Part shown: one piece after another, positions 1-55,842 of the stretch
Numbering within the stretch: position 1 is the first letter of the stretch
How the letters are laid out: the number at the start of each line of letters is the position of its first letter
Assembly: GCA_003136555.1 (NCBI GenBank)
Contig: PLEW01000114.1
Span: 1-55,842, forward strand
Direction: 5' to 3'
Source of the DNA: Planctomycetota bacterium
Lineage (GTDB): Bacteria; Planctomycetota; UBA11346
Length of the DNA stretch: 55,842 nt
Made by a program: the position numbers and the translations under genes
The notes under the pieces: generated by a model
Told to the model about the DNA's origin: nothing
Seen by the model: the letters and a program-made list of their open reading frames with translations, nothing else
The model's database searches: none

Positions 1-255
1 GGCGGCTTCAATGCCGGCGAGCTGCTGATGGAGCTCGGGACCGGCAAGCCCGAGCGCTGCAGCGATATCAACCAGCCGGTAGCGCTCAATCTCCTGCCGG
101 CGACCTCGCTCACCGTCGGGCCCGGTGCCGGCAATGGGCGGAACGGCGCCGGTGCCGGCGGTGGCCGTCGTGGCGGCGGCGGCGCCGCTGCGAATGTGGT
201 CACCCCCGCGAACGGGGTGATCCGGGTCAAGATCATGGTCATCGACGCTCACTGA
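1..255 (+). CDS. C-terminal fragment of an unidentified protein
   Basis: The reading frame is open from the first base of the window and ends with TGA at 253-255, so only the last 84 residues are visible and the true start lies upstream. The visible part has an ordinary N-terminal half, then a long Gly/Ala/Arg-rich low-complexity stretch, then a short hydrophobic C-terminal strand ending IDAH. No family is recognisable. It converges on the lipoprotein gene that follows and the two coding ends overlap by 7 bases. Confidence 0.5.
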   Translation, partial: GGFNAGELLMELGTGKPERCSDINQPVALNLLPATSLTVGPGAGNGRNGAGAGGGRRGGGGAAANVVTPANGVIRVKIMVIDAH

Positions 256-1007
256 TCGGCGAGCACCCGCACTGCGGTGGCGCCGAAGAGGAAGAGCTCG
301 CTGCGCGAGTCGTTCTTCACCACCGCGAAGGAGGTCAGCTGCCGGGAGGGATCGGGGGCGAGATCGAAGCCGTTGATGTAGTGGTGGTCGTGCTCGGCGA
401 GGGTGGCCACAGCGGTCACCTTGCCGAGGTTGCCGGCCAGCACCACCCAGCCAGGATCTGATGCGCCGGGCGGATTGTACCAGTCCATCACCGTGGTGGA
501 GCGCTGGATGGTCGAGCCATCGCCATAGTGCAGGCTGACGGTGATCGGCGTGCGGCCGTTGTTGCTGAGCAGGAACAGCTGCAGCCGTTCATAGCGTCCC
601 GGAGGCACGGCGATCTCATAGGCATCGGTGCGGTGATCGGACATGCGCACCTGCATGCCAGCAGCGGCCACGCCATAGGGCAGGATGACCTCGGGATGGT
701 CGAGGTTGGCGGCGAAGACGCCGGAATCGGGCAGCGTGCGGCAGGTGACCTTGCTGTTGAGGGCAGCGGCCTCGGTGATCATCACCGCCGGATGCGGCCG
801 GGTGAGCTGGTCGGGACTGGGGAGCTGCACCACGCCATCGTGGACGGTGATCACCAAGCGCGACGTCAGTGCCGCACCCAGATCGATCTGCACGGTCGAG
901 GCCTTGGGCTGTTCGCTGCCGCTGCGCCCGCAGCCGCAGGCGAGCAGGAGGGCGAGGGTGGCCAGGGCGGCGAGGTGCACGCGGCGGCAGGAGCAGGGCT
1001 GGTTCAT
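249..1007 (-). CDS. Secreted lipoprotein, beta-rich, unknown function
   Basis: This predicted 252-residue protein begins with a lipoprotein signal: a hydrophobic stretch followed by the lipobox LLAC, so the mature protein should be lipid-anchored. The rest is rich in beta strands and aromatic residues, with the motif HDHHYINGFD near the C-terminus, and looks like a carbohydrate-associated beta sandwich; no named family is assigned. Its ATG overlaps the TGA of the upstream GH31 gene as ATGA, so the two are almost certainly translationally coupled and may act on the same glycan. The start was chosen for this coupling and the signal peptide; the reading frame itself is open much further upstream, antisense-free but inside the GH31 gene. 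Confidence 0.75.
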   Translation of the reverse strand: MNQPCSCRRVHLAALATLALLLACGCGRSGSEQPKASTVQIDLGAALTSRLVITVHDGVVQLPSPDQLTRPHPAVMITEAAALNSKVTCRTLPDSGVFAANLDHPEVILPYGVAAAGMQVRMSDHRTDAYEIAVPPGRYERLQLFLLSNNGRTPITVSLHYGDGSTIQRSTTVMDWYNPPGASDPGWVVLAGNLGKVTAVATLAEHDHHYINGFDLAPDPSRQLTSFAVVKNDSRSELFLFGATAVRVLADQ

Positions 1008-3631
1008 GGGCCGTCCGTCCCGTAGATGCGTACCCGCTTGAGATGCAGGAAGTCGGTGCCCGGCAGGCTGAGCCGGAGGTAGCGGGCCGGCGCGCCTGCG
1101 GCGAGCAGGGTGCGCCAGGCGCGCTCGACGGCATCGGCCTGCCAGACCACGGTCCAGGCCTTGCCATCGAGCGACGCCTCGGCGATGAGTCCTGACGACC
1201 GGTTGAGGATCTCGGGGCGGGCGTCGTCGCGATTGAGGACCACCAGGCCGGTCAGGTGCTTGGGACCGCCGAGATCGATGATCACCCAGGGATGGTTCTG
1301 GCTGGTGGTCTGGAAGGCGAAGGCATCGTCGCCATCGGCGGGGTCGAGCAGCTTGCCCGACCCGGCATCGCCAGGCAGCGATGAGCTGGCCGTCCAGGTC
1401 GCGCCGGCTGAAACCAGCGCGGTACCCGGCTGGCTGGCGGGGTCCACTCCGGCGGTGCTCACCTGCCAGCCGGAGATGCGGTAGCGCTGCCTGGGGAAGC
1501 TCCCGCTGCGGCTGACCGTGCCGCCGCCGTCGGCGCTCCAGCCCAGGGTCACGCTGGTGCGATCGCCGCGTTCGGCGGCCAGGGTCTCGCCATCGTCCTC
1601 GACCAGGGTGGTCGTGGACGGGTGCTCGCCGTAGACCCGGCAGGTGAGCGCGAAGACGGTATCCGCCGCGACGTGCTCGACCGGCTCGGCGAGCGGCAGG
1701 ATGCTGCCGCCGCGGACGAAGATCGGGATCTGCTCGGGGGGCGCGCTGACATGGATGGTCCGCCCCCCATCCCAGCTGCGGCTGCCGGCGAAGTTGTACC
1801 ACCTGCCCTTGGGCAGGTAGACATCGCGCTCCTTCTGCCCGGAAAAGAGCGGGGCGACCATCAGGCTCGGCCCGACCAGCCATTGATCCTCGACCGCATG
1901 GGTGGCCGGATCCTCGGGCCAATCGGTGACCAGGTGGCGGAACGGCGGCGTGCCATGCCAGCGGTAATCGGCGAAGGCGGCATAAAGGTAGGGGATCAGG
2001 CTCATGCGCAGGGAGAACAGCTCGCGCACCTGGCGCTCTGCGTTATCGGCATCGGCCATGCGTTCGCCTCGGACATTGCGCTCCTTGTCGATCTGGAACC
2101 ACGGCGGATTGGCCAGGTACCAGGCATTGATGCAGGCCAGGGGCGAGAAGATGGTGGTCTCGATGCGCCGCAGCAGCTCCTCGACCGAACCGCTCTCACG
2201 CACCTCCGGCGTCCACAGCAGTCCGCTGAAGCCGGCGGAGAGGATCGCGCGCACGTAGGAGCGATGGTCGTAGGTGTCGCTGTAGAGCACATAGGGCAGC
2301 GGCGCGGCGAAGCTGTGCGACTGCCGCACCAGGTTCCAGCTGCGGCGGTCGGAGTGCTCTGACACCGCGAGCATGGTGCGCTGGTAGAGCACACCCAGGA
2401 GCTGGTGCATCTGCTCGCCATCGAGTCCCGAGGGGAAGCGCGAGAAGTCGGGGAAGCTCCAGGGCTGTGCCGAGGTCGGCTGGTTGTCGCACTCATCGAG
2501 CTTGAAGCCCGCGACCAGGCCGCGGGTGACCTGGGCGATGTGGTAGTCGGCGAAGATCCGGCGCGTCTCGGGCAGGGCGAAGTCCGGCACCAATCCGCCC
2601 CACACCCGGTAGTCGCCGCTCAGGCCGAGCAGCTGCGCATACAGCGGGGAGGCGGGATTGGTGAAGCAATGCTCCCAGAGGTTGACCGCGAAGCCGAGGT
2701 GCTGCATCTGGCGCAGGAAGCCGTCGGGATCGGGGAAGCGCTCGGGCGACCAGCTGAAGGTGCAGGAGTACGCATGGCTCTGCCAGCCGGGCTCGACCCC
2801 CCAGATGTCGCACGGCATGTGGTGCTCGCGCATCTGGGTGGCTAGGGCGACGGTCTGCTGGGCGGTGAATGGGCCCATGCCGCGATAGTGGATGCCCAGG
2901 CCATAGAGCGGCGGCAAGGCGCCGCCGCCGGCGTAGCAGTTCGATCGCCGCACCGCATCGAGCATGCTCGGACCTGCGAACTCGAGCAGGGTGGCGCCCT
3001 GGGCGACCGGGATGTCGACGTAGACCGTGCGGTCATGCGGTCCGCGGGCGGCATAGAGCTGCGCCGTGCTGGTGCCGATGGTGCTGGATGGCGCATCCGC
3101 CGCGGCGGCATCCTGGCGCGGATCGAGATTGCCGAGCCAGATGCTGACATTGCGCGCGGAATCCACCAGGAAGGCGCGGCCGTGGGTGGTGACGACGAAG
3201 GGCACGGCGGCATGCGAGTCGCCGTTATCCGCATCCGGCGCATCGCTCGCGCGCAGGAACAGCCGGCGTCCCTTGGGATGCAGCTCGCGCATCTGCAGGC
3301 CGAAGCCATAGGCTTCCTCGCCGGCCTCGAGCGGGATGGCGATGGTGCAGCCACGCGCCTGGCGGCCGAAGCCCATCTGGGAGGCGGCGAAGGGCGGGAC
3401 GGTGACCGCCGGCAGGGCGGCGAGGCCAGCGCTCTCCGGCGCGCGCGCGCGCAGGCGGCTGGGCACCATCGGCTCGGGGGAGCCCCAGGTGCACGACCAC
3501 ACCCCCGGCGCGAGCGCCTGCACCTCGGCGGCGGTGGTGGCGGCATCGGCTGCCAGGGCCGCTGGCGCGCACAGGGCGACGAGCAGCAGGGTCTGGAGGT
3601 GCCGGTGGCACGGGTGGCGGCTGGCGGGCAT
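1004..3631 (-). CDS. Secreted GH31-family glycosidase with C-terminal discoidin-like domain
   Basis: An 875-residue protein with a Sec signal peptide (hydrophobic core LLLVALCAPAALA). The middle of the chain is a GH31 (alpha-glucosidase/alpha-xylosidase superfamily) barrel: the motif GFKLDECDN carries the expected nucleophile, Asp379, and the upstream GVEPGW and FPDPDGF segments fit the same fold. A GH31-type beta-sandwich with VRGGSILP follows, and residues of about 750-875 resemble an F5/8 type C (discoidin) carbohydrate-binding domain. The enzyme should hydrolyse alpha-linked sugar outside the cytoplasm; the exact substrate cannot be read from sequence. The start was placed at the first Met before the signal peptide, with AAGG about eight bases upstream. 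It overlaps the downstream lipoprotein gene by four bases. Confidence 0.88.
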   Translation of the reverse strand: MPASRHPCHRHLQTLLLVALCAPAALAADAATTAAEVQALAPGVWSCTWGSPEPMVPSRLRARAPESAGLAALPAVTVPPFAASQMGFGRQARGCTIAIPLEAGEEAYGFGLQMRELHPKGRRLFLRASDAPDADNGDSHAAVPFVVTTHGRAFLVDSARNVSIWLGNLDPRQDAAAADAPSSTIGTSTAQLYAARGPHDRTVYVDIPVAQGATLLEFAGPSMLDAVRRSNCYAGGGALPPLYGLGIHYRGMGPFTAQQTVALATQMREHHMPCDIWGVEPGWQSHAYSCTFSWSPERFPDPDGFLRQMQHLGFAVNLWEHCFTNPASPLYAQLLGLSGDYRVWGGLVPDFALPETRRIFADYHIAQVTRGLVAGFKLDECDNQPTSAQPWSFPDFSRFPSGLDGEQMHQLLGVLYQRTMLAVSEHSDRRSWNLVRQSHSFAAPLPYVLYSDTYDHRSYVRAILSAGFSGLLWTPEVRESGSVEELLRRIETTIFSPLACINAWYLANPPWFQIDKERNVRGERMADADNAERQVRELFSLRMSLIPYLYAAFADYRWHGTPPFRHLVTDWPEDPATHAVEDQWLVGPSLMVAPLFSGQKERDVYLPKGRWYNFAGSRSWDGGRTIHVSAPPEQIPIFVRGGSILPLAEPVEHVAADTVFALTCRVYGEHPSTTTLVEDDGETLAAERGDRTSVTLGWSADGGGTVSRSGSFPRQRYRISGWQVSTAGVDPASQPGTALVSAGATWTASSSLPGDAGSGKLLDPADGDDAFAFQTTSQNHPWVIIDLGGPKHLTGLVVLNRDDARPEILNRSSGLIAEASLDGKAWTVVWQADAVERAWRTLLAAGAPARYLRLSLPGTDFLHLKRVRIYGTDGP

Positions 3632-3863
3632 GGAGGAGCCTTGGGGGCGGCGGTGACGGGCGCAGGTGATCAGATCGGAGGGCAGCCGGGTCTCAAGGCC
3701 TGCCCGCCGGCCGCGTGCGCGGCAGGCGCGGCAACGCCGGCAGCCGGTGGTGTGTATGACCTCCACTGCAGCAGCTGCCCCCATCCGGCGCAGTCGAATA
3801 GCGGCCCGGTCGGTCGGCCCCGCATCGGTCCCTGCCGGGTCCCATAGCGATCAAGGAGCTCCC

Positions 3864-5876
3864 ATGTCCGGGAACACCCACGGCCCCGCCCTGATCGGCG
3901 CTGCCCTCGGCTGGGCGGTCCTCGCCGCCGCAACCCCCGCCGCCGAGACGCTCGCTGCCCCGGCCCAGGTGTGCCACGTCCTGGTGACCTCCAACCGGGT
4001 CGAGGATGTCTCGAGCATGGAGGCGTGGAAGGCCTCGTTCATCAAGGACGGCATGAGCGATGAGCAGAAGGCGCTCGCGGTGTGGACCACGGTGGTGAAG
4101 TTCCGCCATCAGGAGCCTCCGCCGATCGAATTCCTCCAGGCGGAGGACCATGTCCATGACCCGATCAAGACCTTCAATGTCTACGGCTATGGGCAGTGCT
4201 GCTGCGCTTCGGCGGACATCGAGGCCCTCGCACGCTCGATCGGATTGCAGGCGAGAGGCTGGGGGATCAACAACCACAGCGTCCCGGAGATCTTCTGGGA
4301 TGGCTCCTGGCATCTGCTCGATGCCTCGCTGATCGACTACTTCCCCAAGGCGGACGGCAAGCTGGCGGGGGTCGAGGAGATCATCGCCTCGGTGTCCGCC
4401 TGGCTCGACAAGCATCCCGAATTCAAGGCCAAGCCGGATGCCGCGTATCCCTTCGGCAAGGGCGGCAATTGGCGCACCCAGGGCCCGGAAGTCCTCGCGC
4501 GCAGCCCGTTCTACGACATCAACGGCTGGCTGCCTGCGGCTACCCATGGATGGTATTCGACGATCCAGGAGTACAACGGCCATGGTGGCGGCGACGGCAA
4601 GGCCTTCCTCTACGATTACGGCTATTCGCAAGGGTATCAGCTCAACCTGCAGTTCCGACGTGGCGAGAAGCTGGTCCGCCGCTGGTCGAACCAGGGCCTG
4701 CACGTCAACATGGGGCTCAAGGATGGCGGGCCACCCGGATGCCTGAGCGAGAAGGTCGGCACCGACCAGCTGCGCTACAGCCCCGCCTACGGCGATCTTG
4801 CCAACGAGCGCATCGGCAACGGCACGCTGGTCTACGATCTGCCCATGGCCGTCGCCGAGCTGACGCGGGCCGCGCTGACGGCTGACAACCTGGACGCCGC
4901 CGCCGGGGCGGACGGGGCGATGGGGCTCACGCCCAAGGATGCCACCAAGCCCGGGACCCTGGTCATCGGCATTCCGAGCAGTTATGTCTACCTCGCGGGG
5001 CAGCTGGAGGTTGCGCGGGCCCTGCCGGCGGGCGGTGCCTGCCGGATCGAGATCTCCGACAACAACGGCCTGGACTGGAACGACGTCCCGGCATCCGGGG
5101 CATCCGGGGTGCAGCATGCGGATATCGGCAGCCTGATCGCGCGGCGCTATGACGTCCGCCTGCGCATCACCCTCTCGGGGCAGGGGAGCCTGCTGCAGGC
5201 GCTGCGCTTCAGCGCCGACATCCAGCACTCGCAGCGCGCCCTGCCTGCGCTTGGCCAGGGTGCCAACCTCATCCATGTCGTCAGCGGTGCCCAGGAGGGG
5301 ACCATCACCGTGGAGGGCTCGACCTCGCTGGCGGGCAAGGGCAGGCAGCTGGTCTACACCGACTTCCACCCGGAGGTCGTCGGCATGGCGCCGGGATCGC
5401 TCAGGCTGGCGGCGGGCACGGGCAGCGTGACCTTCCCGGTGCATGCCCCGGGCGATATCCTGCGGGTGCGCTTCGGCTGCAACTACCGTGCGCGCGATGC
5501 GCACGACGGCTGGGATCTGCAGGTCTCCACCGACCATGGGACGACCTTCACCACCGTCGAGCGCGCGGCCGGACCGACCGGCAACGGCTCCTCGCGCTAT
5601 GTGACCTTCTCGGCGATCCCGCCGGGGACGCGCGACCTGCTGGTCCGCTTCACCGGTCAGCAGGTCAATACCACGATGATCTCCGGCTTCCGCATCGACG
5701 CCGATTACCGTGCACCCGCCGCCGGTTTCATCCCCATGGCGATCACCTATGCCTGGATGGAAGGCGGTCGTGAGCATAGCGATGTCCATGTCACCGCCGC
5801 GGCCGATGAGCGCTACACCCTCACCTGTGCCGAGAAGCCGGCGATGCTCTCGCTGACGATGGAGCCGGCGCACTAG
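3864..5876 (+). CDS. Secreted transglutaminase-like protein
   Basis: A 670-residue protein with an N-terminal hydrophobic signal segment. A transglutaminase-like papain-fold domain is visible: a run of three Cys at 112-114 (GQCCCAS) at the nucleophile position, His138 in NNHSVPEIFWDG, and Asp153 in WHLLDAS, giving a plausible Cys-His-Asp triad. In bacteria this fold often serves as a peptidase or amidase, so crosslinking activity should not be assumed. The C-terminal half is beta-rich and may contain Ig-like or carbohydrate-binding modules. The start has AAGGAG at 3853-3858, five bases before the ATG. It is divergent from the GH31 gene and precedes the beta-helix gene on the same strand. Confidence 0.82.
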   Translation: MSGNTHGPALIGAALGWAVLAAATPAAETLAAPAQVCHVLVTSNRVEDVSSMEAWKASFIKDGMSDEQKALAVWTTVVKFRHQEPPPIEFLQAEDHVHDPIKTFNVYGYGQCCCASADIEALARSIGLQARGWGINNHSVPEIFWDGSWHLLDASLIDYFPKADGKLAGVEEIIASVSAWLDKHPEFKAKPDAAYPFGKGGNWRTQGPEVLARSPFYDINGWLPAATHGWYSTIQEYNGHGGGDGKAFLYDYGYSQGYQLNLQFRRGEKLVRRWSNQGLHVNMGLKDGGPPGCLSEKVGTDQLRYSPAYGDLANERIGNGTLVYDLPMAVAELTRAALTADNLDAAAGADGAMGLTPKDATKPGTLVIGIPSSYVYLAGQLEVARALPAGGACRIEISDNNGLDWNDVPASGASGVQHADIGSLIARRYDVRLRITLSGQGSLLQALRFSADIQHSQRALPALGQGANLIHVVSGAQEGTITVEGSTSLAGKGRQLVYTDFHPEVVGMAPGSLRLAAGTGSVTFPVHAPGDILRVRFGCNYRARDAHDGWDLQVSTDHGTTFTTVERAAGPTGNGSSRYVTFSAIPPGTRDLLVRFTGQQVNTTMISGFRIDADYRAPAAGFIPMAITYAWMEGGREHSDVHVTAAADERYTLTCAEKPAMLSLTMEPAH

Positions 5877-6010
5877 GCGCCTAGCTCCATTTCGTCTCAT
5901 GGACGGGCTATGGCTTGCCGCCTGTGGCCCCTGAATCCCCCGTTCCTGACGCCATGCCCAACGCCACGCTTGCCGTCGGAACCCCGCCCTGGTCGAGGAT
6001 GGAGCATTCA

Positions 6011-7810
6011 ATGATCACACCCAGCCTGCCTGCAGTCCTGCTCACGGCGGCGGCGCTCCTCACCTCGGGTGCGGCATCGGCCACCGCCGCCGATGCCGCC
6101 AAGCCGCACGGTGAACCGGTGATGGAGGCGGCGACGCTGCGCTGCCTGGGCGTCTATTGGCTGATCGATGGCGATGACAACGCCAATGCCGAGGTCGACA
6201 TGGAGGTGCGCAAGGCGGGTGCCGGCGCCTGGCGCAAGGGGCCGTCCCTGTTCCGCGTGGAGCGCCGCCCGAAGGGCTATCTCGATCAGGGAGGTGCGCA
6301 GCGCGCTCCGAGCCTGGTGGTCATCCCGCCCGGCGGCGAGCTCTTCGCCGGCAGCGCGGTACTGCTCGAGCCGGATACCGCCTACGAGATCAGGCTCACC
6401 CTGCATGATCCCGACGGGGGGTCGGCCGAGCGCACGCTCAAGGGCCATACCATCGGTGAACCCAAGGCTCCAAGCGATGCGCCGGTCCGGCATGTGGCGC
6501 CAGGCTCCGGCGGCGGGACGGGGACGGCCGCGGACCCCTTCAAGGGCCTGAAGGCGGCCCAGGATGCGGCCCGGCCGGGCGACCGCTTCCTGCTCCACGC
6601 CGGCACCTATGCCATCGGCACCTGGACGATCACCAGGAACGGCGAGCCGGGCAAGCCGATCATCTGGAGCGGCGCGGGCGATGGCGAGGCGATCATCGAT
6701 GGCGGCCGCCCGGACGACAAGCTCGAGGGCACGGCGATCTTCGCCGACAAGGCCCACGACGTGTGGTTCGAGCACCTCACCGTCCGCAGCGCATTCAACA
6801 TGCTGCGCGCGCACGATGCCGATCGCCTGGTGCTGCGCCGCTGCCATCTGCACCATTTCATCTGCGGCGTGGTCGCCACCGGCAACGATCCCGCCAGGCA
6901 GAACGGCTTCTTCATCAGCGACAACCTCTTCGAGGGCGTCATGCCGTGGCCGGTCACCGATGAGCAGTACCGCAACCTCCCCGAGTCGCGCGCCATCTGG
7001 GTCACCGGCAGCGGCCACGAGTTCTGCTACAATCGCGTACGCCATACCAAGGATGGCATCGACGTCGGGGATGGACCCCGCTGCGACAACACCGACATCC
7101 ACAACAACGAGGTCAGCGAGTGCTTCGACGACGGGACCGAGATGGATGGTTCGGAACGCAACAACCGCTGCTTCGAGAACCGCTACACCAACGTCCTGGT
7201 CGGCATCTCCTTCCAGCCGATCTACGGCGGTCCCGCCTATGCCTTCCGCAATGCCGTCTACAACATGCGCGGCGAGCCGATCAAATGGCACAACGCCCCT
7301 GATGGCGCACTCGCGATCCACAATACCTTCGTCCGCTTCGGCGTCCCGGCCTATCTGGCCACCGAGGACAGCCCGGTGCATTGCATGACGCGCAACAACC
7401 TCTTCGTCGGCACCTCAGGCAGGGCCTACAGCCTCGATCCGAAGATGATCCGCTGCGATTTCGACTACGACGGCTTCGCCGGAGCCAGCGGTGACATCTT
7501 CCTGAAATGGAACAATGTCAGGTATGCGACCGCCGACGAGGCGCGGGCCAAGGCCCCGGTCTACCACCATGTCGTGGTGGTCGACCCCGCCACCCTGTTC
7601 GCCAGCGGGATCACCGCGCCGCTCAACAACAGCACGGTCTTCGATCCCGCCACCATCGATCTGCGGTTGAAGGCCGGAAGCGCCGCGATCGATGCCGGGG
7701 AGGTCCTGCCCGGCTTCAACGATGGCTTCGCCGGCAAGGCGCCGGATCTGGGGGCCTACGAGTTCGGCAGCAGCCTGCCGGTCTACGGCATCCGCCCCGA
7801 CCATCCCTGA
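6011..7810 (+). CDS. Secreted right-handed parallel beta-helix protein
   Basis: A 599-residue protein with a Sec signal peptide. After a fibronectin III-like N-terminal part (to about residue 160) comes a GTAADPFKGLKAAQDAARPGD segment typical of the entry to right-handed parallel beta-helix folds, followed by many short Asn-rich rungs. The C-terminus has the pattern AGSAAIDAG...PDLGAYEFG, commonly found at the end of such proteins. Members of this fold include pectate-lyase-like and other polysaccharide lyases or hydrolases; no catalytic set can be assigned here. ATG 6011 was chosen over an in-frame ATG at 5999 because GGAG at 6001-6004 is correctly spaced for it. It converges with the amine oxidase gene 13 bases away. 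Confidence 0.85.
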   Translation: MITPSLPAVLLTAAALLTSGAASATAADAAKPHGEPVMEAATLRCLGVYWLIDGDDNANAEVDMEVRKAGAGAWRKGPSLFRVERRPKGYLDQGGAQRAPSLVVIPPGGELFAGSAVLLEPDTAYEIRLTLHDPDGGSAERTLKGHTIGEPKAPSDAPVRHVAPGSGGGTGTAADPFKGLKAAQDAARPGDRFLLHAGTYAIGTWTITRNGEPGKPIIWSGAGDGEAIIDGGRPDDKLEGTAIFADKAHDVWFEHLTVRSAFNMLRAHDADRLVLRRCHLHHFICGVVATGNDPARQNGFFISDNLFEGVMPWPVTDEQYRNLPESRAIWVTGSGHEFCYNRVRHTKDGIDVGDGPRCDNTDIHNNEVSECFDDGTEMDGSERNNRCFENRYTNVLVGISFQPIYGGPAYAFRNAVYNMRGEPIKWHNAPDGALAIHNTFVRFGVPAYLATEDSPVHCMTRNNLFVGTSGRAYSLDPKMIRCDFDYDGFAGASGDIFLKWNNVRYATADEARAKAPVYHHVVVVDPATLFASGITAPLNNSTVFDPATIDLRLKAGSAAIDAGEVLPGFNDGFAGKAPDLGAYEFGSSLPVYGIRPDHP

Positions 7811-7823
7811 CCGGGAGACGCGC

Positions 7824-9413
7824 TCAGCGGCCCTTCGCCTCCTGCTCGGTGCGGCGCAGGCGCAGATCGGCGAGGATCTCGCCGGCGACGCGCTCGCCGC
7901 TCTGTGCACCGCCCTCCATATAGGCCTGGTATTCGGGGCAGGTGTGCTCGCCGCAGAAGTGCAGGCGGGCGACCGCGACTCCTTCGGTTCCGGCGATGGT
8001 GGTGTACTGGCCGGTGAGGTAGGCGGAATAGCTGCCCTTGGCGAATGGCTGCCGATGCCATGCCATGCGCACGCTCTTCCCGCTGGCCGCCTCAGCCGCG
8101 CCTGGGAAGATCTGCCCGAGTTGATGGCAGAATTCCGCGCTGCGCTCGGACGTGCCGCCGTCCGCCATGGCGATGGCTGGCCGGCCACCCGTGTAGCTGG
8201 TGACGATGCCGCCGTCCCAGGGCTGCAGCCGGCTGGCCTCCCAGCAGGTTTGGAACGCCAGATCGGTATAGATCGAACCGCTCGCGTGCTGCGCCCGCCA
8301 GGGGCGCGCCGAGAGTCCGGCGATCAGCTTGGTATTGGCGCCATAGCCGAGCTCATCGATCGCCTTGCGCTTGACCGGCGGCAGGTCGACATCCAGGCGG
8401 ACGGTGCGCAGGATGCTGAACGGCAGCGCGAGTATGACGTGGGTCGCGAGCACCTCGGTGGCTGCGGCCGAGCGCGTGAAGCCGAGGACGTAGCGGCCGT
8501 CCGGCCTGGAGGCGAGGCTCTCCAGCGCATGCCCGGTATGCAGCCTCCCACTGTCCAGCCGGTCGACCAGGCGGGAGATGAACAGCTGGTTGCCTCCGGA
8601 GGCGTGGAAGCGCTCGTCCGAATCGCCGAGCAGCTCCAGCCGCTCCGCGTCGGCTGAGATCATCAGCAGCATGTTGAGCACATTGTTCTGCCCCGGATCC
8701 AGGCCGAACTCGGCGGTGAAGGCGACCTCGATCAGGGTGCGGATGGGGTCTTCCGCGTGGATGCCCGCGAGCCATTCGGCGAGGGATAGGCGATCCAGCT
8801 CCTGGGCGCGCGGGTTGGCCTTCCAGGCGGAATCGATCTCGGTATGGGACAGCCGCGCATGCTCCAGCTCGATCGCCTCCGCGACTGGCGCGAAGGCGGC
8901 GGTCAGCTCCTTGCCGGTCAGCAGGCGTCCGCCGAAGAAGTAGTCAGGCTCGCTCAGGCCCTTGACATCGGTCTGGTAATCGAGCAGCTCGATGCCGAGC
9001 TCGGTGGCCAGGCGGAGCATGTGGAGATGGTCGCTGTTGATGAACTCGGCGCCGAGCTCGCAGTGCTGGGTGGCGAAGGTGGTGCGGTCGGTGAGGATGC
9101 GACCGCCCAGCCGCGGCAGGGCGTCGTAGACCTCGGCCTCGACCCCGGCCTGGCGCAGCCGCCAGGCGCAGGTCAACCCGGCGATGCCGCCGCCGATGAT
9201 GGCGATCTGGGCGGCCTGGGATTCCCGCGCCTGCCCCGAGCAGCCGGTCAGGCTGCCGGTGCCGAGGCCGGCGAGGCCGAGGGCCGCCATCGAGGCGAGG
9301 AAGCCGCGGCGGTCCCGGAGACGTGCCGCTGGCTGGCGATCTGGCCGGCCCGAGGCCGAGCGGTAGGTACACAGCGCGCGCGCCAGGTGCCTGGTCAGTG
9401 GAGACCGTGCCAT
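7824..9413 (-). CDS. Tat-exported flavin amine oxidase
   Basis: A 529-residue FAD-dependent amine oxidoreductase. The dinucleotide-binding loop GGGIAG is at about residues 74-79, followed by the GRIL segment and an ending (FCGEHTCPEY...GGAQSGE) characteristic of the monoamine oxidase/phytoene desaturase superfamily. Upstream is a twin-arginine signal (RDRRGFLASMAALGLAG) whose hydrophobic core ends in LTGC, so the enzyme may be a Tat-exported lipoprotein with Cys58 as anchor. It would oxidise an amine or amino acid in the periplasm, releasing ammonia and peroxide; the substrate is unknown. The frame stays open to a TTG at 9455, but 9413 is the first ATG. No strong ribosome binding site is visible. 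Confidence 0.85.
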   Translation of the reverse strand: MARSPLTRHLARALCTYRSASGRPDRQPAARLRDRRGFLASMAALGLAGLGTGSLTGCSGQARESQAAQIAIIGGGIAGLTCAWRLRQAGVEAEVYDALPRLGGRILTDRTTFATQHCELGAEFINSDHLHMLRLATELGIELLDYQTDVKGLSEPDYFFGGRLLTGKELTAAFAPVAEAIELEHARLSHTEIDSAWKANPRAQELDRLSLAEWLAGIHAEDPIRTLIEVAFTAEFGLDPGQNNVLNMLLMISADAERLELLGDSDERFHASGGNQLFISRLVDRLDSGRLHTGHALESLASRPDGRYVLGFTRSAAATEVLATHVILALPFSILRTVRLDVDLPPVKRKAIDELGYGANTKLIAGLSARPWRAQHASGSIYTDLAFQTCWEASRLQPWDGGIVTSYTGGRPAIAMADGGTSERSAEFCHQLGQIFPGAAEAASGKSVRMAWHRQPFAKGSYSAYLTGQYTTIAGTEGVAVARLHFCGEHTCPEYQAYMEGGAQSGERVAGEILADLRLRRTEQEAKGR

Positions 9414-9597
9414 GGTCCGGATGATGGTTCGCACCACCTCTGCGGCTAGGGGCAATTTCCAGGGCGTCGAGGCTGCCCTGGGCGCGCATGGCGATGGGAG
9501 CGCGCCAGGGCGGGGCCGACCTGGAAGGCCGGCTGGCCGGATGAGTACGGAATTGACTACTGCAACATGCCCGCGTGCGCCCTACCATACATGCTTA

Positions 9598-11688
9598 ATG
9601 CCCATCCTCCTGCTGCTGCTCCTGCTCTTCGCACATGCCGTGGCCGCACGCGCCGATGAGGTCCCGCTCGCGCTGAAAGCCGCCGGGCACCATGACGTCG
9701 AGGTCACCCGGCCGGATGACGCATCCTGGCAGATCACCGCCACCGGCACCGATCCGTGGGTGGGGAGCGTGCCCATGGCCGCCGCCATCGACCTGTCGCG
9801 CACGCCGATACTCACCTTCGAGTACATCAGCATCACCGGCATCGATGACCTGCAGGTGTTCATCGGAGAGCCGTGGTCGGAGGAGAGCAGCGTCCATGCC
9901 GGAGCGATGGCGCCAAGGCAGGGCTGGTCCGAGATCAGCATCGAACTGGCGCAGCCGAAGGCGATCAGGCAGCTGCGCCTCGATTTCGGCGACAGGGCCG
10001 GGGCGGTGGTGCAGGTGCGCAAGCTGCGCCTGCGGCCACGCAACGCCCAGGAGGGCGACGCGGCGGCGCGCGAGGCCAGACGCGTGGCCGGCGAGCTGGA
10101 GCTCGCAGCCGCACTGCGCAGCTACCTGCAGCATCCCTACGCCAGCCAGCTCGAGCGCATCGTCGTGGCTAGCGACACGGTGGAGATCAGCGGCACGGCA
10201 GCCGGGGATGGGGTATCGCTGGCGGAATGGCCGCTGTGGATGCCGCTGATCTCCCCACTCCACCTCGGCACGCTCTACGATCTCCATGCCGGTACGGCAG
10301 GCGCCTTCCGCCTCAGTCTGCCGCGTCGGTCCCAGGGCCTCGACCGCGCGCTGTCGCGCTGGGTGCTGGTGCGCCGTTCGCCGGGCGGCGACGAGCTGGT
10401 GTCGCATGCACGCTGGAGCGATGCGGTGCCGGCCGCCAGCTCGCTGCCGGAGATGGTGCCGCGCAGCAAGAAGGGACTCGGGGGCTTCCATGCCGGCATG
10501 CGCGACAGCGATCTCGACGAGCTGGGCATCGCGGCGGTGACGGTCAACATCTCCCTGGCGCAGCTGCTCAAGGCCGATGCCTCCGCAGGCACCTTCGATG
10601 CCGTGCACCAGGAGCGCACCTGGCACTTCTCGCGCGATGCCGTCGCGCATCTCGATGCCACCATGCTGGCGGCCGCCAAGCGCGGCATCGTGGTGCTGGC
10701 GATCATCCTGGTCGACAAGGCCCAGAACTGGGCGAGCCCCGAGCTCGGGCGCATCTTCCAGCATCCCGACTATCGCGCACCCGGTGTCTTCTCGATGCCG
10801 AATGTCACCAGCGCGGAGGGGGTGGCAGGCTACGCCGCGATGATGGACTTCCTCGCCGAGCGCTATGGCCGCGCCGATGGCCTCTATGGCCGCATCCACC
10901 ATTGGATCATCGGCAATGAGGTCGATATGGGATGGGATTGGACGAATTGCGGGCAGCGCCCGGAACTGGTCTATATCGACCAGTATTACAAGGCCCTGCG
11001 CATCGCCTTCTGCCAGGCCCGCCGGTACGACCCGCACGCCCGCGTCTACATCAGCCTGACCCAGTGGTGGAACCAGACCGGCGACCCCGCCCATTGCTAT
11101 CCGGCGCATGCGCTGCTCGATGATCTCTCGGCGCTGAGTACGGCGGAGGGGGACTTCGACTGGGGTGTGGCCTACCATCCATATCCCGATTCGCTTTTCG
11201 AGCCGAAGAGCTGGCTCGACAAGTCCGCGCTGTTCGCCAGCGACTCCCCCAAGATCACCTTCCGCAACATCGAGGTGCTGGAGGCCTGGGCACAGGCGCC
11301 GCGCAACCGCTACCTGGGCCGCACCGTGCGCAGCATCCATCTCAGCGAACAGGGGCCGAATTCGCGTGATTACACCCCGCAGGCGCTTGCCGAGCAGGCG
11401 GCGTCGATGGCCTATGTGTGGAAGAAGATCAGCGTGCTGCCGAGCATCGAGTCGTTCGAATACCATAACTGGGTGGACAATCGCGGAGAAGGTGGGCTGC
11501 GCATCGGCTTGCGGCGCTTCCCTGACGATGCCCAGGAGCCCTTTGGCGCCAAGCCGGTATGGCAGGTCTACCGCGCGCTCGGGACGAAGGACGAGGATGC
11601 GGCGTGCGCCTTCGCGCTGCCGATCATCGGCATCGCCACCTGGGACGAGGTGCTTCAGCGCTCGCTGGTCGACGCGCCCCGCCGCTGA
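9598..11688 (+). CDS. Secreted DUF5722-like TIM-barrel protein, putative glycosidase
   Basis: A 696-residue protein starting with a clear signal peptide (a run of seven Leu followed by FAHAVAARA). The C-terminal two thirds resemble the DUF5722 group, a clan A-like TIM barrel: WIIGNEVDMG places Glu441 where the acid/base Asn-Glu pair is expected, and HLSEQGPN gives Glu584 as candidate nucleophile. The N-terminal 250 residues look like two beta-sandwich modules. Action on an extracellular glycan is inferred from fold and export, not proven. The frame is open upstream to 9412, with another ATG at 9541; 9598 was chosen because it directly precedes the signal peptide, but no good ribosome binding site is seen. 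Confidence 0.78.
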   Translation: MPILLLLLLLFAHAVAARADEVPLALKAAGHHDVEVTRPDDASWQITATGTDPWVGSVPMAAAIDLSRTPILTFEYISITGIDDLQVFIGEPWSEESSVHAGAMAPRQGWSEISIELAQPKAIRQLRLDFGDRAGAVVQVRKLRLRPRNAQEGDAAAREARRVAGELELAAALRSYLQHPYASQLERIVVASDTVEISGTAAGDGVSLAEWPLWMPLISPLHLGTLYDLHAGTAGAFRLSLPRRSQGLDRALSRWVLVRRSPGGDELVSHARWSDAVPAASSLPEMVPRSKKGLGGFHAGMRDSDLDELGIAAVTVNISLAQLLKADASAGTFDAVHQERTWHFSRDAVAHLDATMLAAAKRGIVVLAIILVDKAQNWASPELGRIFQHPDYRAPGVFSMPNVTSAEGVAGYAAMMDFLAERYGRADGLYGRIHHWIIGNEVDMGWDWTNCGQRPELVYIDQYYKALRIAFCQARRYDPHARVYISLTQWWNQTGDPAHCYPAHALLDDLSALSTAEGDFDWGVAYHPYPDSLFEPKSWLDKSALFASDSPKITFRNIEVLEAWAQAPRNRYLGRTVRSIHLSEQGPNSRDYTPQALAEQAASMAYVWKKISVLPSIESFEYHNWVDNRGEGGLRIGLRRFPDDAQEPFGAKPVWQVYRALGTKDEDAACAFALPIIGIATWDEVLQRSLVDAPRR

Positions 11689-11770
11689 CGCATCTCGCGG
11701 CAGGTGCGCGCGGATCGGGGCGCACCTGCCCATTGCCCATGGGTGGAGATGGCGAGAGTACGGCTACGTC

Positions 11771-12112
11771 ATGGCCAGCGATGCGCTTCACGAACGAACG
11801 CCCGACTGGTGGGATGCGGTCGACGTCAGCCCCATCCGGCCCGCACCCGCCAGCGACCCGGTGGCCCAGGCGGGTGACCGCATCGGCCTGGCCTGCTCGC
11901 TGCACCGCGCCGCTGGCGGCGACGAGCACATCGCCCACCTGCTCGGCAACTGGTGCCTGGACCTCCGGCGCACCCCGCACGTTCGCACCACCATCGAGGC
12001 GATCCTGCGGCAGCTCGACGCGCTGGAACGCCAGGCTTGCGAACCGCAGAGCTGGCAGCACCTCGCCGCGGCCGAGACGGCCTTGGCCGCCTATCTGGGC
12101 CGTCAGGCCTGA
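11771..12112 (+). CDS. Small hypothetical protein, 113 residues
   Basis: A predicted acidic-to-neutral, helical, cytoplasmic protein without signal peptide, membrane segment or recognisable family motif. It contains WDAVDVSPIRP near the N-terminus and a helical second half with two Trp residues. It lies 82 bases after the DUF5722-like gene on the same strand and could be co-transcribed with it. Codon composition matches neighbouring genes. The start is the first ATG; no strong ribosome binding site is visible, so it remains a moderate-confidence gene. Confidence 0.5.
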   Translation: MASDALHERTPDWWDAVDVSPIRPAPASDPVAQAGDRIGLACSLHRAAGGDEHIAHLLGNWCLDLRRTPHVRTTIEAILRQLDALERQACEPQSWQHLAAAETALAAYLGRQA

Positions 12113-12152
12113 GGGGCAGGCGTGGCGCCAGGCGGAGTCGGACATAAGAGGA

Positions 12153-12190
12153 CCAATTGTTCAGTAAATGACAATATGGTTGAATAAACC
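12153..12190. promoter_or_regulatory. AT-rich inverted repeat, candidate operator/promoter region
   Basis: An AT-rich patch between the small gene and the next glycosidase gene contains CCAATTGT at 12153-12160 facing ACAATATGG at 12171-12179, an inverted repeat with a 10-base centre and a one-base slip. A second small hairpin, GGTT-N5-AACC, follows at 12178-12190. This looks like a regulator site or promoter for the glycosidase gene. It also argues that the ATG at 12168, which lies inside the repeat, is not the start of that gene. Confidence 0.35.
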
Positions 12191-12209
12191 ACAACGACGT
12201 CCCCCCGTA

Positions 12210-14135
12210 ATGGTACCAGGTGTGCCGAAAAGGCCCTCACCCGGAGGCGCCACGGTATCTGCGAGCGTCCTCATGACCGTCCTGCAACTCCTCTCCGTCA
12301 CCCTCGCCCTGTGCACTCTTCGCGCATCGGCCTGGTGCGCGGCTGACACCACCCTCTGGCGCATCGGTACGCCCGACGATGCGAGTCAGGAATTCAGCGA
12401 CTTCCATCAGGCCGATCCGGAGGTGGTGGAGATCCCGGCGGGTACCGCCCAGCTGCCCGGGACGGGCATCTCCAAGGGTCTGCGGGCATCCTCCAATCCC
12501 AGCATGGACATCCGCTTCACCCTCCCCGCCATCCCCGCGCACGGGGTGCAGTTCTCCTTCAAGCTGCTCAAAGCCGAGAAGTCCGGTGCCCAGATGGCGG
12601 TGCTGGCCAATGACCTGATGGCCGGGCTCGTCCAGCTGTGGGGCACCACGGGTTCGAAGAGCCCGTATGCGTGGAAGCGCACCTACCGCCTCTATGTCCC
12701 GAAAGAGCTGCTCAAGCAGGGGGCGAACGTCCTGCGCCTGCGTTCCATCCGCCCGCTGTGGAGCGATGCCAGCGTTGATGCGCACTGCTGGTGGGAATGG
12801 GACTATCTCCAGCTCGATGCCCTGGGCGAGGAGGCGCGCGAACCCATCCATGGCAGCGTCGCCTACCTCGGCACCACGATGAAGAACAGCTCACGCGACT
12901 TCAAGGTCGACGATGACACCCTGCATATCGCGCCCATCGCCTTCACCTGGATGGGCATCGCCTACAGCGGCAACACCATCAGGGCCGACTTCTGGTATGA
13001 TGTCGGCAACCAGCAGCCGCGACGGCTGGAATACCTCACCCTGTGCCGCGATCTCAACCTCAGCGTGGATGTCGACTACATCGGCGGCGGGCACTTCAAG
13101 CTCGATGCCGATGGCCACCTGCCGCAGCGCCACCAGGAAGACCTCAAGCACTTCTTCGCCACCTACGGCAGCCTCTTCCAGTACTACGAGCTGTGCAACG
13201 AGCCATGCATGTTCGGCGGTGACTACGCGGCCACGCTCGAGCTCGCACGCCTGGTCAACAGCCTGAAGCCCGCCCATGTCAAGACCACGGCCTGCGGCTG
13301 GGCCTATGGCGGCGGCAAGGGCACGCCCAAGAATTGGGATGCCAATCCCGACAACCGGCGCGCCATCGAGGACCTCTGCCAGGCCACCGACGGCCACTCC
13401 TACGGCTACTCATACGCCGATGATCGCGGGGGCAGCTTCATCGAGAATCTGGCCACCTGCCGGGGGGTGGTGGACGGCTGGCCCAAGGAATACGTCAACA
13501 CCGAGACCGGCACCAACAACTGGCATTCGGAGGCCAATGGCACCCATTTCGCCTCGACCCAGCCAAAGGCCCAGGCGTTCGACCGCATCCTGCGGGCGCA
13601 TATCGCGGTGGTCGACCGGACTATGCAGCATGCTGCCATATTCGACGACTTCGGGCTCTTCGATGCGCCCGATTGGAAGGACCTCTCGACCCTCACGGCC
13701 TTCGCCGCCGCCGATGGGCCGATGGGGGACACGCGGCTGAAGACCTATCGCCGGCTGGCGCTCGCCTATGCCACCCATGGCACGCCGCTGAGCTACACCT
13801 TCGCCGACCGCACCCAGGTCGCCGACCGGCTGATCTACGTCCGTGCCGTCGATACCTCAGGCATCCCCGCCTTGCCGGGCAGCGGTGCGGTCTCCAACCG
13901 GCTGCTCATCAACCTGGTGAACTTCGAGAACGCCCCGCACCATGTCGCGGTCGCCGTCACCATGCCGAAGGCGGGCACCTATGCCGGCATGCGCATCGGC
14001 GCCGGCATGACCTGGGCCGCCGCCCATAGCGACGTGTCGCTGGCCGCCTCGCCGACGGTCGCCATCGATGAACAGCTCGCTGCCGGCGAAGCGGTGCAGT
14101 ACGTGCTCTCGCCGCCTGCTGCCGCCAAGCCCTAG
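12210..14135 (+). CDS. Secreted clan A-like glycoside hydrolase with N-terminal CBM-like domain
   Basis: About 641 residues. After a hydrophobic export segment (LLSVTLALCTLRASAWCA) comes a beta-sandwich resembling the third domain of family 4 polysaccharide lyases (LWRIGTPDD...WKRTYRLYVPKELL). A TIM barrel follows: YELCNEPCM puts Glu331 at the acid/base position, and VNTETGTN gives Glu432 as candidate nucleophile, the usual pair for clan A retaining glycosidases. A beta-rich C-terminal domain closes the chain. Family and substrate are not assigned. Starts at 12168, 12210 and 12273 are all in frame; 12210 was chosen because it gives a positively charged n-region before the hydrophobic core, but none has a good ribosome binding site. 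Confidence 0.75.
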   Translation: MVPGVPKRPSPGGATVSASVLMTVLQLLSVTLALCTLRASAWCAADTTLWRIGTPDDASQEFSDFHQADPEVVEIPAGTAQLPGTGISKGLRASSNPSMDIRFTLPAIPAHGVQFSFKLLKAEKSGAQMAVLANDLMAGLVQLWGTTGSKSPYAWKRTYRLYVPKELLKQGANVLRLRSIRPLWSDASVDAHCWWEWDYLQLDALGEEAREPIHGSVAYLGTTMKNSSRDFKVDDDTLHIAPIAFTWMGIAYSGNTIRADFWYDVGNQQPRRLEYLTLCRDLNLSVDVDYIGGGHFKLDADGHLPQRHQEDLKHFFATYGSLFQYYELCNEPCMFGGDYAATLELARLVNSLKPAHVKTTACGWAYGGGKGTPKNWDANPDNRRAIEDLCQATDGHSYGYSYADDRGGSFIENLATCRGVVDGWPKEYVNTETGTNNWHSEANGTHFASTQPKAQAFDRILRAHIAVVDRTMQHAAIFDDFGLFDAPDWKDLSTLTAFAAADGPMGDTRLKTYRRLALAYATHGTPLSYTFADRTQVADRLIYVRAVDTSGIPALPGSGAVSNRLLINLVNFENAPHHVAVAVTMPKAGTYAGMRIGAGMTWAAAHSDVSLAASPTVAIDEQLAAGEAVQYVLSPPAAAKP

Positions 14136-14166
14136 CCGGGCGCCGGCCCAGCACCCGGCGGCCCGG
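14136..14166. terminator. GC-rich hairpin between convergent genes, candidate terminator
   Basis: CCGGGCGCCGG at 14136-14146 pairs with CCGGC-G-GCCCGG at 14155-14166, with one bulged base and an eight-base loop. It starts directly after the stop codon of the glycosidase and lies just before the end of the convergent cytochrome gene. The following GGGTTTC is only weakly T-rich, so function as an intrinsic terminator is inferred. Confidence 0.4.
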
Positions 14167-14179
14167 GGGTTTCAGCTGT

Positions 14180-14620
14180 TCAGGGATTCCTCGGGCCGGA
14201 CACGCCTTTTTGCGCCGGTCGCGGCGAGATGGTGCGGATGTAGGTGATGACCTGCCAGCGTTGCTGATCGTTCAGCATCGCCTTCCAGGCCGGCATGGCA
14301 TTACGGCCGGTGCTGAGCTTCCAGAACAGCGATCCGTCGCTCTCGTTCCACAATGCCGCATCGGTGAGATTGGTCGGCTTGGGGGTGAAGAACTGCCCTC
14401 CGGGGCCGTCGCCCTTGCCGGCATCGCCGTGGCAGACCACGCAGTTCTGGCGGTAGACCGCAGCCCCCTGGCCGGGGGCGTCCGGCGCTGCAGCGAGCGG
14501 ATTGGTGGTCGTGGTGGCATCGGCAGGGGCCTTCCACTCATCGGCACCGCACAGCGCCGCGGGCAGGCAGAGGCTGGCAGCGACGGCAAGCAGGGCGAGC
14601 GGCATGGTGGAGGGATGCAT
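14180..14620 (-). CDS. Secreted c-type cytochrome, single heme
   Basis: A 146-residue protein with a Sec signal peptide (LLAVAASLCLPAALCGA) and one heme c site, CVVCH at residues 60-64, followed by GDAGKGDGPGG as in class I cytochromes. GRNAMPAWK supplies a likely distal Met ligand. It should act as a small periplasmic electron carrier; the partner oxidase or reductase is not in the window. The start is supported by AAAGGA about seven bases upstream of the ATG. The frame is open further upstream to 15031, but that extension has no domain or signal features. Confidence 0.85.
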   Translation of the reverse strand: MHPSTMPLALLAVAASLCLPAALCGADEWKAPADATTTTNPLAAAPDAPGQGAAVYRQNCVVCHGDAGKGDGPGGQFFTPKPTNLTDAALWNESDGSLFWKLSTGRNAMPAWKAMLNDQQRWQVITYIRTISPRPAQKGVSGPRNP

Positions 14621-15361
14621 GGCGTATCCTTTCGGGTGACGTGAGGCGCTGAAGGCGATGCCCATGGCCGAGGAGCTGCCTGCTGCACCAGATATGGTGG
14701 CGCCAGGCAGCGAGGGGAATGTCGGATGTGGGAGCCTCATGGCTGCAGTATCGCCACCGGGGATCCAGCAGCTGCCGCTTTGCGGCCCATTGGCGGCATT
14801 ATGAGGGGATTGCATGGATGGGGCATCGGCGCGTGCGTGGAGCGGCTGGATCACCTCGCCCGTCGCCGCTGGTGCGACAGGAGCAGAGAAGTGGCAACGA
14901 CGGCAAAACAGCACTGTATCCGCTAGGTGGATGATGCGTGCAGGGAGCCCACGATGAGCGCCGCAACCGTCCAGAGCAGACCACGGAACGGTGCAGCGGG
15001 CGAGAAGAAGACGGATTGCCGCACACAACATAACAAGATATTATTATCTTGTTATATGTTTGTGCAAGTCCTTTCCCTCAGTGGGCCCGCCACGGACGAC
15101 GATCCACCCTCTGGAGATGCCGCGCGACCGCGATGTCGCTGACGGCTGATCCCGCAAGGATCGCGTGCATGCCAGGGGGGGAGCTCCGGCGGTGCCCGCC
15201 TCCTAGTCCACCTCCGCCACGGTCCGCCCGGCCGCCCCGGAGCACGATCGCCTGAGCCGCCATGTCGGCTCATGCCGTCTCGACCAGGGACCATGACGCG
15301 GTTGCGCCCGCCTGGGATCGATCCGCCCCCCGACGACCCTCCTGCCACGAAGGCTCCAGCC
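14621..15361. other. 741 bases without a convincing gene; contains an AT-rich inverted repeat
   Basis: No open frame in this interval has coding character or a supported start. It holds the upstream region of the cytochrome gene and, at 15021-15065, a striking AT-rich inverted repeat described separately. Short frames here encode Arg/Pro/Ser-rich strings typical of noncoding GC-rich DNA. Confidence 0.5.
15021..15065. repeat. AT-rich near-perfect palindrome
   Basis: ATAACAAGATA at 15030-15040 and TATCTTGTTAT at 15045-15055 are perfect inverted copies around TTAT. Outside them GCACACAAC (15021-15029) faces ATGTTTGTGC (15056-15065), which extends the symmetry imperfectly to about 20 bases per arm. 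The element is far more AT-rich than its surroundings. There is no T-tract, so it is more likely a protein-binding site or replication/recombination element than a terminator. Confidence 0.6.
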
Positions 15362-15934
15362 ATGAATGAATTCCTGACATCAGCGTTGCTCACCAGCGCT
15401 TGCCTGCTGCCCTGCTGGTCCACCGAGGTCCCGTGCGACGGCAGCGCCCCCATCACCGCTGAGCTGGGGGAATACCAGCGTTCCGGCAACGCCCTGCTGG
15501 AACGTCTCGATATCCAGTGCGACCTCTGCCTGCAGCACGACGAGGTCGCGCACGCCCTGCGCATCGTCGAGCTGGAATACGGCGTCAACCCGGCGCTGGC
15601 GATGATCATGAAGCAGGTCGTCTATCGCCAGGCGCATCGCGAACGCGATCTGGGCGCTGCCTGCCGGGCCGATTTCGCGCGCATCGTCGCCGAGTCGGAT
15701 CTGCTCACCGGCCTGATGGTGCAGGGCCTGCTCGCTACCGGCTCGGCCCATGACGCCCTGGCCGATCTCGAGGCGCAGCAGGGCAGCATCCCGCGGGACA
15801 TCTACCTGAAATTCCATTCCGGGCTGCTGCTCCTCGACGGCGACAAGCAGGGCGCGGCACGGGAATGGGCGCTGGTGCCGCTGGACGTGCGGCAGCGGAT
15901 CACCTGCCATCCGCTGGTCTCGGGAAGCTTCTAG
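15362..15934 (+). CDS. Hypothetical secreted or membrane-anchored helical protein
   Basis: A 190-residue protein with a weak N-terminal hydrophobic stretch (FLTSALLTSACLLPCW) followed by a chain that is predicted to be almost wholly helical, with paired helices such as EVAHALRIVELEYG and HDALADLEAQQG that hint at TPR-like packing. No family was recognised. Six cysteines, including CDLC at about 53-56, suggest disulfides if exported. The start is the first ATG after the intergenic region. Confidence 0.6.
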   Translation: MNEFLTSALLTSACLLPCWSTEVPCDGSAPITAELGEYQRSGNALLERLDIQCDLCLQHDEVAHALRIVELEYGVNPALAMIMKQVVYRQAHRERDLGAACRADFARIVAESDLLTGLMVQGLLATGSAHDALADLEAQQGSIPRDIYLKFHSGLLLLDGDKQGAAREWALVPLDVRQRITCHPLVSGSF

Positions 15935-16202
15935 GGGCGCGATTCGGGATGCAGGACCGAGAGATCGCGGCCAGGCGCAGCAGCGATGCCACCCAGACCG
16001 CCGCATCGCCCATCACGTAGGCGGGGGAGGGGGCCGCGCTCTCCGCCGCCGACGCGCATGCGGGCGCGCGACCGGGAGGGCGGCGAGGCGGGTAGCTCAG
16101 GCAGCTGTCCAGCAGAGGCGGCGTTTCGATGGCATGCAGGAGCTGAGCATCTAGCTTGGGCCCGTTGCCGGGGGCGGGTGCATGCAGCCAGGAGACGACA
16201 TC

Positions 16203-17066
16203 ATGCCGAGCGGACGCACGCTGCCCCGATGCGTCATGGTGCACATCCCGCTGATCCTGGCGCTGCTGCTGCTGGGCCGCACGCTCCCCAGCGTCGAGCC
16301 CGCTTCTGGTGCGGCGCCGGCCCGCCATCCGGCCTGGGCGGTGGAGGTCGGTGACGATCAGTTCGGACGCTGGGCCGATGTGGCGGTAGGCGGCGTGCGC
16401 CAGCGCATGCGCTGGATCTCGGCCGGCATCTTCACCATGGGCAGCCAGCCGGGAGATCCCGAGGCCGAGAAGAGCGAGACGCCGCACCAGGTGACCCTGA
16501 GCAGGGGCTTCTGGCTGGCGGACAGCGAATGCACCCAGGGGCTGTGGCGGGTGGTGATGGGCAGCAATCCCGCGCAGGTGACCGGCGATGCCCAGCGACC
16601 GGTCGAGCGGGTGAGCTTCAGCGATGTGCAGGACTTCTGCCGCCAGCTCAACGAGACGACACACCAGCACTGCTTCACCATCCCGAGCGAGGCGCAGTGG
16701 GAGTTCGCCTGCCGGGCGGGCTCATCAGCCCCCGCGCCCGCCAGCGCCCTGGATGGCGGCGCCTGGTATGGCGGCAACAGCGGCGGCGTCACGCATGCGG
16801 TGAAGACCAAGGCGCCGAATGCATGGGGGCTCTATGACATGCTTGGCAACGTCAGCGAATGGTGCTCGGACTGGCTGTGGGACTATCCGACCGATGCGGT
16901 GACCGATCCGGCGGCTCCGACTGCCGCCCTGGTGCGCGTGGTGCGCGGCGGCAGCTGGGATTCCGAGGCCAAGTGCTGTCGTGCCGCTTTTCGCAGCGGT
17001 GTGGACCCTGGCCTGCATGTCGGCCTGGTGGGCTTCCGCATGTGCGCCATGGCGCTGGAGCCGTGA
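16203..17066 (+). CDS. Secreted SUMF1/FGE-fold protein
   Basis: A 287-residue protein with a Sec signal peptide and the formylglycine-generating-enzyme (SUMF1) fold: FTMGSQPGD, PVERVSFSDVQDFC, IPSEAQWEFACRAG, WGLYDMLGNVSEWCSDW and RVVRGGSWDS appear in the usual order. The GGSW segment lacks the Cys pair pattern of true sulfatase-activating FGE, so it is more likely a structural or binding member of the family. No sulfatase is nearby. A ribosome binding site AGGAGA at 16190-16195 decides the ATG at 16203 over an in-frame one at 16182. A second member lies at 53.6-54.5 kb. Confidence 0.85.
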   Translation: MPSGRTLPRCVMVHIPLILALLLLGRTLPSVEPASGAAPARHPAWAVEVGDDQFGRWADVAVGGVRQRMRWISAGIFTMGSQPGDPEAEKSETPHQVTLSRGFWLADSECTQGLWRVVMGSNPAQVTGDAQRPVERVSFSDVQDFCRQLNETTHQHCFTIPSEAQWEFACRAGSSAPAPASALDGGAWYGGNSGGVTHAVKTKAPNAWGLYDMLGNVSEWCSDWLWDYPTDAVTDPAAPTAALVRVVRGGSWDSEAKCCRAAFRSGVDPGLHVGLVGFRMCAMALEP

Positions 17067-17084
17067 TCCGCTGGGCATTCGCCG

Positions 17085-17903
17085 TCAGGAGCGGGCGTCG
17101 GCTGCGGCATCCCGCATGCGGGCGCAGTCCTCGAGGAGGATGTCGATGCCCCGGGCGAGCGCCTCGTTGATGTCGGCGAGCGGGCATCCCGGTGGCGAGG
17201 GCTTGACTCCACCAAGCGTGCCTTCCTGCGTCCCCGGGCCGCTCATCGGACAGCCGTGCTCCCCGGCGATGACGCAGGGGACGGTGCCGGTGCTGCAACC
17301 GCGGCGCATCGCCACCAGGGTGATGGTGAGGTCCCACACCCTGCCCGCATCGATGGTGCAATAGAGCCGCTGCCGCGGTCGGTGCAGGACGTCGCCGATG
17401 AGGAAGTCGAACTCGTCCTCGGTCACGCCGCGCGCATCATGTGCGTTCGGCACCGAGCCGAAGCGTCGCCGGCCCTGGCGGAACTCATGCCGGCTGCTGT
17501 GGGTCCAGCCCATCACCGTCAGCAGGATGGCATGCAGTTCCTCGAGGCCGAGGTCGCTTGGGACCAGGACGATCCGCCACACAGGAGGCAGAGAACCGGT
17601 GAGTGCGATGCGCAGCTCGCAGCAGCCCATGGCAGGCAGGGCGGACGTCGCCGGCGTCGCCGCGGTAGTACGGCCGCCGTCGTGCGGCGGCTCACGCTCG
17701 ATGGCGCGGAGCGGCTGATGGTTGGATGCGCGTGCTGACGCCGGGCGGGACGGCGAGCGGACCTTGCCGGGAGCGAACATCAGCGCGGTCAGCCGGCCCA
17801 GCACCGAGCAGTCCAGCCGGCGCTCGCTCTCTGGGTGGAGCAAGGTCGCCTGGTGCACAGCAGCAGAGGCTGGCGTGGAGAGTGCGCTGACGTGATGCAG
17901 CAT
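17085..17903 (-). CDS. PRiA4_ORF3-like (plasmid pRiA4b ORF-3) domain protein
   Basis: A predicted 272-residue protein. The region of about residues 95-200 matches the PRiA4_ORF3 domain: LRIALTGSLPPVWR, then LEELHAILLTVMGW and the SRHEF segment. The domain occurs in plasmid- and transposon-linked proteins and in chromosomal proteins of unknown function. The first ~70 residues are low-complexity and an internal start is possible. The ATG lies only three bases after the stop of the small gene upstream, so the two form an operon. It converges with the SUMF1 gene. Confidence 0.7.
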   Translation of the reverse strand: MLHHVSALSTPASAAVHQATLLHPESERRLDCSVLGRLTALMFAPGKVRSPSRPASARASNHQPLRAIEREPPHDGGRTTAATPATSALPAMGCCELRIALTGSLPPVWRIVLVPSDLGLEELHAILLTVMGWTHSSRHEFRQGRRRFGSVPNAHDARGVTEDEFDFLIGDVLHRPRQRLYCTIDAGRVWDLTITLVAMRRGCSTGTVPCVIAGEHGCPMSGPGTQEGTLGGVKPSPPGCPLADINEALARGIDILLEDCARMRDAAADARS

Positions 17904-17906
17904 GGA

Positions 17907-18116
17907 TCAGTCCGGGTCTGCGGGATGGTGTCCGAGGGCGGGGTCGGGATGCTGAGCGGCGGGCGCCTCCTCCGCCCCGGGGTGAGCGCCCATTGCATGG
18001 AGGCGCTTGAGCCGGAGATTGACCCGCCGGATCAGCTGGGTCGCCTCGTGTTCGCAGGTGGAACGGAGGTCATCATCGGACGTGCCAGATCGAGGGGCGC
18101 GGTGCGTGGTCGTCAT
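17907..18116 (-). CDS. Small protein of 69 residues, first gene of an operon
   Basis: A short frame with an excellent ribosome binding site: GAGGAGA six bases before the ATG. The product is hydrophilic, with a helical middle (QLIRRVNLRLKRLHAMG) and a Pro/His/Asp-rich tail ending ALGHHPADPD. No family was recognised. It sits directly upstream of the PRiA4_ORF3-like gene. Its leader shares a 26-base element and the same ribosome-binding sequence with the small gene at 23864-24064, which is of almost equal length and also has a PxLGH segment in its tail. Confidence 0.65.
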   Translation of the reverse strand: MTTTHRAPRSGTSDDDLRSTCEHEATQLIRRVNLRLKRLHAMGAHPGAEEAPAAQHPDPALGHHPADPD

Positions 18117-18198
18117 GACGGTCTCCTCGTCGGTTGGATCACCCGCCATGATATGCGGAGCAGCGGCAGGTCGCATCCTGTTGACCGAGAGCCGTGTC

Positions 18199-18224
18199 CG
18201 CTGTGTGGTACCATCCCTGTCAAT
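18199..18224 (-). promoter_or_regulatory. Repeated upstream element, copy 1
   Basis: On the minus strand this reads ATTGACAGG, three variable bases, GGT, two variable bases, CACACAGCG. It lies 82 bases upstream of the ATG of the small gene. A second copy matching at all 21 fixed positions lies 79 bases upstream of the other small gene at 24.1 kb. It contains a perfect TTGACA, but no TATAAT-like hexamer follows at the normal distance. Confidence 0.55.
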
Positions 18225-18375
18225 TGGCTGACTACTGTGGTGGTCGGTATCCCTTGCGTCCGTTCCCGAAATGGTGCGCAACCCACATCACCACAGGGGT
18301 CTCCATGGCCATCCCCGGCGGCTCTTGCCGGCGCTGATCGGCAGCCGCAGCGGCACGGGCCCGCACCGGGGTCGG

Positions 18376-19617
18376 TCAGCTGATGGCCACCGCTCTGCGC
18401 CGCTGACCAAGCAGCAGGATGGCCATGCCGATCGCCGCCATGACCGTGACCACGGCGATGATCGGCGCGACGGTATGCGCATCGAGCAGCCCCACCGCCG
18501 CCGAGGCGGTGGCGGAAATGCCCACCTGCAGAAAGCCGAGCAGGGCCGAAGCGCTGCCGAGGTTGTGGTTGATGGGGGAGAGCGCCAGGGCGGTGGCGTT
18601 GGGATTGGTGAAGCCCAGGCAGGCGAGCAGCGCGAACAGCAGGGCGATGGTGGGCACCAGGCCGTACCAGCCCTGCGCTGCACCGCAGGCGAAGACCAGG
18701 CCGATCAGGAGCTGGCCGGTCAGGGCGGTGGCGAAGATGCGCTCGCTGCTGACATGCCGCGAGACCAGGATGTTGAGGTTGCTGCCGCCGATGAAACCGA
18801 CGGAAAGGATGGCGAAGATCACCCCGTAGGTCCTGGCGCCGACATGGAAGTTCTCCATGAAGATGATGGGCGAGCCCGCGACATAGACGAACAGTCCGGA
18901 GAAGGAGCACGCGCCCGCGAGAGCGTAGGTGCGGAAGCGCGGTTCGGCGAAGATGGTGGCGAAGGTGGCGATGATCTGCTTCGGCCGCAGGACCACCGTC
19001 AGATCGGCCTGATAGCCGACCGGCAGGAGCACCGCGGTGATCGCCAGGATCACCGCCGCGATCGCCGCCAGGAGGAAGAACACCCACGGCCACCCGAGGC
19101 TGGTGGCGATCAGGCTGCCGAAGGTGGGGGCGAGCAGCGGAGAGACCCCCAGGATCAGCAGCAGCATGGAGAAGATCCGCGCGCTGTCCGCTGCCGGGAA
19201 GAAGTCGCGCACCATCGCCACGGTCGCCACCTGCGCGACGCAGCCGCCAAGCGCCTGGAGGAAGCGCAGGGCGACCAGGATCTGGACCGATGGCGCCTCC
19301 ACGCACGCCAGCGAGGCGAGGATGTAGACGCCCAGCCCGACGTAGATGGGAGGCTTGCGCCCGTAATGATCGAGCAGCGGGCCGTAGAACAGCTGGCCGA
19401 GCGCCATGCCGACGAAATAGCTGGCCAGCGACAGGGAGATCTGCGCGTTGCTGCAGTTCAGCGCATGGGCGATCTGCTGGTAGGCCGGCAGGTACATGTC
19501 GATGGAGAACGGGGTGACGGTGAACAGGGCACCCAGGATGAGGATGACCTGCCGCCGCTGCGATGGGGCCAGTGGTTTCGGCGTCGTGGCATGGTCGGGA
19601 AGGGAGGGCAGGCTCAT
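18376..19617 (-). CDS. Bcr/CflA-type multidrug efflux transporter (MFS)
   Basis: A 413-residue inner-membrane protein with about twelve transmembrane segments. It matches the Bcr/CflA drug-resistance group of the major facilitator superfamily: FSIDMYLPAYQQIA in the first helix, GMALGQLFYGPLLDHYGRKP as the loop 2-3 MFS signature, and FLQALGGCVAQVATVAMVRDFF in the fourth helix region. It should export drugs or small amphiphiles by proton antiport. An ATG at 19617 was preferred to the upstream frame opening at 19650; no strong ribosome binding site is visible. Confidence 0.88.
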   Translation of the reverse strand: MSLPSLPDHATTPKPLAPSQRRQVILILGALFTVTPFSIDMYLPAYQQIAHALNCSNAQISLSLASYFVGMALGQLFYGPLLDHYGRKPPIYVGLGVYILASLACVEAPSVQILVALRFLQALGGCVAQVATVAMVRDFFPAADSARIFSMLLLILGVSPLLAPTFGSLIATSLGWPWVFFLLAAIAAVILAITAVLLPVGYQADLTVVLRPKQIIATFATIFAEPRFRTYALAGACSFSGLFVYVAGSPIIFMENFHVGARTYGVIFAILSVGFIGGSNLNILVSRHVSSERIFATALTGQLLIGLVFACGAAQGWYGLVPTIALLFALLACLGFTNPNATALALSPINHNLGSASALLGFLQVGISATASAAVGLLDAHTVAPIIAVVTVMAAIGMAILLLGQRRRAVAIS

Positions 19618-19733
19618 GGCGGGGGTGGGCTGCTGGGCGGCGGCGGGCACAGCCGGCCGCTTCTCTTAGCCGCTGGCGCAGCTGGGGCCAGCGGCACCCC
19701 CGGAGCCGCGCCGCCTGGCGGGAGGGCGCGCCC

Positions 19734-20588
19734 TCAGGGCTGGCCGATGGCATCCAGCATGGCGATGCCGAAACGGGTGCGGAAGCCGCTGCCCTCCTCC
19801 GCCAGATTGAGCATGAGCTGGTCGCCGCCAGCGCTGAAGATGCCGTCCTGGGCATTCAGGCGGTCGCGCGTCCCGCGGTGCGCATAGGGAGGTTCGGCAT
19901 AGATGCGGTCGGAGAGCGCATCCGGGAAGTAGAGCTGGCTGGTGAAGGTGCGATGGACGCCCTGCTCTGCCCACCGGACCTTGATATGGATGTGCACCGT
20001 GCGGCCATGGTACCAGCCGGGATATATGGTGGTGAAGCGTGCCAGACCCGTGGCATCGGTACGCTGGAAGCCGCGCAGGAAACGGCGCTGAGGAACCGGC
20101 ACGCTGTCATCGCGGGGATTCGAGTAGCGCCCCTCGGCATCGCTGTGCCACATATCGATGCGGGCATCCTCCAGCGGCTGCGACGTCGCTCCGTGGCCGA
20201 GCTGCACCGTCTGCAGCGCGATGGTGAGCGGCACGCCCGGGGTCGTTCCGCCGAGCGGATCGAGGCGGATGTCCGAGCGCTCCAGCGTGCCATCGACGAA
20301 GAACGGCCCCTCGGTCTGCTGCGGGCGGACCAGGCAGGCGGCAAAGTCCCCGGCATTCCCCGCCCTGGCGGTGGATGGGGACGGGGACGGGGACGGAGAT
20401 GCGGATGCGGCGGGCGGCGTGGCCGTCGAGCAGCCGAAGAGCATGCCCAGTCCAACCGCGCCGACGGTGGCGACCAGCTCACGGCGGCTGACTACCCGAC
20501 CGATGGGGCGGTCGTCTTCATGGTCGTCGGCGCTCGCATCGGCCAAGCGGCGAGTGGGAGGGTGCGGCTCGGGGAGGGGTGCGGTCAT
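19734..20588 (-). CDS. Intradiol ring-cleavage dioxygenase, predicted Tat lipoprotein
   Basis: A 284-residue protein whose C-terminal domain is of the intradiol dioxygenase family (catechol/protocatechuate type). GRYSN with Tyr155, PGWYHGR with Tyr193, and HIHIK with His199 and His201 match the two-Tyr, two-His ferric iron site. Before it are a twin-arginine signal (VVSRRELVATVGAVGLG), a lipobox-like FGC at Cys53 and a Ser-Pro linker encoded by GGGGAC repeats. The enzyme should therefore be exported and anchored, unlike the usual cytosolic enzymes. AGGAG lies nine bases before the ATG. No other aromatic degradation gene is near. Confidence 0.85.
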   Translation of the reverse strand: MTAPLPEPHPPTRRLADASADDHEDDRPIGRVVSRRELVATVGAVGLGMLFGCSTATPPAASASPSPSPSPSTARAGNAGDFAACLVRPQQTEGPFFVDGTLERSDIRLDPLGGTTPGVPLTIALQTVQLGHGATSQPLEDARIDMWHSDAEGRYSNPRDDSVPVPQRRFLRGFQRTDATGLARFTTIYPGWYHGRTVHIHIKVRWAEQGVHRTFTSQLYFPDALSDRIYAEPPYAHRGTRDRLNAQDGIFSAGGDQLMLNLAEEGSGFRTRFGIAMLDAIGQP

Positions 20589-20706
20589 GGCTGCGGCTCC
20601 TGCGGGTTCGCGATCGGGCTCGGGCTGGACAGCGATTCTGCGGCCACCAGATGACAATCCGATGATGCCCAGAGCCGGCCCCTGCCGGGGCGCGCCCCCA
20701 GCCCGG

Positions 20707-21747
20707 CTAGGGGCTGCGGCGGGGCGTCAGCTGGAGGTCGGTCTCGGCCCAGCGGCGCAGGCCGGCGATCGATTGGGGTTCGGCTGAGGAGTCATGGGTC
20801 AAGTCGTGCAGGACCAGGAGGGAGAACAGACTCGCGGCGATCTCGTTGGGGTGGAAGATCTCATCCGAAGGCGCGAAGGCCTTGATGTAGGGGGCGACGT
20901 CATGCAGGGGCTGGTGCAGCGGCTCGCCATCTGCGCCCTTCTGGTAGGAGAAGGAGTCACCGCTCTTCACCAGGGGGTAGGCCACCTCGTCGAAATCCCC
21001 CGGCATCGCGGGTACGGGTTCCTGCGAGTTCAGCACCACCTGCGGCTGGATCCAGCTGACCGACGGACCCTGGTAGAGCGGGAAGGCCCACACCGCATCG
21101 ATGCCGTCCGGATTGACGATCTGGTGCGCGCGCTGCTCGGCGGTTGGTACCGGGGCATGCGGCAGGCGGAGGAAGCCCCAGGTAGCGGTGTAGAGATGCG
21201 CGAATGGTTCGGGATGCAGGCGCTGGATGACATGCAGCTGCTCATGGGCGAGGATGCTGGGGCCATAGAAGTTGCTCTCCCCGCCCATGGCCTTGAAGCT
21301 CCTGATCATCCTGTCGCTCAGGACGATGCTCTGCCCGCGCGTATGCGGCATGCCGCCTTCGAAGGAGGCGGCGAGCTTGATGAACGACCAGGGCTGCGAG
21401 GCATACAGCGGATAGCGCGCCACCACCGGGGAGAGCGTGGCGATGGCCGCGCGCAGGATGCGCTGCTCATCGGCGGTGAAGTCCTGGACCGCCTGCTGGT
21501 AGCGCAGCCTGCAGGCGCTGCGCTGCTCCTCCACGTTGCTGCCGGGGAGGACCGAACCGGACTTCGCCGCCATCTCGCGCGGTTCCAGGCGCGAGAAGTA
21601 CGGCTCGATGCTCTCATCGATGATGGCCGCACGTGCCAGGTCGCCGTTCAGGAAGCTGATCACCTCGGCGGCGGACACCCTCGCCAGCCCCGCGGCGAGG
21701 CAGAGCAGCGCTGCGAGAAGGTGGAGACCTGAGCGTCGGCTGGCCAT
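20707..21747 (-). CDS. Secreted HExxH protein, putative metallopeptidase
   Basis: A 346-residue protein with a good Sec signal peptide (SGLHLLAALLCLAAGLARVSAA). HEQLH at residues 168-172 matches the zinc-metallopeptidase HExxH motif, in a helix context (ILAHEQLHVIQRLHP) that is consistent with zinc binding. The rest does not match a family that can be named here. Aromatic and Pro-rich stretches follow. The substrate is unknown and peptidase activity is inferred from the motif alone. Starts at 21762 and 21747 are both possible; 21747 gives the more compact signal peptide. Confidence 0.7.
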   Translation of the reverse strand: MASRRSGLHLLAALLCLAAGLARVSAAEVISFLNGDLARAAIIDESIEPYFSRLEPREMAAKSGSVLPGSNVEEQRSACRLRYQQAVQDFTADEQRILRAAIATLSPVVARYPLYASQPWSFIKLAASFEGGMPHTRGQSIVLSDRMIRSFKAMGGESNFYGPSILAHEQLHVIQRLHPEPFAHLYTATWGFLRLPHAPVPTAEQRAHQIVNPDGIDAVWAFPLYQGPSVSWIQPQVVLNSQEPVPAMPGDFDEVAYPLVKSGDSFSYQKGADGEPLHQPLHDVAPYIKAFAPSDEIFHPNEIAASLFSLLVLHDLTHDSSAEPQSIAGLRRWAETDLQLTPRRSP

Positions 21748-21981
21748 GGTGGGATCGACCATGGGCGAGAGGGTAGGCGGTCACGCCGATGGCGCCATCA
21801 TCGCGATGACCCCGCACCGGCGGCAGAGCGGGGGGGGCTGACGCCTACGGCAGCGGCCCACGCAGGTGCGGATGGGACATTCGGGCGCTCTCCGGCGGTG
21901 CCTGCCCGAGCAAGGGCACGGTGCGAGCGCTGCTCGCGGCCAGCTGCGTTCCGGCAGCGCCGCCCGCTCGCCCCCGCTGCG

Positions 21982-22407
21982 CTAGGGGTTCTTTTTCTTC
22001 TTCTTGACCGCCGACAGCTGGTCGACGGAATCGACCTGCTCGGCGGTGAAGGTGACGCGTACCGTCTGGGTGGTCGATATCGAGGTGAGATCGACGTCAT
22101 GCAGATCGATGGTCGCCTCGGTTTTGCGCGTGACCTTGAGCTTGGTGACCGTGCCCTTTCCATCGGTCAGTGTCAGCGCCTTGTGGTCGGCCGACAGGCT
22201 GATGATGCCGAAGACGACCAGGGTGTCGGCTCCGCTTGCGGCATCCGCCTTGGTCGAGCCGCTGGCCGGCGCCCCGCTTGGGGCAGGCGCTGCCGCTGGC
22301 GCGGGAGCTGCGGCGGGCGCGGGAGAAGGCGTGATCGGAGTATCCGATGCGAGCGCCGGCCCGATCAGCAGGATGCTCGCTCCGATGGTCAGCAGGATGC
22401 TCGCCAT
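21982..22407 (-). CDS. Small secreted protein with Ala-Pro linker
   Basis: A 141-residue protein with a signal peptide (ILLTIGASILLIGPALA), an Ala/Pro repeat linker from about 28 to 50, and a beta-rich C-terminal domain ending in a Lys run (VKKKKKNP). The C-terminal domain (DTLVVFGIISLSADHKALTL, TKLKV, TVRVTF) looks like a small OB- or SH3-like barrel; no named family was assigned. GGAG lies about six bases upstream of the ATG, which supports the start. Confidence 0.65.
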   Translation of the reverse strand: MASILLTIGASILLIGPALASDTPITPSPAPAAAPAPAAAPAPSGAPASGSTKADAASGADTLVVFGIISLSADHKALTLTDGKGTVTKLKVTRKTEATIDLHDVDLTSISTTQTVRVTFTAEQVDSVDQLSAVKKKKKNP

Positions 22408-22743
22408 GTGATCTCCGCTCCATGCAGCATAGCCGCGGGTGCCTCGACCTGGGTGTGGTGAATCCCGCCACCGCGGATCACCGTGTGGTGTGGGCGTCAA
22501 CACGAGGCAGGGCAAGCGGGGCATGCAAGAATCTGTCGTGATTGGCGTTACGAGCGCGGTCGATGCCGATACCCGACACTGGACCACGGAGCCAGATGGT
22601 GAGGGAGCGGTCCACGCCGCGCCGGGAGGGGAACTGTCGAGCGCAGATTTTTCGCTAACTGGCTCTGCGACAAGGGATTGATGCCAGGAAACCGGTCTTG
22701 GCGTTACTCCCGGGGCGGGTAGCGTGGCGGCGAGGTGTGGACC
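22408..22743. other. 336-base divergent intergenic region
   Basis: This region separates the small secreted protein from the divergent DNA methyltransferase gene and must hold both promoters. No gene, strong promoter pair or clear repeat was recognised. Confidence 0.4.
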
Positions 22744-23817
22744 ATGTCCAGGGAATCAGGCGCTGGCAGGACGGCACGCGCGACGCCATCACCCAGCACG
22801 GTCGGCCGTGGCAAGGCCATAGTCCTGCCGCGGCGGGCGACCCCGGAAGCAACCTATGTCGATGCCTGGGTGAGCTTGCAGCGAGCCGACTGCCAGGACT
22901 GCTATGCAGGCTGGCAGCGCCCGGCGGCGATCATCTCCGATGGCGCCTATGGGATCCTGGGCTTCGAGGGCGACACCTCCGACCATCTCGATCTGCCGCT
23001 CTGGTATGAGCCGCATATCCGCGCGTGGTCGGCGGCCGCCGAGGCGCATACCACCTTGTGGTTCTGGAATTCGGAGATCGGCTGGGCTGCGGTGCACCCG
23101 GTCCTCGAGCGCCATGGCTGGCGCTACGTGAATGCCAATGTCTGGGACAAGGGCAAGGGCCACATCGCCGGCAATGTGCACACCGCCAAGATCCGGCGCT
23201 TCCCGGTCGTCACCGAGCTCTGCGTGCAGTATGTGCGTGAGCAGACCATGCACGGCATGCCCTTGAAGCGCTGGCTGCTCAGCGAGTGGAAGCGCTCCGG
23301 CTTGCCGTTGAGCCGGGCGAACGATGCCTGCGGTGTCGCCGACGCGGCGGTGCGCAAATACTTCGACCAAGGCCATCTCTGGTACTATCCGCCGGTCGAC
23401 AAGTTCGAGCGCATCGTCCGCTATGCGAATCAGCACGGCCGTGCGCTGGGCCGACCGTACTATTCCCGCGATTCCAAGCGGCCCATGACCGGCGCTGAAT
23501 GGGCGCGCTGCCGCTCGGCGTTCCGCTGCCCGCATGGGGTCACCAATGTCTGGAGCCGCCCGCCGCTACGTGACGGGGAGCGGCTCAAGGCCCCGCATGG
23601 GCGGGCGGTCCATCTCAACCAGAAGCCGATTGATCTGATGACGCGCATCATCGCTGCGTCGACCGAGCCCCAGGAGGTCGTCTGGGAGCCGTTCGGCGGC
23701 CTGTTCTCGGCCTCGCTGGCAGCACGGGCGCTGGACCGGCGCAGTTTCGCGGCCGAGATCGACGACACCTACTTCCGCTATGGCGTGCAGCGCTTCACAG
23801 TGCTATCGCGGGGGTGA
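22744..23817 (+). CDS. Site-specific DNA methyltransferase, orphan, DGAYG type
   Basis: A 357-residue DNA-modification methyltransferase. The catalytic motif IV is DGAYG at residues 66-70 in place of the usual DPPY, and motif I is WEPFGGLFSAS near the C-terminus, so the order is that of the beta class (catalytic motif first). TTLWFWNSEIGWAAVHP, HIAGN and NQKPIDLMTRIIAAST are features of a known group of amino-methyltransferases with this variant motif. It should methylate adenine N6 or cytosine N4 at an unknown site. No restriction gene is adjacent. The ATG at 22744 was chosen because GAGGTG lies six bases upstream. Confidence 0.85.
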   Translation: MSRESGAGRTARATPSPSTVGRGKAIVLPRRATPEATYVDAWVSLQRADCQDCYAGWQRPAAIISDGAYGILGFEGDTSDHLDLPLWYEPHIRAWSAAAEAHTTLWFWNSEIGWAAVHPVLERHGWRYVNANVWDKGKGHIAGNVHTAKIRRFPVVTELCVQYVREQTMHGMPLKRWLLSEWKRSGLPLSRANDACGVADAAVRKYFDQGHLWYYPPVDKFERIVRYANQHGRALGRPYYSRDSKRPMTGAEWARCRSAFRCPHGVTNVWSRPPLRDGERLKAPHGRAVHLNQKPIDLMTRIIAASTEPQEVVWEPFGGLFSASLAARALDRRSFAAEIDDTYFRYGVQRFTVLSRG

Positions 23818-23863
23818 CCGCATATCCTTCCAGCTCACACCGTGCAGCACCCGACGATGCCGC

Positions 23864-24064
23864 TCAGCAGTCCGGCTCGGTGAGGGTGACGGGTTCCTCG
23901 GCATGCCCAAGCGGCGGAGAATGGTCAGGCATGGGCCGCCTGACGGGAGATGAGCGGCTGCGCTCCGCCATCGGCAGGGCGTGGGTGAGCGCCTGCTGGT
24001 CGCTCGGCTCGGCGCTCTCCAGCTCCAGATCGACGATGCGACGGGGCCGGTTGGCTATCGCCAT
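23864..24064 (-). CDS. Small protein of 66 residues
   Basis: A short frame with a very strong ribosome binding site, GGAGGAGA, before the ATG. The product is hydrophilic and unclassified, with Arg-rich patches and a tail containing PPLGHAEEPVTL. It is convergent with the methyltransferase, 46 bases away. Length, translation signal (GAGGAGACCG then YC and ATG) and the 26-base upstream element are shared with the 69-residue gene at 17907-18116, though the proteins align only weakly. Confidence 0.6.
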   Translation of the reverse strand: MAIANRPRRIVDLELESAEPSDQQALTHALPMAERSRSSPVRRPMPDHSPPLGHAEEPVTLTEPDC

Positions 24065-24518
24065 GGCGGTCTCCTCCTCGGGTGGTGCCGATAACGAGGT
24101 CGCGGCGACCCACCGGCGTCGCTCCCGTGGCTGCCAGGCGCAGCGCTGTGTGCCACCGCGCCTGTCAATCCGATGACGGGCGGGTGGTCGCGAGGGTGGT
24201 GGCACAAGGGGTTGCATCGGTCGTGGCCTGCCCCGCCCGAGTGGTTGCACGCCGCCCTGACGGTACGCTCGCTGGTCGATCGTCATCTGGCCTCGCGCCC
24301 CATCACCGGCGCGCGCAGGGACCATGCATGGTGAGCGTTGCAGGGTCTCGCAGCGCACCGATACCGGTGGGCGAACCGACTCCCGAGAGTGCGATAATTC
24401 ATCAGAATGGTGCTTGAGCCTGACCGCATCAGACGATAATCACCGCGTGCGCATACTGCGACAAACCACATCCGGTGCAGCTCCCGATGGATACATCCGC
24501 ACATGGATTGGCGCTGCG
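24065..24518. other. 454 bases without a gene
   Basis: This interval lies between the small gene and the large protease gene. It holds the second copy of the repeated upstream element near its left side. Two GATAAT hexamers occur near 24393 and 24435; TTGAGC at 24414-24419 with a 15-base gap to the second is a weak promoter candidate for the protease. Nothing else was recognised. Confidence 0.4.
24144..24169 (-). promoter_or_regulatory. Repeated upstream element, copy 2
   Basis: This has the same fixed positions as copy 1: ATTGACAGG, GGT and CACACAGCG with identical spacing, 79 bases upstream of the ATG of the 66-residue gene. The five variable positions and the flanks differ, which argues against a recent duplication of the whole region and for selection on the element. 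Confidence 0.55.
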
Positions 24519-27500
24519 ATGGCGGTCGCGGCCCGGCCCATGGCACGGGTGAGCTGGTGGTCGCGCTGCCAGTTGGCGGCACCGCTCCTGGCCGTCGCCA
24601 TGCTGCTGGCCCTGGGCACTCAGCTGGCGGCCGCAATGGTCGAGGAGGAGGGCATCCCCGTCGCTGCTACGGTCGACCTGGCCAGCCCCCGGGCCAAGAT
24701 CAGCTCCGCCATCCGCGCCTTCATCGACGTCCCGGTCCCGCCCCAGGGCATCGATGCCCGGCTGCGCAGCCTGACCGTCCCGGCCAGCCGGCCGGATCTC
24801 CTGCGCGTGCGCCTGGATGTCCCGGTCACGCCGGCGACCACCGCTGCGGTCGCGGCCACCGGCGCGCGCATCCTGTCGACTGCGGCGCGCTGGAACGCCG
24901 TGCTGGTCGAGGCGACCATGGCCCAGATCGATGCCCTGGCCCTGCTGCCGGATGTGCGGCTGATCGCGCCGGCGCTGCGGCCCCACACGCATGGGCAGTC
25001 GGTGACCGCCCAGCCCGGGAACTACACCGATCCGGCGGATACCGTCATCCACACCGACCAGGTGCGGTCGACCTATCAGACCGCCGGCGCCGGCATGACC
25101 GTGGGCATCATCTCGGATTCGATCAACGCCAGCAGCACGGTCGGGGCTGGCTCCGTGGCGGGCAGCGCGCCCGGGACATTGACCGGCACCAACCCGCAGG
25201 CCAACGGCAACCTGCCGGCCTCGATCATGGTGTGCAACATCGGCGATGTCGGCGGTTCGACCGACGAGGGCGAGGCGATGATGGAGGAGGCCTACCACCT
25301 CGCCTCCGGGGCGGCCTTCGCCTTCGCGCCCTGCGGCAGTGCCGATACCGACATGGCGAGCAACATCGGCCTGCTGAAGACGCAGGCAGGTTGCGCGATC
25401 ATCTGCGACGACATCAGCTACCTCGATGAGCCGTTCTTCCAGGACGGCCCGATCGCCCAGGCCGCGAGCGAATTCGTCCAGGGCGGCGGCATCTACCTGA
25501 CCGCAGCCGGCAACAATGCCAATACCTGCGCGCTCGCCACCTACATGCCGGTGGTCTCCACCACGGGCGGGCATAACGCCAAAGGAGCGCCCAATGGCAA
25601 CTCCTTCCATAATTGGGGGGTCAACGGGTCGACGGCGCCGGGATACCTCCCGCTGGTCGTCCAGGGCGGCGCCACCATCGAGGTCATCCTCCAGTGGAAC
25701 CAGCCGTTCCAAAGCTGGGGCCTGGGCAGCGGCTCCGCGTCCGACTTCAACCTCTGGCTCTACAAGACGGCCTCCACCACCTCGTCGATCACCTCGAGCA
25801 CCACGGTGCAGGGGACGGCGGCCGCGCCATCCGGGGATCCCTTCGAGATCATCCAGTACAAGAACGGCGGCTCCTCGAATGCGACGGTCTACCTGGCGGT
25901 CGATTACTTCGGCGGTGTCAGCACCGCCCAGGTGATGCGCGTGCTGGTATTCACGGATGGATATAGCGTGACCTCGCCCGGCAATACGGTCCTGAGCTTC
26001 GGCACCTCGATGGGCCATGCGACGACCAGCAACGTGCTCGCCATCGCGGCGATGGACTATTCGGCCTCGCCCTATGCGGTAGAGCCGTTCAGCTCCCTGG
26101 GCGGCTGGGGCTCGACGGGCATCCCCTACTACTACTCGACCACCGGACAGCTGCTCTCAGGTGCGCCGCAGCGGCGCAACAAGCCCGATATCACCGCACC
26201 CGACGGGGTGTCGGTGTGGAATGCGAACTTCCAGCCCTTCTACGGCACCTCCGGCGCCACGCCCCATGCCGCGGCCGCGGCGGCATTGTCATGGGCCGTC
26301 CAGCCGACCTTCACCAACCTCCAGATCATCGCCGCCCTGCAGGCCTCGGCCACCGACATCACCACCGCCCCCGCCTCGACTGGACCGGATCCGTGGTCCG
26401 GGTACGGCCTGGTGAATGCCTTCGCCTCGATCGGGACGACCCTCACCAGCGTCTCCTCGGTGACCACCAGCTCCGCGAACGGCACCTATTATACCGGCAC
26501 CATCCCCATCCTCGTGACCTTCACCAATCCGGTGACCGTCAGCGGGACGCCAGTGCTGCAGCTGAACACCACGCCATCGGCATCGGCCACCTATGCCTCG
26601 GGCAGCGGCTCCGCCACGCTCACCTTCAACTACCTCATCCAGCAGGGGCAGATGTCCGCGGCCCTCGACGTCGCAAGCACAGCGGCGCTCAGCGGTGGCT
26701 CGCTCGCCAGCGGCAGCATCCCGGTGTCGCTGACCCTGCCGAGTCCGGGTAGCCGAGGGTCCCTCTCGGCGAATGCGTCGATCCAGATCGATGGCAAGGG
26801 GACGCAGACCATCACCTTCCCCGCCATCGCCAATCAGATCTATGGCGCGACGCTGCCGCTCTCGGCAAGCGCCAGTTCGGGATTGGCACCGGCCTTCAGC
26901 ATCGTCAGCGGACCGGCGACGCTGAACAACGCGATGCTCACCTGCACCGGCCTGGGCACGGTGATCGTCGCCGCCGACCAGGCGGGAAATGCGTCCTGGC
27001 TGGCGGCGCCGGAGGTGCGTCAGCAGTTCACGGTCACGGCCGCGCCCGACACCATCATCCTCCCGGCGACCACCACCGTGGTCTACAGCGCGAGCCCCAG
27101 CAGCGTCATGCCGACCATCACCGGCCCGTCGTCCCCGGTGGCGAGCGTGAGCTACCAGCCCTACTCGGGGAATCCCGCAGCGGGCGGGAGCGCCACCGGT
27201 TCTGCCACGGCCACGCCGCCGACCGATGTCGGCTGGTACCGGGTGACGGCGAGCCTCGATGCCAATCATGGCGGCGGCTCGGCGAGCGGGAGCCTCGACA
27301 TCACCCCGGCCCTGCTGACCGTCACAGCGGTATCAAAGACCATTACCGTCGGCAGCGCCCCGGGGCCGCTGAGCGCAACCATGGCCACCTTCCTGGGCAG
27401 CGACACTGCGGCCGTGGTCTCCGGCAGCGCCGCCTTGTCGACCACCGCGAGCGCCACGAGTCCCGCCGGTGTCTATCCCATCACCGTCTCGGTAGCCGGA

Positions 27501-27953
27501 CTGTCGGCCGCCAACTACACCTTCCAGGGGGTCAACGGGACGATCACCATCGGACTCGTGAGCCAGACCATCAGCTTCGCCAATCCCGGTGCTCCGTCCG
27601 CCGGTTCCGACCAGGTCGCCCTGGTGGCGACAGCGACCTCAGGACTCGGCGTGTCGTTCTCCGTCCTCAGCGGCCCGGCCACCGTGCAGGCTTCGCAGCT
27701 GACCTTCACCGGTGCGGGTACGGTGGTGGTGGCTGCCAACCAGGCGGGCAACAGCGTCTACCAGCCGGCCCCTGAGGTGACCCAAACGATCGTGTTGACC
27801 CAGCAGTCAGCGGGATCGGCTGCCGCCCCGGCTGCCGCAGCGGGAGGTGGTGGGGGAGGGGGGTCATGCGGCCTGGGATCGGGCGTGAGCGCCTTGGCGC
27901 TGACGCTGTTCGTGCTCCTGCGCCTCCTGCCCGTGCGCCTGCGCCCCCGCTGA
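24519..27953 (+). CDS. Large S8/S53-like serine protease with Ig-like repeats and C-terminal anchor
   Basis: An 1144-residue exported protein. The protease core has GIISDSI with Asp200, GGSTDEGEAMMEEAYH with Glu250/Glu252 where subtilisins carry HGT, and GTSGATPHAAA with Ser578 as nucleophile. This arrangement belongs to an S8/S53 (sedolisin-like) group rather than classical subtilisin. From about residue 640 there are several Ig-like or MBG-type repeats (for example QTITFPAIANQIYG). The end is a Gly run, SCGLGSG, a hydrophobic helix and an Arg-rich tail, a CTERM-like sorting or anchor signal. The start is the ATG before the hydrophobic signal segment; upstream in-frame codons to 24324 look noncoding. 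Confidence 0.82.
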   Translation: MAVAARPMARVSWWSRCQLAAPLLAVAMLLALGTQLAAAMVEEEGIPVAATVDLASPRAKISSAIRAFIDVPVPPQGIDARLRSLTVPASRPDLLRVRLDVPVTPATTAAVAATGARILSTAARWNAVLVEATMAQIDALALLPDVRLIAPALRPHTHGQSVTAQPGNYTDPADTVIHTDQVRSTYQTAGAGMTVGIISDSINASSTVGAGSVAGSAPGTLTGTNPQANGNLPASIMVCNIGDVGGSTDEGEAMMEEAYHLASGAAFAFAPCGSADTDMASNIGLLKTQAGCAIICDDISYLDEPFFQDGPIAQAASEFVQGGGIYLTAAGNNANTCALATYMPVVSTTGGHNAKGAPNGNSFHNWGVNGSTAPGYLPLVVQGGATIEVILQWNQPFQSWGLGSGSASDFNLWLYKTASTTSSITSSTTVQGTAAAPSGDPFEIIQYKNGGSSNATVYLAVDYFGGVSTAQVMRVLVFTDGYSVTSPGNTVLSFGTSMGHATTSNVLAIAAMDYSASPYAVEPFSSLGGWGSTGIPYYYSTTGQLLSGAPQRRNKPDITAPDGVSVWNANFQPFYGTSGATPHAAAAAALSWAVQPTFTNLQIIAALQASATDITTAPASTGPDPWSGYGLVNAFASIGTTLTSVSSVTTSSANGTYYTGTIPILVTFTNPVTVSGTPVLQLNTTPSASATYASGSGSATLTFNYLIQQGQMSAALDVASTAALSGGSLASGSIPVSLTLPSPGSRGSLSANASIQIDGKGTQTITFPAIANQIYGATLPLSASASSGLAPAFSIVSGPATLNNAMLTCTGLGTVIVAADQAGNASWLAAPEVRQQFTVTAAPDTIILPATTTVVYSASPSSVMPTITGPSSPVASVSYQPYSGNPAAGGSATGSATATPPTDVGWYRVTASLDANHGGGSASGSLDITPALLTVTAVSKTITVGSAPGPLSATMATFLGSDTAAVVSGSAALSTTASATSPAGVYPITVSVAGLSAANYTFQGVNGTITIGLVSQTISFANPGAPSAGSDQVALVATATSGLGVSFSVLSGPATVQASQLTFTGAGTVVVAANQAGNSVYQPAPEVTQTIVLTQQSAGSAAAPAAAAGGGGGGGSCGLGSGVSALALTLFVLLRLLPVRLRPR

Positions 27954-28101
27954 GCGGCGCAGCCGGGCAGAGCACAGCGTCGGTCATGGCAAAGGCCGGT
28001 TTTGGCGCAGCGAGCGGATCGCCCAGCGGACCGTGCGCGCTGCATTGCCGGTTGCCTCGTCGGGGAGGAACCGGTAACACAGCGCTCATCGAGGTCCCTC
28101 C

Positions 28102-28962
28102 ATGAAGAATACCGTGCTCATCACCATGCTGGCCGTGCTCGCCTTCGCGCTCCCATCGTGCGGCACCGGTGAGCGCTCGTCCTTCGAGGGACCGGTGGGC
28201 CTGCAGCTCTACAGCCTGCGCGCCGAATTCGCCTCTGCCGGGGTTGAGCCGACGCTCGACAAGGTGAAGGCCTGGGGCATCAAGTACGTCGAACTGGCCG
28301 GCACCTACAACCTGCCCGCCGAGACCTTCAAGGCCATGCTGGACGCGCGCGGCCTGGTCCCCATCAGCGGGCACTTCCCCTATAGCCGCTTCAAGAGCGA
28401 TCCCGCCTCGGTCGCCAAGGACGCCAAGGCACTGGGCCTGAAGTATGCCGGTGTTGCCTGGGTCGATCACCAGGACCCCTGGGATGAGAAGCAGGTGCGT
28501 GAGGCGATCGGCGTCTTCAACAAGGCCGGCGAAGCCCTGGCCAAGGAGGGCATCACCTTCTTCGACCATCTGCATGGCTATGAGTTCCAGCCCTACGGCA
28601 GCGGTACGCTGGCGGACATGCTGATCTCCGAGACCAACAAGGACACCGTGTTCTTCCAGATGGACGTCTTCTGGATCGTCTTCCCTGGGCAGGACCCGGT
28701 GAAGCTGCTGGACAAGTACTCGTCGCGCTGGGTGTCGATGCACCTCAAGGATCTGCGCAAGGGTGTGGCCACCGGCAGCCTGAGCGGCCATACGGACGTC
28801 AAGAACGACGTCACGCTCGGGACCGGCCAGATGGATTGGCCCAAGATCCTCGCGGCTGCCAAGCGTGCCGGCGTGAAGTACTACTTCATCGAGGACGAGT
28901 CACCGGATTCGCTGACCCAGATCCCGCTCTCGCTGAAGTTCCTCAAGCAGGTCGACTTCTGA
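28102..28962 (+). CDS. Sugar phosphate isomerase/epimerase-like lipoprotein
   Basis: A 286-residue protein of the AP endonuclease 2/xylose isomerase-like TIM-barrel superfamily: GLQLYSLR, GIKYVELAG, GLVPISGH, and HLKD with YFIEDE near the C-terminus. The family isomerises or epimerises sugars and uses a divalent metal bound by Glu, Asp and His. Here a lipoprotein signal (LAFALPSC, Cys20) precedes the barrel, so it should sit on the periplasmic side, as is common for PVC and Bacteroidota homologues. GAGG lies seven bases before the ATG. Confidence 0.85.
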   Translation: MKNTVLITMLAVLAFALPSCGTGERSSFEGPVGLQLYSLRAEFASAGVEPTLDKVKAWGIKYVELAGTYNLPAETFKAMLDARGLVPISGHFPYSRFKSDPASVAKDAKALGLKYAGVAWVDHQDPWDEKQVREAIGVFNKAGEALAKEGITFFDHLHGYEFQPYGSGTLADMLISETNKDTVFFQMDVFWIVFPGQDPVKLLDKYSSRWVSMHLKDLRKGVATGSLSGHTDVKNDVTLGTGQMDWPKILAAAKRAGVKYYFIEDESPDSLTQIPLSLKFLKQVDF

Positions 28963-28982
28963 CCTGGCAAGGCCAGCGCCTT

Positions 28983-29013
28983 GCGCGCAGCGCCCGATGC
29001 GGGCGCTGCGCGC
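28983..29013. terminator. Perfect 13-bp hairpin between convergent genes
   Basis: GCGCGCAGCGCCC at 28983-28995 and GGGCGCTGCGCGC at 29001-29013 are perfect inverted copies around a five-base loop. It lies between the ends of the convergent isomerase and aldolase genes. There is no T-tract, so it is a candidate bidirectional hairpin terminator or RNA 3' end stabiliser rather than a classical intrinsic terminator. Confidence 0.5.
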
Positions 29014-29056
29014 AGCGCTCGTGCTCCGCCCCCGGTCCGCTCCTTGCAGCGGGACC

Positions 29057-29677
29057 TCACTTGGCTGAGCGGATGGTGGCCAGGCGGCTGCTGGCGGCTC
29101 GGGCGAGTTCTTCCACCTGAGCCGGCGTCCCGACGGTGATCTTGCTCAGGCCGACGGCGATGGCGCCGGCACTGAACCAGTCGTTCATGCTCTCGATCGA
29201 GACGCCACCGGTGGGCATGAGGGGGATGTCGCTGAGCGGGGCCCTCAGCGCGCGCAGATACTCCGGGCCCGCCTGGACGGCCGGGAAGAGCTTGATGGCC
29301 GTCGCCCCGGCACGCCAGGCCGACATCACCTCGGTCGGGGTGAAGGCGCCGGGCAGCGATGCCACCTTCAGCCGCCGGGCGGCGGCGATGAGCTCGAGGT
29401 CGACATGCGGGCTGACCGCATAGGTGGCGCCGGCAGCTACGGCAGCCTCCAGCTCGGCAACCGTGCGCACGGTACCGACGCCGATCGCCGCTCCCGTGGG
29501 CGCCTCGGCGATGATCCGCCGGATGGCCGAACAGCAGTCGGGCGTGCTGTAGGTGACCTCGAGGGCCAGCACGCCGCCGCGGAACAGCGCATGCGCCGTG
29601 GCGACGGCCGCATCGGCGCTGGTGGTACGGATGATGGCGACCATGCCGAAGCGCTTGAGATCATCGAGGAAGGGCAT
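29057..29677 (-). CDS. eda: KDPG/KHG aldolase
   Basis: A 206-residue class I aldolase of the 2-keto-3-deoxy-6-phosphogluconate type, about the family length. LALEVTYST places the catalytic Glu at 40 and AIKLFPA the Schiff-base Lys at 129; GVGTV and PTGGV are the other family motifs. It should cleave KDPG, or related 2-keto-3-deoxy sugar acids, to pyruvate and an aldehyde in the Entner-Doudoroff or uronate pathway. The cytosolic location fits the lack of a signal. AGAGG precedes the ATG closely. The kinase and dehydratase partners are not in the window. Confidence 0.9.
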   Translation of the reverse strand: MPFLDDLKRFGMVAIIRTTSADAAVATAHALFRGGVLALEVTYSTPDCCSAIRRIIAEAPTGAAIGVGTVRTVAELEAAVAAGATYAVSPHVDLELIAAARRLKVASLPGAFTPTEVMSAWRAGATAIKLFPAVQAGPEYLRALRAPLSDIPLMPTGGVSIESMNDWFSAGAIAVGLSKITVGTPAQVEELARAASSRLATIRSAK

Positions 29678-29881
29678 GCCCCTCTCTTACGCACCCGAAT
29701 GGCCTCAGACAAGGGGACGGCCGGGAAACGGCCCTGTGGGCGCCCCAGTCGTGCCCAGCGGGGAGCGCCTTTCGCGGGCAGCTCGGCGACCATAAGGGCC
29801 TGGGCAGCAATTTCTTGCAGAGCCGCACAGGCGTCCCGCCAGCGCTCCCTTCCGCCGGGTCAGCGCAGTCGGCAAGGTGGA

Positions 29882-30763
29882 TCAGTGGGCGGGATGCAGA
29901 TGCTGGTCGAAGAAGGCGACCAGGGCCTGCTGGGCGGTCTGCGCATCGGCGCCCTTGAAGCCATGGCCTGCGCCGGGGATGGTCAGCAGCTCGGCCTCGA
30001 CCCCGCACGACTTCAGCCGCTCCACCAGCCAGACGGACTGCTCGTGCGGCACATACTTGTCGTCTGTGCCATGGATGCACAGGGTTGGGGCCGCCAGAGG
30101 GGTGACCCAGGAGATCGGACTGCCGACGATGTGCTCGTGCAGCTTGGTGGTCAGATCGCCGCCGAAGAACAGCGGCAGCACCTCGGCGGCATCGACGCTC
30201 TTGCCATAGACCTTGGTGAAATCGCTCGGGCCATAGCAGTTGACCACGCACGACACCGCGCTCGATTGCTCGAGATTGCCGGTCCCCTCGAACTCATGCA
30301 CGCCATTGGTGACCCCGAGGAACTGCGCCAGATGGCCGCCAGCGGAACCGCCGGTGACGCCGATGCGCGCCGGATCGACGTGGTAGTCCGCGGCATGCGC
30401 CCGCAGCCAGCGCACAGCGGCCTTGCAGTCCAGCACGGCGGCGGGGAAGGGATACTTCGGCGCGAGGCGATAGGTCACCGTCACCGCGACGTAGCCATGC
30501 GCGGCGAGCGTGCGGCAGAGCCCGTCGTACCCTTCGCGGGTGCCAGCCCGGAATCCGCCCCCATGGATGCAGACGATGGCGGGGAATGGGCCGGTTCCGC
30601 TCGCGGGCATCGCCAGATCGAGCTTGAGGTGCTGGTCGTCGGGATCCGCGAACTCGATGCCGGCGGTGAAGGTGACGCCATCGCCGGCTGCCGGCTCAGC
30701 GGCGCGGTCCACGGTCGAGCAGGCGGCCAGGAGCGTTGCGAGCAGCAGGATGGTGATGCGCAT
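29882..30763 (-). CDS. Secreted alpha/beta hydrolase esterase, lipoprotein
   Basis: A 293-residue alpha/beta hydrolase of the BD-FAE/hormone-sensitive-lipase-like group. HGGG at 67-70 forms the oxyanion hole, GGSAGG carries nucleophile Ser140, HGTDDKYVP the acid, and PGAGHGF the catalytic His. The N-terminus is a lipoprotein signal (LLLATLLAAC, Cys15). It probably removes acetyl or feruloyl groups from plant-type polysaccharides, which would fit the secreted glycosidases in the window, but the substrate is inferred. GAGGAA lies eight bases before the ATG. Confidence 0.87.
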   Translation of the reverse strand: MRITILLLATLLAACSTVDRAAEPAAGDGVTFTAGIEFADPDDQHLKLDLAMPASGTGPFPAIVCIHGGGFRAGTREGYDGLCRTLAAHGYVAVTVTYRLAPKYPFPAAVLDCKAAVRWLRAHAADYHVDPARIGVTGGSAGGHLAQFLGVTNGVHEFEGTGNLEQSSAVSCVVNCYGPSDFTKVYGKSVDAAEVLPLFFGGDLTTKLHEHIVGSPISWVTPLAAPTLCIHGTDDKYVPHEQSVWLVERLKSCGVEAELLTIPGAGHGFKGADAQTAQQALVAFFDQHLHPAH

Positions 30764-30916
30764 GGGGCCGTTCCTCGGGTGCGGGGCAAGCAGCGGCAGG
30801 ACGCCGGCGTCACCGCCATCTGGCGATCCACGCGCACGCACCGCACAGGGATGTATACTGCCGCTGGCCGGGTGCGTTTCAGCGCAGACGCGCCGGCGGC
30901 CTGAGCCGGGTCGGAG

Positions 30917-31819
30917 TCACGCGCCCCTGGCCCCCTGCCCGCCCAGGGGCGGGGATCTCGCCGGCCTGCGCACCCGCGCGCTGCGGAACGTGCCCGGGGA
31001 TGCACCCGCATGCGTGCGGAACCAGCGGCAGAAGTAGGCGGACTGGCTGAAGCCGCACTGGCGGGCGACCACCGCCACACGCTCGCCGGTGTTGGCCAAG
31101 AGGGCGCGTGCTTCGCGCAAGCGCGCCTGGGTGAGGTGGGCGATGATGGTCTCGCCGGTCTCCTGGCGGAACAGGCGGCTCAAGGACGCGCGATGGTAGC
31201 CGACCCGCTTGGCGATCCCGGAGATGGACAGCCCGGGATCGGCAAACTCCTGGGATATGAGATGGCGGATGCGGCCGACCAGGTCGATCGGCGGCTCGGT
31301 GCGGATGGCGTCGGCGATGCGATACCAGGCGGCGATCGCCATGAGGCTGGACCTCCGCCGCCCCTCCAGGCTGGAATCCTTCAGGCTGGCGGCCATCTCG
31401 CGCAGGTCCTCCGATGCGGGTGGCGGAACAGCGTAGATGCCGGGCTTCAGGCCGAGCTCGAGGACCACCTGCTCGGCATACGGTCCATCCGTGGTGAACC
31501 AGCACATCTCGTTGGTCGGCTCCACCGCCCAGAAGCGATGGGGGATGGTCGGCATGTAGATTGCCACTTGTCCCGGTCCGAAGGACATCCGGCGGCCCGA
31601 GACCTCCATGATGGCCGAACCGGAGAGCACCCATTTCGCCATCACCAGGCGCTGCGACCAGCTGGCGCCGAAGCGGCCGCGCGAGACCGTCACCTGCTGC
31701 ACGGTGCGCAGCGCCATCACCACCCCGCCGGGCGGGATATCGCGCCTGCGCTCGGCGGCGAGACCCGCCAGGCGCTTGGCCAGGGGTTCCTGCAGGTCGC
31801 TTGGGGAGGAGCTGGACAT
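30917..31819 (-). CDS. AraC-family transcriptional regulator
   Basis: A 300-residue regulator with an N-terminal cupin-like sensor region (MSFGPGQVAIYMPTIPHRFW) and a C-terminal AraC/XylS double helix-turn-helix from about residue 185: LSISGIAKRVGYHRASLSRLFRQETG and VAVVARQCGFSQSAYFCRWF. It probably binds a sugar or other small ligand. It is divergent from the SDR gene and may control it and itself from the 31820-32044 intergenic region. AAGGGTG precedes the ATG. Confidence 0.87.
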   Translation of the reverse strand: MSSSSPSDLQEPLAKRLAGLAAERRRDIPPGGVVMALRTVQQVTVSRGRFGASWSQRLVMAKWVLSGSAIMEVSGRRMSFGPGQVAIYMPTIPHRFWAVEPTNEMCWFTTDGPYAEQVVLELGLKPGIYAVPPPASEDLREMAASLKDSSLEGRRRSSLMAIAAWYRIADAIRTEPPIDLVGRIRHLISQEFADPGLSISGIAKRVGYHRASLSRLFRQETGETIIAHLTQARLREARALLANTGERVAVVARQCGFSQSAYFCRWFRTHAGASPGTFRSARVRRPARSPPLGGQGARGA

Positions 31820-32044
31820 GGCACGGCACCCTTGTGTCCGACATTGGAGATATCGGCGGGAGAAGTGCAAATGGTGCCTCCCATGCGCAGCATGACCTGC
31901 GTCATCGAGGCATCCCGCCTGCGCCCGCATCGCCGCAACCGGCATCCGGCGGCGGCGCGCGGGCCGTGCGGAGTGACAGCGGGCCTGCCGCGGCTATCAT
32001 CGCCGGCGCACGCGGCCGGAGCCGCACAACCTCGGAGGCAGGCC

Positions 32045-32839
32045 ATGGATCTGCGCATGAACGGCAGGCGCGCGCTGGTGAGCGGTTCGACGGCCGGGAT
32101 CGGCCTGGCCATCGCGACCGCGCTGGTGGGTGAAGGGGCAGCGGTCACCGTCAACGGCCGCACCCAGCCGCGAGTCGATGCGGCCATCGCGCACATCTCG
32201 GCGATCCATCCGCGGGGGGCGGTCTCGGGCATCGCAGCGGATCTCGCCAGCGAAGCGGGGGTATCCACCCTCCTGGCGAGGCTGCCCGCCGTCGACATCC
32301 TGGTGAACAATCTCGGGATCTTCGAGCCCAAGCCGTTCCTGGAGATACCCGACGCTGACTGGCGGCGCTTCTTCGAGGTCAACGTGCTCAGCGGGGTGCG
32401 CCTGAGCCGCGCCTACCTCCCCGGGATGCTCACCGTCGGCTGGGGCCGCATCGTCTTCATCTCCAGCGAATCAGCGGTCCAGATCCCGCCCGAGATGGTC
32501 CACTACGGCATGACCAAGACGGCGCAGATCGCGGTGGCGCGCGGGATCGCCGAGTCGGTGGCTGGCACCGGGGTGACGGTGAACGCGGTGCTTCCCGGGC
32601 CGACGGCCTCGGAAGGGGTCAGCGGCTTCGTCGCTGGACTCGCCCGTGCGCAGGGCACCGATGCGGCCGCGGTCGAGCGCGCCTTCTTCCGCGACGTGCG
32701 GCCGAGCTCGCTCATCAAGCGCTTCGCCTCGGTGGAGGAGGTCGCGGCGCTGGTGACCTACATCTGCAGCGATCTGGCGTCGGCCACCACCGGTTCGGCC
32801 CTGCGCGTCGATGGCGGGGTGGTGCGGGCGATCCTGTGA
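32045..32839 (+). CDS. Short-chain dehydrogenase/reductase (SDR)
   Basis: A 264-residue classical SDR. The cofactor loop SGSTAGIG is at about 13-20, NNLG at 88-91, the catalytic Ser near 141, and Tyr154-x3-Lys158 in VHYGMTK; DGG near the C-terminus is the usual end. An Arg after the second strand (NGR) suggests NADP(H). It should reduce or oxidise an alcohol, sugar or ketone in the cytoplasm. GGAGG is well placed before the ATG. It is divergent from the AraC gene. Confidence 0.88.
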   Translation: MDLRMNGRRALVSGSTAGIGLAIATALVGEGAAVTVNGRTQPRVDAAIAHISAIHPRGAVSGIAADLASEAGVSTLLARLPAVDILVNNLGIFEPKPFLEIPDADWRRFFEVNVLSGVRLSRAYLPGMLTVGWGRIVFISSESAVQIPPEMVHYGMTKTAQIAVARGIAESVAGTGVTVNAVLPGPTASEGVSGFVAGLARAQGTDAAAVERAFFRDVRPSSLIKRFASVEEVAALVTYICSDLASATTGSALRVDGGVVRAIL

Positions 32840-32870
32840 GGCGTGGCCGCCACGGGGAAGTCACGGGGCC

Positions 32871-34463
32871 TCACACCTCCTCGGCCTTGCGCATCATCAC
32901 CAGCTCCTCGAGGTCGAGTTCACGCTGGATGGTGCGCAGGATGTCATCGCCGATCAGGCCCTTATCCCTCAGCGTGAGCACCGCCTCGCGCTCGGCCTTC
33001 AGCACCTGGCGATTGATGGTCAGCAGCTGGTTTGCCAGGATCGATGAACCGATGTTCTCCGGTTGATGCTCGGATCCGGAGCGCACATGGCGGCGCATGT
33101 GGTGGTGGATCTTGATCTGCTGCAGCAGGTCATCGGGCAGGTGCCGCTCGGCGGCGATCTCGCTCAGCCGGGCGACCCCGGCCAGGGAGAGTTCGCGCCG
33201 GGCCAGGCGGTCCTCCTCGATCTCCGAGAGATCCTCCGCCATGGTCGCCTTGCGCATCAAGGGCCGCAGCGTCGCTCCCTGGGCGACCAGGGTGACGAGG
33301 ATGACGGCGAAGGCGATGACCAGGATGGCATGGCGTCCGGGGAACGGCGCGCCGTTGCTGATGGTCAGCGGGATGGCGAGGGCGGTGACCAGCGTATCGC
33401 CGCCGCGGATGCCGGTCCAGGCGACGAACAGGATCTCGCTCCAATGCCGCTGGCTGCCGGCCGCAGCCCGGCCATGCATCAGGCTCCGGAGATACGATGC
33501 GCAGAAGACGAAGGCGACCCGGACGGCGATCACAACCAGGCAGATGCTCGCGGCGGCGACGAGCAGGTCGCCATCATGGCCGACCGCAACCGCGATCCCG
33601 AGGCGGCCGATCTGCAGGCCGATGAGCAGGAATATCAGTCCGTTGAGGATGAACATCACCAGCGGCCAGACCTGCTGGGCCTGCACCCGGGTGGCGGCGT
33701 CGACCAGTCGCGGGGCGGAACGGCCGAGCATCAGACCGGTGGTGACCACCGCGACCACGCCGGAGGTGTGCAGCCATTCCGCCGGCAGGTAGGCGGCATA
33801 GGCGGTCATCAGCGACAGGGTGTTGGCGACGATCGGATCATGGATGTGACGGCGCAGCCACCAGACGCCCTGCGCCACCAGCCAGCCGATGGCGAAGGCG
33901 CCCAGGGCGGCATAGAGCAGGGTGGGGAGGATATCCCTGGCGACGAAGGTGCCGGTGACGGTGGCGGCGATCGCCATGCGATAGGCGGTGAAGGCGGCCA
34001 CGTCGTTGAACAGCGTCTCGCCCTCGAGCAGCGACACCAGCCGGCGAGGCAGACCGAGCTGGCGGGCGATGGCGATCGTCACCGCAGCATCGGGTGGCGA
34101 GATGATCGCACCCAGCACCACGGCGGGACCCCAGGCCAGATGCGGCGGGCCATAGTGGCTGGCCAGGGCCACGGCGGCGATGGTGGCCACCACCGCACCG
34201 ACCGCGAGCACGCCGATCTCCTTGCGCATGCGCCGCAGATCCCGCATGGACGAGGTGATGCAGCTCCAGTAGAGCAGCGGCGGCACGAATATCAGGAAGA
34301 CCAGCTCGGGATCGAACTCGAGATCCTTGAGCAGGGGTATGGCCGACAGCAGCAACCCGGCGGCGACCTGCACCACCGGCAGGGGGATGTCCAGGCGCTT
34401 GGCCAGGGGCGCGAGCACCATCAGGACGATGACCAGCAGCAGGATGGTTTCGAATCCGAGCAT
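32871..34463 (-). CDS. CPA1-family Na+/H+ antiporter
   Basis: A 530-residue membrane protein with about twelve transmembrane helices and a cytosolic C-terminal tail of about 130 residues. The antiporter signature IISPPDAAVT and LEGETLFNDVAAF, with WTGIRGGDTL later, is typical of the cation:proton antiporter 1 family. It should exchange Na+ or K+ for protons across the inner membrane for pH and ion balance. The frame is open upstream to 34664, with an ATG at 34502; 34463 was chosen because the first helix begins directly after it. It ends 32 bases from the SDR stop, convergently. Confidence 0.87.
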   Translation of the reverse strand: MLGFETILLLVIVLMVLAPLAKRLDIPLPVVQVAAGLLLSAIPLLKDLEFDPELVFLIFVPPLLYWSCITSSMRDLRRMRKEIGVLAVGAVVATIAAVALASHYGPPHLAWGPAVVLGAIISPPDAAVTIAIARQLGLPRRLVSLLEGETLFNDVAAFTAYRMAIAATVTGTFVARDILPTLLYAALGAFAIGWLVAQGVWWLRRHIHDPIVANTLSLMTAYAAYLPAEWLHTSGVVAVVTTGLMLGRSAPRLVDAATRVQAQQVWPLVMFILNGLIFLLIGLQIGRLGIAVAVGHDGDLLVAAASICLVVIAVRVAFVFCASYLRSLMHGRAAAGSQRHWSEILFVAWTGIRGGDTLVTALAIPLTISNGAPFPGRHAILVIAFAVILVTLVAQGATLRPLMRKATMAEDLSEIEEDRLARRELSLAGVARLSEIAAERHLPDDLLQQIKIHHHMRRHVRSGSEHQPENIGSSILANQLLTINRQVLKAEREAVLTLRDKGLIGDDILRTIQRELDLEELVMMRKAEEV

Positions 34464-34581
34464 CGCCGGCGTCCGCGTGGGGTGTCCGGACTGTGTTGCC
34501 ATCGCGAGCGGAGCAAGGAGCACCTCGCGGCGGCGCGTCGGCCTGACTGGCGGCGCCGCTGCGCAAGCAGGCTCCGGTCGA

Positions 34582-34965
34582 TCAGCCTCCGCGCAGGTAG
34601 GCCGCGAACGCTCGGCGCTCGGCCCACACGAGGAAGAGCGCCAGCACCGCAACCGGGAGGGCATTGGCGATGCCCTCGCCTTTGGCGATCAGGAGGTGGA
34701 AGAGCAGGATGTTGACGATGATCGGACCGAGGATCAGCAGGCCCAGCCGGCGGGTCGGCGGGAGCGCGACCAGGACGCCGCCGACGATCTCCAGGATCTT
34801 CACCACGGTGAAGTAGCCGGTCGGCACCAGGGCGCCGAGGAACAGTGCGGTCGCGGAGCCGGCGGGCGGGTTCGGCTTGGGGCCGACCCCGAGGAAATAC
34901 AAGCTGGCGGCGATGAGGAACATCAGCCCCAACAGGGCCCCGGCGATGGCGGTCAGGTATTTCAT
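34582..34965 (-). CDS. DoxX-like four-helix membrane protein
   Basis: A 127-residue protein with four hydrophobic segments, consistent in size and pattern with DoxX/DoxX-like membrane proteins: the FLGALVPTGYFTVVKILEIVGGVLVAL segment is typical and the length fits. The biochemical role of this family is poorly defined; roles in redox or oxidative stress protection have been proposed. It lies upstream of the antiporter on the same strand and may share its transcript. Confidence 0.7.
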   Translation of the reverse strand: MKYLTAIAGALLGLMFLIAASLYFLGVGPKPNPPAGSATALFLGALVPTGYFTVVKILEIVGGVLVALPPTRRLGLLILGPIIVNILLFHLLIAKGEGIANALPVAVLALFLVWAERRAFAAYLRGG

Positions 34966-35084
34966 CTCAGGCTCTCACGCAGGGTGGATGGATGACGAGG
35001 ACAGTGGCGACGCGCAGGCGTGCGTCCGCACAGCAGGCTGCCACGCGGATGTGGGCAGGCAATCGCAGGCGGGTGCAACCGCGC

Positions 35085-36062
35085 TCAGCCGGACGAGATA
35101 CTAGGTCGGGGCTTGGAGTTCCCATCCAACGACGCCACGGCGGCCTCCAGGCGCACCAGGGACGAGGTCCACCCGGCGTCCATCCCCTTCAGGTGGTTCT
35201 CGCCCCGGGCAGTGGCGTTTTGCACCGTGACCTCGACCGACACCGTCGTGTGTCCGCCGCTCTCGGCGAAGGTGACGATGGTGAGGTTCTCGAGCTCATG
35301 GACGCCCTGTGCGCCGAGCGCGATGGCGAGGAAGGCCAGGCGATCGGGAGGTGTGACCTCGAGCACCGTGCCGCCCATCGGGTAGACGGTGCCATCGGGG
35401 GCGCGCATGTCGATGTGGATGCGGCCACCCGCCTCCGCCTCGAACACGCAGTGCGGAATGGTGAAGCCCTTAGGACCCCACCAGCGGGAGAGCATGTCCG
35501 GTTGAGTCCAGGCGCGGTACACCAGCTCGCGCGGTGCGGCAACGGTGCGTCGGAAGACGAACGACCGTCCCGCCGGCCGGCCGGCCGCGCCGGCCAGCTG
35601 CTCCGCCAGGCGCGCCATGGTCTGATATCCGCCTTCGATTGCGCCATAGTACCTGACCACCTGGTCGCGCGCCTCGGCGCTGGGGAACACCGAGAGCATG
35701 CTGACGAGGGTGTGCTCCTTCAGCTCGGTGAAGGCGACGGTCACCTGGAAATGGGCGGGCGCCTCGGCGCTGCCGCCGCCGTGGTCGTAGTGGAGCAGCT
35801 CCTCGGGGACGATGGTGATGTAGCGGATCCAATTCTCGTAGTCCCTGCCATCGGGCCCGTGCATGACGTAGATCCACATGCCGCCCGGGCGCAGGTCCAT
35901 GGAGGAGGTGGTGGTCGAGAAGCCCCGTGGACCCCACCACGAGCTGATGTGGGAGGGATCGGTCCAGGTGCGGTAGACCAGGCTGCGTGGCGCGGCGAAG
36001 ATGCGGCTGATGAGGATCTCGCGAGCGGCGGACGGTCGGCGCGTCTCAGGGGAGGGGATCAT
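35085..36062 (-). CDS. Two-domain AHSA1/SRPBCC protein
   Basis: A 325-residue fusion of two AHSA1-type SRPBCC (START-like) domains. Both halves carry the family pattern: FAAPRSLVYRTWTDP then SSWWGPRGF, and VAAPRELVYRAWTQP then SRWWGPKGF. Single-domain members are usual, so this is a tandem fusion. Such proteins bind hydrophobic ligands in a deep pocket and often sit next to ArsR regulators, as here. Its ATG lies within the last codons of the ArsR gene (overlap 17 bases) and has AAGGAG eight bases upstream. Confidence 0.87.
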   Translation of the reverse strand: MIPSPETRRPSAAREILISRIFAAPRSLVYRTWTDPSHISSWWGPRGFSTTTSSMDLRPGGMWIYVMHGPDGRDYENWIRYITIVPEELLHYDHGGGSAEAPAHFQVTVAFTELKEHTLVSMLSVFPSAEARDQVVRYYGAIEGGYQTMARLAEQLAGAAGRPAGRSFVFRRTVAAPRELVYRAWTQPDMLSRWWGPKGFTIPHCVFEAEAGGRIHIDMRAPDGTVYPMGGTVLEVTPPDRLAFLAIALGAQGVHELENLTIVTFAESGGHTTVSVEVTVQNATARGENHLKGMDAGWTSSLVRLEAAVASLDGNSKPRPSISSG

Positions 36063-36399
36063 GGCCGGACTCCTTGGTTTGCAGGTCGGCAAGGTAGGTA
36101 TCGAGACGGTCGAAGCTCGCATTCCAGAAGTGGGTGAAATGCGCGACCCAGTCGTGCATCGGCTTGAGCCCATCGCCCTGCAGGCGGTAGAGCCGCTGCT
36201 GGCCGTGGACGCGCATGTGCACGAGCTGCACGGCGCGCAGGACGCGCAAATGCTTGGAAGCCTGCGGCTGGGTGATGTGCAGGATCTCGGCGATGTCATT
36301 CACCGGGCGTTCGCCTCGGGCGAGCAGCTCGAGGATGATGCGCCGCTGGGGCTCGGCGACGGCATTGAAGACATCCGAGGTGGTCGCCAGGCGCGGCAT
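36046..36399 (-). CDS. ArsR-family winged-helix regulator
   Basis: A 117-residue regulator with the winged-helix pattern of the ArsR/SmtB group: DVFNAVAEPQRRIILELLA, then DIAEILHITQPQASKHLRVLRAVQLV and the wing HGQQRLYRL. No Cys metal site is present, so it is of the non-metal type usually paired with AHSA1 proteins, and it should repress its own operon. A strong promoter directly abuts the ATG and no ribosome binding site exists, so the transcript is probably leaderless. Confidence 0.9.
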   Translation of the reverse strand: MPRLATTSDVFNAVAEPQRRIILELLARGERPVNDIAEILHITQPQASKHLRVLRAVQLVHMRVHGQQRLYRLQGDGLKPMHDWVAHFTHFWNASFDRLDTYLADLQTKESGHDPLP

Positions 36400-36405
36400 G
36401 ACGGT

Positions 36406-36433
36406 CTTATATGCTGTTATGGGAATATATCAA
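36406..36433 (-). promoter_or_regulatory. Sigma70-type promoter of the arsR operon
   Basis: On the minus strand TTGATA (36433-36428) and TATAAG (36411-36406) are separated by 16 bases. Each matches the sigma70 consensus in five of six positions or close to it. Only six bases separate the -10 box from the ATG, so transcription should begin at or next to the first base of the start codon. Confidence 0.7.
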
Positions 36434-36666
36434 GATCTGATGCAATGCGTTGCTATGCAGTCGGTTACATATCAGAGTGGCGATCAGCGATGCCCAGCGC
36501 ATCGGTGGCAGGCTGCCGGGCAGGCCTGGGCAGGCACGGGAGCCGCTACCGCACGGTCAGCCAAGAGATCCATTGCTGGGGAGTCGACTCGGCGTCGGCG
36601 GCAGTCCCCGTCGTCCAGATGCTGGCGAAGGCGTCGGCAGTCGACCCGTTCACCTCACTGCGGCTA

Positions 36667-38346
36667 TCACTTCTGCCCGACGGTAAACGTCCCCTGGTTG
36701 TGGTCGCCGCGGGTGTCGAACTGCTCGAGCGCCCCATTCGGCTGCAAGGTGAAGCTGTCGGGGATGAAGCCGCCCTTGCCCGGACCCGAGACCACCGCGT
36801 CGTGGCTGTCGACATGCAGGACACCCTTGGCATCGCAGGTCACCGGCGCCTCGTAGGTGACCGAGAGGTTGCCCCAGGAGGTGGTCACCTGCATGGTGCC
36901 CTGCGGGCCCTTGGCGGCCTTGACCAGGAAGAGGGTCTTGTAGCGGTCCCAGGTGCCGGTGTAGAGCCGCGATGGCATCAGCGCCGGCGGCACGCCCTGC
37001 TCGTTGGCGACGTAGGCGATAAGCTCGTCCAGGCGCTGGGTGATGCGCGTCTTGGTGATGCCGGTGATCGATGGGGCGGCCTGGGAATACCAGAACAGCG
37101 AACGCTCCAGGATCGGCTCCCTGGTCGCACCCGATGCCTTGTGTCCGGCATCATACCAGCGATCGGCGAGCTCGACCTGCTGCGGGCCACCGGAGGGCTT
37201 GAGCAGCTCCATCTCGGCGATGGCCTTGCTGTCGTGGTCGCTGCCATGCGCGAGAAGCGGCAGGCCGATGTCCCAGGAGGCGCTGTCGAAGCAGAAGTAT
37301 TTGCCCGCCACGGTGTTCGCATCGGCATCGTCGGGGTTGTCGACCAGCTTGAGGATGGCCTGCGCCACCGGATTCGCCCGCGCCCGTGCGTAGACCTCCT
37401 TCTTCTTGGCCTTGGCGTCGATGCCGGCGAACGACTGGGCCATGAGATCGCAGGCGGTGAATACGCCGTACCAGTCGGACGAGGCGAGGGCCAGGTCGAT
37501 GGCCTCGCTCAGGAGGGCGTACTGGGTGACCGGATCGTCCTTGCTCAGCGGCGCCTGTTCGAGCAGCTTGCCAGCCAGCTCGCGCTTGTCCTTGGCCTTG
37601 GTCTTGGCGAAATCATCCCGGTAGAGCTTGCGGATCGTGGCGATCGCCGTGCGCACGGCGTCCGGCCCGGGGATCGCGGCATGCTGGCCGGGGCCGGCAG
37701 CGGCATCGGAGCGGCTGAACAGGGTCTTCCGCTCGATGTCCTGGTCCTGCTTCAGCTGCGCCATCTCGCGCTGCTGGGCTTCCAGGCTGAGCTTCTGCGC
37801 CGTCAGCGAGACGTCGGTGCCGATGAAGCGCTCGGCGACCTCGAAGTAGTGCACCGAGATCTGCCCATAGTCCTGCGGATGCTCGCGGGCGTACTTCTGC
37901 GCCCGGTCGAGATAGCTGGCCGCCTCCTCCTTGGGGACGGTCTTGGTGGCCACCGCCTCGATCGTCGCCAGGGCCTGGGTGACCCCCTGGTCTCCCTGGT
38001 TCTGCGAGGTGAAGTGCGCGACGTCGTCGGGGGTCATGCGCTTCTTGCACCAGTAGATGTTGGCCTCCAGGTCGCAGACGCGATCGACATCGCCGACCGC
38101 CTGGTAATAGCGGATGGCCTGGGAGAAGGCCACCGCAGCGGCGACCGCGCGGCTGGCATCCGCAGTCGAATCGTGCATCGCCTTGGTGCCGCGGGCGACC
38201 TGGGCCTCGGCGTCGGCCTGGCTCGGCGCAGCTCCCGCGGACGCGGCGCCGGCTGCTGGAGCGGGGGTGGCGGCGGGCTCTGCGGCTGCAGCGAGGCCCA
38301 GCAGGCCGAAGCATGCCGTGGCAAGCGCCAATCGACGTACATCCAT
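36667..38346 (-). CDS. Large secreted helical protein, unknown function
   Basis: A 559-residue protein with a Sec signal peptide (LALATACFGLLGLAAAAE), an Ala/Pro linker, and a long helical region with TPR-like repeats. The repeat segment KDKRELAGKLLEQAPLSKDDPVTQYALLSEAIDLA occurs in secreted planctomycete proteins of unknown role. The C-terminal 130 residues (RLYTGTWDRYKTLFLV onward) form a beta-rich domain of about lipocalin or jelly-roll size. No catalytic motif is seen. The start is the first ATG before the signal; the ribosome binding site is weak. Confidence 0.75.
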   Translation of the reverse strand: MDVRRLALATACFGLLGLAAAAEPAATPAPAAGAASAGAAPSQADAEAQVARGTKAMHDSTADASRAVAAAVAFSQAIRYYQAVGDVDRVCDLEANIYWCKKRMTPDDVAHFTSQNQGDQGVTQALATIEAVATKTVPKEEAASYLDRAQKYAREHPQDYGQISVHYFEVAERFIGTDVSLTAQKLSLEAQQREMAQLKQDQDIERKTLFSRSDAAAGPGQHAAIPGPDAVRTAIATIRKLYRDDFAKTKAKDKRELAGKLLEQAPLSKDDPVTQYALLSEAIDLALASSDWYGVFTACDLMAQSFAGIDAKAKKKEVYARARANPVAQAILKLVDNPDDADANTVAGKYFCFDSASWDIGLPLLAHGSDHDSKAIAEMELLKPSGGPQQVELADRWYDAGHKASGATREPILERSLFWYSQAAPSITGITKTRITQRLDELIAYVANEQGVPPALMPSRLYTGTWDRYKTLFLVKAAKGPQGTMQVTTSWGNLSVTYEAPVTCDAKGVLHVDSHDAVVSGPGKGGFIPDSFTLQPNGALEQFDTRGDHNQGTFTVGQK

Positions 38347-38658
38347 GCTGGTGATCCCGTGCTGGTGATCGAAGGGGCGAATACCGTCGAATCCCTGTCA
38401 CCTTAGGCAGGTGGCATGCACGTGCAAGGAAAGAGCGACGCGCTGGCGATGCAAACGTCGGCGTCGCGCAACGACAGCGTCCGTCCAGGAGGTATGGCGG
38501 ACCGTCCTCCATCACCCGATCGGCCCGACCGACGGTCTGTCGCTGCTGTGGCGCGAATGGATTAGCCGTGCTCCTGCGCTTGCGATCGAGCCGATGCGAG
38601 CGACACTCCGGCGCTGTACCCGACCTCTCCCCACACAACGCCACCAAGCGAGCATACC
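38347..38658. other. 312 bases without a recognised gene
   Basis: This is the upstream region shared by the secreted helical protein and the small basic gene. Short frames have no supported start or family resemblance. No clear promoter was seen. Confidence 0.35.
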
Positions 38659-38754
38659 ATGGTCAAAGAGAAGAATACCAAGCGTGAGACGAAGAAGGCC
38701 CCCCTGCTGTCGAAGAAAGAGAAGAAGGCCGCCAAGCTCGCCAAGGGACGCTGA
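38659..38754 (+). CDS. Very small lysine-rich protein, 31 residues
   Basis: ATG to TGA encodes 31 residues, of which about 13 are Lys and 3 Arg, arranged as a likely amphipathic or nucleic-acid-binding helix (KKEKKAAKLAKGR at the end). Tiny basic proteins of this type recur in planctomycetes and related groups and probably bind nucleic acid or ribosomes, although no role is established. Codon use (AAG, GCC, CTG) fits the genome. The ribosome binding site is weak, so it needs comparative support. Confidence 0.5.
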   Translation: MVKEKNTKRETKKAPLLSKKEKKAAKLAKGR

Positions 38755-38800
38755 TCCCAGGGCGAAGACGCGGATACCACTGAGCCGCCCGGTGCAGCGC

Positions 38801-38815
38801 CCGCCTGGCAGGCGG
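38801..38815. terminator. Short GC hairpin between convergent small genes
   Basis: CCGCCTG and CAGGCGG are inverted copies separated by one base, which gives a stem of about six pairs with a minimal loop. It lies between the ends of the tiny basic gene and the following convergent gene. No T-tract follows on either strand, so the call is tentative. Confidence 0.3.
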
Positions 38816-38816
38816 C

Positions 38817-39017
38817 TTATCCGGGTTGGGGTCCGTCGGGGTGGCGTTTGGCCTGTCGGCGAAGGGCCTTCTCGGCGATCTTCTGATAGGCGAGCAGCTT
38901 CTCCATCGTGATCCGGCCGATACCCTTGATGTTGCTGGTCGAGTCGTTGAATTCGGCCAGCAGCGCATCAGCGAGCTCGAGCGCGGCAGCGATGTGCTTA
39001 TCGTCAGGCGGCTTCAT
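38817..39017 (-). CDS. Small hypothetical protein, 66 residues
   Basis: A short predicted helical protein; IKGIGRITMEKLLAYQKIAEKAL has the spacing of a helix-hairpin-helix (GxGxxT) element, which would allow DNA binding, but this is only a resemblance. The tail is basic and Pro-rich. It ends with TAA. No good ribosome binding site is visible, and the frame continues upstream to 39263 with no features, so the start is uncertain. Confidence 0.5.
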   Translation of the reverse strand: MKPPDDKHIAAALELADALLAEFNDSTSNIKGIGRITMEKLLAYQKIAEKALRRQAKRHPDGPQPG

Positions 39018-39105
39018 GGGGCGAGTATGGCCGCAATGGCGAGGGAGCAAGGAGCATGGGCAGCGGCTGAGCTCCGAGGCGACCGGCTGCGGGCATGCGC
39101 GCCAT

Positions 39106-39498
39106 TCACCCGCGTGTCCGGTTGCGCAGTGAAGCCAGCCACGTCTGGGCCTCCGCCAGGTCGGTGAAGACCTCGGCATTGAGGCCGCGCTCCTGGGCGA
39201 AGACGGTATACATCCGGCCCATGCCGTACTGGACATCATTGGTGGCGAATACCAGGGCGACATGGCCGGAGAGCGAGCGCGTCATCTCCGCAGACCGCCG
39301 CGCGCGCTCACGCAGCTCGCTTGGCGTCGGGTTGGTGCTTGCGGCGCGGATGTCGATCAGGGTATCGAGGCCGGGAACGAATTCCGGGCTGGCGAAGGCC
39401 TCGGCATACGCCCGATCGACCTCGTCATTGCACAGGGGTCCGCTGACGATCAGGACCATGCGATGCGCTTCGCGTTCTATGCGGTGATGTACTGGCAT
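39106..39498 (-). CDS. SpoIIAA-like/STAS-related protein, 130 residues
   Basis: A small soluble protein resembling the SpoIIAA-like fold: a first strand (MVLIVSGPL), the central DTLIDIRAA strand where STAS proteins carry their core, then HVALVFATNDVQYGM and a final helix (FTDLAEAQTWLA). This family is thought to have STAS-like roles in membrane-associated regulation; no partner is obvious. Its ATG is part of a CATG palindrome that also contains the ATG of the divergent PolB frame. Confidence 0.65.
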   Translation of the reverse strand: MPVHHRIEREAHRMVLIVSGPLCNDEVDRAYAEAFASPEFVPGLDTLIDIRAASTNPTPSELRERARRSAEMTRSLSGHVALVFATNDVQYGMGRMYTVFAQERGLNAEVFTDLAEAQTWLASLRNRTRG

Positions 39499-41380
39499 GG
39501 CGACTGCTCAGATAGCGGCTGTGCTTATGCGTGCAAGCACCAGGGCGGGATGCCGGACGGCGACATCCGGCACACCTCGGCCTGGTCCGCAGCCCAGCCC
39601 CCTTGGCGGCGGAACCCCGAGACCATCCTGGGACGGCGTGCCGGCGCTCTCAGTCCTCCCCACCGCCCACGGTCTCGCCGTCCATGCTCCTGGTGGGGGG
39701 CGCATCCTGCCCTGGGAGGTCGCCCAGGCACTGCTCGACGATCCCGGACTGGTGGTGCAGACGGCTGCCATCGGGGATCTGTCGAGCTGGGACATCGACC
39801 GCCTGCTGTGCGCCATCGCCCATGGCGATCCGGCGGTACCGGCGCTCTTTGACCGCGGCGAGGTGGAGCGGCAGCGCATCCAGGAGCTGCGCCGCCAGCC
39901 GCGGACCTGGAAGGCGACCATCGACGCGGGTGTGATCGTGGGGGACCTCGAGGCTGCCTGCTGCCGTGCCGGCCTGGCGCTGCCGGATGGCCAGCCGCTG
40001 ATGGCGGTGGCCGCCATCAGCCTGCTGATGGAGCGTGCGCAGGGCCAGCTCAGCGTACGCGAGCGCCTGCGCGCGGACCATCCCTGGATCGGGGATGCCG
40101 CGTGGCTGTCGGCGTCGGGCCATCTGGCGGAGATGGTGGTCCTGGAGGGCGCGCGCCGCGACGACATCCGCCGCGCGGTGGTCCCCGGGGCATTGCCGGT
40201 GCTCCAGCTCCTGGCGCATCCCGAGCGCTTCTCGGCGGCGCGCACGGAGGTGCGCGCCGCCATGCAGGCCATCCTCACGGGGACCGTGCGCTGGAATGAG
40301 CGGGGGCACCTCGCCCTCGAGAGCGAGGTGGGCACCCAGTTCGCCGTCGCCGGAGCGTACCTCGGCCTGGGTGTCGGCGGGCTGCATTCAGCTGATCCGC
40401 CAGGGGTGGTCGCGGGGCCATTGTGGGACCTGGATGTGGCCTCCTACTACCCCTCGCTGATCGCCAGCGACAGCATCTCCCCGCCCCAGCTCCCGGACTT
40501 CCCCGCCCGGGTGCGGCGGCTGATGGAGCGCCGGCTGGCCGCCAAGCGCATGGGAGACCAGGTGGCGAGCAACGCATTGAAGGTCGTCATCAACAGCCTC
40601 TACGGCCAGCTCGGCAATCATCGCAGCAGCCTGTTCTCGCCTGCGGACGCGCTGCGCGTCGTCCTCACCGGCCAGCTGAGGCTGCTGCAGCTCATCGAGG
40701 GATGCCTGGACGCCGGCTGCCGGCTGGTCTCGGCGAACACCGACGGCGTGGTGGTGGCGGGCGATCCTGCGCTCGCTGCGCAGGCCTGGGAGGCGGCGAC
40801 CGGCCTGACGCTCGAGCGGTCGGGCTACCAGCGGCTGTGGCGCACCAGCGTCAATGACTACATCGCCACCGGCCCCGATGGCCGGGTGGCCAAGGCCCGC
40901 GGCCGCTTCGCCGGTGGCGAAGAGGAGGGCGAGGGCGCGCGGCGGTCGACGGCACCGATCATCGCGCGCGCGGCAGTCGAGCGGCTGGTCTCTGGCACGC
41001 CGATAGCCGAGAGCATCTGTGCCAGCACGGCGATCACCGATTTCGCCTGCTGGCGGCATGCACGCGACCTCCTGTGGGGCGGGGTGCCGGTGGCCGGATC
41101 GGTGGTCCGCTGGGTCATCGGGCGCGGCGGCACGCCCCTGGTCCAATTCACCGGGGGGCGCCCAGCGGCGACCATCGCCCAGCGCGCGGTCCGGGTGGTG
41201 GATCCTGCGCGCATCGATGTGGGGATCATCGACCGCTCCTGGTACGCCGCCGAGGCCCAGGACCTGGTCGACAAGGTGCTCGGGACCGACCAGGGCGCGA
41301 AGCAGCTGTCGGTCTTCGATCCCCCGGACGGCCAGAGCGCTGACCAGCAGGCGCGCCCGGGCGAAGCGACCGGGCGATGA
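39497..41380 (+). CDS. Family B DNA polymerase, phage type, without visible exonuclease
   Basis: A frame of 627 residues with the polymerase motifs of family B in order: motif A DVASYYPS with Asp313, motif B KVVINSLYG with Lys362, and motif C SANTDGV with Asp416 (the NTD variant used by many phage enzymes in place of DTD). GLGVGGLHS before motif A is also seen in phage PolBs. No ExoI-type DxE segment is found in the N-terminal 300 residues, so proofreading appears absent. The gene stands alone, without other replication or phage genes. The true start may be later, for example GTG 39638, because the first ~45 codons look noncoding; ATG 39497 overlaps the divergent gene's start. Confidence 0.8.
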   Translation: MATAQIAAVLMRASTRAGCRTATSGTPRPGPQPSPLGGGTPRPSWDGVPALSVLPTAHGLAVHAPGGGRILPWEVAQALLDDPGLVVQTAAIGDLSSWDIDRLLCAIAHGDPAVPALFDRGEVERQRIQELRRQPRTWKATIDAGVIVGDLEAACCRAGLALPDGQPLMAVAAISLLMERAQGQLSVRERLRADHPWIGDAAWLSASGHLAEMVVLEGARRDDIRRAVVPGALPVLQLLAHPERFSAARTEVRAAMQAILTGTVRWNERGHLALESEVGTQFAVAGAYLGLGVGGLHSADPPGVVAGPLWDLDVASYYPSLIASDSISPPQLPDFPARVRRLMERRLAAKRMGDQVASNALKVVINSLYGQLGNHRSSLFSPADALRVVLTGQLRLLQLIEGCLDAGCRLVSANTDGVVVAGDPALAAQAWEAATGLTLERSGYQRLWRTSVNDYIATGPDGRVAKARGRFAGGEEEGEGARRSTAPIIARAAVERLVSGTPIAESICASTAITDFACWRHARDLLWGGVPVAGSVVRWVIGRGGTPLVQFTGGRPAATIAQRAVRVVDPARIDVGIIDRSWYAAEAQDLVDKVLGTDQGAKQLSVFDPPDGQSADQQARPGEATGR

Positions 41381-41426
41381 GCGCTGGCCGCCGGCGATGC
41401 GCCAGCATGGCGGCTGGTGCGCTGTA

Positions 41427-42539
41427 TCAGGCGGCGACCTGGCGACGGCCTGCCTGGGCCTGCCGCCGGCGGCGCTGCCACCAGAGCCATGCTCCGCTGA
41501 TCACCTGCACCACCAGCGCGACGCTCGCGGCCGACACCGCGGCCTTGCCCGCATAGCCGCCGATATCCCCGGTATGGATGGCGCGGTTGAGGGTGGCGAC
41601 CCCCGCGCCTGCCGGGGGGTGGCGCGAGTCCTCGATCACCAGCGGCACGCCGCGGTAATGATCGACCACCACCCAGCTCCTGCCGCCCGGGGTGAGGTCT
41701 TCGGGGAAGCGCAACGCCACCACGTACGAGGACGACGGCTGGCTCGGGCAGGTGAGCGCCAGCGGTGCGGCGCCCGGCAGCGTGGCGACCGCGGTGCGGA
41801 TGGCGTCCTCCGGGGTGATGGGCTGACTGCCAGGCTGGATGGTCGAAGGCGCATCGCGCGCGGGTGGGGACGAGCCGGAGAGGGCATATACCAGCGGGAT
41901 CACCGTCTCGCTGAAGGCGATGATGATGCCGGTCGCACCGAGGATGGCGACCAGCGGTGACGACCAGATGCCGATGGCGTTATGGAGATCGAAGCCGGTC
42001 ACCCGGCGCAGCTCCACCCGTGAGCGCTTATGCGGCCACCAGAGGTACAGGCCGGTACCGATCAGGACGACCAGGAGGATGGATGCCACCCCCAGGATCA
42101 CGCTGCCAGGACGGCCGGACATCAGCGAGATGTGGAACTGGTGGATGCGCACCAGCAGGGTCGGTCCGCTGCGCGTGCCGTTGATCGAGCCGGTCGCGCC
42201 ATCGACGAACACCTGGCGGTTGGCGATCTGGGTGATGAAGGGGCCGCCGCGCACCTGCGGCAGCTGCAGCCGGCTTATGCGCTCAGTCGGATGGGAGCTG
42301 CGCAGGGCGCTCAGGATGGCAGAGACCCCGAGGGGTTCGCGCTCGGGATGGGAGGCGTAGAGCGCGGGGTTCATCAGGCGATCGAGGTCCTCCTCGAAGG
42401 CCATGATCGCTCCGGTGACGCCGAGGACGATCAGGAACAGCCCTGCGAGCAGGGCTCCGCAGAGGTGCAGCAGGAGGATGGTGCGGCGCATCGCACCGGC
42501 GATGATCCCTGGGAAGCGGGTGATTGCCATGTCGGACAT
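41427..42539 (-). CDS. PepSY-associated membrane protein
   Basis: A 370-residue inner-membrane protein of the PepSY-TM type: an N-terminal helix (LCGALLAGLFLIVLGVTGAIMAF), a large periplasmic loop, two helices in SVILGVASILLVVLIGTGLYLWWP and the FDLHNAIGIWSSP segment, a second periplasmic PepSY-like domain, and a C-terminal helix ending in WWQRRRR. These proteins often link to iron-siderophore uptake as flavin or heme-associated reductases. No TonB receptor is adjacent, so the role here is open. Several in-frame ATGs (42539, 42530, 42491) compete; none has a strong ribosome binding site. Confidence 0.85.
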   Translation of the reverse strand: MSDMAITRFPGIIAGAMRRTILLLHLCGALLAGLFLIVLGVTGAIMAFEEDLDRLMNPALYASHPEREPLGVSAILSALRSSHPTERISRLQLPQVRGGPFITQIANRQVFVDGATGSINGTRSGPTLLVRIHQFHISLMSGRPGSVILGVASILLVVLIGTGLYLWWPHKRSRVELRRVTGFDLHNAIGIWSSPLVAILGATGIIIAFSETVIPLVYALSGSSPPARDAPSTIQPGSQPITPEDAIRTAVATLPGAAPLALTCPSQPSSSYVVALRFPEDLTPGGRSWVVVDHYRGVPLVIEDSRHPPAGAGVATLNRAIHTGDIGGYAGKAAVSAASVALVVQVISGAWLWWQRRRRQAQAGRRQVAA

Positions 42540-42708
42540 CGCCGGCAGGAGCGACGCGGCCATCACGCTGCCGCGGTGGCTGCCGCTGAGCGTCGATCGC
42601 CGATCCGGCGACCGCCTTGACAGCAGGTGCCCTCATCGAACCTGGGCGGCAGCACCCGCCCCCGTCGCACGGCGCTGATCGACCGCCATCGCTGGACGAC
42701 AGGAACAT

Positions 42709-43596
42709 ATGCATCAGCCCGTCCGCATCCTCCTCATCGCCCTGTCGGTAGCGCTCGTCGCCGGGTCGCCTGGACGCGGCAGCGCCGAGGACCTCCAGGT
42801 CGGGGAGCCATCCGTGGTGACTATCCTCGGGTACACTGACCATGCGATGGAGCCCTTCGTCAGCCGGGATGGCCGGTACCTGCTGTTCAACAACCTCAAC
42901 CAGCCGCCTGCCGATACCGACATCCATTACGCCGAGCGCCGGGATGACGTCACCTGGATCTACCGGGGCAAGGTCGAAGGGGTCAATACCCCCGCCCTCG
43001 AGGGCTGCCCGACCATGGATCGCGCCGGGACCATGTACTTCGTCTCGCCCCGCAGCTATCCCGAGACCCTCTGCACGATCTACACCGGCCATTTCGCCGA
43101 GGGCGTGGTCACCGATGTGCACCTGCTGGAGTCGATCTCGAGGAAGACGCCAGGCATTGTCAATTTCGATGTCGATGTCAGCGCCGACGGGAAGACGCTC
43201 ATCATCGTCGACAGCCGATTCGAGCCCGGTGCAGGGCCCCGCACCGCGGAGCTGGTCATCGCCGCATGGACGGACGGACGGTTCGAGCGATCACACAGCA
43301 GCGCCACCATGCTCGCGCGCGTCAACAAGCAGGGTGCCCTGCAATATGCGCCGACCATATCCGCGGACCTGCTGACGCTGTTCTTCACCCGCGCCGATCC
43401 CGCCTCGGGGCAGGCGGCGCCGCAGATCTACCGCGCCCGCCGGAGCGCGCGTGACGAGCCGTTCTCGGAGCCGGTGCACCTGGCCGGCCTCGGCGAGTTC
43501 GTCGAGGGCTCGGCCTTCAGCGCCAACGAGCATCTCCTCTATTACCACCGCAAGGTCGCCGACAAGCATCGGATCTACGTCGTCCAGCTCCCCTGA
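42709..43596 (+). CDS. Secreted beta-propeller-like (WD40/TolB-like) protein
   Basis: A 295-residue protein with a Sec signal peptide and repeats of the TolB/PD40 type: EPFVSRDGRYLLFNN, CPTMDRAGTMYFVS, DVDVSADGKTLIIVDS, APTISADLLTLFFTR and GSAFSANEHLLYYHRK, which correspond to blades of a beta propeller. Such proteins bind ligands or partners outside the cytoplasm. AGGA six bases before the ATG supports the start. The convergent C39 peptidase frame runs about 300 bases into this gene on the other strand. Confidence 0.75.
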   Translation: MHQPVRILLIALSVALVAGSPGRGSAEDLQVGEPSVVTILGYTDHAMEPFVSRDGRYLLFNNLNQPPADTDIHYAERRDDVTWIYRGKVEGVNTPALEGCPTMDRAGTMYFVSPRSYPETLCTIYTGHFAEGVVTDVHLLESISRKTPGIVNFDVDVSADGKTLIIVDSRFEPGAGPRTAELVIAAWTDGRFERSHSSATMLARVNKQGALQYAPTISADLLTLFFTRADPASGQAAPQIYRARRSARDEPFSEPVHLAGLGEFVEGSAFSANEHLLYYHRKVADKHRIYVVQLP

Positions 43597-44421
43597 GATG
43601 GATGCACGGCACGATGGATCAGCGGTCCGATCCGGCCGGCCCAGGCGCATCGGCAGCCGGCCCACCGGGGGCCGGCCGATCTTCAGGTACATGCCCTGGT
43701 AGCCGAAGGAGTCGCGCCGCTGCATTGCGGTCAACACCCTGCGCCCCTTCATCGAATCGTGGATGGAGACGCGCTCCCCATCGACGGCGATCACCGAGAT
43801 GAAGTGCCCGGTGCCAGCGAGGGAGATGCCGATGATGGAATCCTTCCCGAGGATGCGCTGGTCGATGCGGTAGCTCACGGTGAAGCCCCGGCGCTCGGCG
43901 CAGCGGGCCAGGTACCACAGCTCGGTGCCGGATCCGCTGGTGAACGCCTCGCGCGCCAGCGTCCCTTCGCTGACCAGCACGCCGAATTGCGCCAGGGTGA
44001 AGGCGAGTGCGCAGGGACCGCAGGTGCTCGACGACTGCTGGCTGATGGCGCCATCGACGACGACATTGTCGATCGCGGGGTACTCCAGGGGGTCCAGCAG
44101 CGGCTTGGCCCAGGGGACCAGCACGGCGATGCAGGTGACGACGGTCCGCCATACCAGCCAGGACCAGCCGGTGCGTCGCCACAGGCAGCAGCCGACATAG
44201 AAGCCGGAGAGGGCGGGCACGAAATCCGAGAACGTCGCCGTGCGATAGCGGTAGTACCAGATGCTCGCATCCCACAGATGCAGATAGTACGCGGCATTCA
44301 GCGCAGCGATGGCGGCCAGTGCGGCAAAGACCAAGGGCAGGCCCGGCAGCCGGGGGAGCCAGCGCACGGAGAGGATGAAGGCAGCCCACAGGATGAAGGT
44401 CATGGACAGGATGGTCAGCAT
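43291..44421 (-). CDS. Membrane C39-like cysteine peptidase; C-terminus overruns into the next gene
   Basis: The N-terminal 105 residues hold three or four transmembrane helices. A C39-type papain-fold domain follows: Gln129 in SQQSSSTCGPCAL with nucleophile Cys134, His206 in GTGHFISV and Asp222 in IHDSM. C39 domains usually mature bacteriocin-type peptides on ABC transporters, but no transporter is present here. The domain ends near YQGMYLKIG (about 43680), yet the frame continues for another ~125 residues, overlapping the propeller gene by 306 bases in antisense. A different frame has a stop at 43619, so a frameshift near the end is possible. Confidence 0.75.
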   Translation of the reverse strand: MLTILSMTFILWAAFILSVRWLPRLPGLPLVFAALAAIAALNAAYYLHLWDASIWYYRYRTATFSDFVPALSGFYVGCCLWRRTGWSWLVWRTVVTCIAVLVPWAKPLLDPLEYPAIDNVVVDGAISQQSSSTCGPCALAFTLAQFGVLVSEGTLAREAFTSGSGTELWYLARCAERRGFTVSYRIDQRILGKDSIIGISLAGTGHFISVIAVDGERVSIHDSMKGRRVLTAMQRRDSFGYQGMYLKIGRPPVGRLPMRLGRPDRTADPSCRASISGELDDVDPMLVGDLAVVIEEMLVGAEGRALDELAEAGQVHRLRERLVTRAPAGAVDLRRRLPRGGIGAGEEQRQQVRGYGRRILQGTLLVDAREHGGAAV

Positions 44422-44502
44422 GGCAGGACGTGAACGTATGCCCGGGTGGGAGCCCCATCATGCTGGCGCGGCGCGGCCTGAGACGTCCCTGGAGGATAGC
44501 CG

Positions 44503-46302
44503 ATGAGCAGGCAGCTGGCAATGCAGACCCGAGGCGCTCGACCCTGGGTGAGGGCGACGATGGCCGCCGTCGCCTGGCTCTGGTGCCTGGTGTCCTTCGC
44601 ACCACCGCTCGCAGCAGCGACCTTGGTGGTCGATCAGCGGCTGGCATCGGCTTCTGATGATGGACCTGGCACCGCGGAGAAGCCGTTTGCGACCATCGGC
44701 CGCGCGGTCAAGCAGGCCAAGGCGGGCGATAGCGTGCTCATCCGCTCCGGCCTCTACCGCGAAGCGGTCGTCCTGCCGGTGTCCGGCACCATCGACCGGC
44801 CGATCACCGTCCAGGCCGATATCGGCGCGGAGGTGGTGGTCACCGGCGCCGACCCCATCGCCGGCTGGCGCCGCGAGCCCGGGGCCGCCAACATCTTCAG
44901 CGCCCCGTGGCCGCACCGCCTGAACGGCGGCACTACCCATCCGTCCGATGCGTACCATGCGGTGATCGGCCGGGTGGAGCAGGTCATCGTCAACAACTAT
45001 CTCGCCCACCAGGTGCTCGAGGTGGGGCAGATGAGCCGGGGCTCCTTCTGCATCGATGCCGTCGCCGGACGACTGCTGGTGCAGAGCTCAGGCGATGAGC
45101 CGGTCGATCGGCAGACCGTCGAAGCATCGCTGCGCGATGTCCTGTGGGATGTGCGTGGCGACTACATCACCACCAGGGGGCTCCATTTCCGCTATGCCTG
45201 CAACCGCGCCCAGCTGGGCATGGCCGTCTTCCAGGGTGCCCATGCGCTGGTGGAGGCGTGCCTTTTCGAGCAGTCCAACGGCTGCGGTGCGCAGTTCCGC
45301 GGGACAGACATCACCGTGCGCGGATGCCGCTTCGAGAACAATGGGCAGCTCGGCTACGGCGGGACCGGCGCCCACCGCCTGCACATCGATGGCTGCACCA
45401 TCAGCGGCAACAACGCCAAGGATTTCGCGCGCGGTTGGGAGGCGGGAGGCGACAAGCTGTGCCTGTGCCGGGGGGTGGTGATCGAGAAGAGCCGCTTCAT
45501 CGCCAACCATGGCGTCGGCATCTGGTTCGACATCGGCAACGAGGACTGCTCGGTGTCGCAATGCCTGATCGCGGACAATGAGGATGCCGGGATCTTCTAT
45601 GAGATCAGCCTGGGCCTGCATGCGCACGACAATGTCGTCATCGGCAACGGCCTGCTCAGCGGCGCAGGTGCGTGGGGTGCGCGGGCGGGCATCTGCCTGT
45701 CGAGCTCGCCAGGTTGCGCCATCGAGCGCAACCTGCTGATCGGGAATCGCGAAGGCTTCGATTTTCGCGAGCAGGATCGCACCACACCGCGCATCGACCA
45801 TCCTGCGGAGGAGTGGATCTGGAACCATGACGAGATCATCCGCGGCAACCTCCTGGCCTACAACCTCGATGCGCAGGTCTGGGGGTGGTTCGACATCGGC
45901 GACGGCCGCCACTGGCCCCAGGCGATGCAGGCCCGGATGTCGGAAGGCGGGGCCGCCGCCACCGACCAGGCCGCCGCCTACCTGGCAAAGTCGCGCGCCG
46001 GTGCACCTGCCGGTCTCAGCCTCGAGAGGCTGAAGATCGCCTTCACCGGGAACTGCTACCTCCAGCAGCCCGGGCACGACCTGTTCAACTGGGGCGTCCC
46101 GTGGAAGCATATGCTCAGATTCAGCGATCTCGCCCAGCTGCACCGCGATCTCGCCCTGGAGGATGGGCAGAGCACGGTCGTGGCCGACTGCCCGGTCTCG
46201 TTGGGCACCCTGGATTTCCGCCTGCCGAAGGATCATCCGGCGCTGGCCATCGGCGCCTATCCGCAGGGCCCGGTGCCAGGCTGCATCATGGGCGCGCGCT
46301 GA
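44503..46302 (+). CDS. Secreted right-handed beta-helix protein, polysaccharide lyase-like
   Basis: A 599-residue protein with a signal peptide (MAAVAWLWCLVSFAPPLAAA). It opens with a DUF1565-like segment (GPGTAEKPFATIGRAVKQAKAGDSVLI) that starts right-handed beta-helices, then IRSGLYREAVVLP and many Asn/Cys-rich rungs such as NGQLGYGGTG and SRFIANHGVGIW. The fold fits a polysaccharide lyase or glycosidase; the active site cannot be assigned. GGAGG at 44491-44495 fixes the start. It is divergent from the C39 gene and is unrelated in N-terminal architecture to the beta-helix protein at 6.0-7.8 kb. Confidence 0.85.
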   Translation: MSRQLAMQTRGARPWVRATMAAVAWLWCLVSFAPPLAAATLVVDQRLASASDDGPGTAEKPFATIGRAVKQAKAGDSVLIRSGLYREAVVLPVSGTIDRPITVQADIGAEVVVTGADPIAGWRREPGAANIFSAPWPHRLNGGTTHPSDAYHAVIGRVEQVIVNNYLAHQVLEVGQMSRGSFCIDAVAGRLLVQSSGDEPVDRQTVEASLRDVLWDVRGDYITTRGLHFRYACNRAQLGMAVFQGAHALVEACLFEQSNGCGAQFRGTDITVRGCRFENNGQLGYGGTGAHRLHIDGCTISGNNAKDFARGWEAGGDKLCLCRGVVIEKSRFIANHGVGIWFDIGNEDCSVSQCLIADNEDAGIFYEISLGLHAHDNVVIGNGLLSGAGAWGARAGICLSSSPGCAIERNLLIGNREGFDFREQDRTTPRIDHPAEEWIWNHDEIIRGNLLAYNLDAQVWGWFDIGDGRHWPQAMQARMSEGGAAATDQAAAYLAKSRAGAPAGLSLERLKIAFTGNCYLQQPGHDLFNWGVPWKHMLRFSDLAQLHRDLALEDGQSTVVADCPVSLGTLDFRLPKDHPALAIGAYPQGPVPGCIMGAR

Positions 46303-46449
46303 CCGCGATCCGCCCCAGAGCTCCCAAGCCCCGCGTCAAGCAGCCAGGCATGCGGCGATGCATGGCCGCTCACCGATGACCGAATGGGCGGGGGAACATT
46401 GACCGCCCCCTGGTGGATCCTATGGTTGAATGAATCGGGGGTGGTGGGT

Positions 46450-47133
46450 ATGGCGAAGATCACGGTGATGTTCGGGTCCGATCCGCAGGGAGAATTCACC
46501 CTGAATAAGGATGAAATGAAGGTCGGACGGGCCACCGATTGCGAGATCGTCGTCGACAACCTGGGTGTCTCCCGCCACCATTGCTCGATCATCAAGCAGG
46601 GCGTGGACTGGGCGGTGGTGGATAAGGGCTCCAACAACGGCACCTATGTCGGCGGGCAGCGGATCACCACGCATGTCCTGCGCAACAATGACCGCGTGGT
46701 GATGGGCAAGCACAGCCTGCTCTACGATGCCACCGGCGTTGCCGAAGCGAACGACAAGAAGAAGGCCGCGGCCGGCATGGGCGGCGAGATGACGATGTTC
46801 GTCGATCAATCGGCGCTGGCCAAGGCGATGGCCGCGGATCCGAACCAGAAGCGCATGGCGATCGGCCTGGACCAGGGCGGCCGGCAAGTCACCGTGCCGC
46901 TGACCAAGGAGGAGACCACCATCGGATCGGGCCCGGCGGACATCCCGGCCAGGGGCTTCCTGGTCAAGCCGGTGCAGATCAAGATCGTCAAAGCGAGCGG
47001 CGGCCACCACCTGATCAACAGCGGCGGGTGGAGGGCGGTGAAGGTGAATGGCGCCAAGGTCAACGACGCCATGCTCAAGGCGGGGGATGTGATCACCCTC
47101 GCCGGCTCGATCTTCACCTATCGCCAGGCGTGA
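46450..47133 (+). CDS. Tandem FHA-domain protein
   Basis: A 227-residue cytosolic protein. The N-terminal FHA domain is canonical: GR at 26-27, SRHH at 41-44 and NNGT at 62-65, the phosphothreonine-binding set. The C-terminal ~90 residues resemble a second, degenerate FHA domain (TTIGSGPADI ... VNGAKV). Between them EMTMFVD places Thr115 in a short linker, a position reminiscent of the phospho-Thr in GarA/OdhI-like FHA proteins, so kinase control is conceivable. No kinase gene is in the window. The start is ATG 46450 with a G-rich upstream sequence. Confidence 0.85.
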   Translation: MAKITVMFGSDPQGEFTLNKDEMKVGRATDCEIVVDNLGVSRHHCSIIKQGVDWAVVDKGSNNGTYVGGQRITTHVLRNNDRVVMGKHSLLYDATGVAEANDKKKAAAGMGGEMTMFVDQSALAKAMAADPNQKRMAIGLDQGGRQVTVPLTKEETTIGSGPADIPARGFLVKPVQIKIVKASGGHHLINSGGWRAVKVNGAKVNDAMLKAGDVITLAGSIFTYRQA

Positions 47134-47251
47134 TGGAGCGTACGCAAAGCCATCTCCGGCCGGCGGTTGGCGGGCGGAGCGTCGCTCTGCGCAGCGATGG
47201 CGCCGGCTGCCAGCGCGGGCACGCGGGCGCTCCTGCCATGAGGATGCCCCG

Positions 47252-48241
47252 GTGACCAGATCGACCCAGCGGGAAGCCGGCAGGAGCACGGGGACGGATG
47301 CCGAACGGTGCCTTGCTCCGGAGCTCGCCGCGACGGCGTACTATCGCGGCAAGGGCGGCGTCCTCTTCGGCGCAGATTGCCTGGCCATCCTGCCCGGCAT
47401 CCGGACGGCGTGCATCGATACGGTCTTCGCCGACCCGCCCTTCAACATCGGCAAGCGCTATGGCGCGCGCACCGACGATGCGCTCCGGGACGACGAATAC
47501 CTGGCCTGGTGCAAGCGCTGGCTTGCAGAATGCGTGCGCATCCTGCGTCCGGGCGGCAGCCTGTTCGTCTACAACCTGCCCAAGTGGAACATCCTGCTCG
47601 GCGCCCATCTGATGGGATTGGGCATGGAGTTCCGCCACTGGATCGCCATCGAGATGAGCGCCTGCCTGCCGATCAGCGGACGCCTGCACCCCAGCCACTA
47701 TGGGCTGCTGTATTTCGCCAAGGGCAGACCGGCGACCTTCAGGAAGATCCGCACCCCGATCGCCGCCTGCCGGCATTGCGGCAAGGACGTCAAGGACTAC
47801 GGCGGCCACCGCGGCGCGCTCAATCCGCTCGGGCTCAACCTCAAGGATGTCTGGACCGATATCGCGCCGGTGCGGCATGCGACCTACAAGTCGATGGCGA
47901 GCCGGCCGAGCAATGCGCTCTCGACCAAGATCCTCGAACGGGTGGTCGAGATGTCGACCCATGCCGGCGACATCGTCGTCGATCCGTTCGGCGGCAGCGG
48001 CACGACCTATGCGGTCTGCGCCGCCAAGGGCCGGCAATGGATCGGCGCCGAGATCGATTACGCCGCCGTCATCGTCGACCGGCTCGAGAACCAGACCGTG
48101 CGTGCGCACGCCAACAGCGACATCATCGATGATGCGGCCCAGGGCCGTGCCGTCGCACCAAGGCCGGCAGCCCGGTCGGCAGCGGCGACGAAGGCCGCTG
48201 CTGCGGCGAGGACCAGGCCGCGGAGCGGGTCCGGCAGGTGA
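47252..48241 (+). CDS. Site-specific DNA methyltransferase, orphan, DPPF type
   Basis: A 329-residue DNA amino-methyltransferase of the beta class: DPPF at 61-64 (motif IV) comes before VDPFGGSGTT (motif I) near residues 245-254. It should methylate adenine N6 or cytosine N4 at a specific site. A CxxC-like segment (CRHCGKD) lies between them. The C-terminal tail is Ala/Arg-rich and unusual. It starts with GTG and is supported by GAGGATG upstream. No restriction endonuclease is adjacent. It is not closely similar to the other methyltransferase at 22.7-23.8 kb. Confidence 0.87.
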   Translation: MTRSTQREAGRSTGTDAERCLAPELAATAYYRGKGGVLFGADCLAILPGIRTACIDTVFADPPFNIGKRYGARTDDALRDDEYLAWCKRWLAECVRILRPGGSLFVYNLPKWNILLGAHLMGLGMEFRHWIAIEMSACLPISGRLHPSHYGLLYFAKGRPATFRKIRTPIAACRHCGKDVKDYGGHRGALNPLGLNLKDVWTDIAPVRHATYKSMASRPSNALSTKILERVVEMSTHAGDIVVDPFGGSGTTYAVCAAKGRQWIGAEIDYAAVIVDRLENQTVRAHANSDIIDDAAQGRAVAPRPAARSAAATKAAAAARTRPRSGSGR

Positions 48242-48382
48242 GCCGCCCGCCCGGTGGCGGGGCTGAGGGGGCGCTCGCACGCGAGTGCCGTACGGAGTAC
48301 CCCGGTGCGGACGAAGGCAGTGGCACCATGGCGCTCTCCACGTAGCCTCCGGTCGACATTCAAGAGCGAGAGGAGAGCGACG

Positions 48383-49633
48383 ATGAGCATGATGCGTGCG
48401 GCAGCCCTGTCGGTGGTGGCGCTCTGCCTGTTCGCCGATGATGGCGATTGGAAGCCGACCCTGAACGAGGCCAAGGCCAAGGACCTGGTGATCAATGGCA
48501 GGGCATGCGAGGTCTTCGAGCACGGGGTGAAGAAGGAATGGGGCTACCAGGCGCCCCAGCAGGACACCTTCATCGTCATCCATCCGAAGACGGAGCGCAG
48601 GGATGCCCCTCTCTATGTCGTCCTGCATTCCGCCGGCCACGACGTCTATTCGTGCGTGAAATGCACCTCGACCGTCGGCAACCACGACATCTACCGCTCG
48701 CCCGACGATTTCTATGCGCTCTATCTCGATTGCCGAGCCAATCATGGCGACTGGTGGTGGGGAGGCATGCATGTCAAGGATGCCAACCTCATCAGGATGA
48801 ACTCCGGTGGAGACCCGACTCCGGTGGAGCGGCGGGTCATGGATACGGTGCGCTGGGTGATGAAGACCTACGCCATCGATCCCAACCGCGTGTACCTGTG
48901 CGGGAACTCGATGGGCGGCAGCGGCACGCTCGGCATCGGCTTGCGCAACGGCGATGTCTTCGCGGCGATCAAGGCCAACGTCCCGGCGGGCATCGAGCAT
49001 GTCTCGAACCGCATGTACTTCCCGCCCAAGGCCGTCCCGGAGTCGCTCAAGCTCGCGGATCCTCCGGTGACGATCGATTACTCGGCGCAGAACGATGACT
49101 GGTCGTCTGGCCACGAGCGCTTCGTCAAGGCGATGAACGACAGGAAGTATGCCCTCTACTTCTATTGGGGCCCCTTCGGCCATGCGAACAACTCCGCCGC
49201 GATCATGAAGGTCAATGATCTGATCAATTCCTTCGACTGGCTGAGCATCAGGAAGAACGAGCCATATGCGGTGTTCACCAATGCCTCGGCCAACAGCGAA
49301 CTGCCCTGGCCCGCCAACCTCGCCAACAAGGCGCCAGGGCAGGTGAACGCCTTCTTCCGCTGGAGGAATGTCAGCGATGCGAAGGACAAGGCCGAGGTGT
49401 CGCTCTTCCTGACCACCCCGGCGGAGCTGAAGACCTCCTTCGCCATCCCGCAGGAGGAGAAGGCGGATGTCTCCCTGCGTCGGCTGCAGCACCTCCAGGT
49501 CAAGCCGGGCGAGACGGTCAACTGGACCTTCGGCTCGGCGTCGGGCTCCTCGGTCGCCGATGCCGAGGGCGTGATCACCGTGCCCGGCCTGACGATCTCC
49601 TCCGCTCCGGTGACGCTGAGCGTGAGCCGGTAG
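48383..49633 (+). CDS. Secreted alpha/beta hydrolase (PHB depolymerase/esterase-like)
   Basis: A 416-residue protein with a short export signal (MRAAALSVVALCLFA). An alpha/beta hydrolase domain carries GNSMGG as nucleophile elbow, VVLHSAGHD at the oxyanion region and PFGHANN with a candidate catalytic His. Similar proteins act as polyhydroxybutyrate depolymerases or carbohydrate esterases. The last ~130 residues form a beta-rich domain. AGGAG is well placed before the ATG. The methyltransferase-like frame on the other strand overlaps it entirely but is not believed. Confidence 0.82.
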   Translation: MSMMRAAALSVVALCLFADDGDWKPTLNEAKAKDLVINGRACEVFEHGVKKEWGYQAPQQDTFIVIHPKTERRDAPLYVVLHSAGHDVYSCVKCTSTVGNHDIYRSPDDFYALYLDCRANHGDWWWGGMHVKDANLIRMNSGGDPTPVERRVMDTVRWVMKTYAIDPNRVYLCGNSMGGSGTLGIGLRNGDVFAAIKANVPAGIEHVSNRMYFPPKAVPESLKLADPPVTIDYSAQNDDWSSGHERFVKAMNDRKYALYFYWGPFGHANNSAAIMKVNDLINSFDWLSIRKNEPYAVFTNASANSELPWPANLANKAPGQVNAFFRWRNVSDAKDKAEVSLFLTTPAELKTSFAIPQEEKADVSLRRLQHLQVKPGETVNWTFGSASGSSVADAEGVITVPGLTISSAPVTLSVSR

Positions 49634-49762
49634 CAGGGGTGGCGGAAGTTGCGCCGCCTTGGCCGCCGGAGCGATGACCGCCCATGGGCCGAGCGGCAGG
49701 CTGTGCTCATGGCGTGACCCGGAGCGACCCTGTGCCGGGCGCCGAGGTGAGCGGCGGGCGTC

Positions 49763-50551
49763 CCGTCGCCGGATCGCGCTGAGCTCGAAGACGATGGGGA
49801 TGTCGCCTTCCAGCCCGTGGACCATCCAGCGATGCGCTTTCACCTTCCGCATCGATCCGCCATCGTAGGGAGAGAACGGGTGCTCGGTGAAGGTGGTGAG
49901 GTCCAGTCCGGCGCGCAGCAGCGCGGTGAGGATGGTGCCGAGCCCATGGTTCCACCAGTATTCGCATCCGCGGATCGTCGCCTTCGGGTCGGCATACGAG
50001 CCCTGGGGCCTGATGATGATCGGCGATCCGCCGCTGTCGTAGGGGTAGCCCACCGTCCTGCCCGCGAGCATCCAGTACACCGGGTGGAAATCGACCAGGT
50101 AGAGCCTGCCGCCGACCCGCAGGTGCGAGGCGACGAGCGAGGACCAGTCCTGCAGGTCATCAAGCCAGCCGAGGACGCCATAGGTCATGTAGACCAGATC
50201 GAAGCGCTCAACGGCATGCCGGGGGAGGCCGGAGATATCGCTGCAGATGAAGGACGTATCCGCCTGCATGTCACGGGACAGCCGGGTGGCGAAGGCGATC
50301 GCTTCCGGGCTGAAATCGACGCCGACGACCGAGGCACCGCGCTTCGCGAGCGATATCGAGTCCATGCCGAAATGGCACATCAGGTGCAGGATGCGCTTGC
50401 CCCGCACATCGCCGATGCCCGCCTTCTCGATTGCGTGCAGCGAACCCCCCGTCTTCCTGAAGCGGGCGACATCGTAGAACGAGGATGCGATATTGATGCG
50501 GAATTTCTGCGCCCAGTTGCGCCGGTTCGCCTTCAGCCGATTCGGCTTCAT
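49763..50551 (-). CDS. Class I SAM-dependent methyltransferase, stop codon missing at the expected place
   Basis: The 262-residue conserved part is a class I methyltransferase: HLMCHFGMDSISLAKRGASVVGVDFS forms the SAM-binding motif I and the following acidic strand, and FDLVYMTYGVLGW gives motif IV. The family normally ends at about FELSAIRR, the left limit given here. In this sequence no stop occurs there; the frame stays open to 47114, antisense through the esterase and DNA methyltransferase genes. Another frame has a stop at 49707. A lost stop or a frameshift is likely. The start is the Met before KPNRLKANRR. The substrate is unknown. Confidence 0.7.
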
Positions 50552-50653
50552 GACCGCCTCCCCGCCAGACCATCCCGCAAAGGCATCCGCCGGGGCCAGC
50601 GCCGTCATGCATGCGTGCGCGGAGCGCATGATCGTGCGGGAAGCCGAGGGCGG

Positions 50654-51106
50654 TCAGCGGTCCGCCGGCCGCACCGCCTTGTCCGGCACGCCATCCGGCC
50701 GGCCTGCCATGCCCGCAGCGGAGCTGGCAGGCCAGGGCATGCCGAGGCGCACCCAGGCGGTGATGGCGGCGATCTCGGCGTTGCTCAGCTTGGCATCGGG
50801 CGGCATCTGCAGATCGCCATCCTCATAGCCTATGGCATCGATGAGCCGGCTGGTCTCTGGATGGCCAGGGACGACATCGGCGGTATGACCACCCCGCATC
50901 ATGGCCTCGCGTGAATCCAGCCGCAGGCCGTTGCGCTGCTTGCGTGCGCCATGGCAGCGCCAGCACTGATCGACCAGCACCGGCCTGACGCGCTCGAGGA
51001 AGAATTCATCGGGCGCCAGGCCTGCCGCGACCTGATCGTCGCCATCGGCGGCGACCAGGAGGAGCGTCAGCACGGCGAGGCGGATGGCGGACGGCGCTGT
51101 GCGCAT
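50654..51106 (-). CDS. Planctomycete-type cytochrome c (PSCyt1-like)
   Basis: A 150-residue protein with a signal peptide and one heme c site, CWRCH at 48-52, then RLDSREAMMRGGHTADVVPG and DLQMPPDAKLSNAEIAAITAWVRLGMPWP, the hallmark of the planctomycete cytochrome C (PSCyt1) domain. In many relatives this domain begins a very large protein; here it stands alone. AGGGGG lies seven bases before the ATG. It follows the metallophosphoesterase by 18 bases and both are probably driven by the ECF promoter at 52.1 kb. Confidence 0.87.
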   Translation of the reverse strand: MRTAPSAIRLAVLTLLLVAADGDDQVAAGLAPDEFFLERVRPVLVDQCWRCHGARKQRNGLRLDSREAMMRGGHTADVVPGHPETSRLIDAIGYEDGDLQMPPDAKLSNAEIAAITAWVRLGMPWPASSAAGMAGRPDGVPDKAVRPADR

Positions 51107-51124
51107 GGCTGCCCCCTGAGGCTC

Positions 51125-52051
51125 TCACGCCCTGACCACCGGGAGATCGAGCGGGAGGAAGGGTCCCTGGCGGCTGCTCGCGGCCACCGTGCGGTAGCCG
51201 AGGCCCTTGTAGGGCGAAGCCGGGTCCCACGGCACCGGCGCCTTCTTCGGCAGCGACCCGGGGGCGGGCAGGGCGAACATCAGCGAGAGTGCGGCATGGT
51301 GCTGTATATGCCCGGTCGAGTGGTGATGCTCCTGGTGGATATGGCCGTAGAAGACCGTGACATTGGCGTAGGGCATCAGGACATCGATGACCGACTGCCC
51401 ATCCTTGGTGTTCCAATCCCACTGCGGGTAGAGGTCGAAGAGCGGACGATGGGTGAAGACCACGATGCGCGCATCCGTCTTCAGCTTTGCAAGATCGGCC
51501 TTGAGCCAGTCGAGCTGCTGCTGACCGATCACCGCCGCCGGATCGGAGACGTTGTCGAGGACGATGAAATGCACCCCTTTGACGTCGAAGGTGTAGTGCA
51601 TCGCGCCGAAGAACTGCTGGTACATCTCGCCCCGGTCGAGCGAGGCATCGTGCTCGCCAGGCATGAAACGGACGGTCTTGGCCGTGAGCCGGCCCGCCGC
51701 CTCCATGAAGGCGGCCATGCGGCTCTTGCGCACCGCCTCATCCTCGACCAGGTGGGTGAGATCGCCGGTGAAGATGACGAATTCGGGACGCTTGTCCAAG
51801 GCGTTGACGGCGGCGACGGCCTTGTCCAGGGTGCCCTGGGAATCCGGGTTCACCCTCGCACCGGAGAAGCCGAGATGCACATCGGAGAGCTGCACGAAGG
51901 AGAAGTCGTCCTGGGCGCCTGGGGACAGGGCAGCGTCGGTGCCCTCAGCGCTTGAGCCGAGCGAAGGCATGCCGGAGACCAGGACCAGGCCGCCCAGGCC
52001 GGATAGCCCGAGGCGCATGAGGGTGCGGCGGTCGATGGGGGTGGTGGACAT
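51125..52051 (-). CDS. Tat-exported metallophosphoesterase
   Basis: A 308-residue calcineurin-like phosphoesterase with a twin-arginine signal (DRRTLMRLGLSGLGG). Metal-binding motifs are SDVHLG (Asp57, His59), GDLTH, GEHD (the family's GNHD with Glu for Asn), HRPL and GHIH. It should hydrolyse phosphate esters in the periplasm using a dimetal site; the substrate is unknown. AGGAGAT precedes the ATG. It is the first gene of an operon with the cytochrome and is divergent from the sigma factor. Confidence 0.87.
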   Translation of the reverse strand: MSTTPIDRRTLMRLGLSGLGGLVLVSGMPSLGSSAEGTDAALSPGAQDDFSFVQLSDVHLGFSGARVNPDSQGTLDKAVAAVNALDKRPEFVIFTGDLTHLVEDEAVRKSRMAAFMEAAGRLTAKTVRFMPGEHDASLDRGEMYQQFFGAMHYTFDVKGVHFIVLDNVSDPAAVIGQQQLDWLKADLAKLKTDARIVVFTHRPLFDLYPQWDWNTKDGQSVIDVLMPYANVTVFYGHIHQEHHHSTGHIQHHAALSLMFALPAPGSLPKKAPVPWDPASPYKGLGYRTVAASSRQGPFLPLDLPVVRA

Positions 52052-52107
52052 GGCGATCTCCTGGAGGGGGTGTCGATGGCCGGCGGCTGATGGCAGTCGG
52101 CTGCACA

Positions 52108-52136
52108 GGAGACCCGCGGGTGCGATGCTTTATTCC
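52108..52136 (-). promoter_or_regulatory. ECF-type promoter of the metallophosphoesterase operon
   Basis: On the minus strand GGAATAA (52136-52130) and GTCTCC (52113-52108) are separated by 16 bases. The same GGAATAA-N16-GTCT arrangement stands on the plus strand before the sigma factor. The ATG follows about 56 bases downstream. Confidence 0.65.
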
Positions 52137-52196
52137 TGCGTCTTGTGCCCGGTTGCCAGGTGCGCATGGTGGGCCGCGACCGGTCGCCATATGCTG

Positions 52197-52225
52197 GGAA
52201 TAAAACCACCGACATCCGTGTCTGA
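52197..52225 (+). promoter_or_regulatory. ECF-type promoter of the sigma/anti-sigma operon
   Basis: GGAATAA (52197-52203) and GTCTGA (52220-52225) are separated by 16 bases, as in the divergent promoter. The match of both boxes and the spacer argues that the ECF sigma factor transcribes its own operon and the divergent one. Confidence 0.65.
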
Positions 52226-52270
52226 TATGGGAGGAGGGCAGGCGCCCGGCGACCCTCCGACGAGGCGCTG

Positions 52271-52789
52271 ATGGAAGCGGCATTGCGTGAACGGTTCAAC
52301 CAGGCGATCCTGCCGCATCTGGATGCCGCCTACACCCTGGCACGCTGGGTGCTGCGCGACGACCACGATGCCGAGGACGTGGTGCAGGAGGCGATGATCA
52401 AGGCCATGCGCTTCATCGGCGATCTCAAGGGGGCCGATGGTCGTGGGTGGCTGCTGGCCATCGTCCGTACCACCGCGTTCACCTGGCTCCAGCGCCACCG
52501 TCCAGGCGATATCAGCATGAGCACGGCAGCGCTCGAGGTGCAGGAAGCCCCCGGTGGTGCACCGGATGCGGCGCTCCAGCAGGCCGATGCAGCGCAGCAG
52601 CTCGGCGCCGCGCTCGAGCGGCTGCCATTGGAGTTCCGCGAGGTGATCGTCCTGCGTGAACTGCAGGGCCTCTCCTACCAGGCGATCAGCGACATCGTGC
52701 ACAGCCCGATCGGCACGGTGATGTCCCGCCTGTCCCGCGGCCGCGAGCAGCTCGCCCGCGTGCTCGGCTCCCGGGCGACGGAGGTCTAG
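52271..52789 (+). CDS. ECF RNA polymerase sigma factor
   Basis: A 172-residue extracytoplasmic function sigma factor: region 2 is DAEDVVQEAMIKAMRFIGDL..WLLAIVRTTAFTW and region 4 is LPLEFREVIVLRELQGLSYQAISDIVHSPIGTVMSRLSRGRE, with the short linker typical of this group. It should direct RNA polymerase to the GGAATAA-type promoters described above. GAGG lies just upstream of the ATG. The anti-sigma gene follows after one base. Confidence 0.93.
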   Translation: MEAALRERFNQAILPHLDAAYTLARWVLRDDHDAEDVVQEAMIKAMRFIGDLKGADGRGWLLAIVRTTAFTWLQRHRPGDISMSTAALEVQEAPGGAPDAALQQADAAQQLGAALERLPLEFREVIVLRELQGLSYQAISDIVHSPIGTVMSRLSRGREQLARVLGSRATEV

Positions 52790-52790
52790 G

Positions 52791-53537
52791 ATGGAGTGCA
52801 CCCAGGCCCGCAACGTGCTGCATGGCTATCTCGATGGCGAACTCGACCAGGAGACGGCCCGCGCATGCGAGCTCCATGTCGCCTCGTGCCCGGACTGCGC
52901 GCTGGAGCGCGACCGCCAGCTCGCCCTCCAGCGCACCCTGCGCCAGGTCATCCCCCGGCAGGCACCCCCGGCTCTGCGGCAGCGCATCGTCGCTGAGCTG
53001 GATGCGGTCGTCACATCGAGTGCGAAGCGGGTGGCATGGCCCCAGCTCGGCCTGTGGGGCTCGCTCGCGGCCGTCCTGCTGGTCACCTGGTTCGCCGCCC
53101 GCCTGTGGTATGCCCCATCGGCATCCGCGGCGCTGGAGCAGGAGGTGGTGGCGGCCCATGTGCGCTCGCTCCTGCCCGGCCACCTCACCGATGTCGCATC
53201 CAGCGATCACCATACCGTCAAGCCCTGGTTCACCGGTCGCATCGAGTTCGCCCCCTGGGTCGAGGATCTCGCTGCCCAGGGCTTCCCGCTCATCGGCGGC
53301 CGTCTCGAGGTGATGTCCGGCACCAGGGTCGCTGCCCTGGTGTACCAGCGCCGTCAGCACACCATCAACCTCTTCGAACGGCCTGCCGGCAGCGAAGCCC
53401 CGGCGATGAAGACGACCTCCCGCGAGGGCTATCACATCCTCGCCTGGAGCCAGGACGGGCGGTATTTCGTCGCGATCTCCGATATCGCCATGGCGGAGCT
53501 GGTGGAGCTGCAGGGCGCTGTCCGCCAGGCCCAATGA
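52791..53537 (+). CDS. Membrane anti-sigma factor with zinc finger
   Basis: A 248-residue anti-sigma factor. The N-terminal ZAS domain has His29, Cys33 and Cys36 (HVASCPDC) as zinc ligands, followed by a single transmembrane helix (GLWGSLAAVLLVTWFAARLWY) and a periplasmic sensor domain with DLAAQGFPLIGGRLEV and VYQRRQHTINLF, known from many such regulators. It should hold the sigma factor inactive until a periplasmic signal is received. Translation is probably coupled to the sigma gene. Confidence 0.92.
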   Translation: MECTQARNVLHGYLDGELDQETARACELHVASCPDCALERDRQLALQRTLRQVIPRQAPPALRQRIVAELDAVVTSSAKRVAWPQLGLWGSLAAVLLVTWFAARLWYAPSASAALEQEVVAAHVRSLLPGHLTDVASSDHHTVKPWFTGRIEFAPWVEDLAAQGFPLIGGRLEVMSGTRVAALVYQRRQHTINLFERPAGSEAPAMKTTSREGYHILAWSQDGRYFVAISDIAMAELVELQGAVRQAQ

Positions 53538-53581
53538 TGCTCCAGCCAGGAGGCTGACCGGCGCGCACCAGCGGCGGTGAT

Positions 53582-54541
53582 TCAGGGCGCGGCGCTCGCG
53601 CACAGCCGCAGGCCCAGGCTGTTCCAGCGGCTGCCCGGTGCATTGCGGATGCGCTCGGCTGCCCGGCAGTACCATGCCGCCAGCCCCCAGCTGCCACCGC
53701 GGCAGACCCGATCGCTGCCGGTATCCGGACCATGCGGATCGACCACGTCGCCTGCGGGGTAGTCGGCGTACCAGTCGCCGCACCACACCCAGACGTTGCC
53801 GATCATATCGTACAATCCCCAGCCATTGGGCCGCTTCGTCCCCACCGGGTGGGTGGCCGAGAAGGCGCTGGGGAACTGCCGATCGGTCCAACTGCTCGAG
53901 TCGATCGCCGCCGCGTCCTCGGGCCCGACGCCCGAGTTACCGGAATACCAGGCGATGGCATCCAGCACCGGGGCGTTCATCAGCCCGAGGTAGACGATAT
54001 CCCCGACATAGGTGGCGGTGGTGGTGCCGGCCCGGCAGGCGAACTCCCATTCGGCCTCGGAGGGCAGGCGGAATTGCGCTTCGGCCATCTGGGCGTTGAG
54101 CGTCGCGAGCATGGCACGGCAATCGTCGTAGGACACCTGCTCCACCGGCCGCCGCGGATTGCCGGTGAAATTACTGGGATTGGCACCCGTCACCGCCTGC
54201 CACAGCTCCTGGGTGCAGGCCGTTTCCGCCAGCCAGAAGGGCCGGGTCAGCGTCACGCCATGGGGCGCTTCGCCCGACATCCAATCCTCCTTCACTCCGC
54301 CTACCGCCGCCGCCGCGCGCTCCGCCGGGCTGCTGCCCATGGTGAAGCGGCCGGCGGGGATCAGGCGGAACCGCTGCTGGGTGCCACGCACCCGCAGCTC
54401 TGCCCACCGACCATAGCGATCGATCCCGCTGGCGGCGGCCCAGGCCGGTGCGGCGGCCGCCTCGCCGGCGCACAGCACGCTCATGCCGATGGAGGAGCAC
54501 ACCAGCAGGGCGATGACGGCGGTCTGCCGCGGGACACGCAT
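53582..54541 (-). CDS. Secreted SUMF1/FGE-fold protein, second member
   Basis: A 319-residue protein with a Sec signal peptide and the FGE fold: RFTMGSSPAE, PVEQVSYDDCRAML, LPSEAEWEFACRAGT, WGLYDMIGNVWVWCGDW and VCRGGSWGLAAWYCR. As in the first member, the GGSW region does not show the true FGE Cys pair, so a structural or binding role is likely. It shares the opening RYGRWAELRV with QFGRWADVAV of the copy at 16.2 kb, so the two are paralogues. No sulfatase is nearby. Confidence 0.85.
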   Translation of the reverse strand: MRVPRQTAVIALLVCSSIGMSVLCAGEAAAAPAWAAASGIDRYGRWAELRVRGTQQRFRLIPAGRFTMGSSPAERAAAAVGGVKEDWMSGEAPHGVTLTRPFWLAETACTQELWQAVTGANPSNFTGNPRRPVEQVSYDDCRAMLATLNAQMAEAQFRLPSEAEWEFACRAGTTTATYVGDIVYLGLMNAPVLDAIAWYSGNSGVGPEDAAAIDSSSWTDRQFPSAFSATHPVGTKRPNGWGLYDMIGNVWVWCGDWYADYPAGDVVDPHGPDTGSDRVCRGGSWGLAAWYCRAAERIRNAPGSRWNSLGLRLCASAAP

Positions 54542-54637
54542 GGCGCCACTGTACGGGCAGAGGCATGGCTACCAGCCGCAACCACGGTGGATGTCCCGCA
54601 TGCCGATCAGGGCATCGCTGGTGGCCCGGCAGCCGGC

Positions 54638-55842
54638 CTAGGGCGCAGGGGTGCCCAGCCTGAACTCGCTGTACTGGGTGCCATCGGTGTTGTCGCCCCG
54701 GGTCTCGGTGACCAGCACCCGGTAGGACGTGAAGGCTTTGGCATTGGCGAAGGCGATGCATGGCCCCCAGTGCTGGCGCCCGGGATCGGCATCGAGCCCG
54801 GTCACCCCGGCATAGAGGAGCACGAAGCTCGCCGGTGCGCCCTGGGAATCGTCCGAACCCTCGATGGTGATGGCCAGCGGGTCGCGGTCAGGCATGTCGT
54901 TGGCGGTCGCGATCTGGAACGCCGTCACGATGCCGCTTGCCGCCGGGGTGATGAGGAGGCCGCTGCCGACGCCGGAGGGGTTGGCTCCGTCGTTCGAGCG
55001 GTTGAAGTACTTGCTGCTGAGGCTGCCATCGATCGCGTTCGCGGCCCCTTCCCCGCCAGGCTGGTCGTCGCGCACGCTGGCCTTGCCGGCCACCGTCTGC
55101 TTGAGGGCGATGACCTGGTCGCCGGCAGCCAGGAGTGTGCGCACGGTCCCTGGCCGCAGCCCGGGCACCGGACGGATGGTCGATGGGGCGGAGGCGCGGT
55201 GGGAGAGATCCAGGATGTCCGCGCGCCGCTGCGGGGGATCGACCTGCAGCGAGGTGACTGCACCCTGCTCGAATCTGCAGCTGACAGTGGTCTGGAAGGC
55301 GGCATGCAGCCGGAAGGAGACATCCCATCCCTTCGGCCAGGCCGGCAGCAGCAGGATCGTGCGGCCATCGCTCTGCAGCAGCATGTTCTGCAGGCCGTTC
55401 TCGCCATTGCCGCCGTTGTCCTGGTCGGGCTGGTAGTCATTGCCGTGGGCCCAGAAGGCGGGGAACTTCAGCGCCGGATCGCGCCTGGTGAGGGCGAAGG
55501 AGGTGTAGTCCTTGGCCACCTCGGCAAGACCCAGCATCGCGGCCTGGATCGGGTCCTGGACCCAGCAGCCCTTCTGCTTGCAGCGGCGCCCATTGAAGGA
55601 GGCGATGGCGAGGTCGAGATCGGGCCTGGTCAAGCCGAAGAGCCTGAAGGGATAGATGGCATAGAGTTCGGGATTCTCGCCATTGTGGGATTTGGCCGTC
55701 TGCTCTCCGGTATAGGGGAGCAGGAGCCGCTTGCCGTTGCGTGTGCCAACCGGCAGCGCGGGCAGCTCCGCCAGCAGGCGCTTCCATTCCCGTCTCTGGG
55801 AGCTGCCGACAACATCGTCGCCGTCGCGACCTGCAAAGGTCA
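54638..55842 (-). CDS. GH95-like glycosidase, C-terminal part, with discoidin-like domain
   Basis: The frame is open to the window edge, so the N-terminus is missing. Translation of the visible part begins within LPALPVGTRNGKRLLLPY and continues ENPELYAIYPFRLFG, GCWVQDPIQAAMLG and FWAHGNDYQPDQDNGGNGENGLQNMLLQS, the end of an alpha/alpha six-hairpin glycosidase of the GH95 (alpha-L-fucosidase) kind. After a beta domain comes GEGAANAIDGSLSSKYFN...ITIEGSDD, an F5/8 type C-like binding module. It probably removes fucose or a related sugar from extracellular glycans. The stop is TAG at 54638-54640. Confidence 0.82.
   Translation of the reverse strand, partial: TFAGRDGDDVVGSSQRREWKRLLAELPALPVGTRNGKRLLLPYTGEQTAKSHNGENPELYAIYPFRLFGLTRPDLDLAIASFNGRRCKQKGCWVQDPIQAAMLGLAEVAKDYTSFALTRRDPALKFPAFWAHGNDYQPDQDNGGNGENGLQNMLLQSDGRTILLLPAWPKGWDVSFRLHAAFQTTVSCRFEQGAVTSLQVDPPQRRADILDLSHRASAPSTIRPVPGLRPGTVRTLLAAGDQVIALKQTVAGKASVRDDQPGGEGAANAIDGSLSSKYFNRSNDGANPSGVGSGLLITPAASGIVTAFQIATANDMPDRDPLAITIEGSDDSQGAPASFVLLYAGVTGLDADPGRQHWGPCIAFANAKAFTSYRVLVTETRGDNTDGTQYSEFRLGTPAP

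Follow-up and report, generated by a model that had tools for sequence, protein, structure and literature searches.

A probable control site shared by two small genes on a Planctomycetota contig

The window analysed here, 55,842 nucleotides of contig PLEW01000114.1 (positions 1 to 55,842, assembly GCA_003136555.1, Planctomycetota), contains two short open reading frames, A and B, each preceded by a copy of a 26-bp element and, immediately before its ATG, by the same ribosome binding segment. Both sets lie on the minus strand, with the two copies of the element about 6 kb (5.9 kb) apart. The features around them are as follows.

17085..17903, minus: PRiA4_ORF3-like gene directly after gene A (gap 6 to 51 nt, depending on the start chosen)
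17910..18116, minus: small ORF A, 69 aa, one predicted helix; no relatives found, coding log-odds weakly positive
18114..18128, minus: RBS and start segment of gene A, GAGGAGACCGTCATG, an exact match to that of gene B
18199..18224, minus: the 26-bp element, copy A, with the pattern ATTGACAGG-N3-GGT-N2-CACACAGCG, from pattern and genome searches
18219..18232, no strand assigned: proposed operator from a pattern search, an inverted repeat GTCA-N6-TGAC that overlaps copy A and reads GTCAGCCAATTGAC on the minus strand
18376-19650, minus: Bcr/CflA-type MFS gene upstream of gene A, ending about 260 nt before it
22735-23817, plus: DNA-methylase-like gene, neighbour of gene B and convergent to it
23864..24064, minus: small ORF B, 66 aa, no predicted structure; no family match, coding log-odds positive
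24062..24076, minus: RBS and start segment of gene B, GAGGAGACCGCCATG, an exact match to that of gene A
24144..24169, minus: copy B of the 26-bp element, from pattern and genome searches
24164..24177, no strand assigned: proposed operator from a pattern search, an inverted repeat GTCA-N6-TGAC that overlaps copy B and reads GTCATCGGATTGAC on the minus strand
24519-27953, plus: subtilase-like gene with an MBG domain, neighbour of gene B and divergent to it

The coding character of the two frames is modest, with codon log-odds after the ATG of 0.05 per codon for A and 0.15 for B; among 585 ORFs of 60-80 aa, 10% score as high as A and 4% as high as B. At both genes the codon score of the same frame turns from negative in the leader to positive past the ATG, and because it is negative in both leaders the element reads as non-coding. 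On the same scores we reject an in-frame N-terminal coding role for the element, through which the frames are open for 36 and 35 codons. Predictions from the single sequences give A one helix, at residues 14-43 with block means up to 97, and leave B unstructured. A search of 23 genomes with the protein of A returned no other match better than E 0.024, and Pfam, PHROGs and NCBIfam contained nothing convincing for A or B, the PHROGs and NCBIfam queries being the longer in-frame ORFs. It is thus plausible, if not proven, that both are orphan genes. Each would need its own promoter, since B is divergent to the gene at 24519-27953 and A begins some 260 nt past the end of the MFS gene. Judging from the arrangement, the PRiA4_ORF3-like gene may possibly be co-transcribed with A.

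An earlier note, made from the sequence alone, had described the element at these coordinates and proposed that it marks a small regulon, an unknown promoter class or a structured leader. Its description of the letters is accurate. The minus-strand 26-mers, ATTGACAGGGATGGTACCACACAGCG in copy A and ATTGACAGGCGCGGTGGCACACAGCG in copy B, are identical at 21 of 26 positions and end 82 and 79 nt before the ATGs of ORFs of 69 and 66 codons. Both ATGs are directly preceded by GAGGAGACCGYC, the stretch GAGGAGACCG-Y-C-ATG recurs exactly, as had been noted, and over a span of 26 bases around it the two genes agree at 22 positions. The likeness also extends upstream of the element, where each copy has GTCA ten bases ahead of its TGAC, so that the shared stretch with this palindrome included becomes GTCA-N4-ATTGACAGG-N3-GGT-N2-CACACAGCG, alike at 26 of 34 bases. 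Further upstream, at -22 and -21, lies a match of CGACCACC, separated from GTCA by N6 at one site and N5 at the other.

Whether such a likeness exceeds chance was addressed in several ways. The match of 21 in 26 is unremarkable when taken alone, as such pairs are common in this GC-rich window: 335 pairs of 26-mers reach a best score between 21 and 24, a count in which each inverted pair appears twice, and three dinucleotide shuffles gave 134, 119 and 101 pairs with at least 21 matches. These counts favour coincidence, according to which the best-looking of billions of 26-mer pairs in GC-rich 55 kb has been picked out and the matching RBS reflects nothing beyond the ordinary Shine-Dalgarno constraint. 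A joint score was therefore used in which the element and the RBS are taken in register and matches are weighted by an order-3 model. By this score the A/B pair, with the CGACCACC match counted in, is the top direct chain in the window; its 42.1 bits are reached by 3 of 200 order-3 Markov windows (Gumbel p about 0.018; mean maximum 35.7, largest 45.4). Coincidence draws further support from a chain of 40.5 bits in the same window that joins unrelated coding regions, those of a PepSY_TM gene and the MFS gene (42154-41823 and 19214-18871, minus), and that probably reflects membrane-protein codon bias. Other 56-kb sets of stretches from the same genome peaked at 36 to 55 bits, and far higher where they contain long repeats; together with the 40.5-bit chain, this warns that real sequence can exceed simulation.

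The comparison that we judged fairest draws on actual starts in the organism's own genome, each an ATG that follows a strong Shine-Dalgarno sequence and opens an ORF of at least 40 codons. It comprised 657 starts in 977,915 bases, upstream stretches with N left out, and hence 215,496 pairs. A/B ranks first among them, at 42.0 bits against 35.9 for the runner-up. When the last 25 nt are omitted A/B still ranks first, at 33.8 against 32.3 bits, so that without the RBS the lead is small. As 56 of the 657 starts belong to the window, it accounts for only 0.7% of the pairs. Coincidence is opposed by this rank, attained by two starts within the same 55 kb and on one strand, by the additional palindrome at both sites, and by the rarity of the constituent 9-mers: in 434 kb, ATTGACAGG occurs twice, at copies A and B only, and CACACAGCG three times, two of them at these copies. 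On these sequence comparisons the likeness is probably real, and we give chance something like a quarter of the weight. The central proposal of a cis-element shared by two small genes is in this respect supported.

The likeness is confined to a few blocks. Local alignment of element plus leader is significant (P 0.002), and outside the blocks no alignment rises above shuffled sequence: the 150 nt upstream of the element give P 0.26, the leader between element and RBS cannot be aligned (P 0.39), and the coding DNA and the 200 nt past the stop codon give P 0.106 and 0.77 (1000 shuffles each). That no other part of the two regions aligns is also what coincidence would predict. The proteins score no better against each other than shuffles do (P 0.57 local, 0.72 global), in agreement with the observation that most of the protein and leader differ. 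The PxLGH tail segment that had been thought common to the two proteins is present in both as letters, and it is chance-like in view of these scores. Beyond the 34-base stretch and the RBS, the rest of the leaders, the genes, the flanks and the proteins show no likeness.

These comparisons bear on a second explanation, that gene and leader were duplicated as a whole and the protein then changed quickly or by frameshift. The two genes do resemble a paralogous small-gene pair with a common upstream region in their near-equal size, their shared strand, their spacing of 5.9 kb and their identical RBS, and within the genes there are short co-linear matches, at 131/136, 262/252 and 309/294, as well as an 11-base match, out of register and out of frame, within a longer local alignment. 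They differ from such a pair in that neither the proteins nor the coding DNA are significantly similar, and the predicted structures, one helix in A and none in B, are unlike. Leaders rarely outlast proteins, which also counts against divergence of paralogues, and we consider this origin unlikely.

A third explanation does without a DNA control site and takes the element as part of an RNA leader, structured or regulatory, or as what is left of a small repeat or a mobile element. Two observations speak for it: the element and the RBS are the sole clearly alike blocks in a stretch of 105-108 nt, and copy B lies within a possible hairpin. The fold z-scores of the leaders (-0.35, -1.54, 0.10 and -1.45) are close to those of shuffles. 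The first two of these values weigh against this explanation, as the leaders of A and B do not fold significantly better than shuffles and their predicted structures are not alike. Rfam had no match in the window, neither leader matched any of 72,556 plasmid records, and the third genomic copy that a repeat family would give is absent. Together with the unalignable leader between the blocks, these results give no support to the structured leader suggested earlier, and an RNA or repeat origin appears very improbable.

The sequence of the element partly resembles known promoters. TTGACA, the sigma-70 type -35 hexamer, is contained in both copies and starts 107 and 104 nt before the ATG. It differs from a sigma-70 promoter in that the -10 hexamer is missing, the bases 17 nt downstream of TTGACA being CGGACA and CGCTGC, and a search of positions 17000-25000 for -35 and -10 hexamers 16-18 nt apart found none. 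The sigma-54 pair GG-N10-GC is likewise absent from any common place in the two leaders, each of which has one unaligned match. With neither a standard sigma-70 -10 hexamer nor a common sigma-54 pair, we infer that an alternative sigma factor or an activator may be involved.

The palindrome gives a further lead. GTCA-N6-TGAC occurs in the window only at copies A and B and 27 times in 978 kb, and its centres here are GCCAAT and TCGGAT. In PMC4641369, yGTCA-N6-TGACr is a proposed operator before an FlrA/FleQ-like activator gene of Desulfovibrio, and PMC6120874 gives GTCaNTAAAtTGAC as the FleQ consensus of Pseudomonas aeruginosa and judges it unreliable in P. fluorescens F113; the palindrome resembles the FleQ/FlrA sites proposed in these papers and in PMC8125075. 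Both copies share the inverted repeat with this type of operator. Copy A matches 11 and copy B 10 of the 13 specified bases of the FleQ consensus, which is itself disputed (PMC6120874), and matches at 10 or more of 13 number 27 across 978 kb. The sites differ from FleQ/FlrA operators in several respects: the A/T-rich centre NTAAAt is largely missing from both, the GGT and CACACAGCG blocks are not parts of such an operator, and no flagellar or exopolysaccharide genes were recognised beside the two sites. A GAFTGA-type motif like that of sigma-54 activators is present in ORFs at four places in 978 kb, about a sixth of the genome, and none of the four was identified as FleQ. The resemblance would therefore serve as a lead to the kind of regulator, by analogy, and not as an assignment.

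A regulon or a promoter class would require the element to recur, and further copies in the genome or in relatives were part of what the earlier note had made its proposal depend on. In the organism's own assembly (5.9 Mb in 253 contigs, 86% complete) a search for the 21 fixed bases returned only copies A and B at up to 3 mismatches. There is no continuum of weaker sites either: a scan of 434 kb found no site at 17-20 of 21 and one at 16 of 21, and weaker sites were no commoner than with permuted patterns. With 18 fixed bases and up to 3 mismatches the own genome gave four matches, of which two had 3 mismatches and lacked GGT, and five relatives gave five; the reversed pattern, as a control, gave none and seven, respectively. 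No copy was found in 22 relatives at up to 2 mismatches, and the 23 genomes of the family, which include the own genome and are identical with the order set, added two 3-mismatch matches, one each in two genomes (G001 and G010), about as expected by chance. Among 84,980 species the 18 fixed bases had one match, in a Bacteroidales contig at a place read as coding, and among viral contigs none, in collections that may omit the genome of the window. The proposed small regulon thus lacks a third member in the own assembly, and a single, chance-like match elsewhere gives no sign of a promoter class; as the element is in no other genome examined, nothing points to a new promoter or RNA class. Our literature searches found no paper on shared promoters before small or orphan genes.

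Taken together, the two sites are probably copies of one shared control site, and nothing found here indicates a wider regulon, a structured leader or a new class of promoter. More specifically, we lean somewhat, at a little better than even, towards a cis-regulatory module before two short, separately transcribed units. In such a module, TTGACA within the element would act as a -35-like hexamer, or adjoin one, and would be overlapped by the site of a dimer, with CACACAGCG as a second common block downstream, followed by the common RBS. A dimeric helix-turn-helix regulator could bind GTCA-N6-TGAC, whose half-sites are about one helical turn apart, and might switch both small genes together, perhaps also the PRiA4_ORF3-like gene after A, with an alternative sigma factor or an activator in place of standard sigma-70. 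A local duplication of promoter and leader may have given rise to the module; the RBS and the bound bases would then be all that is still recognisable of it, the coding parts being unrelated or diverged past recognition. Against this origin, a recent duplication would be expected to leave more similarity than is seen, and against the module itself, two copies offer nothing to judge conservation by. A bolder and rather doubtful version holds that two orphan ORFs arose or came to lie behind copies of one promoter module, newborn small genes thereby capturing the operator of a lineage-specific regulator, and that duplication of a promoter, rather than of a gene, made the co-regulated pair. If real, the module would be a small, local case of two orphan genes governed by a single control site, and could help in studying how new small genes come to be expressed.

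The contig around the two genes is poor in relatives. The genome set represents the order of the contig by one family, and within it four genes (18376-19650, 17085-17903, 22735-23817 and 32871-34463) had no relative at the first thresholds, in 7 or 22 genomes. The PRiA4_ORF3-like gene was found in none of 7 relatives, the methylase-like gene in none of 22, the Na/H exchanger gene in none of 22 at 1e-20, and the MFS gene in none of 7 at 1e-20. The MFS gene does have one family relative with 33% identity, in the genome G013, and at 1e-50 it was found in 4 of 392 genomes of a phylum sample besides the own one, at 32-34% identity. The missing relatives suggest that the contig is either accessory-rich or wrongly binned; in tetranucleotide profile it falls inside the spread of other stretches of the own genome. 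Two regulators are encoded in the window, an AraC-like one (30917-31819) and an ArsR-like one (36046-36399), with no evidence tying either to the sites; the latter overlaps an AHSA1-domain gene (35085-36062) that has two matched stretches. The contig also carries two N6_N4 methylase-like genes, at 22735-23817 (the weaker match) and at 47252-48241, beside an FHA-domain gene, and carbohydrate-related genes at 9598-11688, 12273-14135, 1004-3631 and 44560-46302, with domains that include DUF5722, polysaccharide lyase family 4, GH31 with F5/8 type C, and beta-helix.

Follow-up and report, generated by a model that had tools for sequence, protein, structure and literature searches.

What reads the DNA between two divergent gene pairs, and which genes does it bring under common control? 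This is the question raised by a short intergenic region in the window, i.e. the whole stretch of 55,842 nucleotides analysed here, where the genes for an ECF sigma factor and its putative anti-sigma factor point away from those for a metallophosphoesterase and a cytochrome c. In an earlier note on this DNA the element GGAATAA-N16-GTCT was described on both strands with an identical 16-base spacing. We found the boxes and the spacing as described, one copy per strand; the spans given there (52197-52225 and 52136-52108) located the boxes correctly, but their outer ends at 52225 and 52108 were placed 2 bases too far out. At a probability of roughly 90% we conclude that the region is a divergent promoter pair of the ECF26 type, read by the adjacent ECF sigma, which drives its own operon as well as the phosphoesterase/cytochrome operon, within a cassette that is probably of horizontal origin.

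Table 1. Promoter elements and flanking genes of the divergent region, in window coordinates.
Feature	Position	Strand	Details
ECF26-like promoter of the sigma/anti-sigma operon	52197..52223	+	GGAATAAAACCACCGACATCCGTGTCT; -35 GGAATAA 52197-52203, -10 GTCT 52220-52223
Same promoter, extended -35	starting at 52196	+	GGGAATAAA
ECF26-like promoter of the metallophosphoesterase/cytochrome operon	52110..52136	-	GGAATAAAGCATCGCACCCGCGGGTCT; -35 GGAATAA 52136-52130, -10 GTCT 52113-52110
ECF sigma factor, 172 aa, regions 2 and 4	52271..52789	+	PF04542 43.1 bits, PF08281 50.2 bits, both above cutoff
Class I anti-sigma factor, 248 aa	52791..53537	+	PF13490 (zf-HC2) 38.2 bits (cutoff 22.2), residues 3-37
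Metallophosphoesterase, 308 aa	51125..52051	-	PF00149; twin-arginine signal DRRTLMRLGLSG, read from sequence
PSCyt1 cytochrome c, 150 aa	50654..51106	-	PF07635 57.4 bits; one CWRCH haem motif, read from sequence

The sigma factor is a short protein with sigma-70 regions 2 and 4 only, which places it among the ECF (group 4) sigma factors. The anti-sigma gene begins 1 base past the sigma stop codon, and this position directly after the sigma gene together with the N-terminal zinc-binding domain, which carries HVASCPDC, is that of a class I zf-HC2 anti-sigma factor. Measured against the plan of ECF26 anti-sigma factors (N-terminal domain, transmembrane segment, periplasmic C-terminal domain), the zf-HC2 domain was found and one apparent transmembrane segment was read from the sequence by eye. 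On the other side the metallophosphoesterase is predicted to be periplasmic, and 18 bases separate its stop from the start of the cytochrome gene, and the two are therefore probably co-transcribed. Judged by the distances from the -10 boxes to the start codons on both sides the 5' leaders would be approx. 40-55 bases long, with predicted transcription starts at ~52228-52232 (plus strand) and ~52101-52105 (minus strand); an AGGAGAT site lies ahead of the metallophosphoesterase start. Elsewhere in the window a methyltransferase frame (47114-50629, start region ~50552) runs without a stop antisense into a plus-strand gene (48254-49633), possibly owing to a frameshift or an assembly error. For a 558 aa protein (36673-38346) the host genome contains at least five more relatives, at 43-62% identity, and others at 48-49% occur within the genus; its family is expanded in the lineage.

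No further exact GGAATAA-N16-GTCT was detected in the rest of the window, in agreement with the earlier note, and none in 100 dinucleotide shuffles. The genome-wide search for GGAATAA-N15-17-GTCT that had been proposed there gave 3 matches in 5,903,037 bases, compared to 0 for the reversed control pattern. Two of the three are the pair itself, with start points 61 bases apart, and the third lies on another contig (C223). When the pattern was loosened to GGAATAW-N14-17-GTCT two more genomic sites appeared (control count 1); the first falls inside a long coding frame and the second overlaps such a frame. Since the pair makes up most of the exact sites, and the looser patterns yielded few, no wider regulon is visible in the host genome and no further target is claimed; this genome is 86% complete and other targets may therefore be missing from it.

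To place the element in a wider context we used 42 loci with relatives of the window sigma (35-52% identity), taken from genomes and plasmids of Pseudomonadota, Gemmatimonadota and Acidobacteriota. GGAATA-N16-19-GT pointed toward the sigma gene in 24 of the 42 loci (reversed motif 0, shuffles 0.6) and occurred on both strands in 17 (reversed motif 0, shuffles 0.015), where the loci include several close relatives, so that counts are not all independent, and the shuffles preserved single-base composition alone. When the -10 box was not presupposed, 44 of the 54 GGAATA boxes located upstream of the sigma genes were followed by GT exactly 17 bases on, against a background of ~5%, while neither 16 nor 18 bases gave a single case (0/54 each). 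The GGAATA-to-GT distance in the window is likewise 17. The window contains two promoter-like elements with ECF26 geometry, each upstream of an operon, whose place and spacing are conserved with the sigma clade.

The arrangement of the two copies varies among the relatives. Among the Gemmatimonadota, and in one genome from the same class as a Rhodocyclaceae MAG (L005, L008, L056), the two divergent -35 boxes touch or overlap to form the palindrome TATTCCCGGGAATA, and the two promoters may consequently exclude each other; the boxes in the window are 60 bases apart. The Rhodocyclaceae locus L004 has GTATTGCA instead of GTCT as the -10 of both divergent promoters, suggesting that the promoters of a pair evolve together. 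The palindromic GGAATA boxes of some Gemmatimonadota loci and the mutually inverted orientation of the elements would also suit a regulator that binds DNA at an inverted repeat with widely separated half-sites, in which case the elements would not be promoters. Yet in every copy the GT box is retained, exactly 17 bases on, the distance between the GGAATA boxes is highly variable among loci, some loci have a single copy, and in S. meliloti this two-box element has been mapped as a promoter. We therefore regard a regulator site as extremely improbable and read the elements as promoters.

The mapped ECF26-dependent promoters of S. meliloti comprise a -35 GGAATA and a -10 GT (PMC6180224), the consensus also present in the window, and a related one (-35 GGAAT, -10 CGTC) was described for genes of sulfite-oxidising enzymes (PMC6527743). 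The promoters of SMc01418-rpoE1 (GGGAATAAATCCATAGCCCTCCGTGTCT) and rpoE4 (GGAATAAGCGAGGCAGCTCGCTCGTCT) display the boxes and the spacing of the window (PMC6180224), with the same GGAATA-to-GT distance of 17, and when SMc01418-rpoE1 (GGGAATAAATCCATAGCCCTCCGTGTCTTATC) was compared to the window (GGGAATAAAACCACCGACATCCGTGTCTGATAT) both boxes, the spacing and CCGTGTCT were in common. The earlier proposal that the element defines a promoter specificity for the neighbouring sigma was thus strengthened as far as the promoter pair is concerned, which comparative genomics and the mapped S. meliloti promoters strongly support, but the specificity is not new, because the consensus published for ECF26 sigma factors is GGAATA/GT (PMC6180224).

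Beyond the -35 GGAATA and -10 GT/GTCT boxes, the system resembles those of S. meliloti RpoE1, RpoE3, RpoE4 and RpoE6 (PMC6180224, PMC3511301) in its apparently autoregulated sigma/anti-sigma operon with a membrane anti-sigma. A further likeness is that periplasmic cytochrome c, pseudoazurin and sulfite oxidase are among the ECF26 targets in S. meliloti (PMC6180224, PMC3511301). The system of the window differs in its partners: where those of S. meliloti have sulfite oxidase, a lipoprotein or a serine protease, it has a metallophosphoesterase and a PSCyt1 cytochrome. A parallel in layout, SMa0142-rpoE6, likewise has the sigma gene divergent from its target and a GGAATA-type promoter mapped for that target (PMC6180224 Table 1); there, however, the target gene encodes a serine protease, the consensus is not seen at the mapped rpoE6 start (Table 1), and a separate GGAATA promoter for ecfR6 lies within rpoE6.

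The sigma factor itself shares only ~30% identity with RpoE6 and with an RpoE1-type sigma, being no closer to them than to other ECF sigmas, and in the tree it falls in a clade of 43 sigmas that excludes both (99/94), with ECF26 references that are sparse: RpoE6 from pSymA and one RpoE1-type sigma, located through a site that differs from the S. meliloti rpoE1 promoter by 3 mismatches. Its best NCBIfam match is NF009185 (PRK12533) with 190.1 bits over residues 2-168, short of the 248 bits of the curated cutoff. Because of the clade that excludes RpoE1-type and RpoE6, on these sparse references, we named the sigma ECF26-like and not ECF26; the system nevertheless is one that works like an ECF26 system. 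We infer that both promoters are recognised by this adjacent sigma. Another ECF sigma of the same genome could read the motif instead, the neighbouring sigma being merely one of its targets, since RpoE1 acts on rpoE4 in a cross-activation among the S. meliloti ECF26 sigma factors (PMC6180224) and a first look at the host genome gave 62 candidate relatives of the window sigma. This appears quite improbable, as the motif tracks the sigma clade across phyla, adjoining the sigma gene each time, and is almost missing from the rest of the host genome.

The partner genes recur with the sigma as well. A metallophosphoesterase relative was divergent from the sigma gene in 13 loci and the strict promoter pair, including the minus-side copy, was present in 12 of them; the closest phosphoesterase relative found (62% identity) came from Cupriavidus campinensis. 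The link drawn earlier between the sigma and the metallophosphoesterase and cytochrome genes is in this way strongly supported by comparative genomics. This also bears on whether the sigma-side promoter alone is functional and the minus-strand copy a chance or relict match, as might be suspected from the missing first G of its extended -35 (AGGAATAA, not GGGAATAA). With the minus-side copy conserved to this extent, and just three matches in the genome, we consider a chance or relict match highly improbable and take both promoters to be probably functional.

The gene following the phosphoesterase is usually a cupredoxin in the relatives, in some with COX2-like (CuA-type) similarity, and in the window the PSCyt1 cytochrome c fills this slot. 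YceI occupies it in a Rhodocyclaceae bacterium, and in Gemmatimonadota MAGs the divergent gene itself is a cupredoxin. Small cupredoxins after the phosphoesterase (L048 2491-2877, L065, L058, L071) carry a CxxxCxxxH motif, e.g. CDIFCGxGHE; two of these were scanned and both matched COX2, which indicates a likeness to a free-standing CuA domain. In 8 loci the phosphoesterase was upstream and co-directional, forming phosphoesterase-cupredoxin-sigma operons, where our model leads one to expect that the promoter shifts to the front of the phosphoesterase. Before this gene a strict site was found in 2 of the 8, GGGAATAA with an altered -10 in 3, a degenerate GGGAATT element alone in 1 and no element in 2. 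L096, L098 and L099, all co-directional, keep the -35 GGGAATAAA with a GATC-like -10 in place of GT, which suggests a sub-clade with changed -10 recognition.

A broader reading, offered tentatively and at somewhat less than even odds, is that a sigma of an ECF clade distinct from canonical ECF26, having kept the ECF26 promoter geometry, would control a cross-phylum module. This would consist of a Tat-exported metallophosphoesterase and a periplasmic electron carrier that can be exchanged (a cupredoxin or CuA-like cupredoxin in relatives, a PSCyt1 cytochrome c in the window). A divergent, self-activating pair of promoters would drive their transcription when a redox or reactive-species signal arises in the periplasm. 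In the papers searched, a set outside of which the 2021 ECF re-classification paper falls, none was found that joins such a sigma type with a metallophosphoesterase or cupredoxin, and the module recurring across several phyla seems not to have been described previously.

Neither the sigma nor the phosphoesterase had relatives at comparable scores in the sampled genomes of the host genus, family or phylum, a partial sampling in which several same-genus genomes are incomplete. This absence suggests horizontal transfer, and in the phosphoesterase tree the window protein groups with proteobacterial proteins; the cassette was thus probably acquired horizontally. Contamination of the bin is disfavoured, because a different gene on this contig could be matched to relatives within the genus as well as to paralogues in the host genome.

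In the mechanism that we propose the membrane anti-sigma would keep the sigma inactive until a probably periplasmic signal lifts this inhibition. The sigma-RNA polymerase would then transcribe more of the sigma's own operon from the plus promoter, a positive autoregulation, and from the minus promoter the Tat-exported metallophosphoesterase and the periplasmic cytochrome c. Partner genes in the window and in the relatives encode mostly periplasmic electron carriers, and sulfite-generating compounds are the signal for S. meliloti RpoE1 and RpoE4 (PMC3511301); for these two reasons a redox or sulfur-species signal seems more likely than the general envelope stress proposed in the earlier note.

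By this analysis a probable target operon and a promoter are assigned to an uncharacterised sigma in an unstudied host. GGAATA-17-GT with its single spacer length tracks the sigma clade in at least three phyla plus that of the host, and regulons can on this basis be predicted from sequence. The recurrent combination of a periplasmic phosphoesterase and a swappable one-electron carrier provides a lead on what the sigma factors of this clade sense.
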